Assembly: GCF_024758505.1 (NCBI RefSeq)
Contig: NZ_CP077970.1
Coordinates: forward strand, 2,976,001-3,040,000
Reading direction: 5' to 3'
Origin: Bradyrhizobium arachidis
GTDB taxonomy: Bacteria > Pseudomonadota > Alphaproteobacteria > Rhizobiales > Xanthobacteraceae
Length of the DNA stretch: 64,000 bases
The notes under the pieces were generated by a model. It saw only the letters and a program-made list of their open reading frames with translations. It searched no databases and was not told the DNA's origin. The position numbers and the translations under genes were made by a program. Below are positions 1 through 64,000 of the stretch, in pieces. Positions within the stretch are counted from its first letter, which is position 1, and every line of letters starts with the position of its first letter.

Positions 1-212
1 GCGCCGTTCGATAGTCCGAAAATCCCATCCAAAGGGCTCCTCTGCTACCGTCCGACCTCCAAGGGCGTCGGCTGCGATGCGAGCGGCGGACGTGTTCATA
101 GCTACCTATAGGCCCTCCGGGTTCCAGATGGTAAGAACGTTTCCTTCTGATCCCATAGCTTCAGCCTATCGCTGTTGGATTGCTCTCTGCCTGGATATCC
201 GGAGGCTCCGTA

Positions 213-1187
213 TTGGACACCAAACGTTTGGAGGCTTTCATCAAGGTCGTGGATCTCGGCAGCATGACGAGCGCGGCGAAGGTGCTGAATGTCGCGCAGC
301 CGGCCCTGAGCCAGCACATTGCGAGCCTGGAGGCTGATTTCAAATGCAAGCTGCTCGACCGCAGCGCCCGCGGGGTCAAGCCCACCGAGGCCGGACGAAT
401 CCTCTATCGCTATGCCAAGTCGATCCAGCGGCAGATCGAGGAGGCCAGGCGCACCATTCTGGACAACAAGCCGGAGTTGACCGGCAACGTCACGATCGGC
501 CTGGCCCCACTCAGCTCAGCGGCATTGCTCGCGACGCCGCTGCTGATGCAGGTCCGTGAACGCTTTCCCGGCATCGTGCCGCACATTTACGACAGCTCCG
601 GGATCATGCTCAGCGAAATGATGCTGAAGGGGAGCATGGATATGGCTGTCCTCTACGGCGAGCGCCCGGTGACCGGTCTCGATTACAAGCCGCTGATGCG
701 CGAATACTTTTACCTTGTCGCACCCCGCAGCATGTATCCGGAGCAGATGCCTCCGGAGGAAGTTTCGGCGGCGGAGGTCGCGCAATTCGACCTGCTTCTC
801 CCATATCGGGAATCCTTCCTGCGACAGACGGTCGAGCGGGTCTGCGCGGAGGTGGGGCTCCGCCCGCGCATCGTCGCCGAGATCCATTCCCAATCGACCC
901 TCTCTTCGGCGATTGCAGCCGGAGTGGGGGCGGCCGTGCTGCCCATGTCGATCGCAAAGGAGTTGCCGAACCTCGACGAGCTCTGCATTCGGCGGATCGA
1001 TGCGCCGTCGGCCTCGCAGCAGATGTCGCTATGCATTTCCGATAACGCTGCCTTGTCCGACGCCGCATTCGCTGTTTACAAGATATTGCTCGAGATCATC
1101 GTCAAGACCTGGGGGCAGTTCGATTGTCCCCCCGGTTCGGCCGCCATCGCTGCGTCGCCGCTGAATGTCCCGAAGGACGAGCCATAA
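213..1187 (+). CDS. LysR-family transcriptional regulator
   Basis: Typical LysR protein of about 324 residues. The N-terminal winged helix-turn-helix is clear (TKRLEAFIKVVDLGSMTSAA, then VAQPALSQHIASLE), followed by a periplasmic-binding-protein-like effector domain. I chose the TTG at 213 because GGAGG lies at 201-205 with ideal spacing and the LysR homology begins right there; an upstream in-frame ATG at 180 has no such site. The next gene, an RraA-type aldolase, lies 97 bp downstream on the same strand, so this regulator may control that catabolic unit. The effector is not predictable; the effector domain resembles the Nac/Cbl-like group only loosely. Confidence 0.9.
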   Translation: MDTKRLEAFIKVVDLGSMTSAAKVLNVAQPALSQHIASLEADFKCKLLDRSARGVKPTEAGRILYRYAKSIQRQIEEARRTILDNKPELTGNVTIGLAPLSSAALLATPLLMQVRERFPGIVPHIYDSSGIMLSEMMLKGSMDMAVLYGERPVTGLDYKPLMREYFYLVAPRSMYPEQMPPEEVSAAEVAQFDLLLPYRESFLRQTVERVCAEVGLRPRIVAEIHSQSTLSSAIAAGVGAAVLPMSIAKELPNLDELCIRRIDAPSASQQMSLCISDNAALSDAAFAVYKILLEIIVKTWGQFDCPPGSAAIAASPLNVPKDEP

Positions 1188-1284
1188 CGAAACACGATGT
1201 GGCAATCCTAAAATCTGAAATTCTCCGATGTGAGACGGTCGACTATCTCAGGTGAAGCGCAGATTGCGGACCCTTGGAGGGACC

Positions 1285-1956
1285 ATGGTTCACGTTGTCA
1301 GAACATTCGATCGGCCTGGTGCAGACCTCGTCGAGCGCATCAAGCAGTTTCCTCCATCCACTCTTCACGAGGCTCAGGGGCGATCGGGTGCGCTGACCTC
1401 CCGCATCAAGCCGATCTATTCCGGGATGCGCGCCTGCGGGCCGGCGCTGACGGTGAGTTGCCATCCGGCCGACAACATGATGTTGATCACGGCGATTTCG
1501 CTGGCCAAGCCGGGCGACGTGCTCGTGGTGAGCGCGGGCGATCATCCCGAGCAGGGCGGCTTCGGCGAGGTGCTGGCGACGGCCTGCGTTGCCAAGGGCA
1601 TCGTCGGCCTGGTCACCGATGCCGGCGTTCGCGACGGTCTGGCGGTGCGCGACACCGGCTTCAACGTCTTCTCCTACGGCCTGTGCATGAAGGGCACCGT
1701 CAAGGAGACCCTCGGCTACATCAATCAGCCGATCGTCATCGGCGGAATTGCCGTCCGCCCCGGCGATATCGTGAGTGCCGACGACGATGGAGTCGTCATC
1801 GTGCCGAAGGAGAACATCGCCGACGTCTGCGTCAAGTCGGCGGCGCGCGAGGAGAAGGAAGCCGGCGTGATGAAGGCGCTCAAGGCCGGCGGCGACATCC
1901 TCGAACTCTCCGGCATCGGCAAGGTGCTGGAGTCCAAGGGCTGCACCTTCGCCTGA
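1285..1956 (+). CDS. RraA-family 4-hydroxy-4-methyl-2-oxoglutarate / 4-carboxy-4-hydroxy-2-oxoadipate aldolase
   Basis: Protein of 223 residues of the RraA-like class II (metal-dependent) pyruvate aldolase family, which cleaves 4-hydroxy-4-methyl-2-oxoglutarate or 4-carboxy-4-hydroxy-2-oxoadipate to pyruvate and a keto acid at the end of gallate/protocatechuate 4,5-cleavage pathways. The active-site signature is present: GGFGE at about residues 91-95, and DAGVRD at 112-117 with the substrate-binding Arg and metal-binding Asp. The start ATG at 1285 is preceded by GGAGG (1276-1280). It is followed after 24 bp by an NHL-repeat gene. Some family members are the RNase E inhibitor RraA, but the conserved GE/RD residues and the LysR neighbour favour an aldolase. 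The exact substrate is unknown. Confidence 0.8.
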   Translation: MVHVVRTFDRPGADLVERIKQFPPSTLHEAQGRSGALTSRIKPIYSGMRACGPALTVSCHPADNMMLITAISLAKPGDVLVVSAGDHPEQGGFGEVLATACVAKGIVGLVTDAGVRDGLAVRDTGFNVFSYGLCMKGTVKETLGYINQPIVIGGIAVRPGDIVSADDDGVVIVPKENIADVCVKSAAREEKEAGVMKALKAGGDILELSGIGKVLESKGCTFA

Positions 1957-1980
1957 GCGGTCGCGCGCCGCAAGCGGGCA

Positions 1981-2982
1981 ATGACGGGAGATCAGGTGTC
2001 AGCCATTCTCGGCTCGGGGGAGCATCGCTACCGCGTCGTCGACAACTGGGCGAAGCTGCCGGATGGTTTGCAGCTCACCGATGTTGCCTCCGTCGCGGTC
2101 GACAGCCGCGACCGCATCTACGTCTTCAACCGCGGCGCCCATCCGATGGTGGTGCTCGACCGCGACGGCAATTTTCTGCGCAGCTGGGGCGAGGGCCTGT
2201 TCTCGCGCGCGCACGGCCTTTCCATCGACGCCGACGACAATCTCTACTGTACCGACGACGGCGACCACACCGTGCGCAAATGCACCACCGACGGCAAGGT
2301 ACTGCTGACGATCGGCATCCCCGAGAAGCCCGCGCCGTTCATGAGCGGCGATCCCTTCCACCGCTGCACCCACACCGCGCTGTCGCCGAAAGGCGAGATC
2401 TACGTCTCCGACGGTTATGGCAATGCGCGCGTGCACAAGTTCACGCCCGACGGCAAGCTGATCACGAGCTGGGGCGAGCCCGGCACCGACCCCGGCCAGT
2501 TCAACATCGTGCACAACATCGCGACTGACGCCGACGGCTATGTCTATGTCGCCGACCGCGAGAACCACCGCGTGCAGGTGTTCGACGGCAACGGCAGATA
2601 CGAGACGCAGTGGAACAACCTGCACCGGCCCTGCGCGCTCTGCTGTTGCGGCGGGGCTAAGAACCCGACCTTCGTGATCGGCGAACTCGGCCCCGCCATG
2701 GCTGTCAACCGCAAGGTGCCCAATCTTGGCCCGCGGCTGTCGATCGTTGACGCGACGGGCAAGCGCATCGCGCGGCTCGGCGGCGAGGATGGCCCGGGAC
2801 TAGCGAGCGGCAAATTCCTCGCGCCGCATGGCGTCGCCCTGGATTCGCGGGGCGACATGTATATCGGCGAGGTCGGCGTCACCGACTGGAAGACGAACTT
2901 CCCGGACGAGGACATGCCGGCCGTGGTCCGCACAACACGTTGCTTGCAGAAGCTGGAGCGCGTGAAGGACGTTCCCTGCTAG
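1981..2982 (+). CDS. NHL-repeat beta-propeller protein
   Basis: Protein of 333 residues built from NHL repeats. Successive blades read D-x-x-D-x-x-Y-V-x-x (for example VAVDSRDRIYVF, LSIDADDNLYCT, IATDADGYVYVADRENHRVQ, VALDSRGDMYIGE). The fold is a six-bladed propeller like that of peptidyl-alpha-hydroxyglycine lyase and other lactonase-like proteins. There is no signal peptide, so it is probably cytoplasmic. A CALCCCGG run near residues 219-226 is unusual. It lies 24 bp after the aldolase gene and is probably co-transcribed; it may be a hydrolase or lyase of the same pathway, but that is only context. Confidence 0.75.
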   Translation: MTGDQVSAILGSGEHRYRVVDNWAKLPDGLQLTDVASVAVDSRDRIYVFNRGAHPMVVLDRDGNFLRSWGEGLFSRAHGLSIDADDNLYCTDDGDHTVRKCTTDGKVLLTIGIPEKPAPFMSGDPFHRCTHTALSPKGEIYVSDGYGNARVHKFTPDGKLITSWGEPGTDPGQFNIVHNIATDADGYVYVADRENHRVQVFDGNGRYETQWNNLHRPCALCCCGGAKNPTFVIGELGPAMAVNRKVPNLGPRLSIVDATGKRIARLGGEDGPGLASGKFLAPHGVALDSRGDMYIGEVGVTDWKTNFPDEDMPAVVRTTRCLQKLERVKDVPC

Positions 2983-3104
2983 TGGCGAACCTCGAGGGAC
3001 GGCCGAGTGATGCTCAACGGTGCGCCAATAGACCCGCGGTAAACACTCGTGGAATGACCGTACGACGGATCCCCCTTTGTCGCCGGATCAGCCCTAGGTG
3101 CGAT

Positions 3105-3184
3105 GGGCAGGTGATTGATTGTTCTCAACCCGTGGCTGACTCTTAATCAGCGGGTCCAATGTTCGAGCCCTGGTGCGCCCACCA
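3105..3184 (+). pseudogene. Decayed tRNA-Lys(CTT); possible attachment-site footprint
   Basis: The 3' part is tRNA-like: anticodon stem GCTGA/TCAGC (3135-3139, 3147-3151) with loop CTCTTAA (anticodon CTT), T-loop TTCGAGC (3162-3168), acceptor strand TGCGCCC (3174-3180) and ACCA. The T-stem (CAATG against CCTGG) has two broken pairs. The 5' half is decayed: GGGCAGG pairs with the acceptor 3' strand only at its first four positions and no D-arm can be drawn. A good 3' half with a ruined 5' half is what remains at the far end of an element integrated into a tRNA 3' end. Confidence 0.65.
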
Positions 3185-3587
3185 AGCTTTTCAATAGCTT
3201 GGATCCCACTCGCGACTGCCATTCCGACAAGCGGACAGCAGCTATTTCGACGAACCAGCTGCTCTCGTTGGCTCCTCGCTACGCTTCCTGGTGCCGGAGA
3301 TCCTCTCGCTTTCGGGCGCCTGTACAGGGCTGGCCTAGCGCGCCGAATTTAACATCGGCGCTAATCAATAGGGGACTCTTCCGAGTATTCAAATTACATC
3401 CGCCCGGATACCCCGTATTATTCCGGTAGGCCTCTCGGCTCTCTGCCTTGGTTTACGGTTAATTCGATGATGGAGTCGGCTATCACTCTTATATTGCAAG
3501 GTTTTTACCTTCCGCTTGTGGAGCCCGCACGGTTTGTCGGATCGAAATTAAACATCCGGAACGGGTTAATTTGAAAACAATTATATA
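3185..3587. other. Intergenic region without a recognisable gene
   Basis: About 400 bp between the tRNA-Lys remnant and the pilus promoter. I see no frame with a ribosome site and coding character. Base composition falls steadily to the right; from about 3540 the sequence is strongly AT-rich, unlike the rest of the window. Confidence 0.5.
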
Positions 3588-3615
3588 TTAAATATTGACT
3601 AGGGTTGATATTTAA
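3588..3615. promoter_or_regulatory. AT-rich palindrome upstream of the Flp pilin gene
   Basis: Perfect inverted repeat TTAAATAT (3588-3595) and ATATTTAA (3608-3615) around a 12-base centre, about 100 bp before the pilin start, within the most AT-rich stretch of the window (about 3540-3620). It is a good candidate operator for the pilus locus, for example for an AT-preferring silencer such as MucR/Ros or a dedicated regulator. The protein is not identifiable from sequence. Confidence 0.5.
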
Positions 3616-3712
3616 TAAAGAGTTTATGAGGTGGCAGGTCGGTCGTCGTCCGCAGCCGCTGAAAGTTGCCAAGGTGTCTTGCAAATTCATCTTGAAAGAA
3701 GGGGTTTCTCCT

Positions 3713-3928
3713 ATGTTGAAGTATTATATCGAGAGCAAGGAAGCGTTTAAGCGTTTGCGCGCCGACCAGGATGGCGTGGTGTCGTTCGAGTACATCATCG
3801 TCGCGGTTTGTATCGTTGGCGCAGTGGGTGCTGTGTTCGGTGGTGGCGCTGGTGGTCAGATCGGAGCGGCGCTGACGACCGGGATCACCGCTATCACTAC
3901 CGCTTTCGCGACCGCCATCGCTGGTTGA
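3713..3928 (+). CDS. flp: Flp/Fap family type IVc pilin
   Basis: 71-residue prepilin, the major subunit of the Tad pilus. A short positively charged leader (MLKYYIESKEAFKRLRADQD) is followed by the Flp processing site G21 and then VVSFEY, giving Glu at +5 and the Flp-specific Tyr at +6. Next comes a hydrophobic helix (IIVAVCIVGAVGAV) and a Gly/Ala/Thr-rich tail. The start ATG at 3713 has an AAGGGG-type ribosome site about 9 bases upstream; an upstream in-frame ATG at 3605 would add residues that do not fit a prepilin. The gene is first in the locus, behind a palindromic AT-rich promoter, and is followed by a hairpin that probably limits read-through. Confidence 0.93.
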   Translation: MLKYYIESKEAFKRLRADQDGVVSFEYIIVAVCIVGAVGAVFGGGAGGQIGAALTTGITAITTAFATAIAG

Positions 3929-3945
3929 TACGACCATCTGACGCC

Positions 3946-3976
3946 AGAGGGGGGGCATCGGAATGTGTCCCCCTCT
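3946..3976 (+). terminator. Hairpin after the pilin gene (partial terminator or attenuator)
   Basis: Perfect 8-bp inverted repeat AGAGGGGG (3946-3953) / CCCCCTCT (3969-3976), 17 bases after the flp stop codon. A weak T-rich stretch (ATTTTTA) comes about 15 bases later. It is likely to protect the pilin message or reduce transcription of the machinery genes, so that the subunit is made in excess. Confidence 0.55.
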
Positions 3977-4033
3977 CGAATGATCTCTCTCTATTTTTAG
4001 TGTGCCTTCCACCTCTTTGAGGCATGCATTTTC

Positions 4034-4540
4034 ATGAGCTGGGTTTCTTACATAATTTCAATATTGGAAATCCTGTTGTTGCTGTACGTCGCAACGCTCG
4101 ATGTCGCGACCCGCTTGATCCGAAATGACGTCTGTCTGGTGCTGGCGCTCCTCGGGATCGCTGGTCAATTTGCAGGCCCGATGCAGCTTGTCGAATCTCT
4201 GATTGTCACGACGATCCTGTTCTTGCTGCTGTTCACGATTTACCAGCGCGGATGGATTGGCGGCGGCGACGTCAAGTTGCTGGTTGCTTTGTCGATTGGT
4301 CTGTCGCCGACAGGCGTGATTCAATTGTTGACGGTAACGTCGTTGGCCGGCGGCGTTCTTGCCCTGGTGCATCTGATGATGCGCGTCCTGCCGTATCCGA
4401 AGCTGGCGCCAGTCGGCTCGTCGCTCGCACGCCGCGTCTACGCGATCGAGCGGTGGCGCCACGTGCGACACGCTCCCCTACCTTACGGCGTGGCCATAGC
4501 GTGCGGTGGCATCTGGGCCATCTTGAGCAAAGGATTTTGA
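4034..4540 (+). CDS. cpaA: Prepilin peptidase CpaA/TadV (A24 family)
   Basis: 168-residue membrane aspartyl protease that processes the Flp prepilin. The two catalytic aspartates are in the expected motifs: DVATRLIRND near residue 23 and GGGDVKLLVA near residue 75. Several hydrophobic segments span the inner membrane. The short length and absence of an N-methyltransferase domain are typical of CpaA/TadV rather than of PilD. The next gene, cpaB, starts one base after its stop codon. Confidence 0.92.
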   Translation: MSWVSYIISILEILLLLYVATLDVATRLIRNDVCLVLALLGIAGQFAGPMQLVESLIVTTILFLLLFTIYQRGWIGGGDVKLLVALSIGLSPTGVIQLLTVTSLAGGVLALVHLMMRVLPYPKLAPVGSSLARRVYAIERWRHVRHAPLPYGVAIACGGIWAILSKGF

Positions 4541-4541
4541 C

Positions 4542-5501
4542 ATGTCATCCGCGTTGCGTCTCTCAATCATCCTGGTGCTGTTGCTCGCAACCACTGCGCT
4601 CGGGCTGATCGCCTACAACATGAACCTCCCTAAACAGGCCCCGGTAGAGGTCGCTGCGGAGAAGGCGCCTCCGGTGCCGCCTACTGTCGGGTATTTTGTT
4701 GCGGCACGTCCGCTATCGAAAGGTACCTTGGCCCGGGAAGAAGATTTTGCAGTACGCTCGGTACCGCCTGAACGTCTTCCAGCAGGGGCGATCCTTGAAA
4801 CGCCCGACTCGAAGATCGGACTTCCCGGCTCTCTGGTCCGCAAGTTCGTCGAGGCTGGCAGTCCGATCACCTTGCAGGACGTATTGCGACCGCGAGATCG
4901 GGGTTTCCTGGCCAGCGTCCTGGCACCGGATAGCCGTGCAATCAGCATCAAAGTGGACGAAGAGTCTGGCGTCGCGGGGCTGATCAGGCCGGGCGATCAC
5001 GTTGATGTCTTATTGACCCAGGTGTTCGAGAAGGCGGATCCCGCGCGTCGGGCCCTAAGCGAAACAGTTCTGGGAAATGTTCGAGTCATTGCGATTGACC
5101 AGGAGATTGTGCAAGGCGGGCGAACCATAAGCTCGGTGGCCGGCAAGCAAGCGCAAACCGTGTCGTTGGAGCTTGCGCCAGACCAGGTCAAGAAGATCAC
5201 GGTCGCAAAGCAGATGGGAACGCTCTCCCTGGCCGTACGGGCAGCAGTCGATCAGTGGGATACGGCAGACGCTGGCGCCATGTCCAGCTGCGACGTATCG
5301 CCGGAAATTGCTCGCCAGAATGCAATTGCCGGCCGGACTGCAGCGGTCGTCGTTCATGCCGGCGGCCAGGTCAAGCAATACTCGGTCAAGAAACAAGACA
5401 TGGGTGATGGGGACACCATGGTCAACTGCGATGGGTCGGAAGTTTCCCGCCGGGGTGCGACGATGGTGGTTCAGGCAGGTAAGGTGCTGGAGAAACGTTG
5501 A
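4542..5501 (+). CDS. cpaB: Flp pilus assembly protein CpaB/RcpC
   Basis: 319 residues. It has an N-terminal membrane anchor (LSIILVLLLATTALGLIAYN), a SAF domain (VGYFVAARPLSKGTLAREED onward) and the RcpC/CpaB domain (ISIKVDEESGVAGLIRPGDH, DVLLTQ). In other systems CpaB links the inner-membrane machinery to the secretin CpaC. It has two cysteines in the C-terminal third (SSCDVS and VNCDGS) that could form a periplasmic disulfide. It is tightly coupled to cpaA on the left and to cpaE on the right, whose ATG overlaps the last base of its stop. Confidence 0.9.
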   Translation: MSSALRLSIILVLLLATTALGLIAYNMNLPKQAPVEVAAEKAPPVPPTVGYFVAARPLSKGTLAREEDFAVRSVPPERLPAGAILETPDSKIGLPGSLVRKFVEAGSPITLQDVLRPRDRGFLASVLAPDSRAISIKVDEESGVAGLIRPGDHVDVLLTQVFEKADPARRALSETVLGNVRVIAIDQEIVQGGRTISSVAGKQAQTVSLELAPDQVKKITVAKQMGTLSLAVRAAVDQWDTADAGAMSSCDVSPEIARQNAIAGRTAAVVVHAGGQVKQYSVKKQDMGDGDTMVNCDGSEVSRRGATMVVQAGKVLEKR

Positions 5502-6703
5502 TGAGCGTTAACATTGCAGTCGTCAATTCGCCTGAAGAAGCGACATCTGTCGTAGCGCGCAATCGGATCGTCTGTTTTGTAGATGACGAGCTCAGTGCTG
5601 CCGCTCTGCGCAAGGGCCTCGAGGGCAGCAACATATCGATCAAGCGTGGCACGATCCGTCATGCCATACGGATGCTCGAAACCGACACCGACTTACTCGC
5701 GTTGGTGACAGACATCAGCGGTATCGATGATCCCTTCACCGAACTGGAAAGGCTGGCCGGCGTTTGCCCACCCGATGTCCGGGTGGCTCTGATCGGTGAG
5801 AGCAGGGAGATCACCTTCTATCGCGCGCTTATGGAGCTCGGCTTGACCGAGTACCTGCCGAGGCCGATCACGCGGGACATGGTGCTGGACCAGTTGCGCC
5901 CGAAGCTGCTTGGCGAGCTGGCACCGGGTCCGACCGACCGTGGCGGGCATGTGATCTCGATCTGTGGTGCGCAGGGCGGCGCCGGCGCGACCAGTATCGC
6001 CATCAATCTCGCGCTGCAGCTGGCCGAAACCACCAAGGCCAAGGTCGCGCTGCTCGACCTTCATCTGCAAGGGGGCGAAACAGCTGTCATGTTGGGTGTT
6101 CAGCCTGGACCAGGGCTGCGCATCGCTTTGGAGAACCCGATGCGGGCGGACACGTTGTTCCTTGAGCGCGCGGCAATCGAGGTCAACGAGCGGGTTTGCC
6201 TGATTTCTGCCGATGAGGAGCTGGATGCGCAGCTCGACATCACCGAAGCGGGCGTGAGGCACGTGCTGGGTCTATTGCGTCAGCGGTTCAACTACATCGT
6301 TGTCGATGTACCGGTACCGTTTCCGCCATCCATCCATCCAGTGATCACTCTTTCTCGTCACGTGCTGGTGCTGCTGGAAGCCGAGGTAACCGGACTTCGC
6401 AATGCCCATGCACTGCGCACTGCCGTCACCAACATCGCCGGCAAGGATCGGGTCTTTACCTTGCTCAACCGTGCCAACCGTGCCGGGGGTCTTCCCAGGG
6501 CTGCGATTGTCAAGGCTTTGGGCGCAGAACCAGACATGGTGGTACCCGATCTCGGCAAGGGGATGACCCAGGCGGTCAATCTCGGGATTCCAGCGCTGAA
6601 GCACGTATCAGGACTGCGACGTCACCTCGCACCGATCGTACGGGAGATCACGGGGCTCGGCGCCGAGCGGAAGGGAAGGCTGAGGAGGCTGCTCGGATTA
6701 TGA
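5501..6703 (+). CDS. cpaE: Pilus assembly ATPase CpaE/TadZ (ParA/MinD-like)
   Basis: About 400 residues. An atypical receiver-like N-terminal domain (about 1-135) is followed by a ParA/MinD-type ATPase with deviant Walker A GAQGGAGATS at about 156-165, the form typical of TadZ. It localises the pilus machine, usually to a pole. The start ATG at 5501 overlaps the cpaB stop (TGATG); a TTG directly before it is also in frame. Its end overlaps cpaF by four bases (ATGA). Confidence 0.9.
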   Translation: MSVNIAVVNSPEEATSVVARNRIVCFVDDELSAAALRKGLEGSNISIKRGTIRHAIRMLETDTDLLALVTDISGIDDPFTELERLAGVCPPDVRVALIGESREITFYRALMELGLTEYLPRPITRDMVLDQLRPKLLGELAPGPTDRGGHVISICGAQGGAGATSIAINLALQLAETTKAKVALLDLHLQGGETAVMLGVQPGPGLRIALENPMRADTLFLERAAIEVNERVCLISADEELDAQLDITEAGVRHVLGLLRQRFNYIVVDVPVPFPPSIHPVITLSRHVLVLLEAEVTGLRNAHALRTAVTNIAGKDRVFTLLNRANRAGGLPRAAIVKALGAEPDMVVPDLGKGMTQAVNLGIPALKHVSGLRRHLAPIVREITGLGAERKGRLRRLLGL

Positions 6704-8076
6704 AGACCTTTGGTCGGCGCGACGACGATACGCCAGCTAATTTGCCGGCAATGACGCCATTGCCTGCGTCGACGCCGAGCTTGCCTGCATCTGCGCCCAG
6801 GCACGAACCTTCGCCTCACCGGCCCCTGATGCCAGCCTCGCTCCGCGAGCGAGTCATCGAGCAGATTGAGCCGTCAGTTGCCGCGACTGTTTCGCGCGAC
6901 GTCCTTCGGCGGCAGATCGAGGAAATCATCCATGGAATCGCCAACGAGGAACGGCTCGAACTGTCAGGTCGCGAGCAGCTTCAGCTGGCGGACGAGATTG
7001 CGGACGACATGACCGGCTACGGCCCGCTGCGTCCGCTTCTGCTCGATCAATCGATCAACGATATCATGGTGAACGGTCCGAGTAATATCTACGTGGAGCG
7101 AAACGGCAGGCTGGAACGAATTGCGGTCCGATTCCGCGACAATGATCATATCGCCTCCGTCGCTCAGAAGATTGCCGCGCAGGTTGGTCGGCGCGTCGAC
7201 GAATCCAGTCCGATGGTGGATTGTCGCCTGCTGGATGGCAGCCGCGTCAACATCATCCTCCCGCCGCTAGCGATTCATAGTCCGTGCATCTCCATCCGAA
7301 AATTTCCAAGCCGCCGTTTGGATATCGCCGGATTGATCGAGAACGGCTCAATGACCGCGGCCATCGGACAATTGCTGGAGATCGCCGCCCGGTGTCGGCT
7401 CAATGTTCTGGTCTCCGGCGGTACCGGATCCGGCAAGACGACGCTCTTGAATGCGATGAGTCAGTTCATCGATCAAAGCGAACGCATTGTCACGATCGAG
7501 GATGCGGCAGAGTTGCAGCTTCAGCAGCCGCACGTGATCAGCCTGGAGACCCGGCCGCCCAGTCTCGAAGGCACAGGGCAGGTGACACAACGCGATCTGC
7601 TGGTGAATGCCCTGCGCATGCGTCCTGACCGGATCGTCGTGGGCGAGGTACGCAGCGCAGAAGCATTCGACATGCTGCAGGCGATGAACACCGGCCATGA
7701 TGGTTCGATCTCCACGGTCCACGCGAATAGTACCCGGGATGCCCTGACTCGCATCGAAAACATGGTGCAGATGGGGCAGGTCAATCTACCGTCGCGCGCC
7801 ATTCGAGCTCAGATCGTCGCTGCGCTGGATCTCATCGTGCAGGTCGAACGCATGCGGGACGGACAGCGCCGTATCGTTCAGATCAGCGAGGTTGTGGGCC
7901 TGGAGGGAGAGGTGATCACCACCAATGACATCGCCGCCTTTGAGTACCAGGATGAGGATGTGCATGGGCGGATAACGGGCACCTACAGGTCCAACCTTGC
8001 AGCCCCGAAATTCAAAAGCCGTCTTGTCTATTACGGGCTGGATGGAGCTTGGGCCGAGGCCATGAGGCAAGTATGA
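6700..8076 (+). CDS. cpaF: Pilus assembly secretion ATPase CpaF/TadA
   Basis: 458-residue type II/IV secretion ATPase that powers pilus polymerisation. It has a Pro/Ser-rich N-terminus (residues 10-45), an N-terminal domain, Walker A GGTGSGKTT at about 240-248, an Asp box (TIEDAAELQLQ), Walker B RPDRIVVGEVR with catalytic Glu near 317, and the His box (GHDGSISTVHANS). All catalytic motifs are intact. It overlaps both cpaE and tadB by ATGA, so translation is coupled. Confidence 0.95.
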   Translation: MKTFGRRDDDTPANLPAMTPLPASTPSLPASAPRHEPSPHRPLMPASLRERVIEQIEPSVAATVSRDVLRRQIEEIIHGIANEERLELSGREQLQLADEIADDMTGYGPLRPLLLDQSINDIMVNGPSNIYVERNGRLERIAVRFRDNDHIASVAQKIAAQVGRRVDESSPMVDCRLLDGSRVNIILPPLAIHSPCISIRKFPSRRLDIAGLIENGSMTAAIGQLLEIAARCRLNVLVSGGTGSGKTTLLNAMSQFIDQSERIVTIEDAAELQLQQPHVISLETRPPSLEGTGQVTQRDLLVNALRMRPDRIVVGEVRSAEAFDMLQAMNTGHDGSISTVHANSTRDALTRIENMVQMGQVNLPSRAIRAQIVAALDLIVQVERMRDGQRRIVQISEVVGLEGEVITTNDIAAFEYQDEDVHGRITGTYRSNLAAPKFKSRLVYYGLDGAWAEAMRQV

Positions 8077-9005
8077 TGCCGGAGTCCGTGATCATCACTG
8101 TTCTGGCGCTCGCGATGTGTGCGGCAGCCGTTTCGTTGTGGCTCGACGCTCGGGAAAGACGCATCGATCGCCAGCTGGCGGTTGCTCTACCAGCCTCGCA
8201 CCCCGCTAACCTGCCGTCCATTCGCCGCTCGGAGACCGGGTCCCGGTCTCTGTTTCTCCATCGCCTGGCCAATTACAATTCCGAGATACCTTACACCTGG
8301 CATCCGGCCTATGTGCTGCTTGCCAGTGCCTTCGCAGCAGCAGCGATCCTCTACGCGAATCGCCTGCTCGGATATTCCGTTCTCTACGGGTGTATTGCCG
8401 CAGCAATCGCAGCCACCATCGTGATGCGAGGGCTGTTTGGATGGCAGCAACGTCGCGTCGCCCTTCAGCTTTTTCGACAGCTGCCGGATGCGATCCAGCT
8501 GGTGACGAGTACGGTTCGAACGGGTCTTCCTGTGCATGAAGCGTTTCGCGCCCTCGCGCGGGACATGCCGCAACCAACGGCTGGGCAGTTTGCCATCGTG
8601 TGCAGCGAAGTGAATCTGGGGAGACCTGCAGAGGAAGCTGTCGAAGCTGTGTATCGGCGAACGCAAGTGTCAGAGTATGCGATGTTTGCGGTGACGCTTG
8701 CAGTCCAGTTGAAGTCAGGTGGCAGCTTGGCCGAAACCTTACAGAACCTGGGAGACACTGTGAGGCAGCGTGTTGCGCTAGCTGCTCGCGCCAAGGCGCT
8801 GGCAGGAGAGGTGATCTTTTCCTCACGAGCGCTAACAATCTCCCCCTTGGTTGGAGGTGGGGTCCTATACGCGTCCAATCCGCAAACAGTTGATCTGTTG
8901 TTCACTGATCCGGTTGGAAACAAGCTGCTGGCTTACGCAGTAGTCTCAGTGCTTGTCGGAGCCTTGGTGATAAGTTGGATGGTCAGACGGGAAACATCAC
9001 TATGA
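8073..9005 (+). CDS. tadB: Tad inner-membrane platform protein TadB
   Basis: 310-residue T2SSF-domain membrane protein. A membrane segment lies at the N-terminus (IITVLALAMCAAAVSLWL), two more around residues 80-120, and a C-terminal pair flanks the GspF-like domain (LFRQLPDAIQLVTSTVRTGL to LGDTVRQR). The start ATG at 8073 gives a 4-base overlap with cpaF; the next ATG at 8076 is equally possible. With TadC it forms the platform on which CpaF acts. Confidence 0.88.
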   Translation: MMPESVIITVLALAMCAAAVSLWLDARERRIDRQLAVALPASHPANLPSIRRSETGSRSLFLHRLANYNSEIPYTWHPAYVLLASAFAAAAILYANRLLGYSVLYGCIAAAIAATIVMRGLFGWQQRRVALQLFRQLPDAIQLVTSTVRTGLPVHEAFRALARDMPQPTAGQFAIVCSEVNLGRPAEEAVEAVYRRTQVSEYAMFAVTLAVQLKSGGSLAETLQNLGDTVRQRVALAARAKALAGEVIFSSRALTISPLVGGGVLYASNPQTVDLLFTDPVGNKLLAYAVVSVLVGALVISWMVRRETSL

Positions 9006-9910
9006 CTTTTGGCCTCAGTCTGGTGGCTCTCGCATTGGCAGCTGGGACTGCGACCTGCCTGTTGATCATTCGCGAAATACACATTCGTACATTGGACGCG
9101 CGGGTGGCAAACGCCGTGATGGGCGTTGCTGGCGGGTCAGCACCCTTCCAGGACGTGACCAGTTGGTTTTCATGGCTCGGCATGCGGTATCGCCGCTTCT
9201 ACGCTGAGGAAAATCTGGATCAACTACGAACGATCCTTCAATCGTCAGGTTTCAATCATCGTCGAGCGCTGCCGACCTGGATCGGTGTCAAGGCCGTCAG
9301 CATGTTCCTATGCCCAATCATCGCCGGGGGCGTCGCTTGGCTTTTCGGGAAAGTACTGACGGATGTGCTGGTCTTCACCCTCCTTGGCGTGATGATCGGA
9401 ATTTTGGGGCCGCGATTGATACTGGCGGTGATGAAGCGGCGGTTTGATGCTGCCATCCGGCTGGGCACGCCGGATATGATCGACTTGCTGGTCGTGTGCA
9501 GCGAAGCGGGAATGGGCCTGGAGAGCGGGCTTGCACGTGTCGCGCAAGAAATGAGCGAGACCAATCCTTCTATCGCCCGGGTCTTGCACTGTCTTCTTGA
9601 CGATCTCCGGATACTGCCAAATCGCAGCGACGCATTCGAAAAATTGGGAGCTACATCAGATGGGCTTCGCCGGTTCGGCACCATGGTCGCGCAAAGCCTG
9701 CAATACGGAACGCCGGTGGGTCAGGCTCTGCGGAGTATCGCTGTCGACCTCCGGCGAGAACGTATTACCAAGCTTGAAGAAAGAGCGCACAAGTTAGGCG
9801 CCAAGCTGACCATTCCGATGGTGTTGTTCCTGCTTCCAGCCATGTTCGTCATTTTGGGTGGAAGTCCCATTCTGCACCTCGTGCGTTCGTTTGCCAGCTT
9901 CGGTAAGTAG
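9002..9910 (+). CDS. tadC: Tad inner-membrane platform protein TadC
   Basis: 302-residue T2SSF-domain protein, partner of TadB. It has an N-terminal membrane segment, a pair of segments near residues 100-140 (MFLCPIIAGGVAWLFGKVLT, DVLVFTLLGVMIGILGPRL), the cytoplasmic GspF-like domain (LGTPDMIDLLVVCSEAGMGL to RRERITKLEERAHK) and a C-terminal helix pair. ATG 9002 overlaps the tadB stop by four bases. Only two bases separate its stop codon from the methyltransferase gene that follows. Confidence 0.88.
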   Translation: MTFGLSLVALALAAGTATCLLIIREIHIRTLDARVANAVMGVAGGSAPFQDVTSWFSWLGMRYRRFYAEENLDQLRTILQSSGFNHRRALPTWIGVKAVSMFLCPIIAGGVAWLFGKVLTDVLVFTLLGVMIGILGPRLILAVMKRRFDAAIRLGTPDMIDLLVVCSEAGMGLESGLARVAQEMSETNPSIARVLHCLLDDLRILPNRSDAFEKLGATSDGLRRFGTMVAQSLQYGTPVGQALRSIAVDLRRERITKLEERAHKLGAKLTIPMVLFLLPAMFVILGGSPILHLVRSFASFGK

Positions 9911-9912
9911 CC

Positions 9913-10560
9913 ATGAGCACGGTTGCCCTGTCGAAAGCCTCCTCTTACGATCGGATGATGCAGCTGTTCGGCGGCATGTGGTTCATGCTGCTGGCACTTG
10001 GCGTCGCCATCAAGATTGGATCATCGGCTAATGATCCCTGGCCGTCGCTCTTGTCGAGTTTTTGCCTTGCTGTCTTCTACGTGCTCCTGGCGCTGTTGAT
10101 CATCACGCGGTCCCCGGCAAAGGCGCAAGCGGAAGGTCTCCTCCCGAGAATAGCGGCGTTCGTCGGCACCTATATGCCGTGGACGATCGCCTTCTTCGGC
10201 AAAACCGACCAGGCGCTACCAAACCTGGCATCCACCGCTTGCGTGTTGATCGGCATGGTCATGATGCTGGTCACCATCCGACACCTCGGCAGGTCATTCA
10301 GTCTGGTGCCACAGGCGCGCAATGTGGTGCAGACGGGTCCGTACCGGTGGATCAAGCACCCACTCTACCTCGCGGAAGAAATCGCGGTGTTGGGCGTCGT
10401 GCTGAGAAACCCGACGCCGCTGACAGCGGTCTTGCTCGTCCTGCATATCGGCGTCCAAGTGTGCCGAATTCTTTACGAGGAAGACCTGCTTCGGCGCAAT
10501 TGCCCTGAGTATTCCAGCTACGAAGAATCGCGTTGGAGAGTGATCCCTTACGTTTGGTGA
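9913..10560 (+). CDS. Isoprenylcysteine carboxyl methyltransferase-family membrane protein
   Basis: 215-residue integral membrane protein with the ICMT/PEMT signature: RHLGRSFSLVPQAR, then QTGPYRWIKHPLYLAEE, then EEDLLRRNCPEYSSY near the C-terminus. Members use S-adenosylmethionine to methylate small lipids or terminal carboxylates. It starts two bases after the tadC stop and is followed six bases later by tadE, so it is embedded in the pilus operon. A methylation target within the pilus is possible but not shown. The family assignment is firm; the substrate is unknown. Confidence 0.8.
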   Translation: MSTVALSKASSYDRMMQLFGGMWFMLLALGVAIKIGSSANDPWPSLLSSFCLAVFYVLLALLIITRSPAKAQAEGLLPRIAAFVGTYMPWTIAFFGKTDQALPNLASTACVLIGMVMMLVTIRHLGRSFSLVPQARNVVQTGPYRWIKHPLYLAEEIAVLGVVLRNPTPLTAVLLVLHIGVQVCRILYEEDLLRRNCPEYSSYEESRWRVIPYVW

Positions 10561-10566
10561 GCGACT

Positions 10567-11103
10567 ATGCGTGGCCGAATTGTCATGGACATGGTTCAAA
10601 TCGCTACTGCGCGGACTCGGCGATCGGAAGTGGTAAGTATCGGTCGAGGTAGGCGCGCGCGTGCCGGGAATTCTTTCATCGCGGATCAGCGCGGCGCCGT
10701 CGCGTTCGAGACGATGATCGTTTACATTTTTTTGGTATCGTTCCTGCTTGTGCCGCTCGCCGACGTCGCCGCCGCGGGCTTCCAGTTTATCTCCGCGTGG
10801 AGCGCGTTGCGCTCCTTCGGGCAGTATGTGCAATACTATAATCCACTCGGCCCTGACGGCACGGTGACCTGGAGGCCAGGCCTACAGACGACAGTCGCCG
10901 GTCATACGATCGGCAACCTGCAGGTCAAATGCGGAGACGCAGGCGCTACCTGCTCGCCGGGCAATATTGCTTCTCCCAAGTACATTACGTTTTCGACAAC
11001 CATCACTTTAACACCGATTGGGGCGCGCGCGCCTTTTTGGAGGTCGGTGCTGTGTCCCACCACTTGTACGTACACGCTGCGTTACTCAGAACGCTTCCAG
11101 TAG
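10567..11103 (+). CDS. tadE: TadE-family minor pilin (pseudopilin)
   Basis: 178 residues. A basic leader ends at DQRG, followed by AVAFETMIVYIFLVSFLLVP, the TadE-type hydrophobic helix with Glu at +5. The rest would be periplasmic and contains four cysteines. An in-frame ATG at 10585 is an alternative start; I kept 10567 because of a GGTGAG about 9 bases upstream. It is one of two TadE-like genes here. Confidence 0.8.
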   Translation: MRGRIVMDMVQIATARTRRSEVVSIGRGRRARAGNSFIADQRGAVAFETMIVYIFLVSFLLVPLADVAAAGFQFISAWSALRSFGQYVQYYNPLGPDGTVTWRPGLQTTVAGHTIGNLQVKCGDAGATCSPGNIASPKYITFSTTITLTPIGARAPFWRSVLCPTTCTYTLRYSERFQ

Positions 11104-11112
11104 GGTGTTTCC

Positions 11113-12450
11113 ATGCGTGATCTGCTCCGTTCCCAACGAGGCGCTGCCGCATTAGCAACAGCCATCGCCCTCGTGCCGCTGATCGGAGTGGTCGCACTCG
11201 GGGCCGAAGCCGGATCGTGGTACGTCACCCACAAGAACGCGCAAAACGCCGCCGACTCGGCGGCCTATTCGGGTGCCTTGCGGCTTTCATGCACGATCGC
11301 TGGCGCGACGTGTGACACGCAATCGGTGGATTATCGCGGCAAGGAATTCGCGGCACAGAACGGGTTTTGCAACTCAAATCCGCGGGATAGCACGGCTTAT
11401 CCCGACACCACGTGTCCGTCCAGCCTTCCGACCAGAGTCTCGCGGGCCGTGCAGATCGACATCGGGGACTACAATGCGGGCACCTTCACAACGCCACCTG
11501 CAGGCAGCGGCAATGCCGTTCGTGCCAGGGTCAGCCAGCAACAACCGGCCTACTTGTCGGCAGTGCTGGGTTTTTTGACCATCAACATCCCAACCCAAGC
11601 CATTGCGCTGGTCCAGCAGCCCAACAAGGTGTGCGCCTTGGCGCTTGGACCTGACTCAGGCGCACTCAAGCTTGCTGGTAGCCTCAGCAACAACGGAACT
11701 GGCTGCGCGCTGATGTCGGACACCAGTGTTCAACTTGCCAGTTCTCCATCTTTCACGGGTACGGGATGGGCAGTTTATGGTGCAACTGGCTGTTCTCCAA
11801 CCGGTACCTGCTCTAGTCTCACCGTGCCGCATAACTATTTCATGCCGTACGCGAACAATCCGCTCAGCAAGCTGGACACAAAATCGTTCAACAGCAGGAC
11901 TGGCAATACAAACCCATCATGTCCTGTTCAGGCGGATGGGTGGAGGCATTGCACGCCGAATAGCTCGGGGAGCGGCGCTTACAGTGGTTTAACGGTGCAG
12001 AACGGCGACAAGTACGTTTTGGACCCGGGAACGTATTTCTTCTACAAAGCGACGATAAAGGTCACCGGCGGGCAGTTGAAAGGCACAGGCGTAACCCTCG
12101 TGTTGCTCGGAGACTCGCAGCTTACCATCAACGGGGGAACAGTTGATCTCTCCGCACCTGCCACGAACAGTTTCTCTTCTGATCTCAATGGCGTCCTGAT
12201 TGATGATCAGGCTCCGAGCAAGACCAGCAACAAGGTCACCATAAACGGCAGTGGTCTGGTCAGCCTGGGCGGGGCCATGTACTTCCCCCACGTCGACGTG
12301 AACTGGAACGGAACAACTGCCAGCACGAATACGACCTGCTCGCAAGTGATCGCGAAAACGCTCGACATGAGCGGTGGCGCCTACCTGAGCACGGAGGGGT
12401 GTGATCCGGCCACCATCGTCTACACCCAAATTGTCGCTTTGGTGCAATGA
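11113..12450 (+). CDS. tadG: TadG-like Flp pilus assembly protein
   Basis: 445 residues. The N-terminal RSQRGAAALATAIALVPLIG is the TadG/TadE-type membrane helix, followed by the 'Tad' domain feature GSWYVTHKNAQNAADSAAYS. The long C-terminal part is Ser/Thr/Gly/Asn-rich with a beta-helix-like pattern (LTINGGTVDLSAPA, KVTINGSGLVSLGGAMYF) and several cysteines. It is anchored in the inner membrane and exposed to the periplasm. It overlaps the next gene by ATGA. Confidence 0.82.
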   Translation: MRDLLRSQRGAAALATAIALVPLIGVVALGAEAGSWYVTHKNAQNAADSAAYSGALRLSCTIAGATCDTQSVDYRGKEFAAQNGFCNSNPRDSTAYPDTTCPSSLPTRVSRAVQIDIGDYNAGTFTTPPAGSGNAVRARVSQQQPAYLSAVLGFLTINIPTQAIALVQQPNKVCALALGPDSGALKLAGSLSNNGTGCALMSDTSVQLASSPSFTGTGWAVYGATGCSPTGTCSSLTVPHNYFMPYANNPLSKLDTKSFNSRTGNTNPSCPVQADGWRHCTPNSSGSGAYSGLTVQNGDKYVLDPGTYFFYKATIKVTGGQLKGTGVTLVLLGDSQLTINGGTVDLSAPATNSFSSDLNGVLIDDQAPSKTSNKVTINGSGLVSLGGAMYFPHVDVNWNGTTASTNTTCSQVIAKTLDMSGGAYLSTEGCDPATIVYTQIVALVQ

Positions 12451-12866
12451 TGAGAAAGCTCGACAATCGCGGTGTCGCGGCGTTTGAATTCATCCTCGTG
12501 TTCGTGCCGCTTTTCACATTGATGTTCGTCATCATCGATCTCGGACGCTATGCGATCACGATGCAGTCCTTGCGGAAGCTCGCGAGCGCCGGCGCCCGAG
12601 CGGTCATGATCCAATGCTACACGCCTTACGTGGTTCAAAGCCCGCCGCAGTCGCCGGCCGGCTGCACCGGGGATCCCCTGTCCACGACGGCTAAGCAGAA
12701 CGCGGCGCCGTTCCTGTATTTCGGCCATCTCACGCCGACGCTAACCGTGGGGGCCAGCGGCAACAGTTTGATCGTTACAGCGTCTCAAGCGAACTTCACC
12801 ATGCTGATGCCGATATGGGGCACGGCCCTCAATGCGCCGAGCGCGTCCACCACCATTCCCTTCTAG
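12447..12866 (+). CDS. Second TadE-like minor pilin
   Basis: 139 residues: MRKLDNRGVAAFEFILVFVP with G before VAAFEF gives Glu at +5, followed by a hydrophobic helix. The remainder would be periplasmic, with two cysteines (QCYT and AGCTG). It overlaps the end of tadG by four bases. Together with the gene at 10567 it gives the usual TadE/TadF pair, so it may fill the TadF role. Confidence 0.78.
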   Translation: MMRKLDNRGVAAFEFILVFVPLFTLMFVIIDLGRYAITMQSLRKLASAGARAVMIQCYTPYVVQSPPQSPAGCTGDPLSTTAKQNAAPFLYFGHLTPTLTVGASGNSLIVTASQANFTMLMPIWGTALNAPSASTTIPF

Positions 12867-13304
12867 TGGGAGTCGCCTGATTGCACCTGGATGCCGGAAA
12901 GCGGGGGGCGCCTTGCGCGGTCAGAGTTTCCGAAAATCGATAGACCTTGTCAGGTGGGTGCAAGACGCACTCCGGGGACGGTCACCTGCAGGAACGTTCC
13001 ACGTCGGCAGAACTGGAGAGTTCCATGTCGGCAAATAAAGTGGTGCTTGCTGGCAACATCGGAAAGTTTTCTCTGGTGTCGCGGCGGTGCGGTAAGTGTC
13101 TCGCCTTGCAAGGCGATGGGATCAGGGATGATGATCTTGGTCCTACACACGCGGCGATGGAATCGTCTGCTGCGAGCCGAAGCCGGAGTTATGCACGCTG
13201 ACGTGCATTACTGAGGTAACGGAATTGTAGTGGGGCAGCCTGTACGCTCTACGATGTGGCAGGCCAAGGAGAGTTGATAGGCGACGCGGACGTACTTTGC
13301 GGGG
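12867..13304. other. Intergenic gap inside the pilus locus
   Basis: About 440 bp between the second tadE and the secretin gene. It holds an imperfect direct repeat, GTTCCACGTCGGCA (12996-13009) and GTTCCATGTCGGCA (13020-13033), 24 bp apart. A 58-codon open frame runs from ATG 13025 to 13201 with GGAGAG upstream and a CGKC motif, but its composition is not convincingly coding. The gap separates the secretin part from the motor part and may hold a second promoter. Confidence 0.4.
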
Positions 13305-13331
13305 ATGGTCGCGCGGCGAAGGGGAAGCAAG

Positions 13332-15008
13332 ATGGGTGGCGGTCGCGTTTGGGGTTGGACGGGACGGAATCTTCTCTCGTCAAGCGTGTTAGCTCTTGGC
13401 GCCGGGCTGGCGTTGCTTCAGTCCGTTGATTGGGCGAGCGCTGCCGATCGGCGGTCAGGTGGCGGCGTCTTCGTCAGCGAAATGAACGATGTCCAGCGGG
13501 TCAAGGTCGTCGTCAACAAGTCACGCACCTTCAGAGTCGACTCGCCTTTTGCGACGATCGTCGCCGGCTCCCCTGACATCGTGGACGTGAAGTCGCTCAG
13601 CGATCACCTGATCTACGTCCAGGGCAAGCAGACCGGCACCACAAACGTCATACTATTTGACTCTTCGATGAAGCAGATCGGGATCCTCGACGTCGAGGTC
13701 GTGATCGATACCGGCAATCTGCAGCAGAACATCCGGAACAGCACGGGCGGGCAGGGTATCCGCGTGTCGGCTTCCGAGGGGCAGGTGGTGCTTAGCGGAA
13801 CCGCGGCCGACGCGGTGACTGCCGAGCGCGCCATGGCGATCGCCACCAGCACGGTTGCGAAAGGGGGCGTCGTCGTCAACGCCATGAGTGTCGCGGCGCC
13901 GCAACAGGTGATGCTCGAGGTGCGCTTTCTCGAGGTGAGTCGGGAGGCCGGCCGCAACCTGGGCGTCAACCTTTATGCGGCGAATGCCAATGGCACTAAC
14001 GTGGGCAATACCGGTCTTGGTTCAACTACGGCCGTCGGGCGGGCACCCATCGGCGGCGTCAATAGTATCACTAGGGCACCCACCACCGGCAACACTAGCA
14101 CCCTTAGTAACAGCAGCACTTCTGTTGGCGCCAATCCTGCTGGCAGCCTTCCGATACTTGGAACATTGGGTACGCTTCTTGGCACTGCGGGCGGCGTAGC
14201 TCCGGCACCGTTCGGAAGCTTGTTGACCAGCATTATTAGGACCAGTGGCGGCGGCTCGGTAGACCTGCTGATCTCTGCATTGGAAACCAAAGGATTGGCT
14301 CGCAGGTTGGCGGAGCCAAACTTGACCGCGCTTTCCGGCGATCCCGCCCGCTTCCTGGCCGGCGGTGAGTTTCCAGTACCGATACCAACCCAGACGACGA
14401 ACGGTTTTCCCACCATCACGATCGACTACAAGAAGTTCGGTGTGGAGCTCGCCTTCGTCCCCACCGTTCTCTCGCGCGGCGTGATCAACCTTCGGGTCGA
14501 GCCGTCGGTCAGCGAGCTTGATTTCGCCAATGCGGTGACGATCCAGGGGACCACCATTCCAGCGCTCACCCGCCGCGATGCGCGCACGACGGTAGAACTG
14601 CGTGACGGTCAGAGTTTTGCAGTCGCCGGCCTACTGCAGACCCGCAATCGCCAGGAGGTTTCGCAATTGCCCTGGATCGGCTCGGTGCCCGTGCTTGGAA
14701 CCTTGTTCAGCAGCAAGTCGTACCAGCAGGAGGAAACCGATCTCGTGATCATCGTGACGCCGCGCCTGGTCGCGCCGGCGGCGCCCGGTCAGCAACTCGC
14801 TTCGCCGCTCGATTCACGCCTGCCGGCCAACGACGTCGATTTCTTCCTCAATGGCCAGATGGAAGTCCGCAAGCGTTACGATGACTACGTCAATTCCGGT
14901 GGTGAGGTGAAGGGCCCGTACGGGCACATCATCGCTCCCGAGGTCAGGGCGCGCGTTCCGGCACCGGCCGCCGCGGCCGAGCAGCCGGTCGTAAAGACCC
15001 TCAACTAG
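13332..15008 (+). CDS. cpaC: Tad outer-membrane secretin RcpA/CpaC
   Basis: About 558 residues. It has a signal peptide ending near WASAADRR, a pilus-type N-domain (VVVNKSRTFRVDSPFATIV), a BON-like segment (IRVSASEGQVVLSGTAADAV) and a secretin domain (VMLEVRFLEVSREAGRNLGV to DLVIIVTPRLVAPA). Within the secretin is a low-complexity Gly/Ser/Thr/Asn insert of roughly 90 residues. I prefer ATG 13332, with GAAGGGGAAG upstream, over ATG 13305. In most Tad loci the secretin follows cpaB; here it is near the end. Confidence 0.9.
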   Translation: MGGGRVWGWTGRNLLSSSVLALGAGLALLQSVDWASAADRRSGGGVFVSEMNDVQRVKVVVNKSRTFRVDSPFATIVAGSPDIVDVKSLSDHLIYVQGKQTGTTNVILFDSSMKQIGILDVEVVIDTGNLQQNIRNSTGGQGIRVSASEGQVVLSGTAADAVTAERAMAIATSTVAKGGVVVNAMSVAAPQQVMLEVRFLEVSREAGRNLGVNLYAANANGTNVGNTGLGSTTAVGRAPIGGVNSITRAPTTGNTSTLSNSSTSVGANPAGSLPILGTLGTLLGTAGGVAPAPFGSLLTSIIRTSGGGSVDLLISALETKGLARRLAEPNLTALSGDPARFLAGGEFPVPIPTQTTNGFPTITIDYKKFGVELAFVPTVLSRGVINLRVEPSVSELDFANAVTIQGTTIPALTRRDARTTVELRDGQSFAVAGLLQTRNRQEVSQLPWIGSVPVLGTLFSSKSYQQEETDLVIIVTPRLVAPAAPGQQLASPLDSRLPANDVDFFLNGQMEVRKRYDDYVNSGGEVKGPYGHIIAPEVRARVPAPAAAAEQPVVKTLN

Positions 15009-15019
15009 AGGAGCGAGAG

Positions 15020-15421
15020 ATGGCCATAAGGAATCTGGTTCTGTTCGCGCCCATTCTGCTCGGGGGATGTTACGGCCTTGCCGGTCATGACGAGATGGAC
15101 CGCTACGTCCAGCGTTCCGATACGATCACGATGAGCGCCGGCAACGCCAAAGAGGTCAACGCCGCGACCCACACAATCCATCCCTGGCCGCGATACGTCG
15201 GCGATCGCAGGATCGCATACGACGCTCGGCGCGTGGGTGCCGCGGTCACACGCTATGGCAAAACGCAACAGCCGGTGGATCAGCTTCCCGACATAGGCGA
15301 TCCGACGAGGCAAATGGGCGTGCGGACGACGCCGACGCAGAACGTCAACATAGAAGGATTGGGAGCTGGTTCGACTGCCGGTGTATCGGTGCCGGTCGGC
15401 GGACCAGCAGCTGGCAGGTAA
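15020..15421 (+). CDS. Small lipoprotein of the pilus locus
   Basis: 133 residues with signal sequence and lipobox LLGGC (Cys near 17), so probably an outer-membrane lipoprotein. The mature part has HPWPRYVGDRRIAYDARR and a Gly/Pro-rich tail. It lies 11 bp after the secretin gene, with a strong GAGGAGCGAG ribosome site. The position suggests a secretin partner (the CpaD/RcpB role), but it is shorter than CpaD and I cannot show homology. Confidence 0.65.
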   Translation: MAIRNLVLFAPILLGGCYGLAGHDEMDRYVQRSDTITMSAGNAKEVNAATHTIHPWPRYVGDRRIAYDARRVGAAVTRYGKTQQPVDQLPDIGDPTRQMGVRTTPTQNVNIEGLGAGSTAGVSVPVGGPAAGR

Positions 15422-15467
15422 AGGGGCGAAGGGGCCTTAGCTTGAGTAATTTAGCAATGATATTTCC

Positions 15468-16037
15468 ATGAGGCCGCTGAGTCGGGTGGGGACAGTGCTT
15501 ATGCGGCGCATCATCTTAATGCTGACCTGTTGCGTGTTGGGGACAGGCCTCGCGGCGTGTGACTACACAACGCGGGAGGCCGCCATCGTGGCCCCCGTGG
15601 ATCCGCCCGGCGGCGACCCCGTGCAGGAGCCGACCGACGTCAAATACTACCCTTCGGACGAACCCGTGCGGCTGGGGCTGGAGCATTTCAACCGCGGCAG
15701 TTACGGGCTCGCCCAGCGCTATTTCAAGGACGCCGTCGAGAAGTCGCCCAAGGACGTGACGGCTTGGATTGGGCTTGCTGCGAGCTATGATCGGATACGT
15801 CGTTTCGACCTGGCTGACCAGGCGTATGCGCAGGCAATCCGGCTGGGCGGCGAAACCGTTCAAGTCCTGAATGATCAGGGATATTCGTACATGCTGCGCG
15901 GCAATCTGAGTGCGGCGCGACGAAAATTTGAGAAGGCCTATACGCTCGATCCAGGCAACCCGGTTATCGCCAATAACCTCGAGCTTCTCAACGGTAGTCG
16001 CAGGTTCATCGAAAGGCCGCCGAATAATCAGCCATGA
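15468..16037 (+). CDS. tadD: TPR lipoprotein, TadD-like
   Basis: 189 residues. The signal sequence ends in a lipobox (GLAACDY), followed by tandem TPR units (VRLGLEHFNRGSYGLAQRYF, VTAWIGLAASYDRIRRFDLA, VQVLNDQGYSYMLRGNLSAA and one more). TadD is the TPR pilotin-like lipoprotein of Tad systems. ATG 15501 would give a more standard signal peptide and may be the true start. It ends the locus; the next gene is convergent. Confidence 0.8.
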   Translation: MRPLSRVGTVLMRRIILMLTCCVLGTGLAACDYTTREAAIVAPVDPPGGDPVQEPTDVKYYPSDEPVRLGLEHFNRGSYGLAQRYFKDAVEKSPKDVTAWIGLAASYDRIRRFDLADQAYAQAIRLGGETVQVLNDQGYSYMLRGNLSAARRKFEKAYTLDPGNPVIANNLELLNGSRRFIERPPNNQP

Positions 16038-16065
16038 ACGGCATCGAGGATGCCAGCATTCAGGT

Positions 16066-17061
16066 CTAGTTCGGCCCAAGCACAGCGTCAGCCCGACGGC
16101 TGTCCTTTTTGACGATGATGATCGCACCGTTGCGGATTGCAAATCTGGCTCCGATCAATTTGGGCACCTTCTCTGTGACAGGTGAAGGAAGGGGGATGGT
16201 TGGGCCAGTGATGGGGTCCCCCACGTTCATGGGCGCACTTGCCGGACCCGCAGACTGAGCTGGCTTGATGTAGTCTCGTATGAGCCGGATCTCGTCGGGC
16301 GAGAGATTCAGGGGGGCTTCTTGCGCCAGAATGTCTGCGGACTTGGCCCGCTCGGTGTTGGCTCTTTCCTCGAGCTGTCTGGCCCTCTCAGCCTGATCGA
16401 TGCGCGTCGATCGTTCCTTCAGCGAAAGCACCTCACGCTGCAAGTAAGCGATCTCTGATTTCATGGACCTGAACTGCATCACCACGGCAGCGGCCCCGGC
16501 GCAGACGGCGAGCAGCATGACGCTTAGGATCGCAATGACGGCGCCGATGGTGTTTCGGCTTCGCTTTTCCATTTTCTTGTCCGGAGGATCGTATTCCAGA
16601 TGCTTGCGCCAGAGCGCACCGAATCGCCGGAACTTGACAGCGATTGTCGCGAACATACTGCTTTTCGTGGAGCGGATGTCTGGCCGCACTTCAGCAGCAG
16701 ATCCGAAGCCATGCAACAGGGAGGACGGAGCAAGAGATGTCGCGCGAACAACAGCCGAACTTTGATCATCCGTCGAGCTTCTATCGTCACTGATATGAGG
16801 TGAGACCTGTCTCAACTCATTCAGCGTATTCAATACCGATCGTCCGGCCTCGGTGATCCGCAAGCCATCACCATCGGGAGTCACAAGTCCCGCTTCGAGA
16901 AGGTCGATATCCTCGAGAGCTTCTTCGTCTGGCAGCGGCTCGCCTTGAAAGCGTATGACGTTCGCTTCAAGATCTCGTTCAATGTCCTCAAGGCTCGCAC
17001 GTCCCAGCGGGCGCGCGACGAGTAGAGCCAGAACTGCGAGGTTGGACTTCACGGAGCTCAC
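16066..17061 (-). CDS. Membrane protein with winged-helix-like N-terminus and coiled coil
   Basis: 331 residues, not a family I recognise. Residues 1-85 look like a winged-helix domain (SNLAVLALLVARPLGRASLE, then DLLEAGLVTPDGDGLRITEA). A linker is followed by one membrane segment (AVIAILSVMLLAVCAGAAAV), then a coiled coil (SEIAYLQREVLSLKERSTRI), a Pro-rich stretch and a C-terminal beta-rich piece. The likely topology is cytoplasmic N-terminus and periplasmic C-terminus, as in ToxR/CadC-like membrane regulators. The start is GTG at 17061. It converges with tadD; a pilus-related role is conjecture. Confidence 0.7.
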   Translation of the reverse strand: MSSVKSNLAVLALLVARPLGRASLEDIERDLEANVIRFQGEPLPDEEALEDIDLLEAGLVTPDGDGLRITEAGRSVLNTLNELRQVSPHISDDRSSTDDQSSAVVRATSLAPSSLLHGFGSAAEVRPDIRSTKSSMFATIAVKFRRFGALWRKHLEYDPPDKKMEKRSRNTIGAVIAILSVMLLAVCAGAAAVVMQFRSMKSEIAYLQREVLSLKERSTRIDQAERARQLEERANTERAKSADILAQEAPLNLSPDEIRLIRDYIKPAQSAGPASAPMNVGDPITGPTIPLPSPVTEKVPKLIGARFAIRNGAIIIVKKDSRRADAVLGPN

Positions 17062-17764
17062 GGGTCCCGCGGCGGCTGCTGCGTCAGATCCATGCCGCCG
17101 AAATCAAACTCGCCTCGAGATTGCTACCGCGATTAGCGGTCAGCTGGGGACTTGAGTCAAGCGGTCCCCCGGTCCTCAGGATCCTGAGGCCGGCCCCTCC
17201 GGTCGTCGCGAATCCGATCGCGCACACACGATATCACTCCCTTTCGCACGAACTGCGGACGGCAACCCCTCCGGTCAAGGGCGTAAAGCGGCTCTCGCTC
17301 AGGACTCGCGATTGATGAGAGATCGTCGCTTTGGCTGGTGGGGAAAGGCAGTCGTGCTCCAGCGACTTGCACCTCCGACATTCTAGGAGTTCGCCCGAGA
17401 GGGCTGGGAGCCGGCCACTTCAACAAAAAGGGAAAATCCACCCCGTGCAGCAGGCTCGATCGACCGCGCGGCGCGTTCAGCAGGGCCGTTGTCACTGTAG
17501 GCGTGAACGGGCTCCCGAATGGCGAAACCCGCCACCCTGCTTCACCGTGGGGCCCGTCGCAACCTCCGGGTTAGCCCGGAGTTGACCGGTCTTGTCGGCC
17601 ATCCCATGGTCGATGAGAACTTAATCCTATCGCCGGCGCGGCCGCTCGTCAGCCCGGAGCTTTGACAATCGCTTCATCGGAGAGGCGAGCGTCTGTTTGG
17701 CGACTGGATTTCCCCCCATTCCATGTATCTCGCAGACCGCCCGCTCGTCGGGAAGGAGCCTTCG
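17062..17764. other. Long intergenic region with one hairpin
   Basis: About 700 bp without a frame of coding character. A perfect hairpin CTCCGGG-TTAG-CCCGGAG lies at 17564-17581 without a T-tract. I found no copy of the tandem AraC-type sites described elsewhere in this window. Confidence 0.4.
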
Positions 17765-18778
17765 ATGTTTGCCGAGCTCGACAGCGGCAAGGACAGTCAC
17801 GAGAGTTTGCTGAGCACCTTCAAGGTGTTCGTGCCCGACGTGAGGATCGAGCTGAATGGCCCACGCAGGGCGAATCAGTGGCGGGGCCAGTTCGCCATGG
17901 CCAATCGGCTCTCCTGGTGGCAACTGGAAACGGAGACCGAGTGGACCTGCTGGCCGGAGCGCGAGGAGGAGAGGTTTTGTCTCGTGTTCCCTGCCTCTGG
18001 CGGGTTTGGCGCGCGGATCCGAGGCAAGTCCTTGCAGGCCGATTCCAGCAGCGCCCTGGTGCTCGGCGTCAAGGACATTTCGAAGACGTGGGCGCATGCC
18101 ACCGACGATCGGCATGGCCGCATGTCGTTGAAGCTCAAGGTGGCGGACGTCAGGAGGACCCTCACCAGCATCTTCGAGGACGCCACGCTGGAGAACATCG
18201 AGCTCAATCCGCTGCTGGACCTCGACAGTCCCGCGGGGCAGACCCTTTGGTCGCTGGTCCAGGCCATCGCGGCGGCGATGAAGGATGAGTCGATCAGGTC
18301 GGCGAAGGCGACCGCGCTGCTCCGCGAGGCCATACCTCGTTTGGTCTTCAAGAATTTTCCGCACCGCTTCATAGAGCGCCTCGCCCGTCACGGAGCGGAC
18401 GCCTCGCCGCGCCAGATCAGGGCCGCCGTCGATTTCATGCGTGCGCATATGCATGAGCCGCTCACGCTCGCGGAGATCGCGGAAGCGGTCGGAATCAGCG
18501 AGCGTTCGCTGCAGCACGGCTTCAGGACGTTTCGGGGAACGACGCCGGTGGCGCATTTGCGCGATCTGCGCCTCCAGCAGGCGCATGCCGAGCTATCGCT
18601 GGCCGAGAACACGCTGCCGGTGAGCGAGGTGGCGCTGAAATGGGGCTTCACGCATATGGGGCGCTTTGCGGCCAAGTATCAGGCCGCGTACGGCCAGTCA
18701 CCTTCCGAGACCCGCAAGCGCGCGGGAAGCGCACATCTGAAAGTAACTGAGCGGGAAATCCAGTCTCCTTCTTCCTGA
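17765..18778 (+). CDS. AraC-family transcriptional regulator (paralogue 1)
   Basis: 337 residues. The N-terminal effector-binding domain (about 1-200) is followed by a C-terminal AraC double helix-turn-helix: IAEAVGISERSLQHGFRTF, then VSEVALKWGFTHMGRFAAKY. I chose ATG 17765 because AAGGAG lies about 8 bases upstream. Two paralogues lie at 19398 and 22243 on the other strand. The second recognition helix is nearly identical in all three (ALKWGFxHMGRFAAxY), so they probably read related sites; such sites occur six times between 18830 and 24547. Confidence 0.9.
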   Translation: MFAELDSGKDSHESLLSTFKVFVPDVRIELNGPRRANQWRGQFAMANRLSWWQLETETEWTCWPEREEERFCLVFPASGGFGARIRGKSLQADSSSALVLGVKDISKTWAHATDDRHGRMSLKLKVADVRRTLTSIFEDATLENIELNPLLDLDSPAGQTLWSLVQAIAAAMKDESIRSAKATALLREAIPRLVFKNFPHRFIERLARHGADASPRQIRAAVDFMRAHMHEPLTLAEIAEAVGISERSLQHGFRTFRGTTPVAHLRDLRLQQAHAELSLAENTLPVSEVALKWGFTHMGRFAAKYQAAYGQSPSETRKRAGSAHLKVTEREIQSPSS

Positions 18779-18829
18779 ACATGTCGGCGTGCGTCTCGGA
18801 TGGGCATCGCGGCCGAAACCATCGCACGC

Positions 18830-18893
18830 TATCCAGTTCGCGAAGGATCTGTCCGTATCCTGCAAGCAGCGCTTCGCGGGCAATGTTTGATTA
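18830..18893 (+). promoter_or_regulatory. Tandem AraC-type site A with promoter-like element
   Basis: Half-sites TATCCAGTTCGCGAA (from 18830) and TGTCCGTATCCTGCA (18850-18864) are in direct repeat, 20 bp apart. Exactly 16 bp after the second lies CAATGTTTGATTA (18881-18893), a variant of the element found after sites C and E. It is upstream of the small gene at 18978. Confidence 0.65.
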
Positions 18894-18977
18894 TCCTTTG
18901 CGGTTCTAACTCTTGGTGCGGCACCATTGTGCGATCGCGGCGATCAGCGATCTGACATGCGCGCGAGGGGGGCAATC

Positions 18978-19346
18978 GTGGGAACTGTCGTCAGATTTGA
19001 GAGGCAAACGGATGCGCTAGCGAAGCTGCGACAGCCGGACCTCGTGCTTGATATTCGGGCGAGGCTTGCGATCGATGCGGACCGAATCGAACAGGCGGCG
19101 TCCGCCTGCGAGATCGTCGTCGGTTGCATCGAAAGCCTGCAGCGCAGTCTTGCGACCCTCGATGGCTTGCAGCGCTCGCTTCTCGCGTGCGAAGACGGTC
19201 AGCCGATCGAATTGCACACGACGGCGGTCAAGTCGCAGCTCTCCTCGCAGCTCGAGAGCGTTGCGAGCATCTTGCGTACGCTGGGTGACGCCTCTGAGGA
19301 GGTTTCCCGGGTCGGCGCCGCCATGGAGCGTCAGGCGCTGACGTGA
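18978..19346 (+). CDS. Small helical protein, possible chemotaxis accessory
   Basis: 122 residues from GTG 18978, chosen because GAGGGGGG lies at 18965-18972. It has no recognised domain and is predicted to be almost all helix (ALAKLRQPDLVLDIRARLAI, CIESLQRSLATLDGLQRSLL, QLSSQLESVASILRTLGDAS). It has no membrane segment or signal. It carries tandem site A and the same promoter element as the HemAT-like receptor and the che operon, which supports both its reality and a role in the same regulon. Function unknown. Confidence 0.6.
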   Translation: MGTVVRFERQTDALAKLRQPDLVLDIRARLAIDADRIEQAASACEIVVGCIESLQRSLATLDGLQRSLLACEDGQPIELHTTAVKSQLSSQLESVASILRTLGDASEEVSRVGAAMERQALT

Positions 19347-19397
19347 TCCCCGCGCCGCATGCATCGTGGAACGATGGATTGATCTCGTATTGTGAAG

Positions 19398-20405
19398 CTA
19401 ATAGATGCCAAGGGCACGCCTGACGGTTTCGGACGGAGAGACGCCAAAAGCCGCACGATATTGCGCCGCAAAACGACCCATATGCGTGAAGCCCCATTTC
19501 AGTGCGACTTCATGGATCGGAAGGCGGTTTTCGGGACGCGCCAATTCCGTATGAACGGCTTCGAGCCTGATCTGTCGCAGATACATTGCAGGCGTTGTAT
19601 CGCGATATCTGCGAAACCCGAGCTGGAGGTATCTGTCGCTGATTCCGACGGCCTCCGCGATGTCGATCATCGTCAGCGAGCGATGCAGATTGGCGCGCAT
19701 GTATTCGATGGCACGATGAATGTGCCTAGGCGTAACATCGGCCGGACCTCGATCCAATTTGTCGATGAAACGATGCGGCACATTCTCGAAGACCAACCGC
19801 AGGGCAGCTTCCGTGAGCAGGGCCATCGCCTTCGGCGAACGCACCAGCAATTGCTGCTCATGCATGCCCGAGACGACCGTGCGCGACAGTTGAAGGAGAG
19901 TTCGTCCCGTGTTGGTCGACAGATCGATCGTTGGGGTCAAGTCCAGCTTCGTCAATGCCGCGTGGCCGAACATCGCCTTGAGCACGCCGGCGACGAGATT
20001 GGCATCGAACCGCAGCATGACGTTCGCATAGCTTCCGTCCATCGCCTTCATCTGATGACGCCGCAACATCGATAGCGGCGCAAGAGCGATGGTCGCGGGC
20101 GTTCGCCGCGCGCTTCGCGTGCCGACAGTCATGTCGGCAGAACCGGCGGTGAGAAATGCCATCACCAGGTCGTCGTCGAGCGATTCCGACGAATAGGACC
20201 AGTCAGCGGAATATCGCGTCCTCCAGACACTGACGCCTTGTCCTGCCGAGATATCAGATCGCCAGCGAAACGCTGCATCGGAATTTGGCGGCGAGACTTT
20301 GATCGAGAACAAGTGCGCGCCGAACGAGGCGAGCAGGTTCTCAAAGCCTGCTCCGGACAGGACGGGCGCCTCTTCGAATGTCCCTTGCAATATAGGTTCC
20401 GCCAT
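19398..20405 (-). CDS. AraC-family transcriptional regulator (paralogue 2)
   Basis: 335 residues with an N-terminal effector domain and a C-terminal AraC double helix-turn-helix (IAEAVGISDRYLQLGFRRY; ALKWGFTHMGRFAAQY). The frame can be extended to a TTG at 20501, but tandem site B lies at 20486-20525 and overlaps it. The first residues conserved with paralogue 3 begin near the ATG at 20405, so I use that start. It is divergent from the globin-coupled receptor gene at 20847. Site B in its upstream region suggests self-regulation. Confidence 0.85.
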   Translation of the reverse strand: MAEPILQGTFEEAPVLSGAGFENLLASFGAHLFSIKVSPPNSDAAFRWRSDISAGQGVSVWRTRYSADWSYSSESLDDDLVMAFLTAGSADMTVGTRSARRTPATIALAPLSMLRRHQMKAMDGSYANVMLRFDANLVAGVLKAMFGHAALTKLDLTPTIDLSTNTGRTLLQLSRTVVSGMHEQQLLVRSPKAMALLTEAALRLVFENVPHRFIDKLDRGPADVTPRHIHRAIEYMRANLHRSLTMIDIAEAVGISDRYLQLGFRRYRDTTPAMYLRQIRLEAVHTELARPENRLPIHEVALKWGFTHMGRFAAQYRAAFGVSPSETVRRALGIY

Positions 20406-20485
20406 ACCCCGTTTCGGCAATATAATTCCATCGCGCGGCGGGACCTTCGTTTCAACCGGCTTGCGAAGGCAAACCGGTGGGATCC

Positions 20486-20525
20486 TATCCAGTTTGCGCA
20501 AAAGCTGTCCGGATCGCGCAGGTTG
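20486..20525 (+). promoter_or_regulatory. Tandem AraC-type site B
   Basis: Half-sites TATCCAGTTTGCGCA (from 20486) and TGTCCGGATCGCGCA (20506-20520) are in direct repeat, 20 bp apart. They lie upstream of the leftward AraC paralogue 2 and 189 bp before the first half-site of pair C. No TTTGATT element follows. Confidence 0.65.
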
Positions 20526-20674
20526 CAGGATCCAATGTCCGGGTCATGGACCGAGCGGAGACGAGCGGTAGATCTCGCTCTGGTGTGGATGTTACGGTCT
20601 GTCGCTGCACGGGCGGGCCGACAAGGCACGCGATCGTGCCACGTGTTTCGCGAGCTCGCCGAAGAGGCGTTCGA

Positions 20675-20739
20675 CATCCAATTTCCGAACGATCAGTCCG
20701 TATCGCGCAGACAAGCCGCCATAGTTAAGATTTGATTTG
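20675..20739 (+). promoter_or_regulatory. Tandem AraC-type site C with promoter-like element
   Basis: Half-sites CATCCAATTTCCGAA (from 20675) and AGTCCGTATCGCGCA (20695-20709), 20 bp apart. After exactly 16 bp comes TAAGATTTGATTTG (20726-20739). If TAAGAT is the -10 box, the second half-site overlaps the -35 position, as in class II AraC activation. It lies about 110 bp upstream of the receptor gene at 20847. Confidence 0.7.
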
Positions 20740-20846
20740 TTCTCGCCGCGTCTACTTCCCCGGCGCTTGTTCGCGCAGATGTATCCGTGTTCGCGGCTGT
20801 CTGCGCCTTGTCGGCGCGAGGACGTCGAATACTTCGTGGGGGAGCT

Positions 20847-22193
20847 ATGACCAACGACACGACCGACCGCGACGATCGCGAGAACCGCCTTCGCTTCTTG
20901 CGCATCGACCAGAAGACCGGGGCGGCGCTACGCGAATTCTGGCCGGTGGTCGAAAAAGCTCTGCCTGTCATCCTCGAGGGGTTCTACAAACATCTTGCGG
21001 GCAACCCGGCATTGGCGAAGCTGGTCGGCAATCAGATGAAACGCCTGCAAGGCGCCCAATCCGCGCACTGGGCGCGCATGTTCGACGGTCATTTCGACGG
21101 TGCCTACGTGCAGGGTGTTCGAACGATCGGCCTGGTGCACAGCAAGATCGGGTTGGAGCCGCGCTGGTACATCGGGGGCTACGCTTTCGTGTTGTCGCAC
21201 CTCACGGACCTCGCGATCGCCACCTATCGGTGGAACAGGGCCCGTTTGGGGGACGTCATCACTGCCGTGAATAGTGCCGTGATGCTCGATATGGACTTTG
21301 CGATTTCGGTCTATCAGGAGGCCCTGCTGGACGAGCGGGCCAAGCGCCAGAGGACGGTCGATGGCTTGATCGTCGACTTCGAACGGCAGGTGACCGTCGC
21401 ACTGGAAGCGCTGTCGACGTCTTCGATCGCGTTGAACGACACCGCTGGTACCATGGCGCGGACCGCGGAGGCGACGACGCAGCGGGCGAGCAACGTGGCA
21501 GCAGCCTCGGAGCTGGCTTCGACCAACGTGCAGTCCGTTGCCTCGGCCAGCGAAGAGATGGCCTCCTCCGTGACCGAAATCGGCCGGCAGGCCCACGAGT
21601 CGACGCGGATTTCGACAGAGGCCGTCGAACTCTCGCGGAGTGCCGATCAGCGTATTCACTCGCTGTCCGAGGCCGCGTCGAAGATCGGCACCGTCGTCGA
21701 ACTCATCAACACGATCGCCGGTCAAACCAACCTGTTGGCGCTGAATGCGACGATCGAGGCGGCCCGTGCCGGCGAGGCCGGAAGGGGCTTTGCCGTGGTG
21801 GCGTCCGAGGTCAAGACATTGGCGGAGCAAACCTCGAAAGCCACGAGCGAAATCGGGCAACAGGTCGCCGGGATACAGACGGCAACGCAAGAAGCTGTCA
21901 CGACGATTCGCGAGGTCAGCCATATCATTCACCGCATTTCTGAGATTGCTGCTGCAATCGCCGGCGCCGTGGAGGAGCAGGGCATGGCAACGCAGGAGAT
22001 CACGCGGAATGCGCAACAGGCGGCCAGAGGCACGGGCGACGTTTCCTCGAACATCGCCGGTGTGAGCCATGCCGCGGACGAGGCGGTGGCCGCATCGAGC
22101 CAGGTGCAGCTCGCTTCCTCCCAACTCGCCAAGCAGGGCGAAGAGCTGGGCACCGAGGTGCAGCGCTTCCTCAGGGGTATCCGTGCGGCGTGA
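20847..22193 (+). CDS. Globin-coupled methyl-accepting chemotaxis protein (HemAT-like)
   Basis: 448-residue soluble chemoreceptor without membrane segments. Residues 1 to about 165 are a protoglobin-type sensor: [18 protein letters not shown], then [19 protein letters not shown], in which His98 matches the proximal heme ligand of HemAT. The C-terminal signalling domain has the canonical hairpin tip ([36 protein letters not shown]). It should sense O2 or another heme ligand and signal to CheA. ATG 20847 follows GGGGGAG closely. Tandem site C drives it. Confidence 0.9.
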
Positions 22194-22242
22194 TCGCGCC
22201 GGGTTCCGCCCGCCTCGCTTCCAGTCGAGTTCACCCGCCTCG

Positions 22243-23322
22243 CTAGGGCTGCGGACGGAGGATGTGGGGTGCGCCGGCGCGCCTGGCTGTTTCCGAGGGG
22301 GTAACGCCGAAGGTCCGGCGATACTGGGCTGCGAAGCGTCCCATGTGAGCAAATCCCCACTTCAGGGCGACTTCGCTGACCGGCAATGTATTCCCGGGCG
22401 AAGACAACTCGCTGTGGACCGCGTCAAGCCTGACGCGCCGCAGATAGTACGCCGGCGACGTCTCGTAGTGCTTGCGGAAGCCGAGCTCCAGAGAGCGGCT
22501 GCTGATGCCGACCGCGGCCGCGATGTCGCCCATCGTCAGCGGCAGGTGAAGATTGGCCCGCATGTAGTCGATCGCCCGCTTGATCTGTTGTGGCGCAGTA
22601 GCGCCGCCTTGCTGCTGGAGCTTTGCAGAGAGACGGTGTGGCACCTCTTCAAGGATCAATCGGAGAGCGGCCTCCGTCAGCAACGCCATGGCCTTGGGTG
22701 AGCGCAGGAGCACTTGTTCGTCGCGCATGCCGTTCGCCAGTGCAGAGGCAATCGACTGCAACGTCTGTCCCAGGTGGGTCGAAAGATCGATAGCGGGCGT
22801 GAGATTGAGGCTCGTTAGTGGCGCCCCCTCGAACATGTCGACCAGCAGCCGGGCGACGGTGCCTGCCTCGAAGCGCATCGTCACACCGGTGAGACTTCCG
22901 TCGCGCACGAATACGGCCTGCCGCCTCAGGGTCGGCTGCGCGTAAACGGCCAGGCGCGATGAGGTCTGCTCAACCGTCCGCGAGCCGATCGCCAGCTCAG
23001 AGCCTCCGGTGCCGAGAAAGCACAGATTGAGGTTCTCCGTATCGTTGTCCGAACCGTAGGCCCAGCCGCTCGAATACGCCGCGCGGACCACGCTCACCCC
23101 CGGTCCCACTGCGAAGTCTGACTGCCACCGAAATCCAGCGCGAGGATTCGGCGGGGTAATCTTCAGTGGCAGCAGACGCGATCGGTAGTAGGCGAGGAGA
23201 TCTTCGAAATTCGAGCCTTGGACGACAGGAGTTTCGCGAAGTGGATCCTTTGGCAAGTCGTGACTCGTCGAAAAAGGTATCCCGGCGCGGAGATGCAAAC
23301 ACGAGCCTGATCGAAGGTTCAA
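22243..23322 (-). CDS. AraC-family transcriptional regulator (paralogue 3)
   Basis: Up to 359 residues. It has the same architecture as the two other paralogues, with helix-turn-helix units IAAAVGISSRSLELGFRKH and ALKWGFAHMGRFAAQY. The outermost start is TTG 23322; a TTG at 23256 (reading PKDPLRETPVV) matches the N-terminus of paralogue 2 better. It converges with the HemAT-like gene, 49 bp apart. Tandem site F lies just upstream (23359-23393). Confidence 0.85.
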   Translation of the reverse strand: MNLRSGSCLHLRAGIPFSTSHDLPKDPLRETPVVQGSNFEDLLAYYRSRLLPLKITPPNPRAGFRWQSDFAVGPGVSVVRAAYSSGWAYGSDNDTENLNLCFLGTGGSELAIGSRTVEQTSSRLAVYAQPTLRRQAVFVRDGSLTGVTMRFEAGTVARLLVDMFEGAPLTSLNLTPAIDLSTHLGQTLQSIASALANGMRDEQVLLRSPKAMALLTEAALRLILEEVPHRLSAKLQQQGGATAPQQIKRAIDYMRANLHLPLTMGDIAAAVGISSRSLELGFRKHYETSPAYYLRRVRLDAVHSELSSPGNTLPVSEVALKWGFAHMGRFAAQYRRTFGVTPSETARRAGAPHILRPQP

Positions 23323-23358
23323 GCCCTACAAAGGTTATCCCGTCATATCGTCTCACGA

Positions 23359-23393
23359 TATCCGTTTTCCGAATGACATGTCCACATCCCGCA
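23359..23393 (+). promoter_or_regulatory. Tandem AraC-type site F
   Basis: Half-sites TATCCGTTTTCCGAA (from 23359) and TGTCCACATCCCGCA (23379-23393), 20 bp apart, in the gap between parA and AraC paralogue 3 and upstream of the latter. No TTTGATT element follows. Confidence 0.6.
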
Positions 23394-23423
23394 CTGCGGC
23401 GCGCGTTCTGCGTGCCGCAGTGC
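23391..23423 (-). terminator. Strong hairpin after the parA-like gene
   Basis: Perfect 10-bp inverted repeat GCACTGCGGC (23391-23400) / GCCGCAGTGC (23414-23423), 27 bases beyond the parA stop codon in its reading direction. No T-tract follows, so it may be a processing or Rho-assisted end. It touches site F. Confidence 0.45.
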
Positions 23424-23449
23424 GGTGCGCCGCGAAGCTCCGTCCGAGG

Positions 23450-24187
23450 TCAGAGGATGAACGCGGGCTGTTCTGCTCGGATCGGCAGATGCAGTCCTGC
23501 AAAGGGGGAGGTCGCAACCACACCGGCCGACGCGTCGACGCCCAGCCGGGCCTCGATCCAATTCCACAGGCGACGGATCTCTTCGGTTGATTTGCTCGTC
23601 GGCGCGTATTCGCTGACCGCGAGCCCGGCGCTCAATGCATCCTGATGATCGTTGCGCATGACGATGAAAGGTCGCGCGAGCACCTCAATGAGGTCTATCG
23701 CTGCTTCGTCGGCAAGCGTCTCAGCGGCGTCGTCGATGCGGCGGCCGCGGCTTGGCACCTGGTTGAGCACGAATGCAAACGGCTTGCTCCAGGCCCGAAC
23801 AAGACTGAGCGTCGATGCCGTCGCTTCGATGTCGGCCGTGGTCGGTCGCGCCGGGATCAGGCACAGGTCGGCGTGGCGAATCGCCGCGGTCCTTGCCGAG
23901 CTGACGCCGCCGGCCGCATCGATGATGGTCAGCGTCACGCCGCTATCCCTGAGCGCACGCAGGCGCGGCTCGATGTCCTGGACGGTATCGATGGTCTCGA
24001 CAATTGGCTCCGCATCGACGCGGCGCTTGCGCCAGTTCGAGAGCGTTCCCTGCGGGTCGGCGTCGATCAGCCGAACGTTGTGTCCGGCCTTCTTCGCGGC
24101 CAACGCAAGGCTGATGGCGAGCGTGCTCTTGCCGCTGCCTCCTTTTTGGGTCGCCAGTACGATCGTGTGCATGGAGTGAAGTGCCAT
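23450..24187 (-). CDS. ParA/Soj-family partition ATPase
   Basis: About 245 residues. It has deviant Walker A TQKGGSGKSTLAISLALAA near residues 13-31, Walker A' (LIDADPQGTLSNWRKR) and Walker B (LTIIDAAGG). ATG 24187 has GGAAG upstream. There is no ParB and no parS-like palindrome beside it, and the nearest genes encode soluble chemoreceptors and Che proteins. In other bacteria orphan ParA proteins (PpfA, ParC) position such clusters, so this may do the same. The C-terminal tail of about 30 residues is not conserved ParA sequence. Confidence 0.85.
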   Translation of the reverse strand: MALHSMHTIVLATQKGGSGKSTLAISLALAAKKAGHNVRLIDADPQGTLSNWRKRRVDAEPIVETIDTVQDIEPRLRALRDSGVTLTIIDAAGGVSSARTAAIRHADLCLIPARPTTADIEATASTLSLVRAWSKPFAFVLNQVPSRGRRIDDAAETLADEAAIDLIEVLARPFIVMRNDHQDALSAGLAVSEYAPTSKSTEEIRRLWNWIEARLGVDASAGVVATSPFAGLHLPIRAEQPAFIL

Positions 24188-24347
24188 ATGTGTCTTCCAT
24201 TGATTGGAGAAGCGGGACGCAAGGAAAACGCAACTGCACTGAAGGCTGCTTCGTCGAAACGGCGAGCCCATTCCGTCATATCTGCAGATTCCGGGTTAAC
24301 AGTTCACTGAGTAAGCGCGGCTCCGGTCGCCAAACTCACCCGCGAGC

Positions 24348-24382
24348 TATCCGGATTGCGAACACAGCATCCGGATCGCGCA
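24348..24382 (+). promoter_or_regulatory. Tandem AraC-type site D
   Basis: Half-sites TATCCGGATTGCGAA (from 24348) and CATCCGGATCGCGCA (24368-24382), 20 bp apart, between the divergent parA-like gene and the che operon. It is exactly 160 bp upstream of pair E. No promoter element follows on this strand. Confidence 0.65.
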
Positions 24383-24507
24383 TTCAGCGCGAAGCATGTC
24401 ACGCGTGCGAGGGGATCGCGGAGCGAGAGCGGCCCTGAGTCGCGGATGGAGAAGGCGAGGATCGCGCGAATGCGAGCGCAAGCAGCCCCGCAAAAACACG
24501 GCCTCCG

Positions 24508-24571
24508 CATCCGCTTCCCGCAAATCCTATCCGGATCGCGCAAGTGGGGCGCGACAGGTAAGATTTGATTT
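24508..24571 (+). promoter_or_regulatory. Tandem AraC-type site E with che operon promoter
   Basis: Half-sites CATCCGCTTCCCGCA (from 24508) and TATCCGGATCGCGCA (24528-24542), 20 bp apart. After exactly 16 bp comes TAAGATTTGATTT (24559-24571), identical to the element after site C. It lies about 90 bp before the first gene of the che operon. Confidence 0.7.
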
Positions 24572-24661
24572 AACTCCCCCACCTCTAGTTGGCGAACACG
24601 TCGGAATCGCAAGCAGTGTGTTCGCGATCGTTTCGCGGCGCGAGGGGGGACCGAAGGCTTC

Positions 24662-25018
24662 ATGAATATCTCGGCTGGGGGTTCGGAAGGCCGTGTGCGG
24701 TTGCAGGGGAGTCTCACCCTGCGCGACGCAAAGCAGGTGCAAGGATTGTTGCTGGACGCCATCAGCGCGTCCCGCGAAGTCGAAATCGATGTCAGCGATG
24801 TCAGCAGCATCGATGTCAGCATCATTCAGTTGATCGTGAGCGCGCGCAAGAGCGCCGAGCAACGCGGGCGCAAGCTGGCGCTTGCGACGGAATCGAACGG
24901 CGCATTCAGGGCAACGCTGGCAAAGGCGGGATTTCTCGGTGACGACGGCGCCTGCCGTCACGTCGACGAAGAATTTTGGACCGGCGGCGGGTTGCAGAAA
25001 ACGGGGATTGGAGCATGA
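24662..25018 (+). CDS. STAS-domain protein (anti-sigma-factor-antagonist type)
   Basis: 118 residues with a STAS fold: RVRLQGSLTLRDAKQVQGLL, then IDVSDVSSIDVSIIQLIVSA. The Ser in IDVS sits where SpoIIAA-type proteins are phosphorylated, so it could be a phospho-switch partner of a kinase or part of the chemotaxis output. It is the first gene of the che operon and overlaps cheY by ATGA. No anti-sigma kinase is encoded nearby. Confidence 0.8.
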   Translation: MNISAGGSEGRVRLQGSLTLRDAKQVQGLLLDAISASREVEIDVSDVSSIDVSIIQLIVSARKSAEQRGRKLALATESNGAFRATLAKAGFLGDDGACRHVDEEFWTGGGLQKTGIGA

Positions 25019-25383
25019 GTAAGAGCGTTCTGGTGGTCGACGATTCCGCCTCGATTCGGCAGATGGTGACGTTGACGTTGTCGGGAGCGGGTTACGCCAC
25101 GCTCGAAGCCGTCGACGGCGAGGACGGCTACGCCAAGGCGACGGCCAATCCGATTCGCGCGGTGGTGACCGACCTCAACATGCCGCGGATGAACGGCATC
25201 GAGTTCATCCGCAAGTTTCGCGCGCATCCGTCCAGCACCGGCGTGCCGATCATCTTTCTCACGACGGAATCGGACGAGGACATGAAGCGGCAGGCGAAGG
25301 AAGCCGGCGCGACCGCCTGGATGGTGAAGCCGTTCAAGCAGGACCAGCTCCTGGCCGTCATCAAGAAGGTCGCCGGCGCATGA
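25015..25383 (+). CDS. cheY: Chemotaxis response regulator CheY
   Basis: 122-residue single receiver domain. Acidic pair D9/D10 (VVDDSASIRQ), phospho-acceptor D53 (VVTDLNMPRMNG), Thr83 and Lys105 (MVKPF) are all present. No output domain, so it acts by binding the flagellar switch, or as a phosphate sink. ATG 25015 overlaps the STAS stop, and its own stop overlaps cheA. Confidence 0.93.
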   Translation: MSKSVLVVDDSASIRQMVTLTLSGAGYATLEAVDGEDGYAKATANPIRAVVTDLNMPRMNGIEFIRKFRAHPSSTGVPIIFLTTESDEDMKRQAKEAGATAWMVKPFKQDQLLAVIKKVAGA

Positions 25384-27389
25384 CCGCGATGGATCCTCGG
25401 GACGTCTTCCATCAGGAAGCGCGCGAGCTTCTCGATCAGCTCGAGGAGGCGCTGCTCGATCTCGGCAACTCCTCCGACGATCGCGATCTCGTCGACTGCG
25501 CATTTCGGGCGCTGCACACCATCAAGGGCTCGGGCGCCATGTTCGGCTTCGACGAGGTGGCAGGCTTCGTCCACGAGTTCGAGACCGCGTTCGACCGCGT
25601 GCGCAAGGGCTCCGTGGCCATCAGCCCGCCGCTGGTCCAGGTGGCGCTCGCCGCGAAGGATCACATCGCGCGGTTGATCGCCGAGCCCGGCCGACACGTC
25701 GCAGACGGCGAGGCGGTCCTGAAGAGGCTGCGCGCAATCGTTTCGAACGACGAGGGCAGCGATCCCGGCGATACCTTCCCGCTCGCGGGTGGCCGGGTGG
25801 CCGCAGCCGATCCGTCACTGGTCCAGACCCCCGTTCAGACCTGGCGGGTCAAGTTTCGTCTGGCTGAGAACGCGCTCGTGCTCGGTGCCAACCCGCTTCT
25901 GCTGCTCGATGAGCTGCGCGAGCTCGGGCCCTGCGAGGTGCGCGTCAAGACCGATGCGGTTCCTCCGCTGGAGTCGACCGATCCGGAGGTCTGCTACCTC
26001 GACTGGGAGGTCGTGGTCACCACGAATCGCGATCGCCAGGCCATTGACGACGTATTCATCTTCATTGCCGACGGCATGGAGCTGTCGATCGAAACGGTGG
26101 CGGCGGATGCGGCGGATGCGCCGGCCGCAGACAAGGCTGCGACCGCCAAGGTCATCGAGATCGACAAGCCTCGCGACTCCGGTGGCGCGGGCGCAAAGGG
26201 CGGCACCTCGGTGCGCGTTGCCGCGGAGCGGCTCGATGAGCTGATGGACCGCGTGGGCGAGCTCGTCATCGCCCAGGCAAGGCTCTCTCAACTTGCCGTC
26301 GCCTCTGACGACGCCAATCTGAAGTCGGTTGCGGAGGAGATGGAACGTCTCGCCTCGGGCCTGCGCGACACCACCATGGGAATCCGCATGGTGCCGATCG
26401 GCTCGCTGTTCGGCCGCTTCCGTCGCCTCGTCCACGATCTCTCGCGCGACCTCGACAAGGAGGTCGACTTCGTGACCGCCGGCGAGGAGACCGAGCTCGA
26501 CAAGACGGTGATCGAGCGGCTTGCGGACCCCCTGGTCCACCTGATCCGCAATTCGATCGACCACGGGCTGGAGGTTCCCAGCCGCCGGATCGCCGCGGGC
26601 AAGGCCGCGCGCGGGCAGGTTCGCCTGTCCGCGGTGCACACCGGCTCGGAGGTGGCGATCTCGATCGTCGATGACGGTGCCGGTCTCAACGCGGACCGGA
26701 TCCGCGCCAAGGCCGAAGAGGCCGGGCTGATCGCACCCGATGCGAAGATTGCCGACCACGATCTGTTCCAGATGGTCTTCCATCCCGGGTTTTCGACCGC
26801 GAAGGAGATCACGGCGCTGTCCGGCCGAGGCGTCGGCATGGACGTCGTCAAGCGCACCATCGAGGGCTTGCGCGGCCGGATCGATCTTGGTTCGAGACCG
26901 GGTGGCGGGACGACGGTGACGCTCCGACTGCCGCTTACGCTTGCCATCATCGAGGGCATGCTGGTGCGGGTCGGCCGGGGCCGCTACTCGATCCCGCTGT
27001 CGGCGGTGGAAGAATGCGTGGAGCTGCCGAGAGACGCGGAAGCTGCCAACAGCGGCCGCAACTTCCTCAACATCCGTGGCCATCTGGTTCCGTTCCTTCG
27101 CCTGCGCGAATTGTTCAAGACCAAGGCCGCGATCGAGCCGCATCAGAAGGTGGTGATCGTGTCGGCCGGCGAATCCCGGGTGGGGCTGGTGGTCGACCAG
27201 GTCATCGGCAATAGCCAGACCGTGATCAAGTCGCTGTCCAAGCTTCACGCCGATGTCGAAACCTTCTCAGGCGCGACCATCCTCGGAGACGGTACGGTGG
27301 CCTTGATTCTCGACGTTGCCCATCTCGTGAACTTCGGCCAGGAGTTCGAGAACCGCCTGCGCGATGAACGGATCGGGAGGGCGGCATGA
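25380..27389 (+). CDS. cheA: Chemotaxis histidine kinase CheA
   Basis: 669 residues with the standard order: HPt domain with phospho-His46 (FRALHTIKGSGAMFG), a linker/P2-like region to about 270, dimerisation helices (LDELMDRVGELVIAQARLSQ), HATPase with N-box VHLIRNSIDHGLE, G1 VDDGAGLN and G2 GRGVGMDVVKR, and a C-terminal CheW-like domain (GMLVRVGRGRYSIPLSAVEE). All catalytic motifs are intact. It receives input from the receptors here through the two CheW proteins. Confidence 0.95.
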   Translation: MTAMDPRDVFHQEARELLDQLEEALLDLGNSSDDRDLVDCAFRALHTIKGSGAMFGFDEVAGFVHEFETAFDRVRKGSVAISPPLVQVALAAKDHIARLIAEPGRHVADGEAVLKRLRAIVSNDEGSDPGDTFPLAGGRVAAADPSLVQTPVQTWRVKFRLAENALVLGANPLLLLDELRELGPCEVRVKTDAVPPLESTDPEVCYLDWEVVVTTNRDRQAIDDVFIFIADGMELSIETVAADAADAPAADKAATAKVIEIDKPRDSGGAGAKGGTSVRVAAERLDELMDRVGELVIAQARLSQLAVASDDANLKSVAEEMERLASGLRDTTMGIRMVPIGSLFGRFRRLVHDLSRDLDKEVDFVTAGEETELDKTVIERLADPLVHLIRNSIDHGLEVPSRRIAAGKAARGQVRLSAVHTGSEVAISIVDDGAGLNADRIRAKAEEAGLIAPDAKIADHDLFQMVFHPGFSTAKEITALSGRGVGMDVVKRTIEGLRGRIDLGSRPGGGTTVTLRLPLTLAIIEGMLVRVGRGRYSIPLSAVEECVELPRDAEAANSGRNFLNIRGHLVPFLRLRELFKTKAAIEPHQKVVIVSAGESRVGLVVDQVIGNSQTVIKSLSKLHADVETFSGATILGDGTVALILDVAHLVNFGQEFENRLRDERIGRAA

Positions 27390-27886
27390 ACATAGGTATC
27401 CAGTCCAATCATGCCGATCGCGCGATGACGGCGTTGACACTGCGGCTGCAGGACGAGGTGTTCGCGATCGACGCCGAGAGCGTGCGCGAGATCCTCGATG
27501 TGGTGCCGATCTCGGAGGTGCCGAACGCCAAGGCGTTCGTCGGCGGGTTGATCAACGTGCGCGGGCGCATCGTTCCGCTCGCTGATCTGCGTCTGTTGTT
27601 CGGCATGGACCGTCCGCCGCCGGACGTGAACACCAGAATCGTCGTGATCGAGGTCGATCTCGACGGCGAGCCGACGATCGTCGCGATTCTTGCCGACCGG
27701 GTGCTCGACGTGACCGAGATCGAAGCTGCCACGATCGAGGAGGCGCCGAAGATCGGCATGCGGTGGCGGCCCGAATATGTCCGCGGCATCGGAAAGCGCG
27801 GCGACGAGTTCATCATCATCCCCGAGATGGGGAGAATTTTCGCTACGGGGGACGCTGGGACGTCCGTTTCTCAGGAAGGGGTTTGA
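27386..27886 (+). CDS. cheW: Chemotaxis coupling protein CheW (copy 1)
   Basis: 166-residue CheW domain ([60 protein letters not shown]). It couples receptors to CheA. ATGA overlap with cheA; the transmembrane receptor gene starts two bases after its stop codon. Confidence 0.93.
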
Positions 27887-27888
27887 CT

Positions 27889-30015
27889 ATGAGGCTTACA
27901 CTTAAGGCGAAGCTGGGTGTGACGTTTGCGACAATCGTCGTTCTCTCCGGCGTCAGCATGTTCGTGGCGATTCAGAATCTGAACAGCCTGGACATCGAGC
28001 TGAACAAGATCATTGAGGGAAATGTTCAGCGCATTGAAATCGCCAATGACATGAGCGGCGCCGTGTACCGCATTGCGCGCGACGAAAAAAACCACATCCT
28101 TGCCACCGACGATGCCAGGATGAAGAAGCTCTCGGAGTCGATGAAGGCTGACGGCGAAACCGTGCGCCAGGACATCCAGAAGCTTCGCTCACTATCGTCT
28201 GAGGAAGGTAAGCGCAAGGTCGATACCGTTGCGGCCGCGTGGGACGTGTTCTGGGCGCGGCACACTGAGATCGAAAAATTCTCCGAGATGAATTCGGGCT
28301 CGGTGGCCTTCGACCGGGTCGTGAAGGCCGGGAAGAGTTCCGAAGTTGCGCAGAACTCGCTGAAAGCCGTGCTTGACAAGATGGCTGCGACCGCCAGCGC
28401 AAGCGGTGACGCAAAAGACTTTCAGGCCTTCGCGATCATGAAGGACGTCGAGATTGCCACGTTGCAGGTATCCCGCGCCATTCGCAACGTCGTTCTCGCC
28501 ATGAGCGATCCGACGATGCAGCAGGACATCGAGAAGCAACTTGACGCCCGGATCACTGCGCTCCAGCGCCTGATCGATCAGGCATCGAACGTCGTCCCGG
28601 CGAGCGAGCAGGCGGCGTTCAAGTCCTACAAGGAGAACATCACGACGTGGCTGGCCCAGGTCGATGGCGCCCGCAAGGCCGCGCTGGAAAACGGTGTCTT
28701 TAAGGCGACGACGCTGGCCGATGGCCCTGGAGCCGAGGCTCTCCGCAGCATGCGGGAAGCGATCAACAAGGTCCTTGATCTCAACAAGGAGCAGATGCAG
28801 CAGGCCGCAAAGGGCGCCGACGATCTCTACTCGTTCAGCCGCAACCTGCTGATCGGATTGCTGGTCGGCATGACGATCATTGCGATCGCGGCCGCGACTT
28901 GGATCGTGCTCAACATCAGCCGCGCCATCGCCAGTGCGCTCCATCTGGCCAGGGCGGTTGCTGACGGCGACCTCAATGCGACCGCCTCGGTCAAGTCGAA
29001 CGACGAGATCAAGGACCTGATCGACGCCCTCAACGCCATGGTGTCGAAGCTGAAGGAGGTCGTCTCCGAGGTGATGACGGCGACGCGCAACGTCACGTCC
29101 GGCAGCCAGGAGATGTCCGCGGCCGCCGAACAGCTCTCGCAGGGAGCGACCGAGCAGGCCTCATCGACCGAGGAAGCATCCTCGTCGATGGAGGAGATGG
29201 CCGCGAACATCAAGCAAAATGCAGACAACGCGGTTCAGACCGAGCAGACCGCCCGTCAATCGGCTGAAGATGCAAACGCCAGCGGCGAGGCGGTCGGCAG
29301 AGCGGTGACCGCGATGCAGACGATTGCCGAGAAGATCCTGATCGTTCAGGAGATCGCGCGGCAAACCGACCTGCTCGCCCTCAACGCGGCGGTCGAAGCT
29401 GCCCGTGCCGGCGAACATGGCCGTGGCTTCGCTGTGGTGGCCTCGGAGGTGCGCAAGCTCGCCGAGCGCAGCCAGACGGCGGCGGCCGAAATCTCGACCC
29501 TGTCGACGGACACCGTGAAGGCCGCCGAACAGGCGGGCGAGATGCTCAAGAGGCTGGTGCCGGACATCCAGAAGACCGCAGGCCTCGTTGCGGAAATCTC
29601 TTCTGCGACCAACGAGCAGAACGCCGGCGCGAGCCAGATCAACACGGCGATCCAGCAGCTCGACAAGGTGACGCAGCAGAACACCTCGGCCGCGGAAGAA
29701 ATGTCCTCGACCGCCGAGGAACTCGCCGGCCAGGCCGAGCAGCTGCAGGCGACCATCAGCTACTTCCGCCTCGACGAACAGGCTGCGCGCTCCGAAGCGC
29801 CGGTGGTGCAGCGCCGGTCTGCTCCGGCCGCGGCGAACGTTGCCCAGAAGGCGCCTGCGAGGAACACGGTTGCCGGCATGCAAGAGCGGGTGGCAAATGC
29901 TGCGCCGGGTATCGTCAAGCGCAAGAGCAGGACGAGCGACAGCGGCTTCTCGCTCGACATGGGCGGCGGCGCCGACGAGCTCGATGCGGAATTCAAGCGA
30001 TCAGGCGCGGCGTGA
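27889..30015 (+). CDS. Transmembrane methyl-accepting chemotaxis protein
   Basis: 708 residues from ATG 27889 (AGGAAGG about 9 bases upstream). Membrane segment 1 ([20 protein letters not shown]) is followed by a long helical periplasmic sensor of the four-helix-bundle type (about 35-320), membrane segment 2 ([20 protein letters not shown]), HAMP and a signalling domain with a canonical tip ([20 protein letters not shown]). The C-terminal extension is Ala/Lys-rich. The ligand is unknown. It is the only membrane receptor in the operon; the two globin-coupled ones are soluble. Confidence 0.92.
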
Positions 30016-30031
30016 CCTGAACTTCGAAGCA

Positions 30032-30064
30032 AGACTGACGCGGACGGCTCGTCCGCGCCAGTCT
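30032..30064. other. Hairpin between mcp and cheW2
   Basis: Inverted repeat AGACTG-AC-GCGGACG / CGTCCGC-GC-CAGTCT with a 3-base loop: 6 plus 8 base pairs around one mismatch. It lies in the 139-bp gap that divides the che operon. There is no T-tract. It may be an mRNA stability or processing element. Confidence 0.45.
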
Positions 30065-30154
30065 CCCACTTCCGGATGAATGCAACGGTGCCGGCTGTCC
30101 GCGCATGGCACGGGCCGGTCGGCCTCGGCCGGGCGGCCTGAATGGAGGAATGTG

Positions 30155-30622
30155 ATGGCAGAAAGTGCACAATACGTCACGCTTGGCGTTGGCGACGAAC
30201 GCTTCGCCTTGCCGGTGGAGCGGGTGCGGGAGATCCTTCAGATGCAGCCGATTGCACGGATGCCCAACGCTCCGGCGTGCTTTCTCGGCATGATCGACGT
30301 GCGCGGCCAGGGGGTGCCGGTGGTCGATCTTCGATTGAAGCTAGGCCTCGAGAGGGGCGAGGATACCGAGACCACGCGCATCATCGTCCTGCAGGTCACC
30401 GTCGGAGGGCGCGAGCTCACGCTTGGACTCAAGACGGACCGGGTCTTCGAGGTCACGGAACTCGACGGAAATCATCTCGAGCCGCCGCCGGAGATCGGGA
30501 CGAGCTGGAGCTCCAATTGCATTACCGGAATCGGGCGGCGCAACGGTGCGTTCGTGACTGTGTTTGATCTGGGCAGCCTGCTCGCCGCTTCCGACGTTGC
30601 CGTCATGGAGCGGGCAGCCTGA
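30155..30622 (+). CDS. cheW: Chemotaxis coupling protein CheW (copy 2)
   Basis: 155 residues with a CheW domain (YVTLGVGDERFALPVERVRE, FLGMIDVRGQGVPVVDLRLK, CITGIGRRNGAFVTVFDLGS). ATG 30155 has GGAGGAA at 30145-30151. It may serve a different receptor set from copy 1, for example the soluble receptors. Confidence 0.92.
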   Translation: MAESAQYVTLGVGDERFALPVERVREILQMQPIARMPNAPACFLGMIDVRGQGVPVVDLRLKLGLERGEDTETTRIIVLQVTVGGRELTLGLKTDRVFEVTELDGNHLEPPPEIGTSWSSNCITGIGRRNGAFVTVFDLGSLLAASDVAVMERAA

Positions 30623-30716
30623 GTGCCGCAGCCCGTCGATATGTTGGTGAGAGACAAGCATGTGTGGGCTGCCGGATGGCCGTCCGAATGCGTAAGAAGT
30701 GTGAATTCGGTTGCCA

Positions 30717-31601
30717 ATGTCACAAGTCCTTCGTCGTATTGAGCCCGCGTATGAGCCGTCCCCGGCGGATCGCCTGACGGACAGGGAGTTCGCGCAAATC
30801 GCTCGTCTGGTTACCGACCACGTCGGAATCAAGTTGCCGCCCGCAAAGCGGATGATGGTCGAGGGACGGCTGCGCCGGCGCATGCGACTTCTCGGCCACA
30901 ACAGCCTCTCAGCCTACTGTGCGTATCTGTTCGATCAGGGGGGGCTCAGGGAGGAGTTCCCTTACCTCATCGATGCGGTGACCACGAACAAGACCGACTT
31001 CTTCCGCGAAGCGGAGCACTTTTCATGTCTCGAGCACGAGATCATGCCGAAGCTGCTGAAGCTGCGCAGGCCCGGCGAGCGGCCGACAATCAAGCTCTGG
31101 AGCGCGGCGAGCTCGACGGGAGCTGAAGCCTATACGATGGCGATGGTCATGGCCGATATCGCCGAGCGGAGCAATGGACTCAATTACGAGATTCTGGGCA
31201 CGGACATTTCGACCGAGGTGCTCGTCCAGGCGAAACTCGCGATCTATCCGAAGGACATGATTGCACCGGTGCCCCCGTCGATGCGCGATCGCTACGTCAT
31301 GTTTGGCAGCGCATCGTCGCGCCAGGGAGAGGTTCGCATCGTGCCCGAACTGCGGCGCAAGGTGCGGTTCGCCCGTCTCAACCTGATGGACGAGCGCTAC
31401 CCGTTCGATTGCGAAATGGATGTGATTTTCGTGCGCAACGTCCTCATCTATTTCGACAAGCCTACGCAGGAAGCGGTCGCGGGCCGTCTGGCCAGCCACC
31501 TGCGACCCGGCGGCTTCCTGATCTTCGGTCACTCGGAATCGGTGATCGGCTCGAGCCTGCCGCTGCGCCAGTGTGCGCCTGCGGTGTTCCAGCGCGTCTG
31601 A
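30717..31601 (+). CDS. cheR: Chemoreceptor methyltransferase CheR
   Basis: About 294 residues. An N-terminal helical domain ([20 protein letters not shown]) is followed by the SAM-binding methyltransferase domain ([18 protein letters not shown], then [15 protein letters not shown] and [13 protein letters not shown]). The usual GEEPYS after the first motif is GAEAYT here, a mild deviation. It methylates receptor glutamates. ATG 30717 is chosen over a TTG at 30711. cheB follows after 7 bases. Confidence 0.92.
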
Positions 31602-31608
31602 GGCGACC

Positions 31609-32742
31609 ATGGGCAGCACGCAGACCAACACAACAGATCGCTCTTTCGCAAAACGAAAAATTCGCGTCCTGGTCGTCGACGATTCCGCCTCCGTCCGGAA
31701 GGCGCTCTGTGACATCATCGCGAGCGACGCCGATCTGGAAGTCATGGCGACGGCGTCGGATCCCTATATTGCCGCCGAACGCATCCGGCAGGAGATTCCC
31801 GATGTCATCCTGCTGGACATCGAGATGCCGCGGATGGATGGGCTGACGTTCATGCGCAAGATCATGGCGCAGCGGCCGATACCGGTGGTGATCTGCTCTT
31901 CGCTGACCGAGGAAGGCTCGGAGACGACCATCAAGGCCCTCGAGGCCGGAGCGGTGGACGTCGTGTCGAAGCCGCGAATGAATACTGCGGAGTTCCTGCA
32001 GGAATCGCGCATGCGAATCTGCGATGTGCTCCGCGCTGCGGCACATTCGCGTCTGTCGTCTCGGGCTCGAGCCGTGGTGCCCGTTCGGGTCGAGGCCAGG
32101 CACACGGCCGACGTCATCCTTCCTCCCGTCATCCCGGGGCGCGCGACGGCGCCGCTGACCGACCCGATTATCTGTATCGGCGCGTCGACCGGAGGCACCG
32201 AAGCCCTGCGTGACATCCTCGTTGCCCTTCCGGCGGCGACGCCGGGAATCGTCATCGTGCAGCACATGCCGGAAAAGTTCACGGCAGCGTTCGCCAGGCG
32301 GTTGGACTCGTTGTGTGCGATGTCGATCAGGGAAGCTGCCGAAGGGGATGCCGTCCTGCCGGGTACGGTGCTGATCGCACCGGGCAACCATCACATGTTG
32401 CTGGAGCGCGCCGGTCGCCAATATCGTGTGGCGATCAAGGACGGGCCTCCGGTGTCGCGCCACCGACCGTCCGTCGATGTGTTATTCCGCTCCGCGGCCC
32501 AGGCGGCCGGCTCGAACGCCGTCGGCGTCATCCTCACCGGCATGGGAGACGATGGGGCTCGTGGATTGCTCGAGATGAAAGCGGCCGGCGCGAGGACGAT
32601 CGCGCAGGACGAAGAAAGCTGCATTGTGTTCGGGATGCCGAAGGAGGCGATCCAGCGCGGTGCCGCCAACAAGGTCCTTCCGCTTGATCGCATCGCTCAC
32701 GAGATGGTTCACGAAGCGCGCCGCGGAAGGGGAGCGGCGTGA
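31609..32742 (+). CDS. cheB: Chemoreceptor methylesterase/deamidase CheB
   Basis: 377 residues. The receiver domain has D70 ([13 protein letters not shown]), followed by a linker and a methylesterase domain with catalytic Ser193 ([13 protein letters not shown]), His in VQHMPEKFT and Asp in [14 protein letters not shown] 31609 follows GAGGCGACC. Together with CheR it gives adaptation for the receptors in this region. The end overlaps the next gene by one base (TGATG). Confidence 0.94.
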
Positions 32743-34538
32743 TGAATCAGGTTGTGCTTGCCGTTTCCGACCGCGGCAACGCTGCTGATCAGCGCGGACA
32801 GAAGGCGTCGCGCCCGCCGGTTCGTCGCGCTGCGCTGCGCTATCAGGACCTCTTGCTCAGGGGCGCCGCCAACGAGCTCGCCCGGCCTCGCCAGGCGATC
32901 GAGCAATCGTTTCTGCAGATGGGCGATGGCCTCGGCAATTGCGTCAAGCTGCTCGAGCTCCTTTCCGCCGCTCATGAAGCGTTGCCGGTCGAGCTCTCGA
33001 GCGCCGAATTCTCGGCGGCTGCACAGACGCTGGTCGAGATTCGCGACCATGTGAACGCGATCGCGAGGTCGCATGCCGATGAAAAGGATCACGTCGGCTT
33101 GCTTGCCGAGATGACGGGTCGGGTCGAGCAACCAATGTCTGACCTCCGGGCGACGGTCCGTGCCATCGGACAGATCTCAACCAATGCCCGGATCGTGGCG
33201 GCCGGGTTCGGCGCGAGCAACCAGGACGTTACCGCTTTCACGTCGGACATGGCTTCCCTCGCGCAGAAGGTCAACGAAGCCGTCGACGCCTTTTCGCTCG
33301 GCTACGAACGGCTCTCGAAGCGGCTAGCCGCCGCGCGGCTCACGAACAGCGCATTCGTGGCCCGTCACGGCAACACGATTGCTCAGATATCGCAAACCCT
33401 CGACTCCGGGCTGGAGACCATTGCGGTCTTCCGGAGGCAGGTGGATTCCATTGCGGGCGAACGCGCAGCGACGACGAGCCAGATCCGCGCCCGGATCGGG
33501 AAGGCGATTTTTGCCTTGCAGATCGGGGATATCACCCGGCAGCGGATCGAGCATGTGGAGAAGGCTTGCGAGTTGCTCCAGGACCGATCGCACGTTCAGG
33601 CGACGCAGGAGGCTATGGCCGCGATTGGCCGTCTGCAACTCATGCAGCTCGACCAGACCATCGGCCGCTTCGAGGAGGAGGTCTCCGATCTCACCGAAAA
33701 CATCAATGGTCTGTCGAAGAATGCGGTAGCAGTTCTGAATGAAGGAAGCGATGAGGCCCAGACTCTGCTGTCGGCCGGCAGCGGATCACTGTCGAGAATG
33801 GCGGCCGAGCTGCGCCATATATGCTCTCTGCTCAGCGAGTTCGAGCGCGCGCGCGTGGAGCAAGAGCGAATCGTCGCCGACGTCACGCGCTCCGTAGCGG
33901 AAATGGTCGGACACCTGCAATCGATACGGGCGATCGAGCAGCAGATTCGAATGCTGAGCTTCAACGCCACGATCCAGTGCTGCAGCGTGGACGACGGCGA
34001 GGAGGGGCGCGGCCTTGGTGCGGTTGCCCAGCAATTGCGTGAGCTCTCCAATCAGACCGTCGCGGCGGCCAGCGCGATCATGGCAGGCCTGAAGGGCGCG
34101 GATGACCAGACGCGGGTCCTCATGGACGAGCGAAACGCGCTGGATTCGCAGCAGATCGACGCCGTAAGAGAGGGTGCTGCGACTGCGATCGCCGTGTTCG
34201 AGCGTGTCGCGAGTCGATTGCGCGCGAGCACGGAAAGGATCAAGACCGTCGGGCGGCGAGCCGTATGGTTGCTCGGAATGACGTCGCGGCGCGTTTCGGA
34301 CCGGCAGCGCATCAGCAACGGCTGGCGTCTCGCCCACTCCAAGCTCGAGCAGTTCATGACATCCGCTGCCGACAGCCCAAATCCGGATGCGGTCGATCAG
34401 TGGCTCAGGGACGAATTGCGATCGGTCTACACGATGGAAGACGAGCGGAGAACTTACGACGAGTTCTTCTCGATCGAGCCGAACGAGCCGGCTTCCGCCG
34501 ATGCGGAATCCGAGGATCTGGACGACATGTTCTTGTAG
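32742..34538 (+). CDS. Chemoreceptor-like protein with CheZ-type DxxxQ motif
   Basis: 598-residue soluble, almost wholly helical protein. Two features stand out. Residues near 260 read ALQIGDITRQRIEHV, a D-x-T-x-Q like the catalytic motif of CheZ phosphatase (Asp263, Gln267). Residues near 400-440 look like a decayed receptor hairpin tip: IRMLSFNATIQCCSVDDGEE in place of [17 protein letters not shown]. The C-terminus is acidic and hydrophobic (EDLDDMFL), reminiscent of the CheY-binding tail of CheZ. It overlaps cheB by one base, which ties it to the pathway. It could be a CheY-P phosphatase or an atypical array component. Confidence 0.7.
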   Translation: MNQVVLAVSDRGNAADQRGQKASRPPVRRAALRYQDLLLRGAANELARPRQAIEQSFLQMGDGLGNCVKLLELLSAAHEALPVELSSAEFSAAAQTLVEIRDHVNAIARSHADEKDHVGLLAEMTGRVEQPMSDLRATVRAIGQISTNARIVAAGFGASNQDVTAFTSDMASLAQKVNEAVDAFSLGYERLSKRLAAARLTNSAFVARHGNTIAQISQTLDSGLETIAVFRRQVDSIAGERAATTSQIRARIGKAIFALQIGDITRQRIEHVEKACELLQDRSHVQATQEAMAAIGRLQLMQLDQTIGRFEEEVSDLTENINGLSKNAVAVLNEGSDEAQTLLSAGSGSLSRMAAELRHICSLLSEFERARVEQERIVADVTRSVAEMVGHLQSIRAIEQQIRMLSFNATIQCCSVDDGEEGRGLGAVAQQLRELSNQTVAAASAIMAGLKGADDQTRVLMDERNALDSQQIDAVREGAATAIAVFERVASRLRASTERIKTVGRRAVWLLGMTSRRVSDRQRISNGWRLAHSKLEQFMTSAADSPNPDAVDQWLRDELRSVYTMEDERRTYDEFFSIEPNEPASADAESEDLDDMFL

Positions 34539-34571
34539 TGGCGCTCCGGCGAGAATGAACGGGAAACGAGA

Positions 34572-35918
34572 ATGATACAGAATGAGACCAGGCAACGGCT
34601 CGCATTCAGTCAGATCGATGAGCGGGCCCTGGCGGACCTGCGGCAGTCGAAGGACCTGATCCTGCGGCATCTGCGGGCGCAGCTCGACATATGCTACGAT
34701 CATTACGCCGGCTTCGAGCGGACCTCCCATCTGGTCAAGAGCCGCGATCAAATCACGGATACCAAGGCGATGTACGCCGAGCACTGGGACCTCATGCTCG
34801 ACGGGACGTTCGATGAGGCCTACGAAGCCTCGGCCACCCGGATCGGCGAGTTGATCTATGCGAGGGTCGGCTTCGAACTGTGCTGGTATATCGCCGGCTA
34901 CGGCCTGGTGCTCTCGGAGACATTGCAAGCCCTGGCTGACGGCCCGTCGGGAGTATTCGACCGGCGTGCCAGGCAGAAGAAGGCGGATCTCCAGAGGGCA
35001 ATCGTCAAGGCCGTGACGTTCGACATGAGCATGGTCATTTCCGGCTACATGGAGGCACGCCGACGCGGGCGCGGCGAGGCGTTGCAGCGACTGGCCGACG
35101 ATTTCGACGAGGCAATCGGCGGGACTGCGACCATCGTGTCATCATCGGCGAGTGAGCTGGAAGCGTCGGCCTCATCGCTGACGGCGACGGCCGGCGACAC
35201 CCAGCGTCGGTCGGGAGAGGTGGCTTCAACGTTCGAACATGTCTCGGAGAGCGTCCAGGCGGTTGCTGCAGCGGCCGAGCAGCTGGCGAGCTCCGTGGAG
35301 GAGATCGGACGACAAGTGCATGCGGCGAGCAAGATTGCGACCGCGGCTGTCGATCACGCATCGAAGACCGATGCGCGTATCAACGAACTGTCCCAGGCGG
35401 CAGAGCGGGTTGGCGACGTGGTCAGGCTGATCACCTCGATCGCCGAGCGCACCAACCTGCTGGCGCTCAATGCAACGATCGAGGCTGCGAAAGCAGGCGA
35501 GGCCGGACGAGGCTTCGCCATCGTCGCCTCCGAGGTGAAGGCGCTGGCGGCTCAGACGTCGAAGGCGACAGAGGAGGTCGGCGTACAGATCGTTGCAATG
35601 CAGGCCGCGACCAATGATTCGATTGCGGCGCTCAAGGAGATTGGTGCGACGATCGGCAACATCTCGGAGATTTCGACGGCGATCGCGGCTGCGGTCGAGG
35701 AGCAGGGGGCGGCGACCCGGGAAATATCGCGCAACGTGCATCAGGCTGCGCAGGGTACCCAGGAGGTGGCCGCAAACTTTGTCGATGTCAACAACGGTGC
35801 AGCCGAGGTCGAGGCCGCGACCGCCCAGTTGCTGTCATCCGCGCAGGCGCTCGCGGGAGAAGGTGGCCATCTGGAGGGTGAGGTGCAGGGCTTCCTGTCG
35901 AGGATACGTGCGGCGTAA
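34572..35918 (+). CDS. Globin-coupled chemoreceptor lacking the proximal histidine
   Basis: 448 residues, soluble, with the same architecture as the receptor at 20847. Its sensor aligns well ([22 protein letters not shown] region), but Tyr96 stands where the heme-ligating His is in HemAT. It may bind heme differently or not at all. The signalling domain is canonical ([36 protein letters not shown]). It starts 33 bp after the preceding gene and probably ends the che operon. Confidence 0.88.
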
Positions 35919-35999
35919 CAACGTGGAATCGCGGATTGCGACGGAGCGGGTAGGCCATTAGCGCGTCGGCTCGATTGCCTGTGCTGGAGGGAGGGGGCA

Positions 36000-38951
36000 T
36001 TGGAAGGGAAGGCCATCTCGCGGATGTTCGCCGCGCTGAGCGCCACGAACGAAGCCATCCTGCGCGCTCGGTCTGAGGACGAACTCCATCAGCGCGTATG
36101 CGATGCCGCGGTTCTCGGCGGCAAGTTGCTCGGCGCGGCGACGTTCGTCGCGAAGAGTGACGGCCTGTTGCATTGCGTCGCGCTCGCAGGCGCGGATTTC
36201 CTGGCTCATTTTCCCAAGGCGGTCGATCCTGCCCAGGCGCAGCAAGGACTTTGCGTCATTGCCTTCCGGACGGGCCGCACGATTGCGACCAACGACTACA
36301 TGAACGACCGCCGGATGCGGCTCTATCGCGACGCCGCTTTCCGGCTCGGAGTACGGTCGGCTGTCGCGATTCCCATCAGGCGGGCAGGCCAGGTCTGCGG
36401 CGCCCTGTGTTTCTTCCTCCGCCAGACCGGCGGGCTCTCTCGTCACGTCGTAGGCGTGCTGGAACGGATGGCCGAGAATGTTTCGTTCGGCCTGGACCGC
36501 TTTGGGCAGGTCGAGCAGAGCGAGCAACTCGCCAAGCAGAACAGGCGGCTGTTCTCCGCGATGAACAACATCGTCTCTCAGGGGGTGGCGCTGCTGGACG
36601 AGCGCGGGCGCCTGGTGATGTACAACGAGCGTTGCAGGCAGATCTTTGGTCTGCCACCCGAACTGACGACGCCGGGGACGTCGCTGCGTCGCATTGCCGA
36701 ATTCATCAAGGCGGAAGGCTCCACTCTTGACGAACCGGCCGGCTATCTCCAGGCCGCACGCGAGCAGATTGCCGTGAAGGGCCGCTACGAATGCGTCGTC
36801 CGGATGACTGACGGTCGCTCGATTCGCGTCCTCAGCGAGCAACTCAGGGATGGTGGCTACATCTCGCTTCACGAGGACATCACCGAAAGCCTGCGTCAAC
36901 AAGCGTCATTCAGGCTGTTGTTCGACAACAATCCCGTCCCCATGGGGGTGTTCGAATACGGCACGTGGAAGTTCATTGCGGTGAACGACGCGGCTGTCGA
37001 CCTATATGGTTACACAAGAGAGGAGTTTCTCGAACGGGCCGTCACGGACTTCGCTGTGGTTGCCGACCCCGATGCCTATCTCAAGATGCTCGAGGCACTG
37101 CCCTTGGCTGAACGGGATGGGGTGATCGTCAAGCATCGACGAGCGGACGGCCGGGTGCTCAACGTCAAGATCTTTTCCCACGCACTAACTTACGACGGCC
37201 GGCCTGCACGTCTTGCGGCCTCCATCGACGTTACGGACCAATTGCGTGCAGAACGAGAGATCCGACGTGCGAGAGGTTTTCTCGATGCCGTTATCGAAAA
37301 TATTCCGATGCCGGTCGTCGTCAAGGCACCAAAGCAGGCAGACGCCCAGGTAGGTGACTGGGCCTATACTCTGCTGAACGGTGCAGCCGAGAAACTCTTC
37401 GGCGTTACGCGGGAGAAGTGGATCGGCAGGACGCCGGCAGAGGTGCAGAGCGCAGCGAGCGTGAGCATCATAAGCAAGCTGGATCAAGAGGCCCTGACGT
37501 CTGGTGCTGCGGTTACGTCAGAAGTTTCGAGCGCCAAGCTGAGGGGATCGATGCGAACGGTGAAGTCCTATAGCACGGCTATCCGGGACGATCGCGGACG
37601 TGCCGAATACCTCGTGGCCGTGTTCGAGGACGTCACCGAGCAGCGGCGGGCTTCCGAGCGCATCGCCTACTTCGCCCATCACGACAGTCTGACCGGCCTG
37701 CCGAACCGTGTGGCCTTCGACGAATTCTTCCCGCGTGCCCTCGACGCCTCAAATGGCTGCGGGGGCGAGCTGGTCGTGATGTGTCTCGATCTGGACGGCT
37801 TCAAGGATATCAATGATCAATATGGTCATGCCGCCGGCGACGAAGTCCTCAGAGGGATAACCGGGCGCCTGCGTGCTGCCGCCGAGGAAGGCGCATTCCT
37901 GGCGCGCGTCGGCGGGGACGAGTTCGTTCTCCTCTGGCAGAACGTCGGAGGCGCGGGGAAGGCGGGTGAACTGGCGCAGCGGCTGATTGCAGCCTCCAAG
38001 ACCGAGTTTGACGTTGAAGGCATGAAACTTCGGGTCGGCCTCAGTATTGGAATTGCCGTCTCTCCGATGCACGGAGCGGACTGCAAGACGCTCCTCGCCA
38101 ACGCGGATATTGCCCTCTACCAGGCAAAGAATGAGCAGCGCGGGACCATCCGACACTTCAGTAAGGCGATGGACAGCCAGGTGCGAGAGGAACGGGCGCT
38201 GAGAGCGGACCTGCAGCGCGCGCTGGAGAAGGGCGAACTCCACCTGCATTATCAGCCTCAGGTCGACATGGACCGCGAGGTCATCGGATATGAAGCGTTG
38301 CTGCGCTGGCGTTCGGCCGCGCGCGGGGACGTTTCGCCCATGACCTTCGTCCCGCTGGCGGAAGAGACCGGGCTCATTGTTCCGATCGGCGAATGGGTAT
38401 TGCGAGAAGCATGTGGTGAGGCCGCCTCATGGTCTGGAAGAACCAAGGTGGCGGTCAACATTTCTCCACGGCAGATCAAGGGCGGCGATCTTCCGGGGCT
38501 GGTGCAGCGCGTCTTGGTGGACAGCGGCCTGCCCGCATCCCGCCTCGAACTCGAGATCACCGAAAGCGTGTTCATCGATGATTTCACGCGCGCATTGTCG
38601 ACCTTGATGAGGTTGAAGGCGCTTGGGGTCGACATTGCATTGGACGATTTCGGTACGGGATACTCCTCGCTGTCCTACCTTCACGCCTTCCCCTTCGACC
38701 GGATCAAGGTCGATCGCTCCTTCGTCGCGGATCTCGGAACCAATGAGCGGTCCGATGCGATCATGCGCGCCATCGTCACCATGGCCAAAAGCCTCGGGAT
38801 CCCGGTCCTGGCCGAGGGAGTGGAGACTGAGCAGCAGTGGTCATGGCTGTCCGAGCTGGGATGCGACGCGGTGCAGGGTTATCTGATCGGACGCCCGCAA
38901 CCTCCGCATGCCATTTCACGCGGCGTCACGCGAGTGCAGGCGCAGAACTGA
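36000..38951 (+). CDS. GAF-PAS-GGDEF-EAL cyclic-di-GMP enzyme
   Basis: 983 residues. A GAF domain (about 1-165) is followed by three PAS-like segments (about 180-290, 300-415, 425-545), a GGDEF domain (SLTGLPNR to GGDEF at about 638-642) and an EAL domain (YEALLRW near 764, then ELEITESVFIDD, DIALDDFGTGYSSLSYLHAF and AEGVETEQQW). Both catalytic motifs are intact, so it could make and break c-di-GMP. The start is TTG 36000 with a very strong GGAGGGAGGGGG upstream. Its position after the receptors suggests a link between chemotaxis and attachment or pilus control. Confidence 0.92.
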   Translation: MEGKAISRMFAALSATNEAILRARSEDELHQRVCDAAVLGGKLLGAATFVAKSDGLLHCVALAGADFLAHFPKAVDPAQAQQGLCVIAFRTGRTIATNDYMNDRRMRLYRDAAFRLGVRSAVAIPIRRAGQVCGALCFFLRQTGGLSRHVVGVLERMAENVSFGLDRFGQVEQSEQLAKQNRRLFSAMNNIVSQGVALLDERGRLVMYNERCRQIFGLPPELTTPGTSLRRIAEFIKAEGSTLDEPAGYLQAAREQIAVKGRYECVVRMTDGRSIRVLSEQLRDGGYISLHEDITESLRQQASFRLLFDNNPVPMGVFEYGTWKFIAVNDAAVDLYGYTREEFLERAVTDFAVVADPDAYLKMLEALPLAERDGVIVKHRRADGRVLNVKIFSHALTYDGRPARLAASIDVTDQLRAEREIRRARGFLDAVIENIPMPVVVKAPKQADAQVGDWAYTLLNGAAEKLFGVTREKWIGRTPAEVQSAASVSIISKLDQEALTSGAAVTSEVSSAKLRGSMRTVKSYSTAIRDDRGRAEYLVAVFEDVTEQRRASERIAYFAHHDSLTGLPNRVAFDEFFPRALDASNGCGGELVVMCLDLDGFKDINDQYGHAAGDEVLRGITGRLRAAAEEGAFLARVGGDEFVLLWQNVGGAGKAGELAQRLIAASKTEFDVEGMKLRVGLSIGIAVSPMHGADCKTLLANADIALYQAKNEQRGTIRHFSKAMDSQVREERALRADLQRALEKGELHLHYQPQVDMDREVIGYEALLRWRSAARGDVSPMTFVPLAEETGLIVPIGEWVLREACGEAASWSGRTKVAVNISPRQIKGGDLPGLVQRVLVDSGLPASRLELEITESVFIDDFTRALSTLMRLKALGVDIALDDFGTGYSSLSYLHAFPFDRIKVDRSFVADLGTNERSDAIMRAIVTMAKSLGIPVLAEGVETEQQWSWLSELGCDAVQGYLIGRPQPPHAISRGVTRVQAQN

Positions 38952-38956
38952 AGGGT

Positions 38957-38971
38957 CCGAGCAGTGCTCGG
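38957..38971. terminator. Palindrome after the GGDEF-EAL gene
   Basis: Perfect palindrome CCGAGCA-G-TGCTCGG six bases after the stop codon. It can form a short hairpin (CCGAG-CAGTG-CTCGG). No T-tract; it possibly ends the transcript with Rho help. The neighbouring gene is convergent. Confidence 0.35.
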
Positions 38972-39110
38972 AATGAGCGGCGGTGGGCGCTGCGGCTCCA
39001 CAGCGTGAGCTGAATCGGCGGGGCCGCCGACAATTCAGAGAGCGCTCCGCGCAGCGGCAATGACTTCTGTTGTCTCAACGCTTCTCGCCGATCGCCCGGT
39101 CTCGTTCGAA

Positions 39111-40142
39111 TCAGCGACTTGCGGTCAGTTGCTGGCGATATCGCTCGGCATCCCAACTCACCAGCGCGTGCTCATTTTCATGGGTGAGATAGCGGACCTG
39201 CGCTGTGCGAGGCAGACGGCAGGTCACCAGGGTAAGACAGCTCAGCATCGCCTCGGCGCCGTCGCTTGCATCCTTGCGAACGACGCAACCGAGGCCTGGA
39301 ATGAGCAGCGCGGCCGGATGCGGCAGCCCATCCGCCCGCACTTGCGATGCCGGGGCGCGAAGATCCTCGCCTTGTTCCAGGACGGGTAAGCCCGGACCGA
39401 GGAAGACCACATGGTCCGGATAGAGCGAGCCGCTGATCGCAATTGCGCGGCTGTAAGGGTCGATAGCGACGCTGTGGCATTGCGGGTCCTTTGGCAGGCG
39501 ATACGCCGTGCCCGCGCAGATCGAGCGGAGCGCCTCCTCGTCGGCGGGGATGGCACTGCGCGGCGTGAGCGCCAAGCGCCTCTCGACCTCGTCCACCAGC
39601 GCCTCTGCCGCGGCGCAGGTCGCGGCGCCGACCACCAGCCCGTGATTGCCGAGGACCAGCACATCTACCTTGTCCTTCGCCAGTGTGTCGTTCACGACCT
39701 TGGCCAGCGGCAGCCCCGGATGGTGATAGTCGATCCAGCGCCAGGCTAATCCCTCCAGTCGCTTCGCAAATTCCTCCCGCGCATCGGTCCGCACCGCCCA
39801 TGCTATCGTGTTGACCGAATGCACGTGCAGCACGACCATGTGCGGCATCAGCGCGTGCAGCGAGGTCTCGATCGAGGCGCGCAAGGCCGTGCCGGCGTTG
39901 GGGGCGAGGGGTACCCGTTCGTCGCCTTGCGCGAGCGCCGCGCGTGCCGCGCCGAGCGGTACCGGCACGAAGATGTCCTTGTGCTCGGCATCCGCAAGCC
40001 AGGTGCCGGAGGCCTTTACCCACAGCAGGTCATCCTGCTTGATAGAGGAGTTGCCACCCGCGCCCTGGACCAGAAGGATGTTGCGGCCGACGCGCGCCGA
40101 CATGCGGCGAAGCTCGTGGAGCAGGGCAGGTTGCTGTTGCAT
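39111..40142 (-). CDS. Class II aldolase/adducin family protein (copy 1)
   Basis: About 343 residues from ATG 40142 (GAGAGG about 6 bases upstream). It has class II aldolase features: GAGGNSSIKQDDLLWVKASG, the zinc-ligand pair HVHSVN and LGNHGLVVGA. The C-terminal extension of about 120 residues is longer than in fuculose-phosphate aldolases, and resembles the N-terminal half of rhamnulose-phosphate aldolase/dehydrogenase fusions without the dehydrogenase. It is part of a leftward unit of kinase, HAD phosphatase and aldolase, so it probably cleaves a ketose phosphate. Confidence 0.82.
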   Translation of the reverse strand: MQQQPALLHELRRMSARVGRNILLVQGAGGNSSIKQDDLLWVKASGTWLADAEHKDIFVPVPLGAARAALAQGDERVPLAPNAGTALRASIETSLHALMPHMVVLHVHSVNTIAWAVRTDAREEFAKRLEGLAWRWIDYHHPGLPLAKVVNDTLAKDKVDVLVLGNHGLVVGAATCAAAEALVDEVERRLALTPRSAIPADEEALRSICAGTAYRLPKDPQCHSVAIDPYSRAIAISGSLYPDHVVFLGPGLPVLEQGEDLRAPASQVRADGLPHPAALLIPGLGCVVRKDASDGAEAMLSCLTLVTCRLPRTAQVRYLTHENEHALVSWDAERYRQQLTASR

Positions 40143-40152
40143 CGCGCGCCTC

Positions 40153-41016
40153 TCACCAGGCCAGATGGTCCATCGTCCAGTGCGGCATCGGTACATCCGC
40201 GCCGGGCGACTTTCGTACCGATTCACCCGGGCCGGTCCGTGTCTGATCCCGGTGCACGCCGGACCTGAGCAAAAGTGTCAGCATGCCCGAGCGGCGGGCG
40301 CCGGCAATGTCATGGTCGAGGCTGTCGCCGATCATCAGCACGCGCGCCGGGTCCGGCTGTCCCAGCCGTTCGAGTGCCGCTGCAAAGATCGGCGCGTGCG
40401 GCTTGCCGACATAGGCCACACGACCGCCCAGCGTCTCGTAGAAGCGGGCCAACGCACCGGGCGCAGGGATCAATCCGGAGGCGCCGAACATCGCGAGGTC
40501 GGGATTTGCGCACAGCATCGGCAGTCCGCGCGCCGAGGCGTCCGTCAGGCGGGCGCGCCAGTGGTCTGGCTCTGCGACCGCATCGTCGAGACCCGCGAGG
40601 AGGATGAAGTCGGCCGTCCCGACATCGGTCACGACAGCGAGGTCGAGCCCGTCGACGATCGCATGGTCGCCGCCGCGTGCGATCAGCAGGCAGGTGTGGC
40701 CGAGCGCGGCAAACGGCTTCTGCGCGCGCGCTTTCAGGCCACGCCAGGTGACCTCACCCGAGGTCAGGATGCCGTCATAGGCCTGCGGCGGAAGGCCGAG
40801 CGCGGTAAGCCGCGCCGCATTGCTGCTGGCGCGCTTGCCGGAGTTCGACAGCACAATGACGCGCTTGCCGGCCTGGCGCAGCCGCGCGACGCAGTCGCGC
40901 GCCAGCGGAAAGATCGCCTGTCCCTCGTGCAGCGTGCCCCATTGATCGAGCAGCACATGATCGAAGCCGCCGGCGATCGCGCCGAGACCTTCGATGTCGA
41001 TTGTCTCGACCGTCAT
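40153..41016 (-). CDS. HAD-superfamily (subclass IIA) phosphatase
   Basis: 287 residues from ATG 41016, which overlaps the kinase stop codon (ATGA). Nucleophile Asp24 is in FDHVLLDQWGTLHEG; the usual DxD is DQW, as in one known group of IIA hydrolases. Further motifs are VIVLSNSGKR, GKPHAPIF and VLMIGDSLDHDIAGA. It probably dephosphorylates a sugar or polyol phosphate, or clears a side product of the kinase. Confidence 0.85.
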   Translation of the reverse strand: MTVETIDIEGLGAIAGGFDHVLLDQWGTLHEGQAIFPLARDCVARLRQAGKRVIVLSNSGKRASSNAARLTALGLPPQAYDGILTSGEVTWRGLKARAQKPFAALGHTCLLIARGGDHAIVDGLDLAVVTDVGTADFILLAGLDDAVAEPDHWRARLTDASARGLPMLCANPDLAMFGASGLIPAPGALARFYETLGGRVAYVGKPHAPIFAAALERLGQPDPARVLMIGDSLDHDIAGARRSGMLTLLLRSGVHRDQTRTGPGESVRKSPGADVPMPHWTMDHLAW

Positions 41017-42293
41017 GGCGGACCGCCTCGCAAGGCCAATAGCGCCGCGCCGTAGCTTGCCTCCGTCTCTTCGGCGACGGTCACGGAAACGCCGAGCGCA
41101 CGCCGCCTGATCTCGGTCCAGGCCGCGTTCTTCGCGCCGCCACCGATACTGACGACGCGCCGCAACTTGGGCGCCCCGAGCTGGGCGAGGCGCTGATAGG
41201 CGAGCGCTTCGACCCCCGCGATGCCTTCGAGGAGGCCCTGGAAGAAGCGATGGTCCTCCGCCGGACGTGGCGTGATCCTCGCCGGCAATGCCGGATCGGC
41301 AATCGGAAAGCGCTCGCCGGGCTTGGGCAGGGGATAGTAATCGAGCCCGGTCGGTGTCTGCGGCTTGAGTTGCGGCGTCAGCCGTTCCATCTCGGCGGCC
41401 GTGAAATGGGCGAGCAGGGCTCCGCCGCCGGAATTGGAAGCGCCGCCCGCGAGCCAACGCTCGCCGAGCCGGTGCGAATAGACGCCCTGGTCGGCGGCGA
41501 AGATCGGCGCTGTCGCGAGCAGCTTCACGACCAGCGTGGTCCCGAGCGAGGTGACGGCATCGCCGGGCGTATCGGCGCGCGTCGCGATGAAGGCGGCGAC
41601 ACCGTCGGTGGTGCCGGCCGCGATGCGCGCTGCCGGCGACAGGCCGAGCGTGGATGCGATCTCGGGAGCGATATCCGCAAAGGGTGTTCCCGGCACCAGC
41701 ACCGTCGGCAGCAGCTCGCGGGACACGCCGAGCTCGTCGAGCCAGGCCGGCCAGGTGCGTGTCACCGGGTCGTAGCCGAGCTTCAAGACGTTGTTCTCGT
41801 CGCTGATGCCGTGATGTCCGGCCAGCCGGCCGGCGATCCAGTCGGCCTGATGCACGGCAAAGCGCGCTTGGCTGGCCTCGCCGCGACCGGACAGATACAG
41901 CAGCTTCGCCAACGCGCTGCTCGCACCGTGCGCGCCGCTGTCCGCCGGCGCCACCGCCGCAATGCGGGCAGCCTCGGTCGCCGCGCGCGCGTCATTGTAC
42001 ATCAGCCCCGGCGTGCAGGGCCGGCCCGCGGCATCAATCATCAGCAGGGTGCCGGACGTGCCGTCGACGCAGACGCGCTCGACCGCCTCCAGATCGAGGC
42101 CGTGGCCGAGCTTGCGGACCGCATCCGCCGTCGCATCCCACCAGAGTTCCGGATCCTGATCGATGGCGTTGCCGTCTTGCCGGGGCGGGGGAAGGGGCGC
42201 CGATTCCATTCCGAGCATGCTGCCGCGCGCATCGACGGCGCAGGCGCGAACGCCGCCGGTTCCAACGTCGATACCGAGGAACACGCCTGCCAA
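41013..42293 (-). CDS. FGGY-family carbohydrate kinase (ribulokinase/xylulokinase type)
   Basis: About 426 residues. The N-terminal phosphate loop is GVFLGIDVGTGGVRACAVDA, with ATPase motifs GTTDGVAAFIATRA, SLGTTLVVK and SIGGGAKNAAWTEIRRRALG, and substrate motif CVDGTSGTLLMID. TTG 42293 is chosen because GGAGG lies five bases upstream and homology starts there. It is shorter than most xylulokinases, like the D-ribulokinase group. It phosphorylates a pentulose or polyol. It is divergent from the SorC regulator at 42456. Confidence 0.85.
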   Translation of the reverse strand: MAGVFLGIDVGTGGVRACAVDARGSMLGMESAPLPPPRQDGNAIDQDPELWWDATADAVRKLGHGLDLEAVERVCVDGTSGTLLMIDAAGRPCTPGLMYNDARAATEAARIAAVAPADSGAHGASSALAKLLYLSGRGEASQARFAVHQADWIAGRLAGHHGISDENNVLKLGYDPVTRTWPAWLDELGVSRELLPTVLVPGTPFADIAPEIASTLGLSPAARIAAGTTDGVAAFIATRADTPGDAVTSLGTTLVVKLLATAPIFAADQGVYSHRLGERWLAGGASNSGGGALLAHFTAAEMERLTPQLKPQTPTGLDYYPLPKPGERFPIADPALPARITPRPAEDHRFFQGLLEGIAGVEALAYQRLAQLGAPKLRRVVSIGGGAKNAAWTEIRRRALGVSVTVAEETEASYGAALLALRGGPP

Positions 42294-42407
42294 TTCGACC
42301 TCCACAGCGTCATGGCGACTGCACTGACCTAACAGGACCAGAGGAACACAGTCGCCGCTCGATTGCAGCGCAGCACGTTTGGGGGATTGACGTTCCAACC
42401 CGCCTCT

Positions 42408-42441
42408 GCAATTTTTTGCAAGACGTGAAGAAAATTGCAAG
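42408..42441. promoter_or_regulatory. Candidate operator of SorC regulator 1
   Basis: In the divergent control region between the kinase and SorC genes, GCAATTTT (42408-42415) and AAAATTGC (42431-42438) form a perfect inverted repeat. TTGCAAG occurs as a direct repeat (42416-42422, 42435-42441). The site could control both directions. Confidence 0.5.
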
Positions 42442-42455
42442 CGGGCTTTTCCGAC

Positions 42456-43487
42456 GTGGCGACATCCTCCGACAGGCTGCCGATGGTTGATGGTGAGGCC
42501 TCGCTCGCAACGCGGGCGGCGTGGCTTTATTTCGCCGCCGGGCTGACCCAGTCCGAGGTCGCCGACCGCCTCAACATCCAGAGCACCAAGGCGCATCGGC
42601 TGATCGCGCGCGCGAGCCGCGAGGGCATGATCCGCGTCTTCGTCGAAGGGCCGGTGGCCGAATGCGTCGCGCTGGAGAACACGTTGATCCAGCGCTACGG
42701 CCTCGCTTTCTGCCGCGTCGCACCCGATCTCGGCGAGGGCGACCTGCCGCTAAAGGCCCTCGCGCTCGAGGGCGCGAGCTTCCTGCGGCAGATCCTTGAA
42801 CGCGGCGAGCACAAGATCATCGGCGTCGGTCACGGCCGCACGCTCGCGGCCGTGGTCGAGCAGTTGCCGCAGACGCCGGCGCGCGAGGCGCAATTCGTCT
42901 CGCTGCTCGGCGGACTGACGCGGAAATTCGCCGCCAATCCGTTCGACGTCATTCATCGGCTGGCGGAGCGTACCGGCGCCGAGGCTTATCTCCTGCCGGT
43001 GCCGGTGTTTGCCAACTCGGTCGCCGACCGCGCCGTGCTGATGCAGCAATACGGCATCGCGGACGTGTTTGCGCTCGCGCGCAAGGCCTCGCTCCTGTTC
43101 GTCGGCATCGGGCAGATCCATGCCGAGGGGTTTTTGGTCTCGAGCGGCATGATCAGGCCGGACGAGGTCGTGGAATTGAAGCGTGCCGGCGCCTGCGCCG
43201 ACCTGCTCGGACATTTTTTCAATGCCGACGGTGAACTGCTCGACATCGACCTGTCTGCGCGCGCCACCTCAATGGAGGCGGCAGACCTCAGAAAACATCG
43301 CATCGTCGCCATCGGCGGCGGGCTGGCCAAGGTGACGGCGCTGCGCGCAGTGCTGCGCAGCCGTCTCCTGCACGGCCTCATCATCGACGAGGCGACCGCT
43401 CAGGCCCTCGCAACGGACAAGCCGGAGGCAACATCCGGCAAAGACAAGAATACCAAGACCAAGAACACGGGTCGGAAGGGAAAGTAA
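42456..43487 (+). CDS. SorC/DeoR-family regulator 1 of the polyol operons
   Basis: About 343 residues. The N-terminal helix-turn-helix is AGLTQSEVADRLNIQSTKAH; the C-terminal sugar-binding domain has IGVGHGRTLAAVVEQLP and LLGGLTRKFAANPFDVIHRL. The frame opens at TTG 42435, but that codon lies in the likely operator, so I use GTG 42456; ATG 42483 is also possible, and none has a strong ribosome site. SorC proteins bind phosphorylated sugars or polyols; EryD of the erythritol locus is a relative. Lys-rich tail (KDKNTKTKNTGRKGK). It precedes the transporter operon by 23 bp. Confidence 0.87.
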   Translation: MATSSDRLPMVDGEASLATRAAWLYFAAGLTQSEVADRLNIQSTKAHRLIARASREGMIRVFVEGPVAECVALENTLIQRYGLAFCRVAPDLGEGDLPLKALALEGASFLRQILERGEHKIIGVGHGRTLAAVVEQLPQTPAREAQFVSLLGGLTRKFAANPFDVIHRLAERTGAEAYLLPVPVFANSVADRAVLMQQYGIADVFALARKASLLFVGIGQIHAEGFLVSSGMIRPDEVVELKRAGACADLLGHFFNADGELLDIDLSARATSMEAADLRKHRIVAIGGGLAKVTALRAVLRSRLLHGLIIDEATAQALATDKPEATSGKDKNTKTKNTGRKGK

Positions 43488-43510
43488 ACGCGCATAACGG
43501 GAGGTAACTC

Positions 43511-44950
43511 ATGTACGATCGCGAGAAGAATCTGTTCGACTCCTACGCCGCCAAACGCATCAGTCGGCGTGATCTACTGGACGGCGCCGCCAAGCTCGGC
43601 ATCGCCGGCGTCGCCGCCAACTCCGCCTATGTCTCCGCGATGTCGCGGGCCATGGCGGCGGACTTCAACTGGAAGGCCTATAGCGGCAAGACCGTCAAGC
43701 TGCTCTTGAACAAGCATCCTTACGTCGATGCGATGATCGGCGATATCGAGGCCTTCAAGACGCTCACCGGGATGAACGTCGCCTACGATATCTTCCCCGA
43801 GGACGTCTATTTCGACAAGGTCACGGCGGCGCTGTCCTCGAAATCGGACCAGTACGACGCCTTCATGACCGGCGCCTACATGACTTGGACCTATGGTCCG
43901 GCCGGCTGGATCGAGGATCTCAACACCTACATCAAGGATCCCGCCAAGACCAATCCGGCCTTTGCCTGGGACGACGTGCTGCCCGGCCTTCGTTCCTCGA
44001 CGGCGTGGGACGGCGTTGCCGGCTCCGAGCTCGGCTCGGGCAAAGCCAAGCAATGGTGCATCCCGTGGGGCTATGAGCTCAACAACATCGCCTACAATCG
44101 CAACATCTTCGACAAGGTCGGCGTCAAGCCGCCGAAGAATCTCGACGAGATGCTCGATGTTGCCGCGAAGATCACCAAGGACGCCGGCGGGCCTTACGGC
44201 GTCGGCGTTCGCGGCTCGCGCTCCTGGGCCACGATCCATCCAGGCTTCCTCTCGGCCTACGCGAATTTCGGCCAGAAGGATTTTGTGATGGAAGGCGGCA
44301 AGCTGAAGGCCGCCATGAACACCAAGGCCTCGAAGGACTTCCACGAGAAATGGGTCAAGATGATCCAGACCTCGGGCCCGAAGAACTGGTCGACCTACAC
44401 CTGGTACCAGGTCGGCACGGACCTTGGCGCCGGCGCCTCCGGCATGATCTTCGACGCCGATATTCTCGGCTACTTCATGAACGGCGGCGAGAACAAGGAG
44501 AGGGGAAACCTCGGCTACGCGCCGTTTGCGGCGAATCCGGCCGCCAAGGCGCCGACGCCGAACGTCTGGATCTGGTCGCTCGCAATGTCGAGCTTCTCCA
44601 AGCAGAAGGATGCGGCCTGGCTATTCATGCAATGGGCGGCGTCGACCGAGCACGATTTGTTCGGGGCCCGCAAGATGGACTTCGTCAATCCGGTCCGCGC
44701 CTCGGTGTGGAAGGACTCAGAGTTCCGCGACCGCATCGCAAAGTCCTATCCTGGTTATCTCGAGCAGCACGATGTCTCGGCTCCCGGCGCAAAAATCTAC
44801 TTCACGGCCCAGCCCTTGTTCTTCGACCTGACCACGGAATGGGCCGCCTCCCTGCAGAAGATGGTAGCCAAGGAGGTCAGCGTCGACGAGGGGCTCGACA
44901 AGCTCGCCGACAGCATCAACCGTCAGCTCAAGCAGGCAGGCCTTGGGTGA
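43511..44950 (+). CDS. ABC transporter substrate-binding protein (Tat-exported)
   Basis: 479-residue periplasmic solute-binding protein. The Tat signal RISRRDLLDGAAKLGIAGV is followed by a cleavage-like AMA-ADF. The mature part has the sugar-binding fold (KLLLNKHPYVDAMIGDIEAF, WCIPWGYELNNIAYNRNIFD). Strong GGGAGG ribosome site. It is the first gene of an operon of two permeases, two ATPases, kinase, dehydrogenases and aldolase. The ligand is probably a polyol or sugar; the set-up resembles the rhizobial glycerol importer GlpSTPQV. A hairpin separates it from the permeases. Confidence 0.88.
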   Translation: MYDREKNLFDSYAAKRISRRDLLDGAAKLGIAGVAANSAYVSAMSRAMAADFNWKAYSGKTVKLLLNKHPYVDAMIGDIEAFKTLTGMNVAYDIFPEDVYFDKVTAALSSKSDQYDAFMTGAYMTWTYGPAGWIEDLNTYIKDPAKTNPAFAWDDVLPGLRSSTAWDGVAGSELGSGKAKQWCIPWGYELNNIAYNRNIFDKVGVKPPKNLDEMLDVAAKITKDAGGPYGVGVRGSRSWATIHPGFLSAYANFGQKDFVMEGGKLKAAMNTKASKDFHEKWVKMIQTSGPKNWSTYTWYQVGTDLGAGASGMIFDADILGYFMNGGENKERGNLGYAPFAANPAAKAPTPNVWIWSLAMSSFSKQKDAAWLFMQWAASTEHDLFGARKMDFVNPVRASVWKDSEFRDRIAKSYPGYLEQHDVSAPGAKIYFTAQPLFFDLTTEWAASLQKMVAKEVSVDEGLDKLADSINRQLKQAGLG

Positions 44951-44983
44951 TAGGTCTTGGGTGATTTGTGGTTGAACTGCCTT

Positions 44984-45011
44984 GCGTGGCGCCGATTCCT
45001 CCGCGCCACGC
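44984..45011 (+). other. Hairpin between binding-protein and permease genes
   Basis: Perfect 9-bp inverted repeat GCGTGGCGC (44984-44992) / GCGCCACGC (45003-45011) with a 10-base loop, 31 bases after the stop codon. A second, weaker pair (CCGCCGG / CCGGCGG) follows. It probably protects the binding-protein message so that it is made in excess over the permeases. Confidence 0.55.
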
Positions 45012-45084
45012 CAACCCGCCGGTTCGGAACGCCTACCCGATCCGGGCCGGCGGTGTTGAAGCCAACGCGTGATCCCGTATCATC

Positions 45085-46017
45085 ATGAGCATGGTCCAGC
45101 TGTCCCAGACAAATGTGCTTCCGCGCCGCACCACGAGGCTGCGCGGGCGCATGCTGCCTTACCTGCTGAGCCTGCCGGCTCTGCTCGTCTGCATTGCCAT
45201 CCTCGTCCCCTTCGTGACCGCGGCGGTCTATTCGCTCCAGCGCTACCGGCTGAACCTGCCGTATTTGCGCGGCTTCATCGGGGTCGATAATTACATCGAC
45301 TTCCTCTCCGACCCCGCCTTCTGGAATACGCTTCGCATCTCGCTCACCTATACCGCGCTGACGGTGGTTCTCGAACTGCTGCTCGGCCTCGGCATCGCCT
45401 TGCTGCTGCGGCGACCCACCCGCTTTCACAATGCCGTGTCGATCGCTCTGCTACTGCCGCTGATGACCGCACCTGCGATCGCCGCGCTGATGTGGAAGCT
45501 CATGACCAACCCGAGCTTCGGCATCCTGTCCTATCTCGTGAGCCTGGTCGGCGTGCATGACTTCAAATGGGCATCCGATCCGTCGAGCGCGCTGTTCACG
45601 GTGGTGCTGGTCGACATGTGGGTCTACACGCCCTTCATCATGATCCTGCTCCTCGCAGGCCTGCGCTCGCTGCCGCGGCAGCCGTTCGAGGCGGCGGCAC
45701 TCGATGGCGTGCCGGCAAGCTTCGTGTTCTTCCGCATCACGCTGCCGATGCTTGCGCCCTACATCATTACGGCCTCGCTGTTCCGGCTGCTGGATTCAAT
45801 CCAGCAGTTCGACATCATCTACGCGATGACGCAGGGCGGCCCGGGTGACCGGCTGATGGTGTTCCAGGTCCAGGCCTATCTCGAATTTTTCCAGTACACC
45901 AATGTCGGCCGTTCGGCGGCGTTGCTGATGATCCTGTGGCTGATCACCAATATCCTGTCGAACATCTTCATCAAGAACTGGCTGCGGCTGCGGGCGCGCG
46001 CCCACGGCCACGCCTGA
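45085..46017 (+). CDS. ABC sugar/polyol transporter permease 1
   Basis: 310-residue MalF-type permease with about six membrane segments (LLSLPALLVCIAILVPFVTA; LLLPLMTAPAIAALMWKLM) and the EAA loop (PRQPFEAAALDGVPASFVF), which docks to the ATPases. No clear ribosome site before ATG 45085; ATG 45091 is an alternative. Partner permease follows 10 bp later. Confidence 0.88.
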   Translation: MSMVQLSQTNVLPRRTTRLRGRMLPYLLSLPALLVCIAILVPFVTAAVYSLQRYRLNLPYLRGFIGVDNYIDFLSDPAFWNTLRISLTYTALTVVLELLLGLGIALLLRRPTRFHNAVSIALLLPLMTAPAIAALMWKLMTNPSFGILSYLVSLVGVHDFKWASDPSSALFTVVLVDMWVYTPFIMILLLAGLRSLPRQPFEAAALDGVPASFVFFRITLPMLAPYIITASLFRLLDSIQQFDIIYAMTQGGPGDRLMVFQVQAYLEFFQYTNVGRSAALLMILWLITNILSNIFIKNWLRLRARAHGHA

Positions 46018-46027
46018 GGGAGGAGAG

Positions 46028-46891
46028 ATGGAGATGGATCACTCCAGTCTCGCAGGGCGCATCTTCCGCGGTGTCGCGCTAGCGCTCGTGCTCGTCTTCT
46101 TCATGTTTCCGATCGTCTGGATCTTCCTGATGTCGTTCCAGACCAACGAGCAGATTTTGCGGATCCCGCCGCACATCCTGTTCGAGCCGACGCTCGCCAA
46201 CTACCAGGCCCTGATCTCGGGGCAGCTCCGCACCACGGCCGGCAATCTTGAGATTTCCTTCATACGCAACCTCATGAACAGCTTTGCGCTGTCGAGCGCG
46301 GCCGTGGTCCTCGCCTTGCTGCTCGGTGTGCCCGCGGCCTACGCCTTTGCGCGGTTCAAGTTCCGGCTCGGCGAGACCATCGCATTCACGCTGCTCTCGT
46401 TCCGTTTCGCCCCGCCGCTGCTGGTACTGCTGCCGCTGTCGCTCTACTACCAGCAGCTCGGTCTCAACGACACCTATTTCGGCATCGTCTGGGTCTATCA
46501 GCTCATTGCGCTGCCGCTGATCCTGTGGATCGTGCGCGGCTATTTCGAGGACATCAGCCCCGACATCGAGCATGCCTACCGGCTTGCGGGGCATTCCTGG
46601 CGCGAGGCATTCACGCGCATCGCCGTGCCGCTCGCCGGCCCCGGCATCGCGGCGGCCGGTCTGCTCTCCTTCATCTTCTGCTGGAACAATTTTGTGTTCG
46701 CGCTGATCCTGGCCTCGGCCGACAAGCAGCCGGTCACCGTGGGCGCGCTGGCCTTCGTCACGGCGTCCGGCATCCAGTACGGCCAGATCGCGGCCGCGAT
46801 CGTGCTCTCGGTCACGCCGACCCTGCTGCTCGCGCTCTATGCGCAGCGCTATCTGGTCGAAGGTCTGTCGCTCGGTGCGGTGAAAGGCTGA
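46028..46891 (+). CDS. ABC sugar/polyol transporter permease 2
   Basis: 287-residue MalG-type permease. Membrane segment at the N-terminus (GVALALVLVFFMFPIVWIFL) and EAA-type loop (DIEHAYRLAGHSWREAFTRI). GGGAGGAGAG ribosome site just upstream; ATG 46034 is possible. Only four bases separate it from the first ATPase gene. Confidence 0.88.
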   Translation: MEMDHSSLAGRIFRGVALALVLVFFMFPIVWIFLMSFQTNEQILRIPPHILFEPTLANYQALISGQLRTTAGNLEISFIRNLMNSFALSSAAVVLALLLGVPAAYAFARFKFRLGETIAFTLLSFRFAPPLLVLLPLSLYYQQLGLNDTYFGIVWVYQLIALPLILWIVRGYFEDISPDIEHAYRLAGHSWREAFTRIAVPLAGPGIAAAGLLSFIFCWNNFVFALILASADKQPVTVGALAFVTASGIQYGQIAAAIVLSVTPTLLLALYAQRYLVEGLSLGAVKG

Positions 46892-46895
46892 CGGC

Positions 46896-48002
46896 ATGGC
46901 GCGTCTTGAACTCAACGCCGTCGGCAAGTCATTCGGTCCGGTGCGTTGCGCCGAGGATCTGTCGCTGGCGGTCGAGCCCGGCGAGATCGTGGCGGTGTTC
47001 GGGCCGTCCGGCAGCGGCAAGACCGTGCTCCTGCGCATGATCGCGGGCATGTTCGAGCCCGACGAGGGAGACATTCTGGTCGGCGGCCAATCGATCGTGG
47101 GCGCTCCGCCGGAACGGCGCGGGATCGGCATGGCCTTCCAGAACTTTGCGCTGTTTCCGCATATGAGCGCGCAGGACAACATCGCGAGCGGCCTGCGCGC
47201 CAAGGCTGCTGCGGGCGAGGTGGTCTCGCGGGTCAAGTCGATCAGCCGGCTCCTGAAGATCGAGCACGTGCTCGGTCACATGCCCCGCGAATTGTCGAAC
47301 GGGCAGAAGCAGCGCACCGCGCTCGCGCGTGCGCTGATCGGCAATCCGGAGGTGCTGCTGCTCGACGATCCCTTGCGCAACGTCGATGCCAAGCTTCGCT
47401 ACGAGATGCGGCTGGAATTGCCCAGCCTGTTGCGGCGGAGCTCGGCTGCGGTGCTCTATGTCACCCAGGACTACCGCGAGGCGATGGCGATCGCCGACAG
47501 GATCGCGGTCCTGATCGACGGCCGTCTGGTGCAGATCGCGCGCCCCGAGGAGATCTATGCAAGGCCGGCATCGGTTGCCGTCGCACGCCTGTTCGGCGAT
47601 CCCAGCATCAATCTCGCCGAGGTCGAGCCGGTCGCCGCGCAAGGATCTCTCAGTGCGCAGATTGCGGGGACGCCCGTTCGCCTCGATGCCGCCGATCGCC
47701 AGGTTGCGGATCATGGTCCGTGCTGGCTTGGCGTTCGTCCGGACGATCTCGTGATCAGCCGCCAGGCCGGCGACAACGCGATCCCTGCGCGCGTTGTCGC
47801 GATCACGCCGATGCATGAAAAGGCCGTGCTGCTCCTGCGATTCTCGGATGGGTCCGAATGGCTGGCGGCGTTGCCGCAGAACTCGCCGATGGCGAGCGCG
47901 GAGGACGGCGTTTTCGTTCGCTTCGCGCCGGAAGCCGCACTCCTCTTCGACCGCGCGACGGGCCTGCGCGTCGGCCTGCCGCATCGGCGGCAGGCGGCCT
48001 GA
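46896..48002 (+). CDS. ABC transporter ATPase 1 (GlpS-like, degenerate catalytic residues)
   Basis: 368 residues. Walker A is GPSGSGKT (36-43) and Gln82 of the Q-loop is present, but the signature is LSNGQ, the Walker B glutamate is Asp158 (LLLDDPLRNVD) and the switch histidine is Gln191 (VTQDYREA). It should bind ATP but hydrolyse poorly on its own. C-terminal MalK-like regulatory domain. It pairs with the next gene. The combination resembles GlpS of the rhizobial glycerol importer. Confidence 0.87.
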   Translation: MARLELNAVGKSFGPVRCAEDLSLAVEPGEIVAVFGPSGSGKTVLLRMIAGMFEPDEGDILVGGQSIVGAPPERRGIGMAFQNFALFPHMSAQDNIASGLRAKAAAGEVVSRVKSISRLLKIEHVLGHMPRELSNGQKQRTALARALIGNPEVLLLDDPLRNVDAKLRYEMRLELPSLLRRSSAAVLYVTQDYREAMAIADRIAVLIDGRLVQIARPEEIYARPASVAVARLFGDPSINLAEVEPVAAQGSLSAQIAGTPVRLDAADRQVADHGPCWLGVRPDDLVISRQAGDNAIPARVVAITPMHEKAVLLLRFSDGSEWLAALPQNSPMASAEDGVFVRFAPEAALLFDRATGLRVGLPHRRQAA

Positions 48003-48012
48003 AACGAGGGGG

Positions 48013-49134
48013 ATGACTTTAGGCATGCTCGAGATCAGGAATGTGGACAAGGTCTACCAGAGCCGCGGCAAGCCGCCGGTCCATGCGGTGCGCGCGCTCG
48101 ACATGGAGGTCGGGAAGGGCGAGATCGTCGCGCTGTTGGGCTCGTCCGGCTGCGGCAAGACCTCGACCCTGCGGATGATCGCGGGCTTCGAGAGCGTCAC
48201 CTCGGGGGCAATTACCCTGGGGCAGCGGCGGATCGACGAGTTGCCGCCGGCGCGGCGCAAGGTGGCGATGGCTTTCGAAGGCTATTCGCTCTACCCGCCG
48301 CTCACCGTTCGCGAGAACATCGCTTTTGCCTTGAAGGCGCAGCAGCTCTCCCATGGCGAGGTCTCGCGCCGGGTCGATGCGATCGCGCGCCTGGTCGAGA
48401 TCGAGGACATTCTCGACAGCTATCCGCGCTCGATCTCCGGCGGGCAGCAGCAGCGCGTTTCGCTGGCGCGGGCCCTGGTGCGCGACGCCGATCTCTATCT
48501 GCTCGACGAGCCGATGGGTCAGCTCGAGCCGCAGCTTCGCGCGGTGCTGCGCGGGCGGATCAAGGGACTGCTCGCCGAGCGCGGGATGACGGCGATCTTC
48601 GTCACTCACGACCAGACCGAGGCGAGCGCGCTCGCCGATCGCATCGCGGTCATGGAAGACGGTGTGCTTCAGCAATTCGCGAGCGAAAGGGAATTGAAGG
48701 AGCATCCCGCCAATCTGTTCGTCGCGAGCTTCATCGGCGAGCCGCCGATGAACCTGCTCGAGACCGAGGTCATCAGCGCCGACGGCGGCCTCCGCCTGTC
48801 GGTCGGCCCGGAGGTGACGTTCCAGATCGAGGGGCGAACGCTGGGCCAGGCCGCGCGGCAGATGCTCGAGCAGACCGCGCGCATCCGCGTCGGCATCCGG
48901 CCACAGAAGATTACCGTCGGCAGCGGCGGCGTGCGCGTGCGTGTCGTCTCGAACCAGTGGCTGGGAGACCAGTCGCATGTCGCGGGCGAATATGATGGTC
49001 GTCTCCTCATCGCGGTGACGCCGAACAAGATCGCAGCGCGGCCGGGGGATATCATTCCCTTTGCGCTCGAGGCGCGGCATCTCCATTTGTTTGGCGCCGA
49101 CGGCACCTGCGTCAGCCACGCGGAGGCGGCCTGA
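48013..49134 (+). CDS. ABC transporter ATPase 2 (GlpT-like)
   Basis: 373 residues from ATG 48013 (ACGAGGGGG upstream). Walker A GSSGCGKT (43-50), signature ISGGQQQ, catalytic Glu166 (YLLDEPMGQLEP) and switch His199 (FVTHDQTEA) are intact. The Q-loop glutamine is Glu89 (AFEGYSLYPPLTV) and the D-loop reads QLEPQ in place of NLDAK. It forms an asymmetric pair with ATPase 1. C-terminal TOBE-type domain. Confidence 0.88.
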   Translation: MTLGMLEIRNVDKVYQSRGKPPVHAVRALDMEVGKGEIVALLGSSGCGKTSTLRMIAGFESVTSGAITLGQRRIDELPPARRKVAMAFEGYSLYPPLTVRENIAFALKAQQLSHGEVSRRVDAIARLVEIEDILDSYPRSISGGQQQRVSLARALVRDADLYLLDEPMGQLEPQLRAVLRGRIKGLLAERGMTAIFVTHDQTEASALADRIAVMEDGVLQQFASERELKEHPANLFVASFIGEPPMNLLETEVISADGGLRLSVGPEVTFQIEGRTLGQAARQMLEQTARIRVGIRPQKITVGSGGVRVRVVSNQWLGDQSHVAGEYDGRLLIAVTPNKIAARPGDIIPFALEARHLHLFGADGTCVSHAEAA

Positions 49135-49136
49135 TC

Positions 49137-50717
49137 ATGCGCACCTCACCGAGCCGCGACGTCATTATCGGCATTGATGCAGGTACCTCCCTGATCAAGA
49201 CGGTCGCGTTCACCCGCGACGGCCGCCAGCTCGGCGAGTTCTCGCTGCCCAACAGCTACACGACGTCAGCCGGCGGCCATGTCGAGCAAGACATGGCGCG
49301 GACCTGGAACGACACGGTCGCCGCGCTGCGCGGCCTGGTGGCTGCTAGCCCTGACCTTGTGTCACGGCTCGCGGCCATCGCAGTGACCGGGCAGGGCGAC
49401 GGCACCTGGCTGATCGACGACGACGGCCGTCCCGTCGCGCCGGCGCTGCTCTGGCTCGACTCGCGCGCCGCAGGCCTCGTCGAGGACGTTCGCGGCAGCG
49501 AGCGCAACGCAGCGCTCTACCGGCGGACCGGCTCGGGCCTCAATGCCTGCCAGCAGGGGCCCCAACTGGCCTGGCTGCAGGCACACGCGCCGGAAAGCCT
49601 GTCGCGCGCCCGCACCGCCTTCCACTGCAAGGACTGGCTCTACTTCCTGCTCACCGGCCAGCGTGCGACCGATCCGTCGGAGGCCACCTTCTCCTGCGGC
49701 GATTTCCGCAAGCGCCGGTTCGATGTGGAAACCGCGCGCCTGATCGGCATCGTCGATTGTGCACGCCTGTTTCCCGACGTCGTCGACGGCGTTACGACCA
49801 CGCATCCGCTCGATGCCGGCGCGGCGCTGGAGACGGGCCTGCCGCAGGGCGTTCCGGTTTCGCTTGGCTATGTCGATGTGATCTGCAACGCTCTGGGCGC
49901 GGGCCTCTACGATCCCGCGCCGGACGTCGGCTGCACCATCATCGGCTCGACCGGCATGCATATGCGGCTCGCGTCAAACGCCGATGCTGTGATCCTCAAT
50001 GCCGAGGCGACCGGCTACACCATGCCGTTTCCGGTCCCCGGCCACTATGCCCAAATGCAATCCAACATGGCGGCGACGCTGAACATCGACTGGCTCCTGG
50101 ATCTCGCGCGCGACCTGCTCGCCGCCGAGGGCGTTGCGCGTTCGCGCGCCGACCTGATCAAGAGGCTTGATGCGCGGGTGCTCGAGGCGCGGCCCGGCGA
50201 GCTCCTGTTCCATCCCTTCATCTCCGATGCCGGCGAGCGCGGCCCGTTCGTCGCGCACGAGGCCTGTGCGCAATTTCTGGGCCTGCGCACCCGCCACGGT
50301 TATTGGGACCTGATGCGGGCCGTGATGGAGGGCCTCGCCTTTGCCGCGCGCGATTGCTATGCCGCCATGGGAACGTTGCCGCGCGACGTGCGCATCACCG
50401 GGGGCGCCGCGCGCAGTCGGGCGCTGGGCGCGATCCTTGGCGCCGCGCTCGAATGCAATGTTCGCGTCTGCAGCCGCGGCGAGGCGGGCGCTGCGGGCGC
50501 CGCGATGATCGCGGCAGTGGCGACCGGCCTCTATCCCGACATGACGGCCTGCACGGAGGAGTGGGTGAGACCGTATCTTAACGCGCCGCAGACACCCGAT
50601 GTGGCGCTCGCTGCGCATTATGCGCGGATGTTCCCGGCTTACCTGGACGCCAGGCTTGCGGCGCGGCCGGTCTGGAAGCAGCTTGCGGCCGTGCGTGCGG
50701 GAGCCGGTCATGTCTAA
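49137..50717 (+). CDS. FGGY-family polyol kinase, EryA (erythritol kinase)-like
   Basis: 526 residues. Phosphate loop IIGIDAGTSLIKTVAFT, then AVTGQGDGTWLIDDDGRPV, CTIIGSTGMHM, and YAQMQSNMAATLNIDWLLDL, which from memory match the erythritol kinase group (EryA) better than GlpK or XylB. The reaction would be polyol + ATP to polyol phosphate. It starts two bases after ATPase 2 and overlaps the dehydrogenase gene by 8 bases. EryB-like (GlpD family) and SorC neighbours fit, but no EryC, RpiB or TpiB isomerase is present, so the substrate may not be erythritol. Confidence 0.82.
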   Translation: MRTSPSRDVIIGIDAGTSLIKTVAFTRDGRQLGEFSLPNSYTTSAGGHVEQDMARTWNDTVAALRGLVAASPDLVSRLAAIAVTGQGDGTWLIDDDGRPVAPALLWLDSRAAGLVEDVRGSERNAALYRRTGSGLNACQQGPQLAWLQAHAPESLSRARTAFHCKDWLYFLLTGQRATDPSEATFSCGDFRKRRFDVETARLIGIVDCARLFPDVVDGVTTTHPLDAGAALETGLPQGVPVSLGYVDVICNALGAGLYDPAPDVGCTIIGSTGMHMRLASNADAVILNAEATGYTMPFPVPGHYAQMQSNMAATLNIDWLLDLARDLLAAEGVARSRADLIKRLDARVLEARPGELLFHPFISDAGERGPFVAHEACAQFLGLRTRHGYWDLMRAVMEGLAFAARDCYAAMGTLPRDVRITGGAARSRALGAILGAALECNVRVCSRGEAGAAGAAMIAAVATGLYPDMTACTEEWVRPYLNAPQTPDVALAAHYARMFPAYLDARLAARPVWKQLAAVRAGAGHV

Positions 50718-51750
50718 AGCCATCGCTATCGTCGGTGACCGTTTCATGCTGCCGAGCGTCTTTGCCGAACGGATCACGACGGCCTGCGGCAACGGGGTCG
50801 ACATCCGTATCCTGGAGCAGCCTTGGCCCGACGAGCCGATGGAGCACGGTTATGCGGGCTCGAAGCTCGACGGATTGAAGGAGTTCATGGGCGACCCCGA
50901 CGATGTCGTGGACTTCATCGGGGACGCTTCGCTCCTTGTCACGCATCTCGCGCCGATCTCGCGATCGATGCTGCAGCGTCTGCCGAACCTCAAATTCATC
51001 GCGGTGTCGCGCGGCGGCCCGGTCAACATCGACATGCAGGCCGCGCGCGATCACGACGTGCTCGTGGTCAACACGCCCGGTCGCAACGCCAGCGCGGTGG
51101 CCGAGTTCACCATCGGCGCCATTCTCGCCGAGACGCGCCTGATCCGCAGCGGACATGAATCCCTGCGCGCCGGCGAATGGCGCGGCGATCTCTATCGCGC
51201 CGACCGCACCGGGCGCGAGCTCGGCGAGATGACGGTCGGCATCGTCGGCTATGGTGCCATCGGCACCCGTGTCGTGAAGTTGCTCAAGGCATTCGGCTGC
51301 AGGATCCTGGTGACCGATCCTTACGTCCAGCTCAGTGCACAGGATCGCAACGACGGCGTCGAGCATGTCGGCTTGAGCGAGCTTCTTTCGCGCGCCGACG
51401 TGATCAGCCTGCATGCGCGCGTGACCGCCGAGACCACCGGCTTCATCGATCGCGCGGCGCTCGCCAAGGTCAAGCCGGGCGCCGTCTTCATCAATACCGC
51501 GCGCGGGCCCTTGGTCGACTACAAGGCGCTCTACGAGGCGCTGTCGGCCGGCCGGCTCGCCGGCGCGATGCTCGACACCTTTGCGGTGGAACCGGTGCCG
51601 CCCGATTGGCCGCTGCTGCAACTGCCCAACGTCACCCTGACGCCGCACATTGCGGGGGCCTCGTTGCGCACCGTCACCATTGCCGCCGACCAGGCGGCCG
51701 AGGAGGTTCGCCGCTATCTTGCCGGCGAGCCGCCGCTCAATCCGTGCTGA
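50710..51750 (+). CDS. D-isomer-specific 2-hydroxyacid dehydrogenase
   Basis: 346 residues. NAD-binding motif TVGIVGYGAIGTRVVKLLKA, catalytic Arg in AVSRGGPVN, Glu region DTFAVEPVPPDWPL and His in LTPHIAGASL. Family members are phosphoglycerate, glyoxylate/hydroxypyruvate and related dehydrogenases. In this operon it may reduce or oxidise a hydroxyacid produced after aldol cleavage. It overlaps the kinase gene by 8 bases. Confidence 0.88.
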   Translation: MSKAIAIVGDRFMLPSVFAERITTACGNGVDIRILEQPWPDEPMEHGYAGSKLDGLKEFMGDPDDVVDFIGDASLLVTHLAPISRSMLQRLPNLKFIAVSRGGPVNIDMQAARDHDVLVVNTPGRNASAVAEFTIGAILAETRLIRSGHESLRAGEWRGDLYRADRTGRELGEMTVGIVGYGAIGTRVVKLLKAFGCRILVTDPYVQLSAQDRNDGVEHVGLSELLSRADVISLHARVTAETTGFIDRAALAKVKPGAVFINTARGPLVDYKALYEALSAGRLAGAMLDTFAVEPVPPDWPLLQLPNVTLTPHIAGASLRTVTIAADQAAEEVRRYLAGEPPLNPC

Positions 51751-51769
51751 AGACGAAAGGTATTTTGCC

Positions 51770-52540
51770 ATGACTCGCGAGGAGCGACAGTTGCGCGAGG
51801 CGATCATCGCCAAATGTCGGTGGATGAACGCATCGGGGCTCAATCAGGGGACGTCGGGCAACATCTCCGCCCGCTACAAGGATCGGATGCTGATCACGCC
51901 GTCGGCGACGCCCTATGACGCGATGAAACCGGAGATGATAGCCGCGATGCCGCTCGAAGGCGAGCACGGCTCCTGGGAGGGGCCGCTGCAGCCCTCCACC
52001 GAATGGCGCTTTCATCTCGACATCATGCGGGGCCGGCTGGATGTCGGCAGCGTCGTTCACACCCATTCGACCTTCGCCACCGTGCTCGCGATCGCGCGCA
52101 AGCCGATCCCGGCCTGTCACTACATGATGGCGGCGTTCGGCGGCCATGACATCCGCTGCGCCGGCTATGCGCGTTACGGCACGGCCGAGTTGTCGGAGCT
52201 CGCGCTCGAAGCACTCGAGGGCCGCAATGGCTGCCTGCTCGCCAATCACGGCATGATCGCCGTCGGCGCCAATCTCGACAAGGCGATGTGGCTGGCGGTC
52301 GAGCTCGAGACCATCGCGCGGCAATATTATCTCTCGCTTTCCTTGGGATCGCCGCACATTCTCAGCGAAGCGGAGATCGCCGACACTGCGAAGGGTTTCT
52401 CGACCTATGGTCTCCAGCAGCCCAAATCCAAAGCTCCTTCGAAATCCAAGGCTGCTTCGAAGGCGAAGCCGGGCAGGGCACGCGCACCTGCAAAGGCGGC
52501 AGCGCGACGACGGATCGAGAAGAAGCGCAGCAGGATGTGA
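51770..52540 (+). CDS. Class II aldolase (copy 2) with basic tail
   Basis: 256 residues from ATG 51770. Fuculose/ribulose-phosphate aldolase-type core: NQGTSGNISARY, SSTEWRFHLDI-like substrate region, zinc-ligand HTHST and LANHGMIAVG. Zinc-dependent cleavage would give dihydroxyacetone phosphate and an aldehyde. The last 40 residues are Lys/Ala/Ser/Arg-rich (PKSKAPSKSKAASKAKPG and onward), like a histone H1 tail, and not part of the family. Its stop overlaps the next gene by one base. Confidence 0.85.
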   Translation: MTREERQLREAIIAKCRWMNASGLNQGTSGNISARYKDRMLITPSATPYDAMKPEMIAAMPLEGEHGSWEGPLQPSTEWRFHLDIMRGRLDVGSVVHTHSTFATVLAIARKPIPACHYMMAAFGGHDIRCAGYARYGTAELSELALEALEGRNGCLLANHGMIAVGANLDKAMWLAVELETIARQYYLSLSLGSPHILSEAEIADTAKGFSTYGLQQPKSKAPSKSKAASKAKPGRARAPAKAAARRRIEKKRSRM

Positions 52541-54048
52541 TGACGGAGACTGCGCCGGTCACGGGCAGGGATCACGGGCTTGTCGACATCGCCATCATCG
52601 GCGGTGGCATCAACGGAGCCGGCATCGCGCGCGATGCGGCGGGGCGCGGCCTCAAGGTCCTGTTGTGCGAGAAGGGCGACTTTGCCGAAGGCACTTCGTC
52701 GCGCTCCGGCAAGCTCGTTCACGGCGGATTGCGCTATCTCGAATATTACGAGTTTCGCCTGGTGCGCGAGGCCCTGACCGAGCGGGAGGTCCTGCTCGCG
52801 TCCGCGCCGCACATCATCTGGCCGATGCGTTTCGTGCTGCCCCATTCGCCCGAGCAGCGGCCGGCCTGGCTGGTTCGCACCGGGCTGTTTCTCTACGATC
52901 ATCTCGGCGGTCGCAAGCGGCTGCCGTCGAGCCGTGGTCTCGATCTCGCGCATGCGCCGGAGGGCGCACCACTGCGCACAGAGTTTCGCCGCGGCTTTGA
53001 ATATTCGGATTGTTGGGTCGACGACGCGCGGCTCGTGATTCTCAATCTGGTTGATGCCGCGCGCAACGGCGCGATCATCCTGCCCCGCACCCGCGCTATG
53101 AACGCGCGCCGGGAAGCGGGCGCATGGCGCCTGGAGATGCAGGGACATGATGGCGGCACGCAGATCGTCCGGGCGCGGGCGCTGGTCAATGCCGCAGGTC
53201 CCTGGGTCCAGGACGTCGTCCAGGGTGTCGCCGGGTTGAATTCCTCGCACAACGTGCGGCTGGTCAAGGGAAGTCACCTGGTGGTGCCAAAATTCTGGAG
53301 CGGGGCGCAGGCCTATCTGCTCCAGAACGCGGACCGTCGCGTTATCTTCGTCAATCCTTACGAGAGGGATCTGGCGCTGATCGGCACGACGGACATTCCC
53401 TATGATGGCCGCGCGGAGGACGTCGCGATCGACGAGGGCGAGATCGCCTACCTGCTCGGCGTCCTGCGCCGCTACTTTCGCGCCCCGCCGGACGAGCGGG
53501 AGATCGTCCATGCATTTTCGGGCGTCCGGCCGCTCTACGACGACAATACCGAGAACCCGTCGGCGGTGACGCGCGACTATGTTTTCGAGGTTCACGGCGC
53601 GGAGGGCGTGCCACCGCTGCTCTCGATCTTCGGCGGCAAGATCACGACCTACCGCCGGCTCTCAGAACACGCGCTGCAACGTCTTGGGTCATGGTTTCCG
53701 AAGATGTCGCCTGGCTGGACGGCGGGACAGAAGCTGCCGGGTGGCGACATCGGTAGTGACTTCGATGCCTTCGTCGTCGAGCTGGCGCGCGAATATCCCG
53801 ACCTTCCACGCAAGCTGATCCATCATTATGCGCGCCTGTATGGCACGCGGGCGCGCGAACTGCTGGGTCCGGCCCGCGTCTCGGCCGATCTCGGCCGGCA
53901 TTTCGGCGGAGACTTTTACGAACGTGAGGCCGCGTTTCTGCGCGAGACGGAGTGGGCCAGGGAGCCCGCGGACTTCCTGGATCGGCGTACCAAACATGGC
54001 TTGCACCTGACGGCGGCGCAACGGGCCGCCTTTGCCTGCTTCATCTAG
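52540..54048 (+). CDS. glpD: FAD-dependent glycerol-3-phosphate dehydrogenase family (GlpD/EryB-like)
   Basis: 502 residues. FAD-binding motif IAIIGGGINGAGIARDAAGR, GlpD signature GTSSRSGKLVHGGLRYLEYY, FSGVRPLYDD and IFGGKITTYRRLSEHAL. It oxidises a polyol phosphate to a ketose phosphate and passes electrons to quinone at the inner membrane. Starting from ATG 52540 it overlaps the aldolase stop by one base. With an EryA-like kinase upstream it may act on an erythritol- or pentitol-phosphate rather than glycerol-3-phosphate; sequence alone does not decide. Confidence 0.9.
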   Translation: MTETAPVTGRDHGLVDIAIIGGGINGAGIARDAAGRGLKVLLCEKGDFAEGTSSRSGKLVHGGLRYLEYYEFRLVREALTEREVLLASAPHIIWPMRFVLPHSPEQRPAWLVRTGLFLYDHLGGRKRLPSSRGLDLAHAPEGAPLRTEFRRGFEYSDCWVDDARLVILNLVDAARNGAIILPRTRAMNARREAGAWRLEMQGHDGGTQIVRARALVNAAGPWVQDVVQGVAGLNSSHNVRLVKGSHLVVPKFWSGAQAYLLQNADRRVIFVNPYERDLALIGTTDIPYDGRAEDVAIDEGEIAYLLGVLRRYFRAPPDEREIVHAFSGVRPLYDDNTENPSAVTRDYVFEVHGAEGVPPLLSIFGGKITTYRRLSEHALQRLGSWFPKMSPGWTAGQKLPGGDIGSDFDAFVVELAREYPDLPRKLIHHYARLYGTRARELLGPARVSADLGRHFGGDFYEREAAFLRETEWAREPADFLDRRTKHGLHLTAAQRAAFACFI

Positions 54049-54142
54049 GCCGTCGCCGCGATAGCACGTCGCGCGGATGCGTGGCCGATGGCGCGCGGCC
54101 CCTCGCACGGGAAGCCATCGGAACCTCTTTCATCATCTCGAC

Positions 54143-54170
54143 ACATATGTCATTATAGAAATACAAATGT
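54143..54170 (-). promoter_or_regulatory. Operator upstream of ugpB (SorC regulator 2 candidate)
   Basis: ACATATGT (54143-54150), 12 bases, ACAAATGT (54163-54170). Read on the minus strand it is ACATTTGT-N12-ACATATGT, matching the site at 60931-60958. It sits in a locally AT-rich promoter about 40 bp before the ugpB start. Confidence 0.65.
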
Positions 54171-54207
54171 ATAAGCCGGGCCTCCTGCCCGGCAAGGGAG
54201 GCTGCCC

Positions 54208-55539
54208 ATGGGTAGGAAAGTCGCATTCATTGCGGCCATGTTCGGCGCGTTGGCATTGGCTGGTTCGGCACAGGCGCGGGTCGAGGTGCAGTGGTGGCAC
54301 GCCATGAGCGGCGTCCTGGGCGACCGGCTCAATGAGCTTGTCGAGAAGTTCAACACATCGCAGGACAAGTACACGGTCGTCGCGGTCGCCAAGGGCAACT
54401 ATGATGAGGTGACCAACGGGGTGATCGCCGCCTACCGCGCGAAGCGGCCGCCGGAAATGGTGCAGATTGCCGAGCGCGGCTACATGACGATGCTGCTCTC
54501 GGGGGCGGTTATTCCCGTGCAGGACCTGATCGAGCAGAAGGGTTACAAGGTCGACTTCTCGGATTTCATCAAGCCGGTGGCCAGCTTCTGGAGCTACAAG
54601 GGGCGGATGTCGGCAATGCCGTTCAACTCGTCGACGCCGATCTTCTGGTACAACAAGGATCACTTCCAGAAGGCCGGCTTCGACAAGCCGGCCGACACCT
54701 GGCAGGAGCTGGAGAGCCAGCTTTACGCCATCAAGTCCAAGGGAATCAGCGAATGCGGCACGGTGCTGCCCGGCGATTTCTACTGGAGCCTTCTCGAGAA
54801 TTACAGCGCCATCAACAACCAGCCCTACGGCACGCTCGCGAACGGCTTTGACGGGCTTGGTACCGAGTTCGTCTACAACAAGACGAAGGTGGTCTCACAA
54901 GTCGCGCGATTGAAGAAATGGCTCGATGACGGCGTGATGCAGATCGCGGGCCAGGGCTTCAGCCCGGAACAGTTGTTCACGTCGGGACGGTGCTCGACCT
55001 TCGTCAATTCGACCGCATCGCACGGCAATATCGAGCGCAATGCGACCATCAGCTGGAGCGCCACCTTCCTGCCGCACGAGAGCGATATCAATCCGCCCCT
55101 CAACAGCACCATCGGCGGCGGCGCCATCTGGGTCTTGAAGGGCCACACGCCCGAGCGCTATGAGGCGGTCGCAGCCTTTCTGAATTTCGTCGCGCAGCCG
55201 GAAACCCAGGTGTGGTGGCATGGCGCAACCGGCTACGTTCCCGCCACGAACCGTGCCTATGCACTTGCGCGAGAACGTGGCTACTACAAGGATCATCCGA
55301 CCAGAGAGATCGCGGTACTACAGCTTTCACGTGGTACGCCGAACGAAAACTCGCGCGGCTTCCGCTTCGGCAATTTCGTGCAGACCATGCTGGCGCAGCG
55401 CCAGGAGGTCGAGGCGGTGTTTGCGGGCCAGAAGCAGCCGCAGCAGGCGATGGATGATGCGGTCAAGCGGGGCAACGAGATCTTGCGGCAGTTCGAGAAG
55501 CTCAATGCCGGGAAGACTCCGGAAACCGAGCGTCCATGA
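54208..55539 (+). CDS. ugpB: UgpB-like periplasmic glycerol-3-phosphate-binding protein
   Basis: 443 residues. Sec signal peptide cut after AQA (residue 25 region), then VEVQWWHAMSG typical of UgpB. Further UgpB features: MPFNSSTPIFWYNKDHFQKA and NSTIGGGAIWVLKGH. It captures sn-glycerol-3-phosphate or glycerophosphodiesters. Strong GGGAGG ribosome site. First gene of the second operon. Confidence 0.9.
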   Translation: MGRKVAFIAAMFGALALAGSAQARVEVQWWHAMSGVLGDRLNELVEKFNTSQDKYTVVAVAKGNYDEVTNGVIAAYRAKRPPEMVQIAERGYMTMLLSGAVIPVQDLIEQKGYKVDFSDFIKPVASFWSYKGRMSAMPFNSSTPIFWYNKDHFQKAGFDKPADTWQELESQLYAIKSKGISECGTVLPGDFYWSLLENYSAINNQPYGTLANGFDGLGTEFVYNKTKVVSQVARLKKWLDDGVMQIAGQGFSPEQLFTSGRCSTFVNSTASHGNIERNATISWSATFLPHESDINPPLNSTIGGGAIWVLKGHTPERYEAVAAFLNFVAQPETQVWWHGATGYVPATNRAYALARERGYYKDHPTREIAVLQLSRGTPNENSRGFRFGNFVQTMLAQRQEVEAVFAGQKQPQQAMDDAVKRGNEILRQFEKLNAGKTPETERP

Positions 55540-55573
55540 CCTTGCGCCTGTCCCTCGCGTGGCGTGACGCGCG

Positions 55574-55605
55574 CGCCCCCGTGCTTCAGAGAACGCACGG
55601 GGGCG
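55574..55605 (+). other. Hairpin between ugpB and ugpA
   Basis: Perfect 11-bp inverted repeat CGCCCCCGTGC (55574-55584) / GCACGGGGGCG (55595-55605), 10-base loop, 34 bases after the ugpB stop. It parallels the hairpin after the other binding-protein gene at 44984. It also argues that ugpA does not start at the ATG 55536. Confidence 0.55.
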
Positions 55606-55649
55606 GCCAGTCCAAGGCCGGGCCGGGTGCGGCCGTCGGCCGATCCCGC

Positions 55650-56576
55650 GTGTCGGGGAAGACACGTCGTCCCGCGCAAGAGGCAGGGCTGAAGCGCGCC
55701 AATTTCGGCGACGGCCCCGGCCTGCCGACGCTGCTTCTGCTGCCGCAATTGCTGATTCTCCTGTTCTTCTTCTTCATCCCGTCGCTGCGGGCGCTGACCC
55801 AATCCGTCCTGCTCAGCGATCCCTTCGGAACCACCGTTCAGTTCGTGTGGTTCGATAACTTCAAGACGCTGTTTGCGAGCAGCGAGTACCGCCAGTCGAT
55901 CGCGGTGACGTTCTGGTTCACGGTGGCGCAGAATGTGCTCACGCTGGGCAGTGCACTGGTGCTCGCCTTTGCCACCGACAGGATCGTACGGGCGCGTTCG
56001 GTCTATCGCACGATCATTCTGTTGCCATATGCGATTGCGCCGGCGATCGCGGGTATCTTGTGGGCCTTCCTGTTCAATCCGGCGGTTGGCCCGCTCGCGC
56101 AGATGCTGCACAGGCTCGGCATCGCCTGGGACCCCAACCTCAATCCGACCGATGCGCTGATCCTGGTGACGCTCGCCGCGTCATGGAAGCACATCTGCTA
56201 CGACTACATCTTTCTGGTCGTGGGTTTGCTCGCGGTGCCGGTGTCGCTGATGGAGGCCGCCGCGGTGGACGGCGCCGGTCCGATCCGCCGCTTCGTCTCC
56301 ATCGCGCTGCCGATGCTCGGACCCACCATCTTCTTCCTCACCGTGATGAACTTCATCTATGGCTTCTTCGAAACCTTCGCCATCATCGATGCAGTCACCA
56401 AGGGTGGTCCGGCCGGTGCAACCAACATTCTGGTCTACAAGGTCTTCGTCGACGGCTTCGTCAATCTCGACCTCGGCTCTTCGGCCGCACAGTCGGTTCT
56501 TTTGATGAGCTTCGCGCTGATCTGCACGCTGCTGCAATTCCGCTACTTCGACCGCAAGGTCAATTACGGAGTCTAG
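55650..56576 (+). CDS. ugpA: UgpA-like ABC permease
   Basis: About 308 residues from GTG 55650. The frame is open from ATG 55536, which overlaps the ugpB stop, but that adds a Gly/Arg-rich stretch running through a strong hairpin and exceeds the usual UgpA length (about 295). Six membrane segments (LPTLLLLPQLLILLFFFFIP and onward) and an EAA loop (SLMEAAAVDGAGPIRRFVSI). Inner-membrane half of the glycerol-3-phosphate importer. Confidence 0.85.
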   Translation: MSGKTRRPAQEAGLKRANFGDGPGLPTLLLLPQLLILLFFFFIPSLRALTQSVLLSDPFGTTVQFVWFDNFKTLFASSEYRQSIAVTFWFTVAQNVLTLGSALVLAFATDRIVRARSVYRTIILLPYAIAPAIAGILWAFLFNPAVGPLAQMLHRLGIAWDPNLNPTDALILVTLAASWKHICYDYIFLVVGLLAVPVSLMEAAAVDGAGPIRRFVSIALPMLGPTIFFLTVMNFIYGFFETFAIIDAVTKGGPAGATNILVYKVFVDGFVNLDLGSSAAQSVLLMSFALICTLLQFRYFDRKVNYGV

Positions 56577-56580
56577 CCGT

Positions 56581-57501
56581 ATGGTGGAGCGCTCGCCCGT
56601 CCTTAGCATGGTCTGTCACGCGATCCTGATCGCCGGCGCGCTGACGGTCTGCATACCCCTGTATTTCGCGTTCGTGGCGGGTTCGCTCACGGTGGCCGAG
56701 GTTCAGAAGGTGCCGCTGCCATGGGTTCCGGGCGGCCAGTTCTTCGATAACCTGCAACTGGCCTGGAGCAAGGGCAATTTCAGTCGCACCTTCACCAATT
56801 CGATCGTCGTGGCTCTCGGCATCACCGCCGGTAAGATCGCGGTGTCGCTGCTCTCGGCCTTCGCGATCACCTACTTCCGGTTCCGCTACCGGATGCTCGC
56901 ATTCTGGCTCATCTTCGTTTCGCTGATGCTGCCGATCGAGGTCCGGATCGTGCCGACCTTCGAAGCCGTGGCCAATGCGGCAGTGCCGCTGCAATGGCTC
57001 GCCGACGCCCTGCATGTGGCAGACCTGTGGGGCTGGATCAGCGGCCACGACGTCGCGATCAGCCTCGAATGGAACATGGTCAACACCTATCCCGGGCTGA
57101 TCCTGCCGCTGATCGCCTCGGCCACCGCCACCTTCCTGTTTCGCCAGTTCTTCCTGACGGTCCCGGACGAACTGTGCGAGGCGGCGAGGCTGGACGGCGC
57201 GTCGCCGCTGCATTTCTTCTGGAGCATCCTGCTGCCGCTGTCCGTGCCGAACATGGTGGCGCTCGCCATCATCCTGTTCCTGTTCGGCTGGAATCAATAT
57301 CTCTGGCCGCTGCTGTTCACGACCGATAAGGACATGGCAACGGCCGTCATTGCCCTGAAGGGGCTGATCCCCCGCTCCGACAGCGAGCCAGCCTGGAACG
57401 TTGCCATGAGCGGCGCGCTCCTCACAATGTTGCCACCGGCGCTGGTCGTCCTGCTGTTACAGCGCTGGTTCATCAAGGGTCTCATCGACAGCAGCAAGTA
57501 G
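56581..57501 (+). CDS. ugpE: UgpE-like ABC permease
   Basis: 306 residues. MalG-type permease with N-terminal segment (HAILIAGALTVCIPLYFAFV) and EAA loop (DELCEAARLDGASPLHFFWS). Starts 4 bp after ugpA. No ATPase (ugpC) gene follows; the next gene is a phosphodiesterase, so the ATPase must come from elsewhere, perhaps from the pair at 46896-49134. Confidence 0.88.
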   Translation: MVERSPVLSMVCHAILIAGALTVCIPLYFAFVAGSLTVAEVQKVPLPWVPGGQFFDNLQLAWSKGNFSRTFTNSIVVALGITAGKIAVSLLSAFAITYFRFRYRMLAFWLIFVSLMLPIEVRIVPTFEAVANAAVPLQWLADALHVADLWGWISGHDVAISLEWNMVNTYPGLILPLIASATATFLFRQFFLTVPDELCEAARLDGASPLHFFWSILLPLSVPNMVALAIILFLFGWNQYLWPLLFTTDKDMATAVIALKGLIPRSDSEPAWNVAMSGALLTMLPPALVVLLLQRWFIKGLIDSSK

Positions 57502-57510
57502 GGACTGACC

Positions 57511-58272
57511 ATGGTTTTCATCGCCGGGCATCGCGGCGCGCGCAATCTTTGGCCGGAGAACAGCCTTACGGGCTTCCGCAACCTGTGCAAGGAGGGTGTC
57601 GATGCGGTCGAGTTCGACGTCCATCAGAGCGCGGATGGCGGGCTTGTCGTGATCCATGACCCGCTGCTCGACCGCACCGCATTCGATAGCGGACCGGTTG
57701 GCGAGCGCAGCCTGAGACGGCTGACGGCAACGCGTCTTCGCGATGCCGGCGACGAATGCATTCCGACCCTTGGCGAGGTGCTCGATGTGTTCAGCGAAAC
57801 GACGCTCGAGCTCCACATCGAGATCAAGACGGATGCGCTCGGCAATCCCTATTCGAGCCTCGAGGCGCGGCTGATCGACGAGATCAAGCGCCGGGGCCTG
57901 GAACGGCGTGCCGTCATCACCTGCTTCGTGCCCGGCGTGATCGCGACCGTGCGCCGGCTGTGGCCGGAGGCGCGGGTGCTCGCCTCGCTCGACCGCCGTT
58001 CGGCGGAGATGATGGGCGGAATCGCGTGCGCGCTGGCGCAATTTGCCGCCATTCCCGGCTGCATCGTCGCGGTCGAAAAATCGCTCCTCGCCCTCACACT
58101 GCCGCTGGCCCTTCAAATGCTCGGATCCGAGCGTCTCGGTGCATGGGTGATCAATGAGCCGGAGGATATCACCTACTGGCTTGCCCAACCGGTGCGGCAG
58201 ATCACGACCGATCGGCCTGATCTTGCCGTGAGCATTCGCCGCAAGCTCGAAACCGTGCCGGCGCGTCCATGA
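57511..58272 (+). CDS. ugpQ: Glycerophosphodiester phosphodiesterase, UgpQ-like
   Basis: 253 residues. Catalytic His in GHRGARNLWPENSL, metal ligands in VEFDVHQSADG and catalytic His in VVIHDPLLDRT. It hydrolyses glycerophosphodiesters to glycerol-3-phosphate and an alcohol. No signal peptide, so cytoplasmic like E. coli UgpQ. Overlaps phoD by ATGA. Confidence 0.9.
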   Translation: MVFIAGHRGARNLWPENSLTGFRNLCKEGVDAVEFDVHQSADGGLVVIHDPLLDRTAFDSGPVGERSLRRLTATRLRDAGDECIPTLGEVLDVFSETTLELHIEIKTDALGNPYSSLEARLIDEIKRRGLERRAVITCFVPGVIATVRRLWPEARVLASLDRRSAEMMGGIACALAQFAAIPGCIVAVEKSLLALTLPLALQMLGSERLGAWVINEPEDITYWLAQPVRQITTDRPDLAVSIRRKLETVPARP

Positions 58273-59798
58273 TTCCCCGCCGCCGCTTTCTCGTGGGATC
58301 GCTGGCGAGCGCCGCCTTCGCCGCGCCCGCCGGGTTCGTGCGGGGAACGCCGGTCGCCTTCAGCGCAGATCCCTTCACGCTCGGTGTTGCGTCCGGATGC
58401 CCGCGACAGGATCGTGTCATCCTGTGGACCCGGCTTGCGCCACAACCTCTCGACGGCGGCGGCATGGGCGACGCTCCCGTGGATGTCGAGTGGCAGGTCG
58501 CCGAGGACGAGGCCTTCTCCCGCATCGCCTCCCGCGGCGTGGTGCGGACGACGGCAGAGCTTGCGCATTCCGTGCATGCCGAGGCGACGAGATTGCGGCC
58601 GGATCGCGTCTACTGGTATCGCTTCCGCGCCGGTCCGGCGCTTAGCCCGGTGGGACGCACCCGGACCGCGCCGGCCGAGTCCGCGCGCCCGTTCCGTTTT
58701 GCCTTCGCATCCTGCCAGCAATACGAGCAGGGCTATTTTGCCGCCTACCGCGACATGGCCGCGCGCGATCTCGACCTGGTCGTGCATCTCGGCGACTACA
58801 TCTATGAGAAATCCTGGGGATCGCACCACGTCCGCCAGCACGGCGTCGGCATCCCGACGACGCTCGAGGAATTCCGCAACCGCTACGCGCTCTACAAGAG
58901 CGATCACGACCTGCAAGCCGCGCACGCCGCCTTTCCCTGGCTGTCGATCTGGGACGACCATGAGGTGATGGACGACTATGCCAATGATCGCTCCTACACC
59001 GTGCGCGATCCCGGGCAATTCCTGAGGATCCGTGCGGCAGCCTATCAGGCCTATTACGAGCACATGCCGTTACCGCCCTCGGCACGTCCACGCGGCGCGG
59101 ATGCCACGATCTACGAGCACTATCGCTTCGGCGACATGCTCGACGTGCTGCTGCTCGACGATCGACAATATCGTTCGGCATCGGCCTGTGTCGGAAGCGG
59201 GCGTCCGACCTGGGTGTCCGACTGTGCGGGCCGGACGGACGAAACGCGGACGATGCTGGGCGAGAAACAGGAACAATGGCTCGATGCGCGCCTGCGCGAG
59301 TCTCGCGGCCGCTGGACGATCGTCGCGCAGCAGACATTGATGGCGCAGGACAAGCGGGAAGGGGACGACGGCGCGCATTTCTGGATGGACGGCTGGGACG
59401 GCTATCCCAACGCCCGCCGCCGTCTGCTTGATTCGCTCGTTGCGCATCGCAGGCGAAACCCGATCGTGATCGGCGGCGACCGTCACGCCTTCTTTGCCGC
59501 CGATCTCAAGCATGATTTTGCCCGGCCTGGCGGTCCCACCATTGCGACCGAGTTCGTCGGCACCTCCATCAGCTCGGACGGGCCGAGCGAGAGCAGTGTG
59601 CGCAAGGCACTGGCGGAAAATCCGCATCTCGCCTATGCGCGTGGCGACAGGCGCGGCTATGCGACCGTCGAGCTCGACGCCCGCCATTGCACCGTGGGGT
59701 TCGAGGCGCTCGACGACGTCAAGGACGCTGGGAGTGCCGTGCGCCGGCTGACGACATTTGTGGTCGAGGACGGCGCGCCGGGGGCGAAGGCCGCATGA
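58269..59798 (+). CDS. phoD: PhoD-family alkaline phosphatase/phosphodiesterase (Tat-exported)
   Basis: 509 residues. Tat signal PRRRFLVGSLASAAFAAPAG, then the PhoD-type N-terminal domain (DPFTLGVASGCPRQDRVILW) and metallophosphatase core (FAFASCQQYEQGYFAAYRD, HLGDYIYEK, WDDHEVMDDYAND, VIGGDRHAFFAADL). Periplasmic Ca/Fe-dependent phosphomono- or diesterase. Its place in the ugp operon, rather than under phosphate control alone, suggests it prepares phosphodiesters or polyol phosphates for uptake. Confidence 0.9.
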   Translation: MIPRRRFLVGSLASAAFAAPAGFVRGTPVAFSADPFTLGVASGCPRQDRVILWTRLAPQPLDGGGMGDAPVDVEWQVAEDEAFSRIASRGVVRTTAELAHSVHAEATRLRPDRVYWYRFRAGPALSPVGRTRTAPAESARPFRFAFASCQQYEQGYFAAYRDMAARDLDLVVHLGDYIYEKSWGSHHVRQHGVGIPTTLEEFRNRYALYKSDHDLQAAHAAFPWLSIWDDHEVMDDYANDRSYTVRDPGQFLRIRAAAYQAYYEHMPLPPSARPRGADATIYEHYRFGDMLDVLLLDDRQYRSASACVGSGRPTWVSDCAGRTDETRTMLGEKQEQWLDARLRESRGRWTIVAQQTLMAQDKREGDDGAHFWMDGWDGYPNARRRLLDSLVAHRRRNPIVIGGDRHAFFAADLKHDFARPGGPTIATEFVGTSISSDGPSESSVRKALAENPHLAYARGDRRGYATVELDARHCTVGFEALDDVKDAGSAVRRLTTFVVEDGAPGAKAA

Positions 59799-59896
59799 CG
59801 AGCACCCGCATGTCCCCGCATTTGACGAATGATGAAGGATCGCCTCAAATGATCCGACGTCTGACCATGCCTTAGGCCGCTGCGGGGGGCTGCGCC

Positions 59897-60844
59897 GTGA
59901 CCGATCAAACTATCCTGCGGGTCGCCTGGCTCTACTACATGGAGAACCTGACCCAGGCCGAGATCGGCGAGCGGCTGGGGCTGACCCGCGCCCGCGTCAA
60001 CCGCATGCTGTCGGATGCTCGGCAGACCGGCATCGTCAACATCCGCCTCAACTCCGCCTTTGCGAGCTGCACGGAGCTGGAGCACCGGTTGCGTCGGGAA
60101 TGCGGCCTCGAGGACGCGGTCGTCATCCCGAGCCCGGAGAATCCCGAGCTGGTCGGAAGCCTGATCGGGATGGCGGCGGGAGCCAATCTGTCGAAATTTC
60201 TCGAACAGAAGCGCCCGCGCATCATCGGGATCGGCTGGGGCGCGACCTTGCGCGAGACCATCCGTTACGTCACGCCGGCGGACTATCCCGATCTTTCAAT
60301 CGTCTCGATGATGGGCGGCCTGTCGCGCGGACTCGAGCTCAACACCTTCGAGATCGCGGGCGAGCTCGCGCACCGGCTGCATGCCCAGTGCAGCTATCTG
60401 GCCGCGCCGATTTTTGCCAGCAGCCGGCGCTCGCGCGACACCTTCCTGGCCCAGGAGGTCTATCAGGAGGTGCTGAACAGCGTCGAGCGGATCGACCTTG
60501 CGCTGTTGAGCATGGGAGACCTGACGCCGCGTTCGCTGCTGGTGCGGCATGGGCTGCCGCCGGACGTGAAGGCCGAGCATCTGCGGGCTGCGGGCGCCGT
60601 CGGCGACGTGCTCGCACAGTTTCTCGACAAGTCCGGCCGGCCCATCGATCACGGCATCAACAGCCGCGCCATCGCGCTGTCGCTCGAGAAGCTGGCGCGC
60701 GTGCCGACCTCGATGCTGATCGCCGGGGGCCTCAACAAGGCGCCGATCATCGCCGCGGTGCTGCGCGGCCGGATCGGCAAGGTGCTGGTGACGGACGAGA
60801 ACGCCGCCATCGCCGCGCTGAAACTGATCGACAAGCAGAAATAG
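59897..60844 (+). CDS. SorC/DeoR-family regulator 2
   Basis: 315 residues from GTG 59897. Helix-turn-helix ENLTQAEIGERLGLTRARVN, sugar-phosphate domain IGIGWGATLRETIRYVTPAD and GGLSRGLELNTFEIAGELAH. It is the second SorC protein of the region. The matching operators at 54143 (start of its own operon) and 60931 (before the next gene) are its likely targets. Between phoD and this gene is a 98-bp gap with a 26-codon frame overlapping the phoD stop, which I do not call. Confidence 0.9.
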   Translation: MTDQTILRVAWLYYMENLTQAEIGERLGLTRARVNRMLSDARQTGIVNIRLNSAFASCTELEHRLRRECGLEDAVVIPSPENPELVGSLIGMAAGANLSKFLEQKRPRIIGIGWGATLRETIRYVTPADYPDLSIVSMMGGLSRGLELNTFEIAGELAHRLHAQCSYLAAPIFASSRRSRDTFLAQEVYQEVLNSVERIDLALLSMGDLTPRSLLVRHGLPPDVKAEHLRAAGAVGDVLAQFLDKSGRPIDHGINSRAIALSLEKLARVPTSMLIAGGLNKAPIIAAVLRGRIGKVLVTDENAAIAALKLIDKQK

Positions 60845-60930
60845 CCGCGTTTTCGCAAACGAACGTTTGATCTGCGCTTTCGACGCTGATGCCGGCGTGA
60901 TCGCCGACTTGCGCCCCGAGGGATGCAAAA

Positions 60931-60958
60931 GCATTTGTCACTTCAGCGTTACATATGT
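60931..60958 (+). promoter_or_regulatory. Operator upstream of the alcohol dehydrogenase (SorC regulator 2 candidate)
   Basis: GCATTTGT (60931-60938), 12 bases, ACATATGT (60951-60958). Same layout as the reverse complement of the site before ugpB, with 15 of 16 half-site bases identical. It ends about 40 bp before the dehydrogenase start. Confidence 0.65.
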
Positions 60959-60999
60959 AATATGAGGAAAACAATTGCTCAAAGAGGGATGGCGTCGAC

Positions 61000-62019
61000 A
61001 TGCGCGCTGCGGTGCTCCAGGACATTCGCGATATCCGCATCCTCGATATCCCCGAGCCGAGGCCGGTGGCGGAGGACGATCTCATCGTTCGCGTCAAGGC
61101 TGTCGGCGTCTGCGGCAGCGACCTGCATTCCTACCTCGAGGGCGGAACGACCGGCCCGACGCGGGTCAGGCCGTTCGTCCTGGGTCATGAATTCTCGGGT
61201 GTCCTCACGCCGGACTCGGCGCGCAAGGCGGGACTGTCGGCTGATGCGCTGGTGGCTGTCGACCCGTCCATTCCCTGCGATCATTGTGAATGGTGCCGCC
61301 GCGGTCAGACCAATCTGTGCCCCAACGTGAAGTTCCTCGGCTATGCGCCACACAACGGCGCCATGGCCGAATTTGTCTGCGTGCCCCGATCCGCCGTGCA
61401 TGTGGTGCCTGACAGCATCGACCCGGCCGGCGCAGCGATCCTGGAGACGCTCGGCGTTGCGATCCATGCCATGGATCTGGCGCGTCCGCGACTTCTGGAA
61501 ACCGTGGCGGTGCTTGGCTGCGGGCCGGTGGGATTGCTGTTGGTGCAACTCGCGCGGCTCGCGGGTAGCGGAAAGATCATCGCGATCGACCCGGTCGAGC
61601 AGCGGACCGCGCTGGCGTGCGACCTCGGTGCGGATGGGGCGTGCCGCAGCTACGCCGGGGTTGGCGACCTCACCGAAGGCCGCGGCGTCGATCTGGTGAT
61701 CGAGGCGACCGACTCCTCGCACGGCTTCGAGCATGCCGCGCGCTGTGCCCGTATCGGTGGCCGGGTCGTTCTCGTCGGCATTCCCGAGAACAACCAGTAC
61801 ATCCTGAGCGGCGCGGAATCGCGTCGCAAAGGCTTGTCGATCAAATTTTCACGCCGCATGCCGGAGGTCTATCCGCGGGCCATCGCGCTTGCGCAGGGAG
61901 GGCAGGTCAAGCTCACGCCGCTCGCCACGCATCGCTTCTCGCTCGACCAGACGCCTGCCGCGTTCGAGCAACAGGTCGCGCGACGAGACGGAATCATCAA
62001 GGCGATCATTAGTCCGTAG
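61000..62019 (+). CDS. Zinc-dependent polyol/alcohol dehydrogenase (MDR family)
   Basis: 339 residues. Catalytic zinc site CGSDLHSYLEGG and GHEFSGVL; structural zinc ligands CDHCEWCRRGQTNLC; Rossmann motif VAVLGCGPVGLLLVQLARLA. Sorbitol/threonine dehydrogenase branch, using NAD(P). It shares an operator with ugpB, so it probably oxidises the polyol freed by the phosphatase or phosphodiesterase. ATG 61000 has GAGGG 11 bases upstream. Confidence 0.88.
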   Translation: MRAAVLQDIRDIRILDIPEPRPVAEDDLIVRVKAVGVCGSDLHSYLEGGTTGPTRVRPFVLGHEFSGVLTPDSARKAGLSADALVAVDPSIPCDHCEWCRRGQTNLCPNVKFLGYAPHNGAMAEFVCVPRSAVHVVPDSIDPAGAAILETLGVAIHAMDLARPRLLETVAVLGCGPVGLLLVQLARLAGSGKIIAIDPVEQRTALACDLGADGACRSYAGVGDLTEGRGVDLVIEATDSSHGFEHAARCARIGGRVVLVGIPENNQYILSGAESRRKGLSIKFSRRMPEVYPRAIALAQGGQVKLTPLATHRFSLDQTPAAFEQQVARRDGIIKAIISP

Positions 62020-62083
62020 ATTGACGGGTTGTCTCGCCGAGAATCCGGCGCAATGATTGCTGGCAAGAAGCTGGTTGGTGGTG

Positions 62084-62473
62084 ATGGCGAAATCGTCGAA
62101 ACTGGTTGTCGCGAAAAAGGGCCGCGTCCTGATGGTCAGACGCAGGCGCGACGGTCTATGGATGTTTCCAGGGGGCCGCCGGCGGGCGGGTGAGAGCGAA
62201 AGGAGCTGCCTTCGTCGCGAGATCAAGGAGGAGCTCCCCAAGCTGAAGCTTGGGCCGTTGAAGCTCTGGAAGGAAGTGAAGGCGAAGAACCGCCTGTCCG
62301 GCCGCCGGATGAGTGACGCGATTTTCCTGGCGAAGAAGGTGTCAGGTGACCTGAAAGTCGGGGACAAGAAGGAGATCGACAGAGCAGTCTGGCGGAAGCC
62401 GCGCGGCGTCAGATTGACGCCGACCTCGCGCTACATTCGCGACAAGCTGTTTCCAAGACGAGGGCGCCGTTAA
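62084..62473 (+). CDS. Nudix hydrolase-like protein
   Basis: 129 residues. The Nudix box is recognisable (GRRRAGESERSCLRREIKEE, then LPKL); the Gly after the EE is replaced by Pro in the REUXEEXGU pattern. The protein is very basic. Nudix enzymes hydrolyse nucleoside diphosphates linked to other groups. ATG 62084 fits the start of the conserved domain. Different in composition from the preceding operon; function not further defined. Confidence 0.75.
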   Translation: MAKSSKLVVAKKGRVLMVRRRRDGLWMFPGGRRRAGESERSCLRREIKEELPKLKLGPLKLWKEVKAKNRLSGRRMSDAIFLAKKVSGDLKVGDKKEIDRAVWRKPRGVRLTPTSRYIRDKLFPRRGRR

Positions 62474-62910
62474 GTTCAGCTCGCAGGGTCCAAAACGAAG
62501 ATTGCCTGAAATTGTTGGCCCTCGATCTTCACGCCGCCGACAGCCGTCGATCGACCGGATAGCTGTGTCATTGGAACGTATTAGCCTTCCGAAAACGTTC
62601 GTTAACGCTGCCGGCGGGCAGCGCTCGTTGCAAAATAGTTTGGCGACGGCTCTTGACGGATTCGCCAATCTCTGTGCATACCGCTGCCCGACAAAACGCC
62701 GTCGAACTCGCCGGCGCTCTTTAAGGACCGAAACCGTGTTGCGATTGCGCTCACATATCGTCGCGAAAGCCGCCGCCGCGCTGCCGTTTAATCGGCCGTG
62801 CGATTGGTCGTGCATGTCCGCGACGGAACAAGGTCCAAGCTATCTGACGAAGCCCGATCATCTCGGGACGACCAGGATAGCAGGCAGAGCGTAACAGGCA
62901 GCGGGAATCC
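62474..62910. other. Intergenic region
   Basis: About 440 bp with no convincing coding frame. A possible promoter, TTGACG (from about 62653) followed by a weak -10-like GCATAC, could drive the downstream small gene, but it is far from the start and not strong. Confidence 0.3.
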
Positions 62911-62935
62911 GCCCTCTGCCAAAAAGGCGGAGGGC
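62911..62935 (+). promoter_or_regulatory. Hairpin enclosing the ribosome site of the 67-residue gene
   Basis: GCCCTCTGCC (62911-62920), loop AAAAA, GGCGGAGGGC (62926-62935): ten pairs with one wobble. The Shine-Dalgarno GGAGGG (62929-62934) lies entirely in the 3' arm, and the ATG follows at 62939. Folding would block ribosome binding, so this looks like a translational switch, or possibly a thermosensor. Confidence 0.6.
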
Positions 62936-62938
62936 AAT

Positions 62939-63142
62939 ATGGCCCGCAACAGCACCACCAAGACAGGACTCGAGAGCCGTACCCGCGAGAAGATTTTCTC
63001 CTCGCCGGTCGCGCTCGCCTTCGTGCGCACCGTTGTGGCGCTCCGAGGGATCTCCGAGACCGAAGCCCGCCAGATTTATCTCGACTACATCAACCGATCG
63101 CCGCGGTCGGCGGATCACCGTGGCCGCCGCGTGATGACGTGA
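62939..63142 (+). CDS. Small basic protein, unknown function
   Basis: 67 residues with central segment KIFSSPVALAFVRTVVALRG followed by ISETEARQIYLDYINRSPRS. No signal peptide; one short amphipathic or hydrophobic helix. ATG 62939 has GGAGGG five bases upstream, but within a stable hairpin. Not a family I recognise; probably a conserved small protein of this group of bacteria. Confidence 0.65.
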   Translation: MARNSTTKTGLESRTREKIFSSPVALAFVRTVVALRGISETEARQIYLDYINRSPRSADHRGRRVMT

Positions 63143-63195
63143 AGTGATGTCGAATTCAGGATGATCGCCCCTGCAAGGACATAAGGCGATCCGCT

Positions 63196-63209
63196 GACCG
63201 GTACCGGTC
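63196..63209. other. Perfect 14-bp palindrome before the tRNA array
   Basis: GACCGGTACCGGTC is fully self-complementary. It lies between the small protein and the first tRNA-like sequence. It may be a protein-binding site; function unknown. Confidence 0.3.
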
Positions 63210-63295
63210 TCCTTTGGTGGAGCGGCAAACGGTGGTTTCAGGCAGCGAATGTTTTTCTGTTGGCCGGGGTCGTCCCGGTCGTTTGTAGATTTTAC

Positions 63296-63369
63296 GCCGG
63301 CGCAGCGCAGCGGAAGAGTACGTTCTTGAGGTGCGAGACCGCGCGTTCGCTTCTGCGCCGCTGGCACCA
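63296..63369 (+). pseudogene. Degenerate tRNA-like sequence, first unit of the array
   Basis: Acceptor arms GCCGGCG / CGCTGGC pair with one wobble and are followed by ACCA. A T-stem (GCGCG / TGCGC) has an 8-base loop TTCGCTTC, the D-stem has a mismatch, and the anticodon stem has two mismatches around loop TTGAGGT (would read GAG). It is probably non-functional or strongly diverged. Confidence 0.45.
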
Positions 63370-63373
63370 TTTC

Positions 63374-63450
63374 GCTCCACTAGCCCAACTGGTAGAGGCG
63401 ACGGACTTAGATTCCGTGCGGTGGCGGTTCGAATCCGTCGTGGAGCACCA
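63374..63450 (+). tRNA. tRNA with anticodon TAG (Leu) but short variable loop
   Basis: 77 bases with encoded CCA. Acceptor GCTCCAC/GTGGAGC, anticodon stem ACGGA/TCCGT with loop CTTAGAT (63408-63410 TAG), variable loop GCGGT (5 bases), T-arm GGCGG-TTCGAAT-CCGTC. Leucine tRNAs normally have a long variable arm; this class I form is unusual and is mainly known from mobile or phage tRNA sets. Confidence 0.75.
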
Positions 63451-63513
63451 AACATTGCATCACCGCTATCATCTATCTGCCGTGGTTCTTGCCCGGCGAA
63501 CCCATCCTTTAGC

Positions 63514-63588
63514 GCGCGCTTAGCTCAGCGGAAGAGCGCCTGTCTTACATGCAGGATGTCGGCCGTTCGATCCGGTCAGCGCGCACCA
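63514..63588 (+). tRNA. tRNA-Val(TAC)
   Basis: 75 bases, CCA encoded. Acceptor GCGCGCT/AGCGCGC, D-stem GCTC/GAGC, anticodon stem CCTGT/GCAGG with loop CTTACAT (TAC at 63546-63548). The most regular tRNA of the array. Confidence 0.85.
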
Positions 63589-63592
63589 GCTC

Positions 63593-63668
63593 GCGTCCGT
63601 AGCTCAGTCAGGAGAGCGCCGCTGTGACACGGCGGAGGTGGCAGGGGCAGAGCCTGCCGGACGCACCA
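63593..63668 (+). tRNA. tRNA-Val(GAC)-like with abnormal T-loop
   Basis: 76 bases, CCA encoded. Acceptor GCGTCCG/CGGACGC, D-stem GCTC/GAGC, anticodon stem CCGCT/GGCGG with loop GTGACAC (GAC at 63626-63628), T-stem GCAGG/CCTGC perfect. The T-loop is GGCAGAG instead of TTCRANY, so the standard D-loop/T-loop contact is lost. A register shift would read GTG (His) but pairs worse. Confidence 0.65.
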
Positions 63669-63675
63669 TCAATTC

Positions 63676-63749
63676 CCTCTCGTAGCTCAGTGGTAGAGCA
63701 ATCGCTTGATAAGCGATCGACGGATGTTCGATTCATCACGGGAGGACCA
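63676..63749 (+). tRNA. tRNA-Ile(GAT)-like
   Basis: 74 bases, CCA encoded. Acceptor CCTCTCG/CGGGAGG with one wobble, D-stem GCTC/GAGC, anticodon stem ATCGC/GCGAT with loop TTGATAA (GAT at 63708-63710), T-loop TTCGATT. One T-stem pair is lost (G-A) and the variable loop has four bases. Confidence 0.75.
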
Positions 63750-63757
63750 GACACAAC

Positions 63758-63841
63758 GGACCTGTGCCCCCAGCGGCGAAGGGAGCGGATTCTTAATCCG
63801 TCGCGAAAGCATCGTCGGTTCGAGTCCGACCAGGTCCTCCA
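63758..63841 (+). tRNA. Class II tRNA with anticodon CTT (Lys)
   Basis: 84 bases, CCA encoded, discriminator T. Acceptor GGACCTG/CAGGTCC, anticodon stem GCGGA/TCCGT with loop TTCTTAA (CTT at 63792-63794), 12-base variable arm (GC-GAAA-GC hairpin), T-arm GTCGG-TTCGAGT-CCGAC. D-arm and variable arm look like tRNA-Tyr/Ser, yet the anticodon reads Lys AAG codons. Which synthetase charges it is open. Confidence 0.7.
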
Positions 63842-63851
63842 AGCAAAATTC

Positions 63852-63934
63852 GCGCTCGTGGCGAAACTGGTAGACGCGCCGTCTTGAGAGGGCGGTGGGA
63901 GACCATGCCGGTTCGACCCCGGCCGAGCGCACCA
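63852..63934 (+). tRNA. tRNA-Leu(GAG)
   Basis: 83 bases, CCA encoded. Acceptor GCGCTCG/CGAGCGC, Leu-type D-arm (TGGCGAAACTGGTAGACGC), anticodon stem CCGTC/GGCGG with loop TTGAGAG (GAG at 63886-63888), long variable arm, T-arm GCCGG-TTCGACC-CCGGC. A normal leucine tRNA shape. Confidence 0.82.
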
Positions 63935-63936
63935 AT

Positions 63937-64000
63937 GGCCCATGTACCCATCTGGCGAAGGGACCGGATTGTCGATCCGGGAAGGCGAGTTCGATCCTCG
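63937..64000 (+). tRNA. tRNA-Asp(GTC), cut by the window end
   Basis: The first 64 bases: acceptor 5' strand GGCCCAT, anticodon stem CCGGA/TCCGG with loop TTGTCGA (GTC at 63971-63973), T-stem start GCGAG and loop TTCGATC. The last part of the T-stem and the acceptor 3' strand lie outside. It starts two bases after the Leu tRNA. Confidence 0.7.

Follow-up and report, generated by a model that had tools for sequence, protein, structure and literature searches.

Six pairs of directly repeated half-sites with a spacing of 20 bp form a real, local regulon around a chemotaxis gene cluster of Bradyrhizobium arachidis, the pairs being presumably bound by AraC-family proteins. Probably they are operators of regulators of the XylS/AndR type and act together as a switch for an accessory chemosensory cluster, class I-like at three promoters where the box is inverted. 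Judging by sequence comparison, the motif itself is not new, as it resembles the XylS/CphR-type box already described, and its use in the cluster is a variant; what is added here is the observation that three forward sites carry the element TTTGATT 21 nt downstream.

All six pairs named in the preliminary description were recovered at their positions in the window, i.e., the whole 64-kb stretch of DNA analyzed, on the forward strand and upstream of genes (Table 1). The relaxed half-site pattern RTCC-N6-YGMA, with 8 informative bases, had 20 matches on the forward strand, 12 of which make up the six 20-bp pairs, with no pair at the other spacings tested (6 to 60), and 18 matches on the reverse strand, where a single pair with a spacing of 23 bp was formed; as previously claimed, no further 20-bp pair was present in the 64 kb. 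The concern that such pairs might be equally common at random positions was answered by 60 first-order Markov sequences of window length, which contained none, and by the 9.43-Mb genome, in which the full pair pattern had six exact matches, all in the chemotaxis cluster, and no matches at one or two mismatches. At three mismatches, five matches were obtained genome-wide versus one for the reversed-pattern control. Beyond the window, pattern searches were performed on genome samples, and a 296-genome family sample gave two matches outside the own genome at one mismatch or fewer. Pattern searches along the lines of the recommended scan recovered only local exact matches in the genome, and the pairs recurred in two relatives.

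Table 1. Genes, operator pairs and TTTGATT elements of the chemotaxis cluster (positions within the window; L025 and L026 are two further Bradyrhizobium genomes)
Feature	Position	Strand	Basis and remarks
AraC1	17723..18778	+	Pfam HTH_18 and AraC_binding_2; tree; start ATG 17723 or 17765
Operator pair 1	18830..18864	+	faces the small protein; kept in L025 and L026
TTTGATT	18886..18892	+	21 nt after operator pair 1; may form the -35 region of the promoter for the small protein
Small helical protein, 129 aa	18957..19346	+	no Pfam family; modelled two-helix hairpin
AraC2, 335 aa	19398..20405	-	Pfam; genome match search; second helix comparison
Operator pair 2	20486..20520	+	upstream of AraC2; TTTGATT absent at 21 nt
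Operator pair 3	20675..20709	+	faces HemAT
TTTGATT	20731..20737	+	21 nt after operator pair 3
HemAT-like soluble protoglobin-MCP, 448 aa	20847..22193	+	Pfam; no transmembrane peak
AraC3	22243..23322	-	candidate TTG starts 23322, 23298, 23256; compared protein cut at 23259
Operator pair 4	23359..23393	+	upstream of AraC3; TTTGATT absent at 21 nt
ParA-type ATPase	23450..24187	-	Pfam; ATG 24187; longer ORF from 24271
Operator pair 5	24348..24382	+	in the ParA-che gap, on the ParA side; TTTGATT absent at 21 nt
Operator pair 6	24508..24542	+	faces the che operon
TTTGATT	24564..24570	+	21 nt after operator pair 6
che operon	24662..35918	+	Pfam

In L025 and L026, in which all six pairs are present, the core columns of the half-sites were identical in 92 of 96 cases, versus 798 of 1064 columns of the gaps (placement test, 5e-5; the gap counts assume an AraC3 start near 23259). 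The 5-bp spacers were identical at 18 of 30 positions, and spacers and flanks drift while the core bases stay. This pattern makes it scarcely credible that the pairs are functionless leftovers of duplicated promoter pieces: the AraC genes are paralogous, so that their upstream regions could have common ancestry, but the core outlasts its surroundings, and the AraC1 and AraC2/3 clades are old and different and yet keep the code. A 20-bp pair was also found in 20 of 20 solo AraC2-like loci examined, a set which holds one locus per twice-fetched genome and leaves out loci whose AraC match was short or distant as well as L046, a solo locus with no pair. Among the other STAS-che loci examined the pair was present in 0 of 28. 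An AraC gene precedes the STAS-che cluster of Ciceribacter lividus (L052), where a 20-bp TATCC repeat noticed by eye failed the pair test, only 3-mismatch pairs with spacings of 18 and 22 bp being detected, and this locus was not counted; in Rhizobium leguminosarum L131, where an MCP gene comes after an AraC gene, the gaps tested contained no pair at two or fewer mismatches.

Read on the opposite strand, the motif is TGCR-N6-GGAY and thus near the XylS/CphR box. Against the XylS/CphR consensus, two direct repeats of TGCA-N6-GGNTA 20-21 bp apart, the layout and 20-bp spacing were found in six of the six pairs, each half-site deviating by one to three specified bases. The Pm promoter of plasmid pWW0 has the same direct-repeat half-sites (box A-N6-box B), and the second recognition helix of its regulator XylS is near-identical to that of the cluster AraCs; Pm differs in its spacing (21 versus 20 bp), in box A (TGCA versus mostly TGCG or TTCG), in its catabolic rather than chemotaxis target, and in polarity. 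At the three TTTGATT promoters the polarity of the boxes is opposite to the XylS/CphR order (A then B towards the promoter), while at the AraC2, AraC3 and ParA sites the A-then-B polarity points at the gene and no core promoter was found at a fixed distance. At the cphA2A1 promoter of Rhodococcus, the AraC/XylS-type regulator CphR recognizes two 15-bp TGCA-N6-GGNTA-like repeats 20 bp apart, with box A also reading CGCG or TGCG, as in the cluster; the CphR boxes extend to -35 in the XylS polarity, and one regulator serves one catabolic target (PMC6205950).

TTTGATT occurs only three times on the forward strand of the window, each time 21 nt past the pair ahead of the small-protein gene, the globin receptor gene or the che operon; it was looked for at this distance from the AraC2, AraC3 and ParA-side sites and is absent there. 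In L026 the distance in front of che is 20 nt, not 21, and CAAG replaces the -10 candidate CTA, which at the small-protein promoter is replaced by TTATCT in L012 and by TATCT in L026 (3 bp shorter). Twelve of the 20 solo loci have TTTGATY at 20-22 nt, and the element is absent from the other eight. If TTGATT is the -35 hexamer, the reverse boxes would be centred at about -65 and -85 from the predicted start sites, the class I range of MarA being -56 to -85 for the centre of a reverse box. The box orientation at the three promoters is that of the class I promoters of MarA, SoxS, Rob and RamA, in which the AraC-family box is reversed and located upstream of -35; MarA, however, is a monomer on a single box, whereas the cluster has paired boxes (PMC12052159, PMC8811837). 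Because of their fixed promoter geometry, the three sites are strong candidates for activation, and the best reading is that the small-protein, HemAT and che promoters are activated by AraC regulators; from the fixed distance, the cluster would seem to be switched on by them.

Class II activation with an inverted box, in which TAAGAT, which at HemAT and che follows the pair by 16 nt, would be the -10 hexamer, the end of the second half-site would overlap -35 and TTTGATT would fall in the start region, appears unlikely. TAAGAT does look like a -10 hexamer, and its distance would suit a second half-site lying over -35, the XylS and CphR boxes adjoin or overlap -35, and TAAGAT or a near form is found in many solo loci; at the small-protein promoter, however, the hexamer is CAATGT although TTTGATT is kept, and at the L042 site TGATT is kept in place and TAAGAT is not. 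A DNA loop joining both pairs of one gap was considered as well. Since the pair-to-pair distances in the AraC2-HemAT gap vary among the three genomes (189, 185 and 177 bp), a fixed helical phase is not supported there; in the ParA-che gap they are 160, 163 and 161 bp.

The proteins that may bind the pairs were described earlier as three AraC paralogues with near-identical second recognition helices. Their comparison bears out the latter point, an XylS-like second helix being common to all three, and Pfam confirms the family: the C-terminal double HTH (PF12833, cut-off 33.6) scores 77.0, 73.8 and 77.7 bits in AraC1, AraC2 and AraC3, and the N-terminal AraC_binding_2 (PF14525, cut-off 27) scores 35.9 and 43.8 in the first two and 25.9, just below the cut-off, in AraC3. 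With the AndR equivalog NF041686 (NCBIfam, cut-off 350) they reach 124.5, 117.9 and 109.6 bits, which makes them related, not members. Because AraC1 falls in another clade than AraC2 and AraC3 in the tree (built without XylS and including 8 of the 20 solo loci), they are, as phylogeny indicates, not three fresh copies. One alignment omitted P0001 and P0004, each 99% identical to the window protein. The TTG start called for AraC2 (20501) would overlap the site at 20486, and ATG 20405 is likelier; the site at 23359 lies upstream of every candidate AraC3 start. The AraC of L042, a locus whose receptor is a CHASE3-HAMP-MCP, groups with the AraC1 clade (support 92/92), and the small-protein site resembles the L042 site; matching single sites to single AraCs on this ground was judged too thin and given up. 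The sites could be read by another regulator of the genome, where AraC2 has 27 matches at E ≤0.001 and only 3 are in the cluster; this is very improbable, as the best match outside is 29% identical, many others align over the DNA-binding domain only, and in other genomes such pairs also adjoin AraC genes.

The HemAT-like receptor and the che operon recognized earlier were borne out by Pfam, the former as a protoglobin-MCP; its globin domain alone hints at oxygen as the signal. The operon encodes STAS, CheY, CheA, CheW, MCP, CheW, CheR, CheB, an MCP-like protein and a second protoglobin-MCP, and HemAT and the proteins at 32739 and 34572 are without a transmembrane peak. With its extra cheW and three MCP genes it resembles in gene content che3 (class F8) of Bradyrhizobium diazoefficiens USDA110, described as standard genes plus these (PMC8429497). 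The common STAS-che loci examined differ from the window in having no pair and, in 27 of 28, a CheY-like gene at the position of ParA. The ParA-type ATPase scores 140.6 bits with NCBIfam NF041546, under the cut-off of 180, and is encoded with che genes and soluble receptors, which is the gene context of PpfA-type proteins; in the Rhodobacter sphaeroides cytoplasmic chemoreceptor cluster, too, the ParA-type gene for PpfA adjoins che genes and soluble receptors, a difference being that the receptors of the window are globin-type (PMC3964821). For the small protein, structure prediction gave a two-helix hairpin (mean pLDDT 80.9), and a PDB search with a cut-off of E 0.001 had no match. The suggestion that oxygen-type sensing, ParA and the Che pathway stand under one control layer is borne out in part: HemAT and che have the fixed promoter geometry, and the ParA site is without it, which leaves ParA a candidate target. 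AraC-type control of chemotaxis is represented by HilD of Salmonella, which is reported to act on the chemoreceptor gene McpC (PMC7806825), a single receptor gene versus an entire che cluster with its own regulators here.

We infer that the pairs serve as operators for dimers of XylS/AndR-type AraCs, most likely the cluster's own three. One monomer would cover each half-site, its second HTH reading box B (GGAY) and its first HTH reading box A (TGCR or TTCG) six bases away, and two half-sites 20 bp apart would lie on about the same face of the DNA. At the promoters of the small protein, HemAT and che, a dimer located 21 nt from TTTGATT, its polarity the reverse of that of XylS at Pm, would probably bring in RNA polymerase by a class I mechanism, and feedback on AraC2, AraC3 and ParA is the probable role of the pairs ahead of them; this would amount to a closed, local switch for an accessory chemosensory system whose receptors are of the globin type. 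Only tentatively, and at less than even confidence, do we propose the fullest form of this scheme: a system with its own array-partitioning ParA, whose expression as one unit would be driven by three sensor-type AraCs from two old clades in a closed circuit, through one operator code found nowhere else in the 9.4-Mb genome and class I promoters with an inverted XylS-type dimer box at a fixed 21 nt.

An undescribed cluster thereby becomes a regulon open to testing, whose operators are defined and for which there are candidate promoters and regulators. For the AraC family, inverted XylS-type boxes naturally repeated at a fixed promoter distance bear on the relation of box polarity to activation of class I or class II. 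If the scheme is true, a whole accessory chemotaxis array would be switched by dedicated one-component sensors, and three sensors on one code would provide a logic gate for building it.

The preliminary description had reported twelve half-sites arranged as six pairs with a spacing of 20 bp, and direct re-reading of the sequence located every one of them (see the table). The reduced half-site RTCC-N6-YGMA has 20 matches on the + strand of the window, 12 of which make up the six pairs; the same strand holds no RTCC-N6-YGMA pair at any spacing of 6-60 other than 20 bp, and the 18 matches on the - strand form a single pair, spaced 23 bp. Pairs at 20 bp were absent from all 60 Markov sequences used as a random control. 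Across the whole genome of 9,429,272 bases the pair pattern gave six exact matches, each of them a + strand site within the cluster, with no match at one or two mismatches and five at three mismatches versus one with the reversed control, and a 296-genome family sample (≤1 mismatch) gave 2 matches beyond the own genome versus 1 for the control. Considering these Markov, genome and family-sample counts, the result that had been named as grounds for abandoning the claim, namely pairs as common at random positions, is not seen at the level of sequence.

Coordinates of features in the window and, for L-numbers, in loci from other genomes
Feature	Sequence	Position	Strand	Content
Half-site pair	window	18830 (start)	+	
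Half-site pair	window	20486 (start)	+	
Half-site pair	window	20675 (start)	+	
Half-site pair	window	23359 (start)	+	
Half-site pair	window	24348 (start)	+	
Half-site pair	window	24508 (start)	+	
TTTGATT, opposite strand	window	17102	-	
Tad/Flp pilus genes	window	4034-15008		prepilin peptidase, RcpC/CpaB, CpaE-like ATPase, T2SSE, two T2SSF, Tad, secretin
Second protoglobin-MCP	window	34572-35918		last gene of che operon
GAF-PAS-GGDEF-EAL protein gene	window	36000-38951		
Mini-module	L042	7881-11559		CHASE3-MCP, AraC1-like gene, 20-bp pair, relative of the small helical protein
19-bp box pair	L130	7898		
19-bp box pair	L043	9881		
19-bp box pair	L044	9881		
19-bp box pair	L045	9892		
20-bp pair	L017	5955		
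20-bp pair	L023	5905		
AraC relative, then MCP gene	L131	6980-10739		

At ≤1 mismatch the pattern was found in 13 of 146 genomes of the genus, with six matches in the own genome, six in a genome treated here as Bradyrhizobium liaoningense SZCCT0420 (G007; loci L012 and L025), two in one genome and one in each of ten. B. manausense SZCCT0344 (locus L026) is a third genome with six pairs, one of them weaker, and with the same flanking genes. When the gaps of the three genomes were aligned, identity was observed in 92 of 96 core columns (RTCC and CGMA), 58 of 72 columns of the six bases between the core parts, 18 of 30 columns of the 5-bp spacers and 798 of the 1064 remaining gap columns. Random placement (20,000 draws) equalled the conservation of the core in a fraction of 5e-5, and that of the whole half-sites in a fraction of 0.001.

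Read on the bottom strand, the half-site is TGCR or TTCG followed by N6 and GGAY, a layout matching box A and box B of XylS (excerpt of PMC5481539) and shared with the CphR boxes, which span -35 to -49 and -55 to -69 and are likewise 20 bp apart (excerpt of PMC6205950). Compared with TGCA-N6-GGNTA, each of the 12 cluster half-sites has 1 to 3 deviating bases. In the XylS-type promoter Pm on pWW0, whose sequence was inspected, the boxes TGCAAGAAGCGGATA and TGCAAAAAATGGCTA are spaced 21 bp, as against 20 bp in the cluster. The second recognition helices are similar (ALDYGFLHLGRFAENYRSAFG in XylS, ALKWGFTHMGRFAAQYRAAFG in AraC2), and AndR is the top NCBIfam model for AraC1, AraC2 and AraC3, with scores far under its cut-off. 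Box layout, CphR spacing and helix likeness argue for a motif of a known kind, the novelty of which would be its use in a chemotaxis cluster. AraC-type control of a chemoreceptor is itself already known from Salmonella HilD and McpC (PMC7806825, in part); among the matches listed in open-access literature on AraC/XylS, che operons, protoglobin and Bradyrhizobium chemotaxis, no title or abstract start described the present system.

The + strand of the window contains three copies of the element TTTGATT, each 21 nt past the pair preceding the small protein (a 129-aa helical protein), HemAT or the che operon, and the opposite strand contains one; CTA lies 13-14 nt beyond the element at these three forward promoters. 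TTTGATT follows the pair at 21 nt in five of six cases from the two relatives, the exception being che of L026 with 20 nt. CTA is less strictly conserved: in its place, the small-protein promoter carries TTATCT in L012 and, 3 bp nearer, TATCT in L026, and the che promoter of L026 carries CAAG. A genome search with TAAGATTTGATTT-N13-CTA (≤2 mismatches) matched only at HemAT and che. If TTGATT is the -35 element, the half-site centres would lie at about -65 and -85; box polarity at the forward promoters is opposite to that of Pm and resembles the MarA class I sites, where the boxes are reversed and located between -56 and -85 (excerpt of PMC12052159). A competing geometry would follow from taking TAAGAT as the -10 element. 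Operators of the local AraC proteins, with class I-type activation at the forward promoters, are still the probable reading of the pairs, and the three-sensor closed-circuit version is rather doubtful; the loss of the CTA element in some relatives slightly lowers the confidence in both.

The observation of the preliminary description is thus confirmed, and extended at three promoters beyond what had been seen there. The single control layer with ParA in it that was proposed there would be a hypothesis; the pair on the ParA side, like those at AraC2 and AraC3, has no TTTGATT at 21 nt. The assignment of individual AraC proteins to these putative operators is kept at candidate level.

HemAT, a protoglobin-MCP, is one of three among the four receptors that show no transmembrane peak, and the che operon encodes STAS, CheY, CheA, CheW, MCP, CheW, CheR, CheB, an MCP-like protein and a second protoglobin-MCP. 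The genome has two further CheA genes, 39% identical across 400 residues. The small protein was matched in 2 of 146 genomes; STAS has a close relative in 2 of 146 and a low-identity relative in 66 more. From the latter group the search returned 28 loci, all with CheY and CheA after STAS and 27 with a CheY-like gene ahead of STAS, in the position held by ParA in the cluster. None of the 28 has a pair at 19-21 bp (≤1 mismatch), which points to the pairs as a mark of this accessory che version. The adjacency of ParA to soluble receptors recalls PpfA (PMC3964821, in part). The Tad/Flp pilus gene cluster lies immediately upstream of AraC1, and the GAF-PAS-GGDEF-EAL protein gene directly follows the che operon. 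RcpC/CpaB also lies close to the solo AraC2-like gene in L033, and a similar protein was seen by eye in L029 and L040.

Of the 12 genus-search matches outside both cluster genomes, 10 adjoin an AraC2-like gene; the other two, in L017 and L023, lie downstream of a coding end with no AraC2-like gene near, and may be chance matches. A sample of 20 solo AraC2-like loci, one per genome, had the 20-bp pair (≤1 mismatch) in 20/20 and TTTGATY (≤1 mismatch) 20-22 nt past it in 12/20; the gene next to the pair in that direction encoded a protein of 136-156 residues with a signal-peptide-like start at all nine loci inspected by eye. In L046 (B. neotropicale), whose AraC2-like match falls into two pieces, no pair was found. 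Many solo loci (L013, L015, L018-L020, L022, L024, L027, L028 and others) also have a further, weaker pair with 21-bp spacing (TAGCCANAATCCGAA..CATCCRGAATGCGA), about 40-200 bp past the first and closer to the gene of the small exported protein. In L131, from a plasmid of Rhizobium leguminosarum, an MCP gene comes after an AraC relative, and a recognisable pair was not found. B. liaoningense L042 carries a mini-module with a 20-bp pair. Four AraC1-clade genes are preceded by box pairs spaced 19 bp, which suggests that the spacing is clade-specific. In the tree, AraC1 groups with L043, L044, L045 and L130 (96/91) and with L042 (92/92), and the solo clade is joined by AraC2 and AraC3 (95/94); a closer relationship of AraC2 to that clade than to AraC3 is uncertain (83/78). 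Judged by the pairs at related loci and by this placement, the operator code seems to be older than the chemotaxis cluster.
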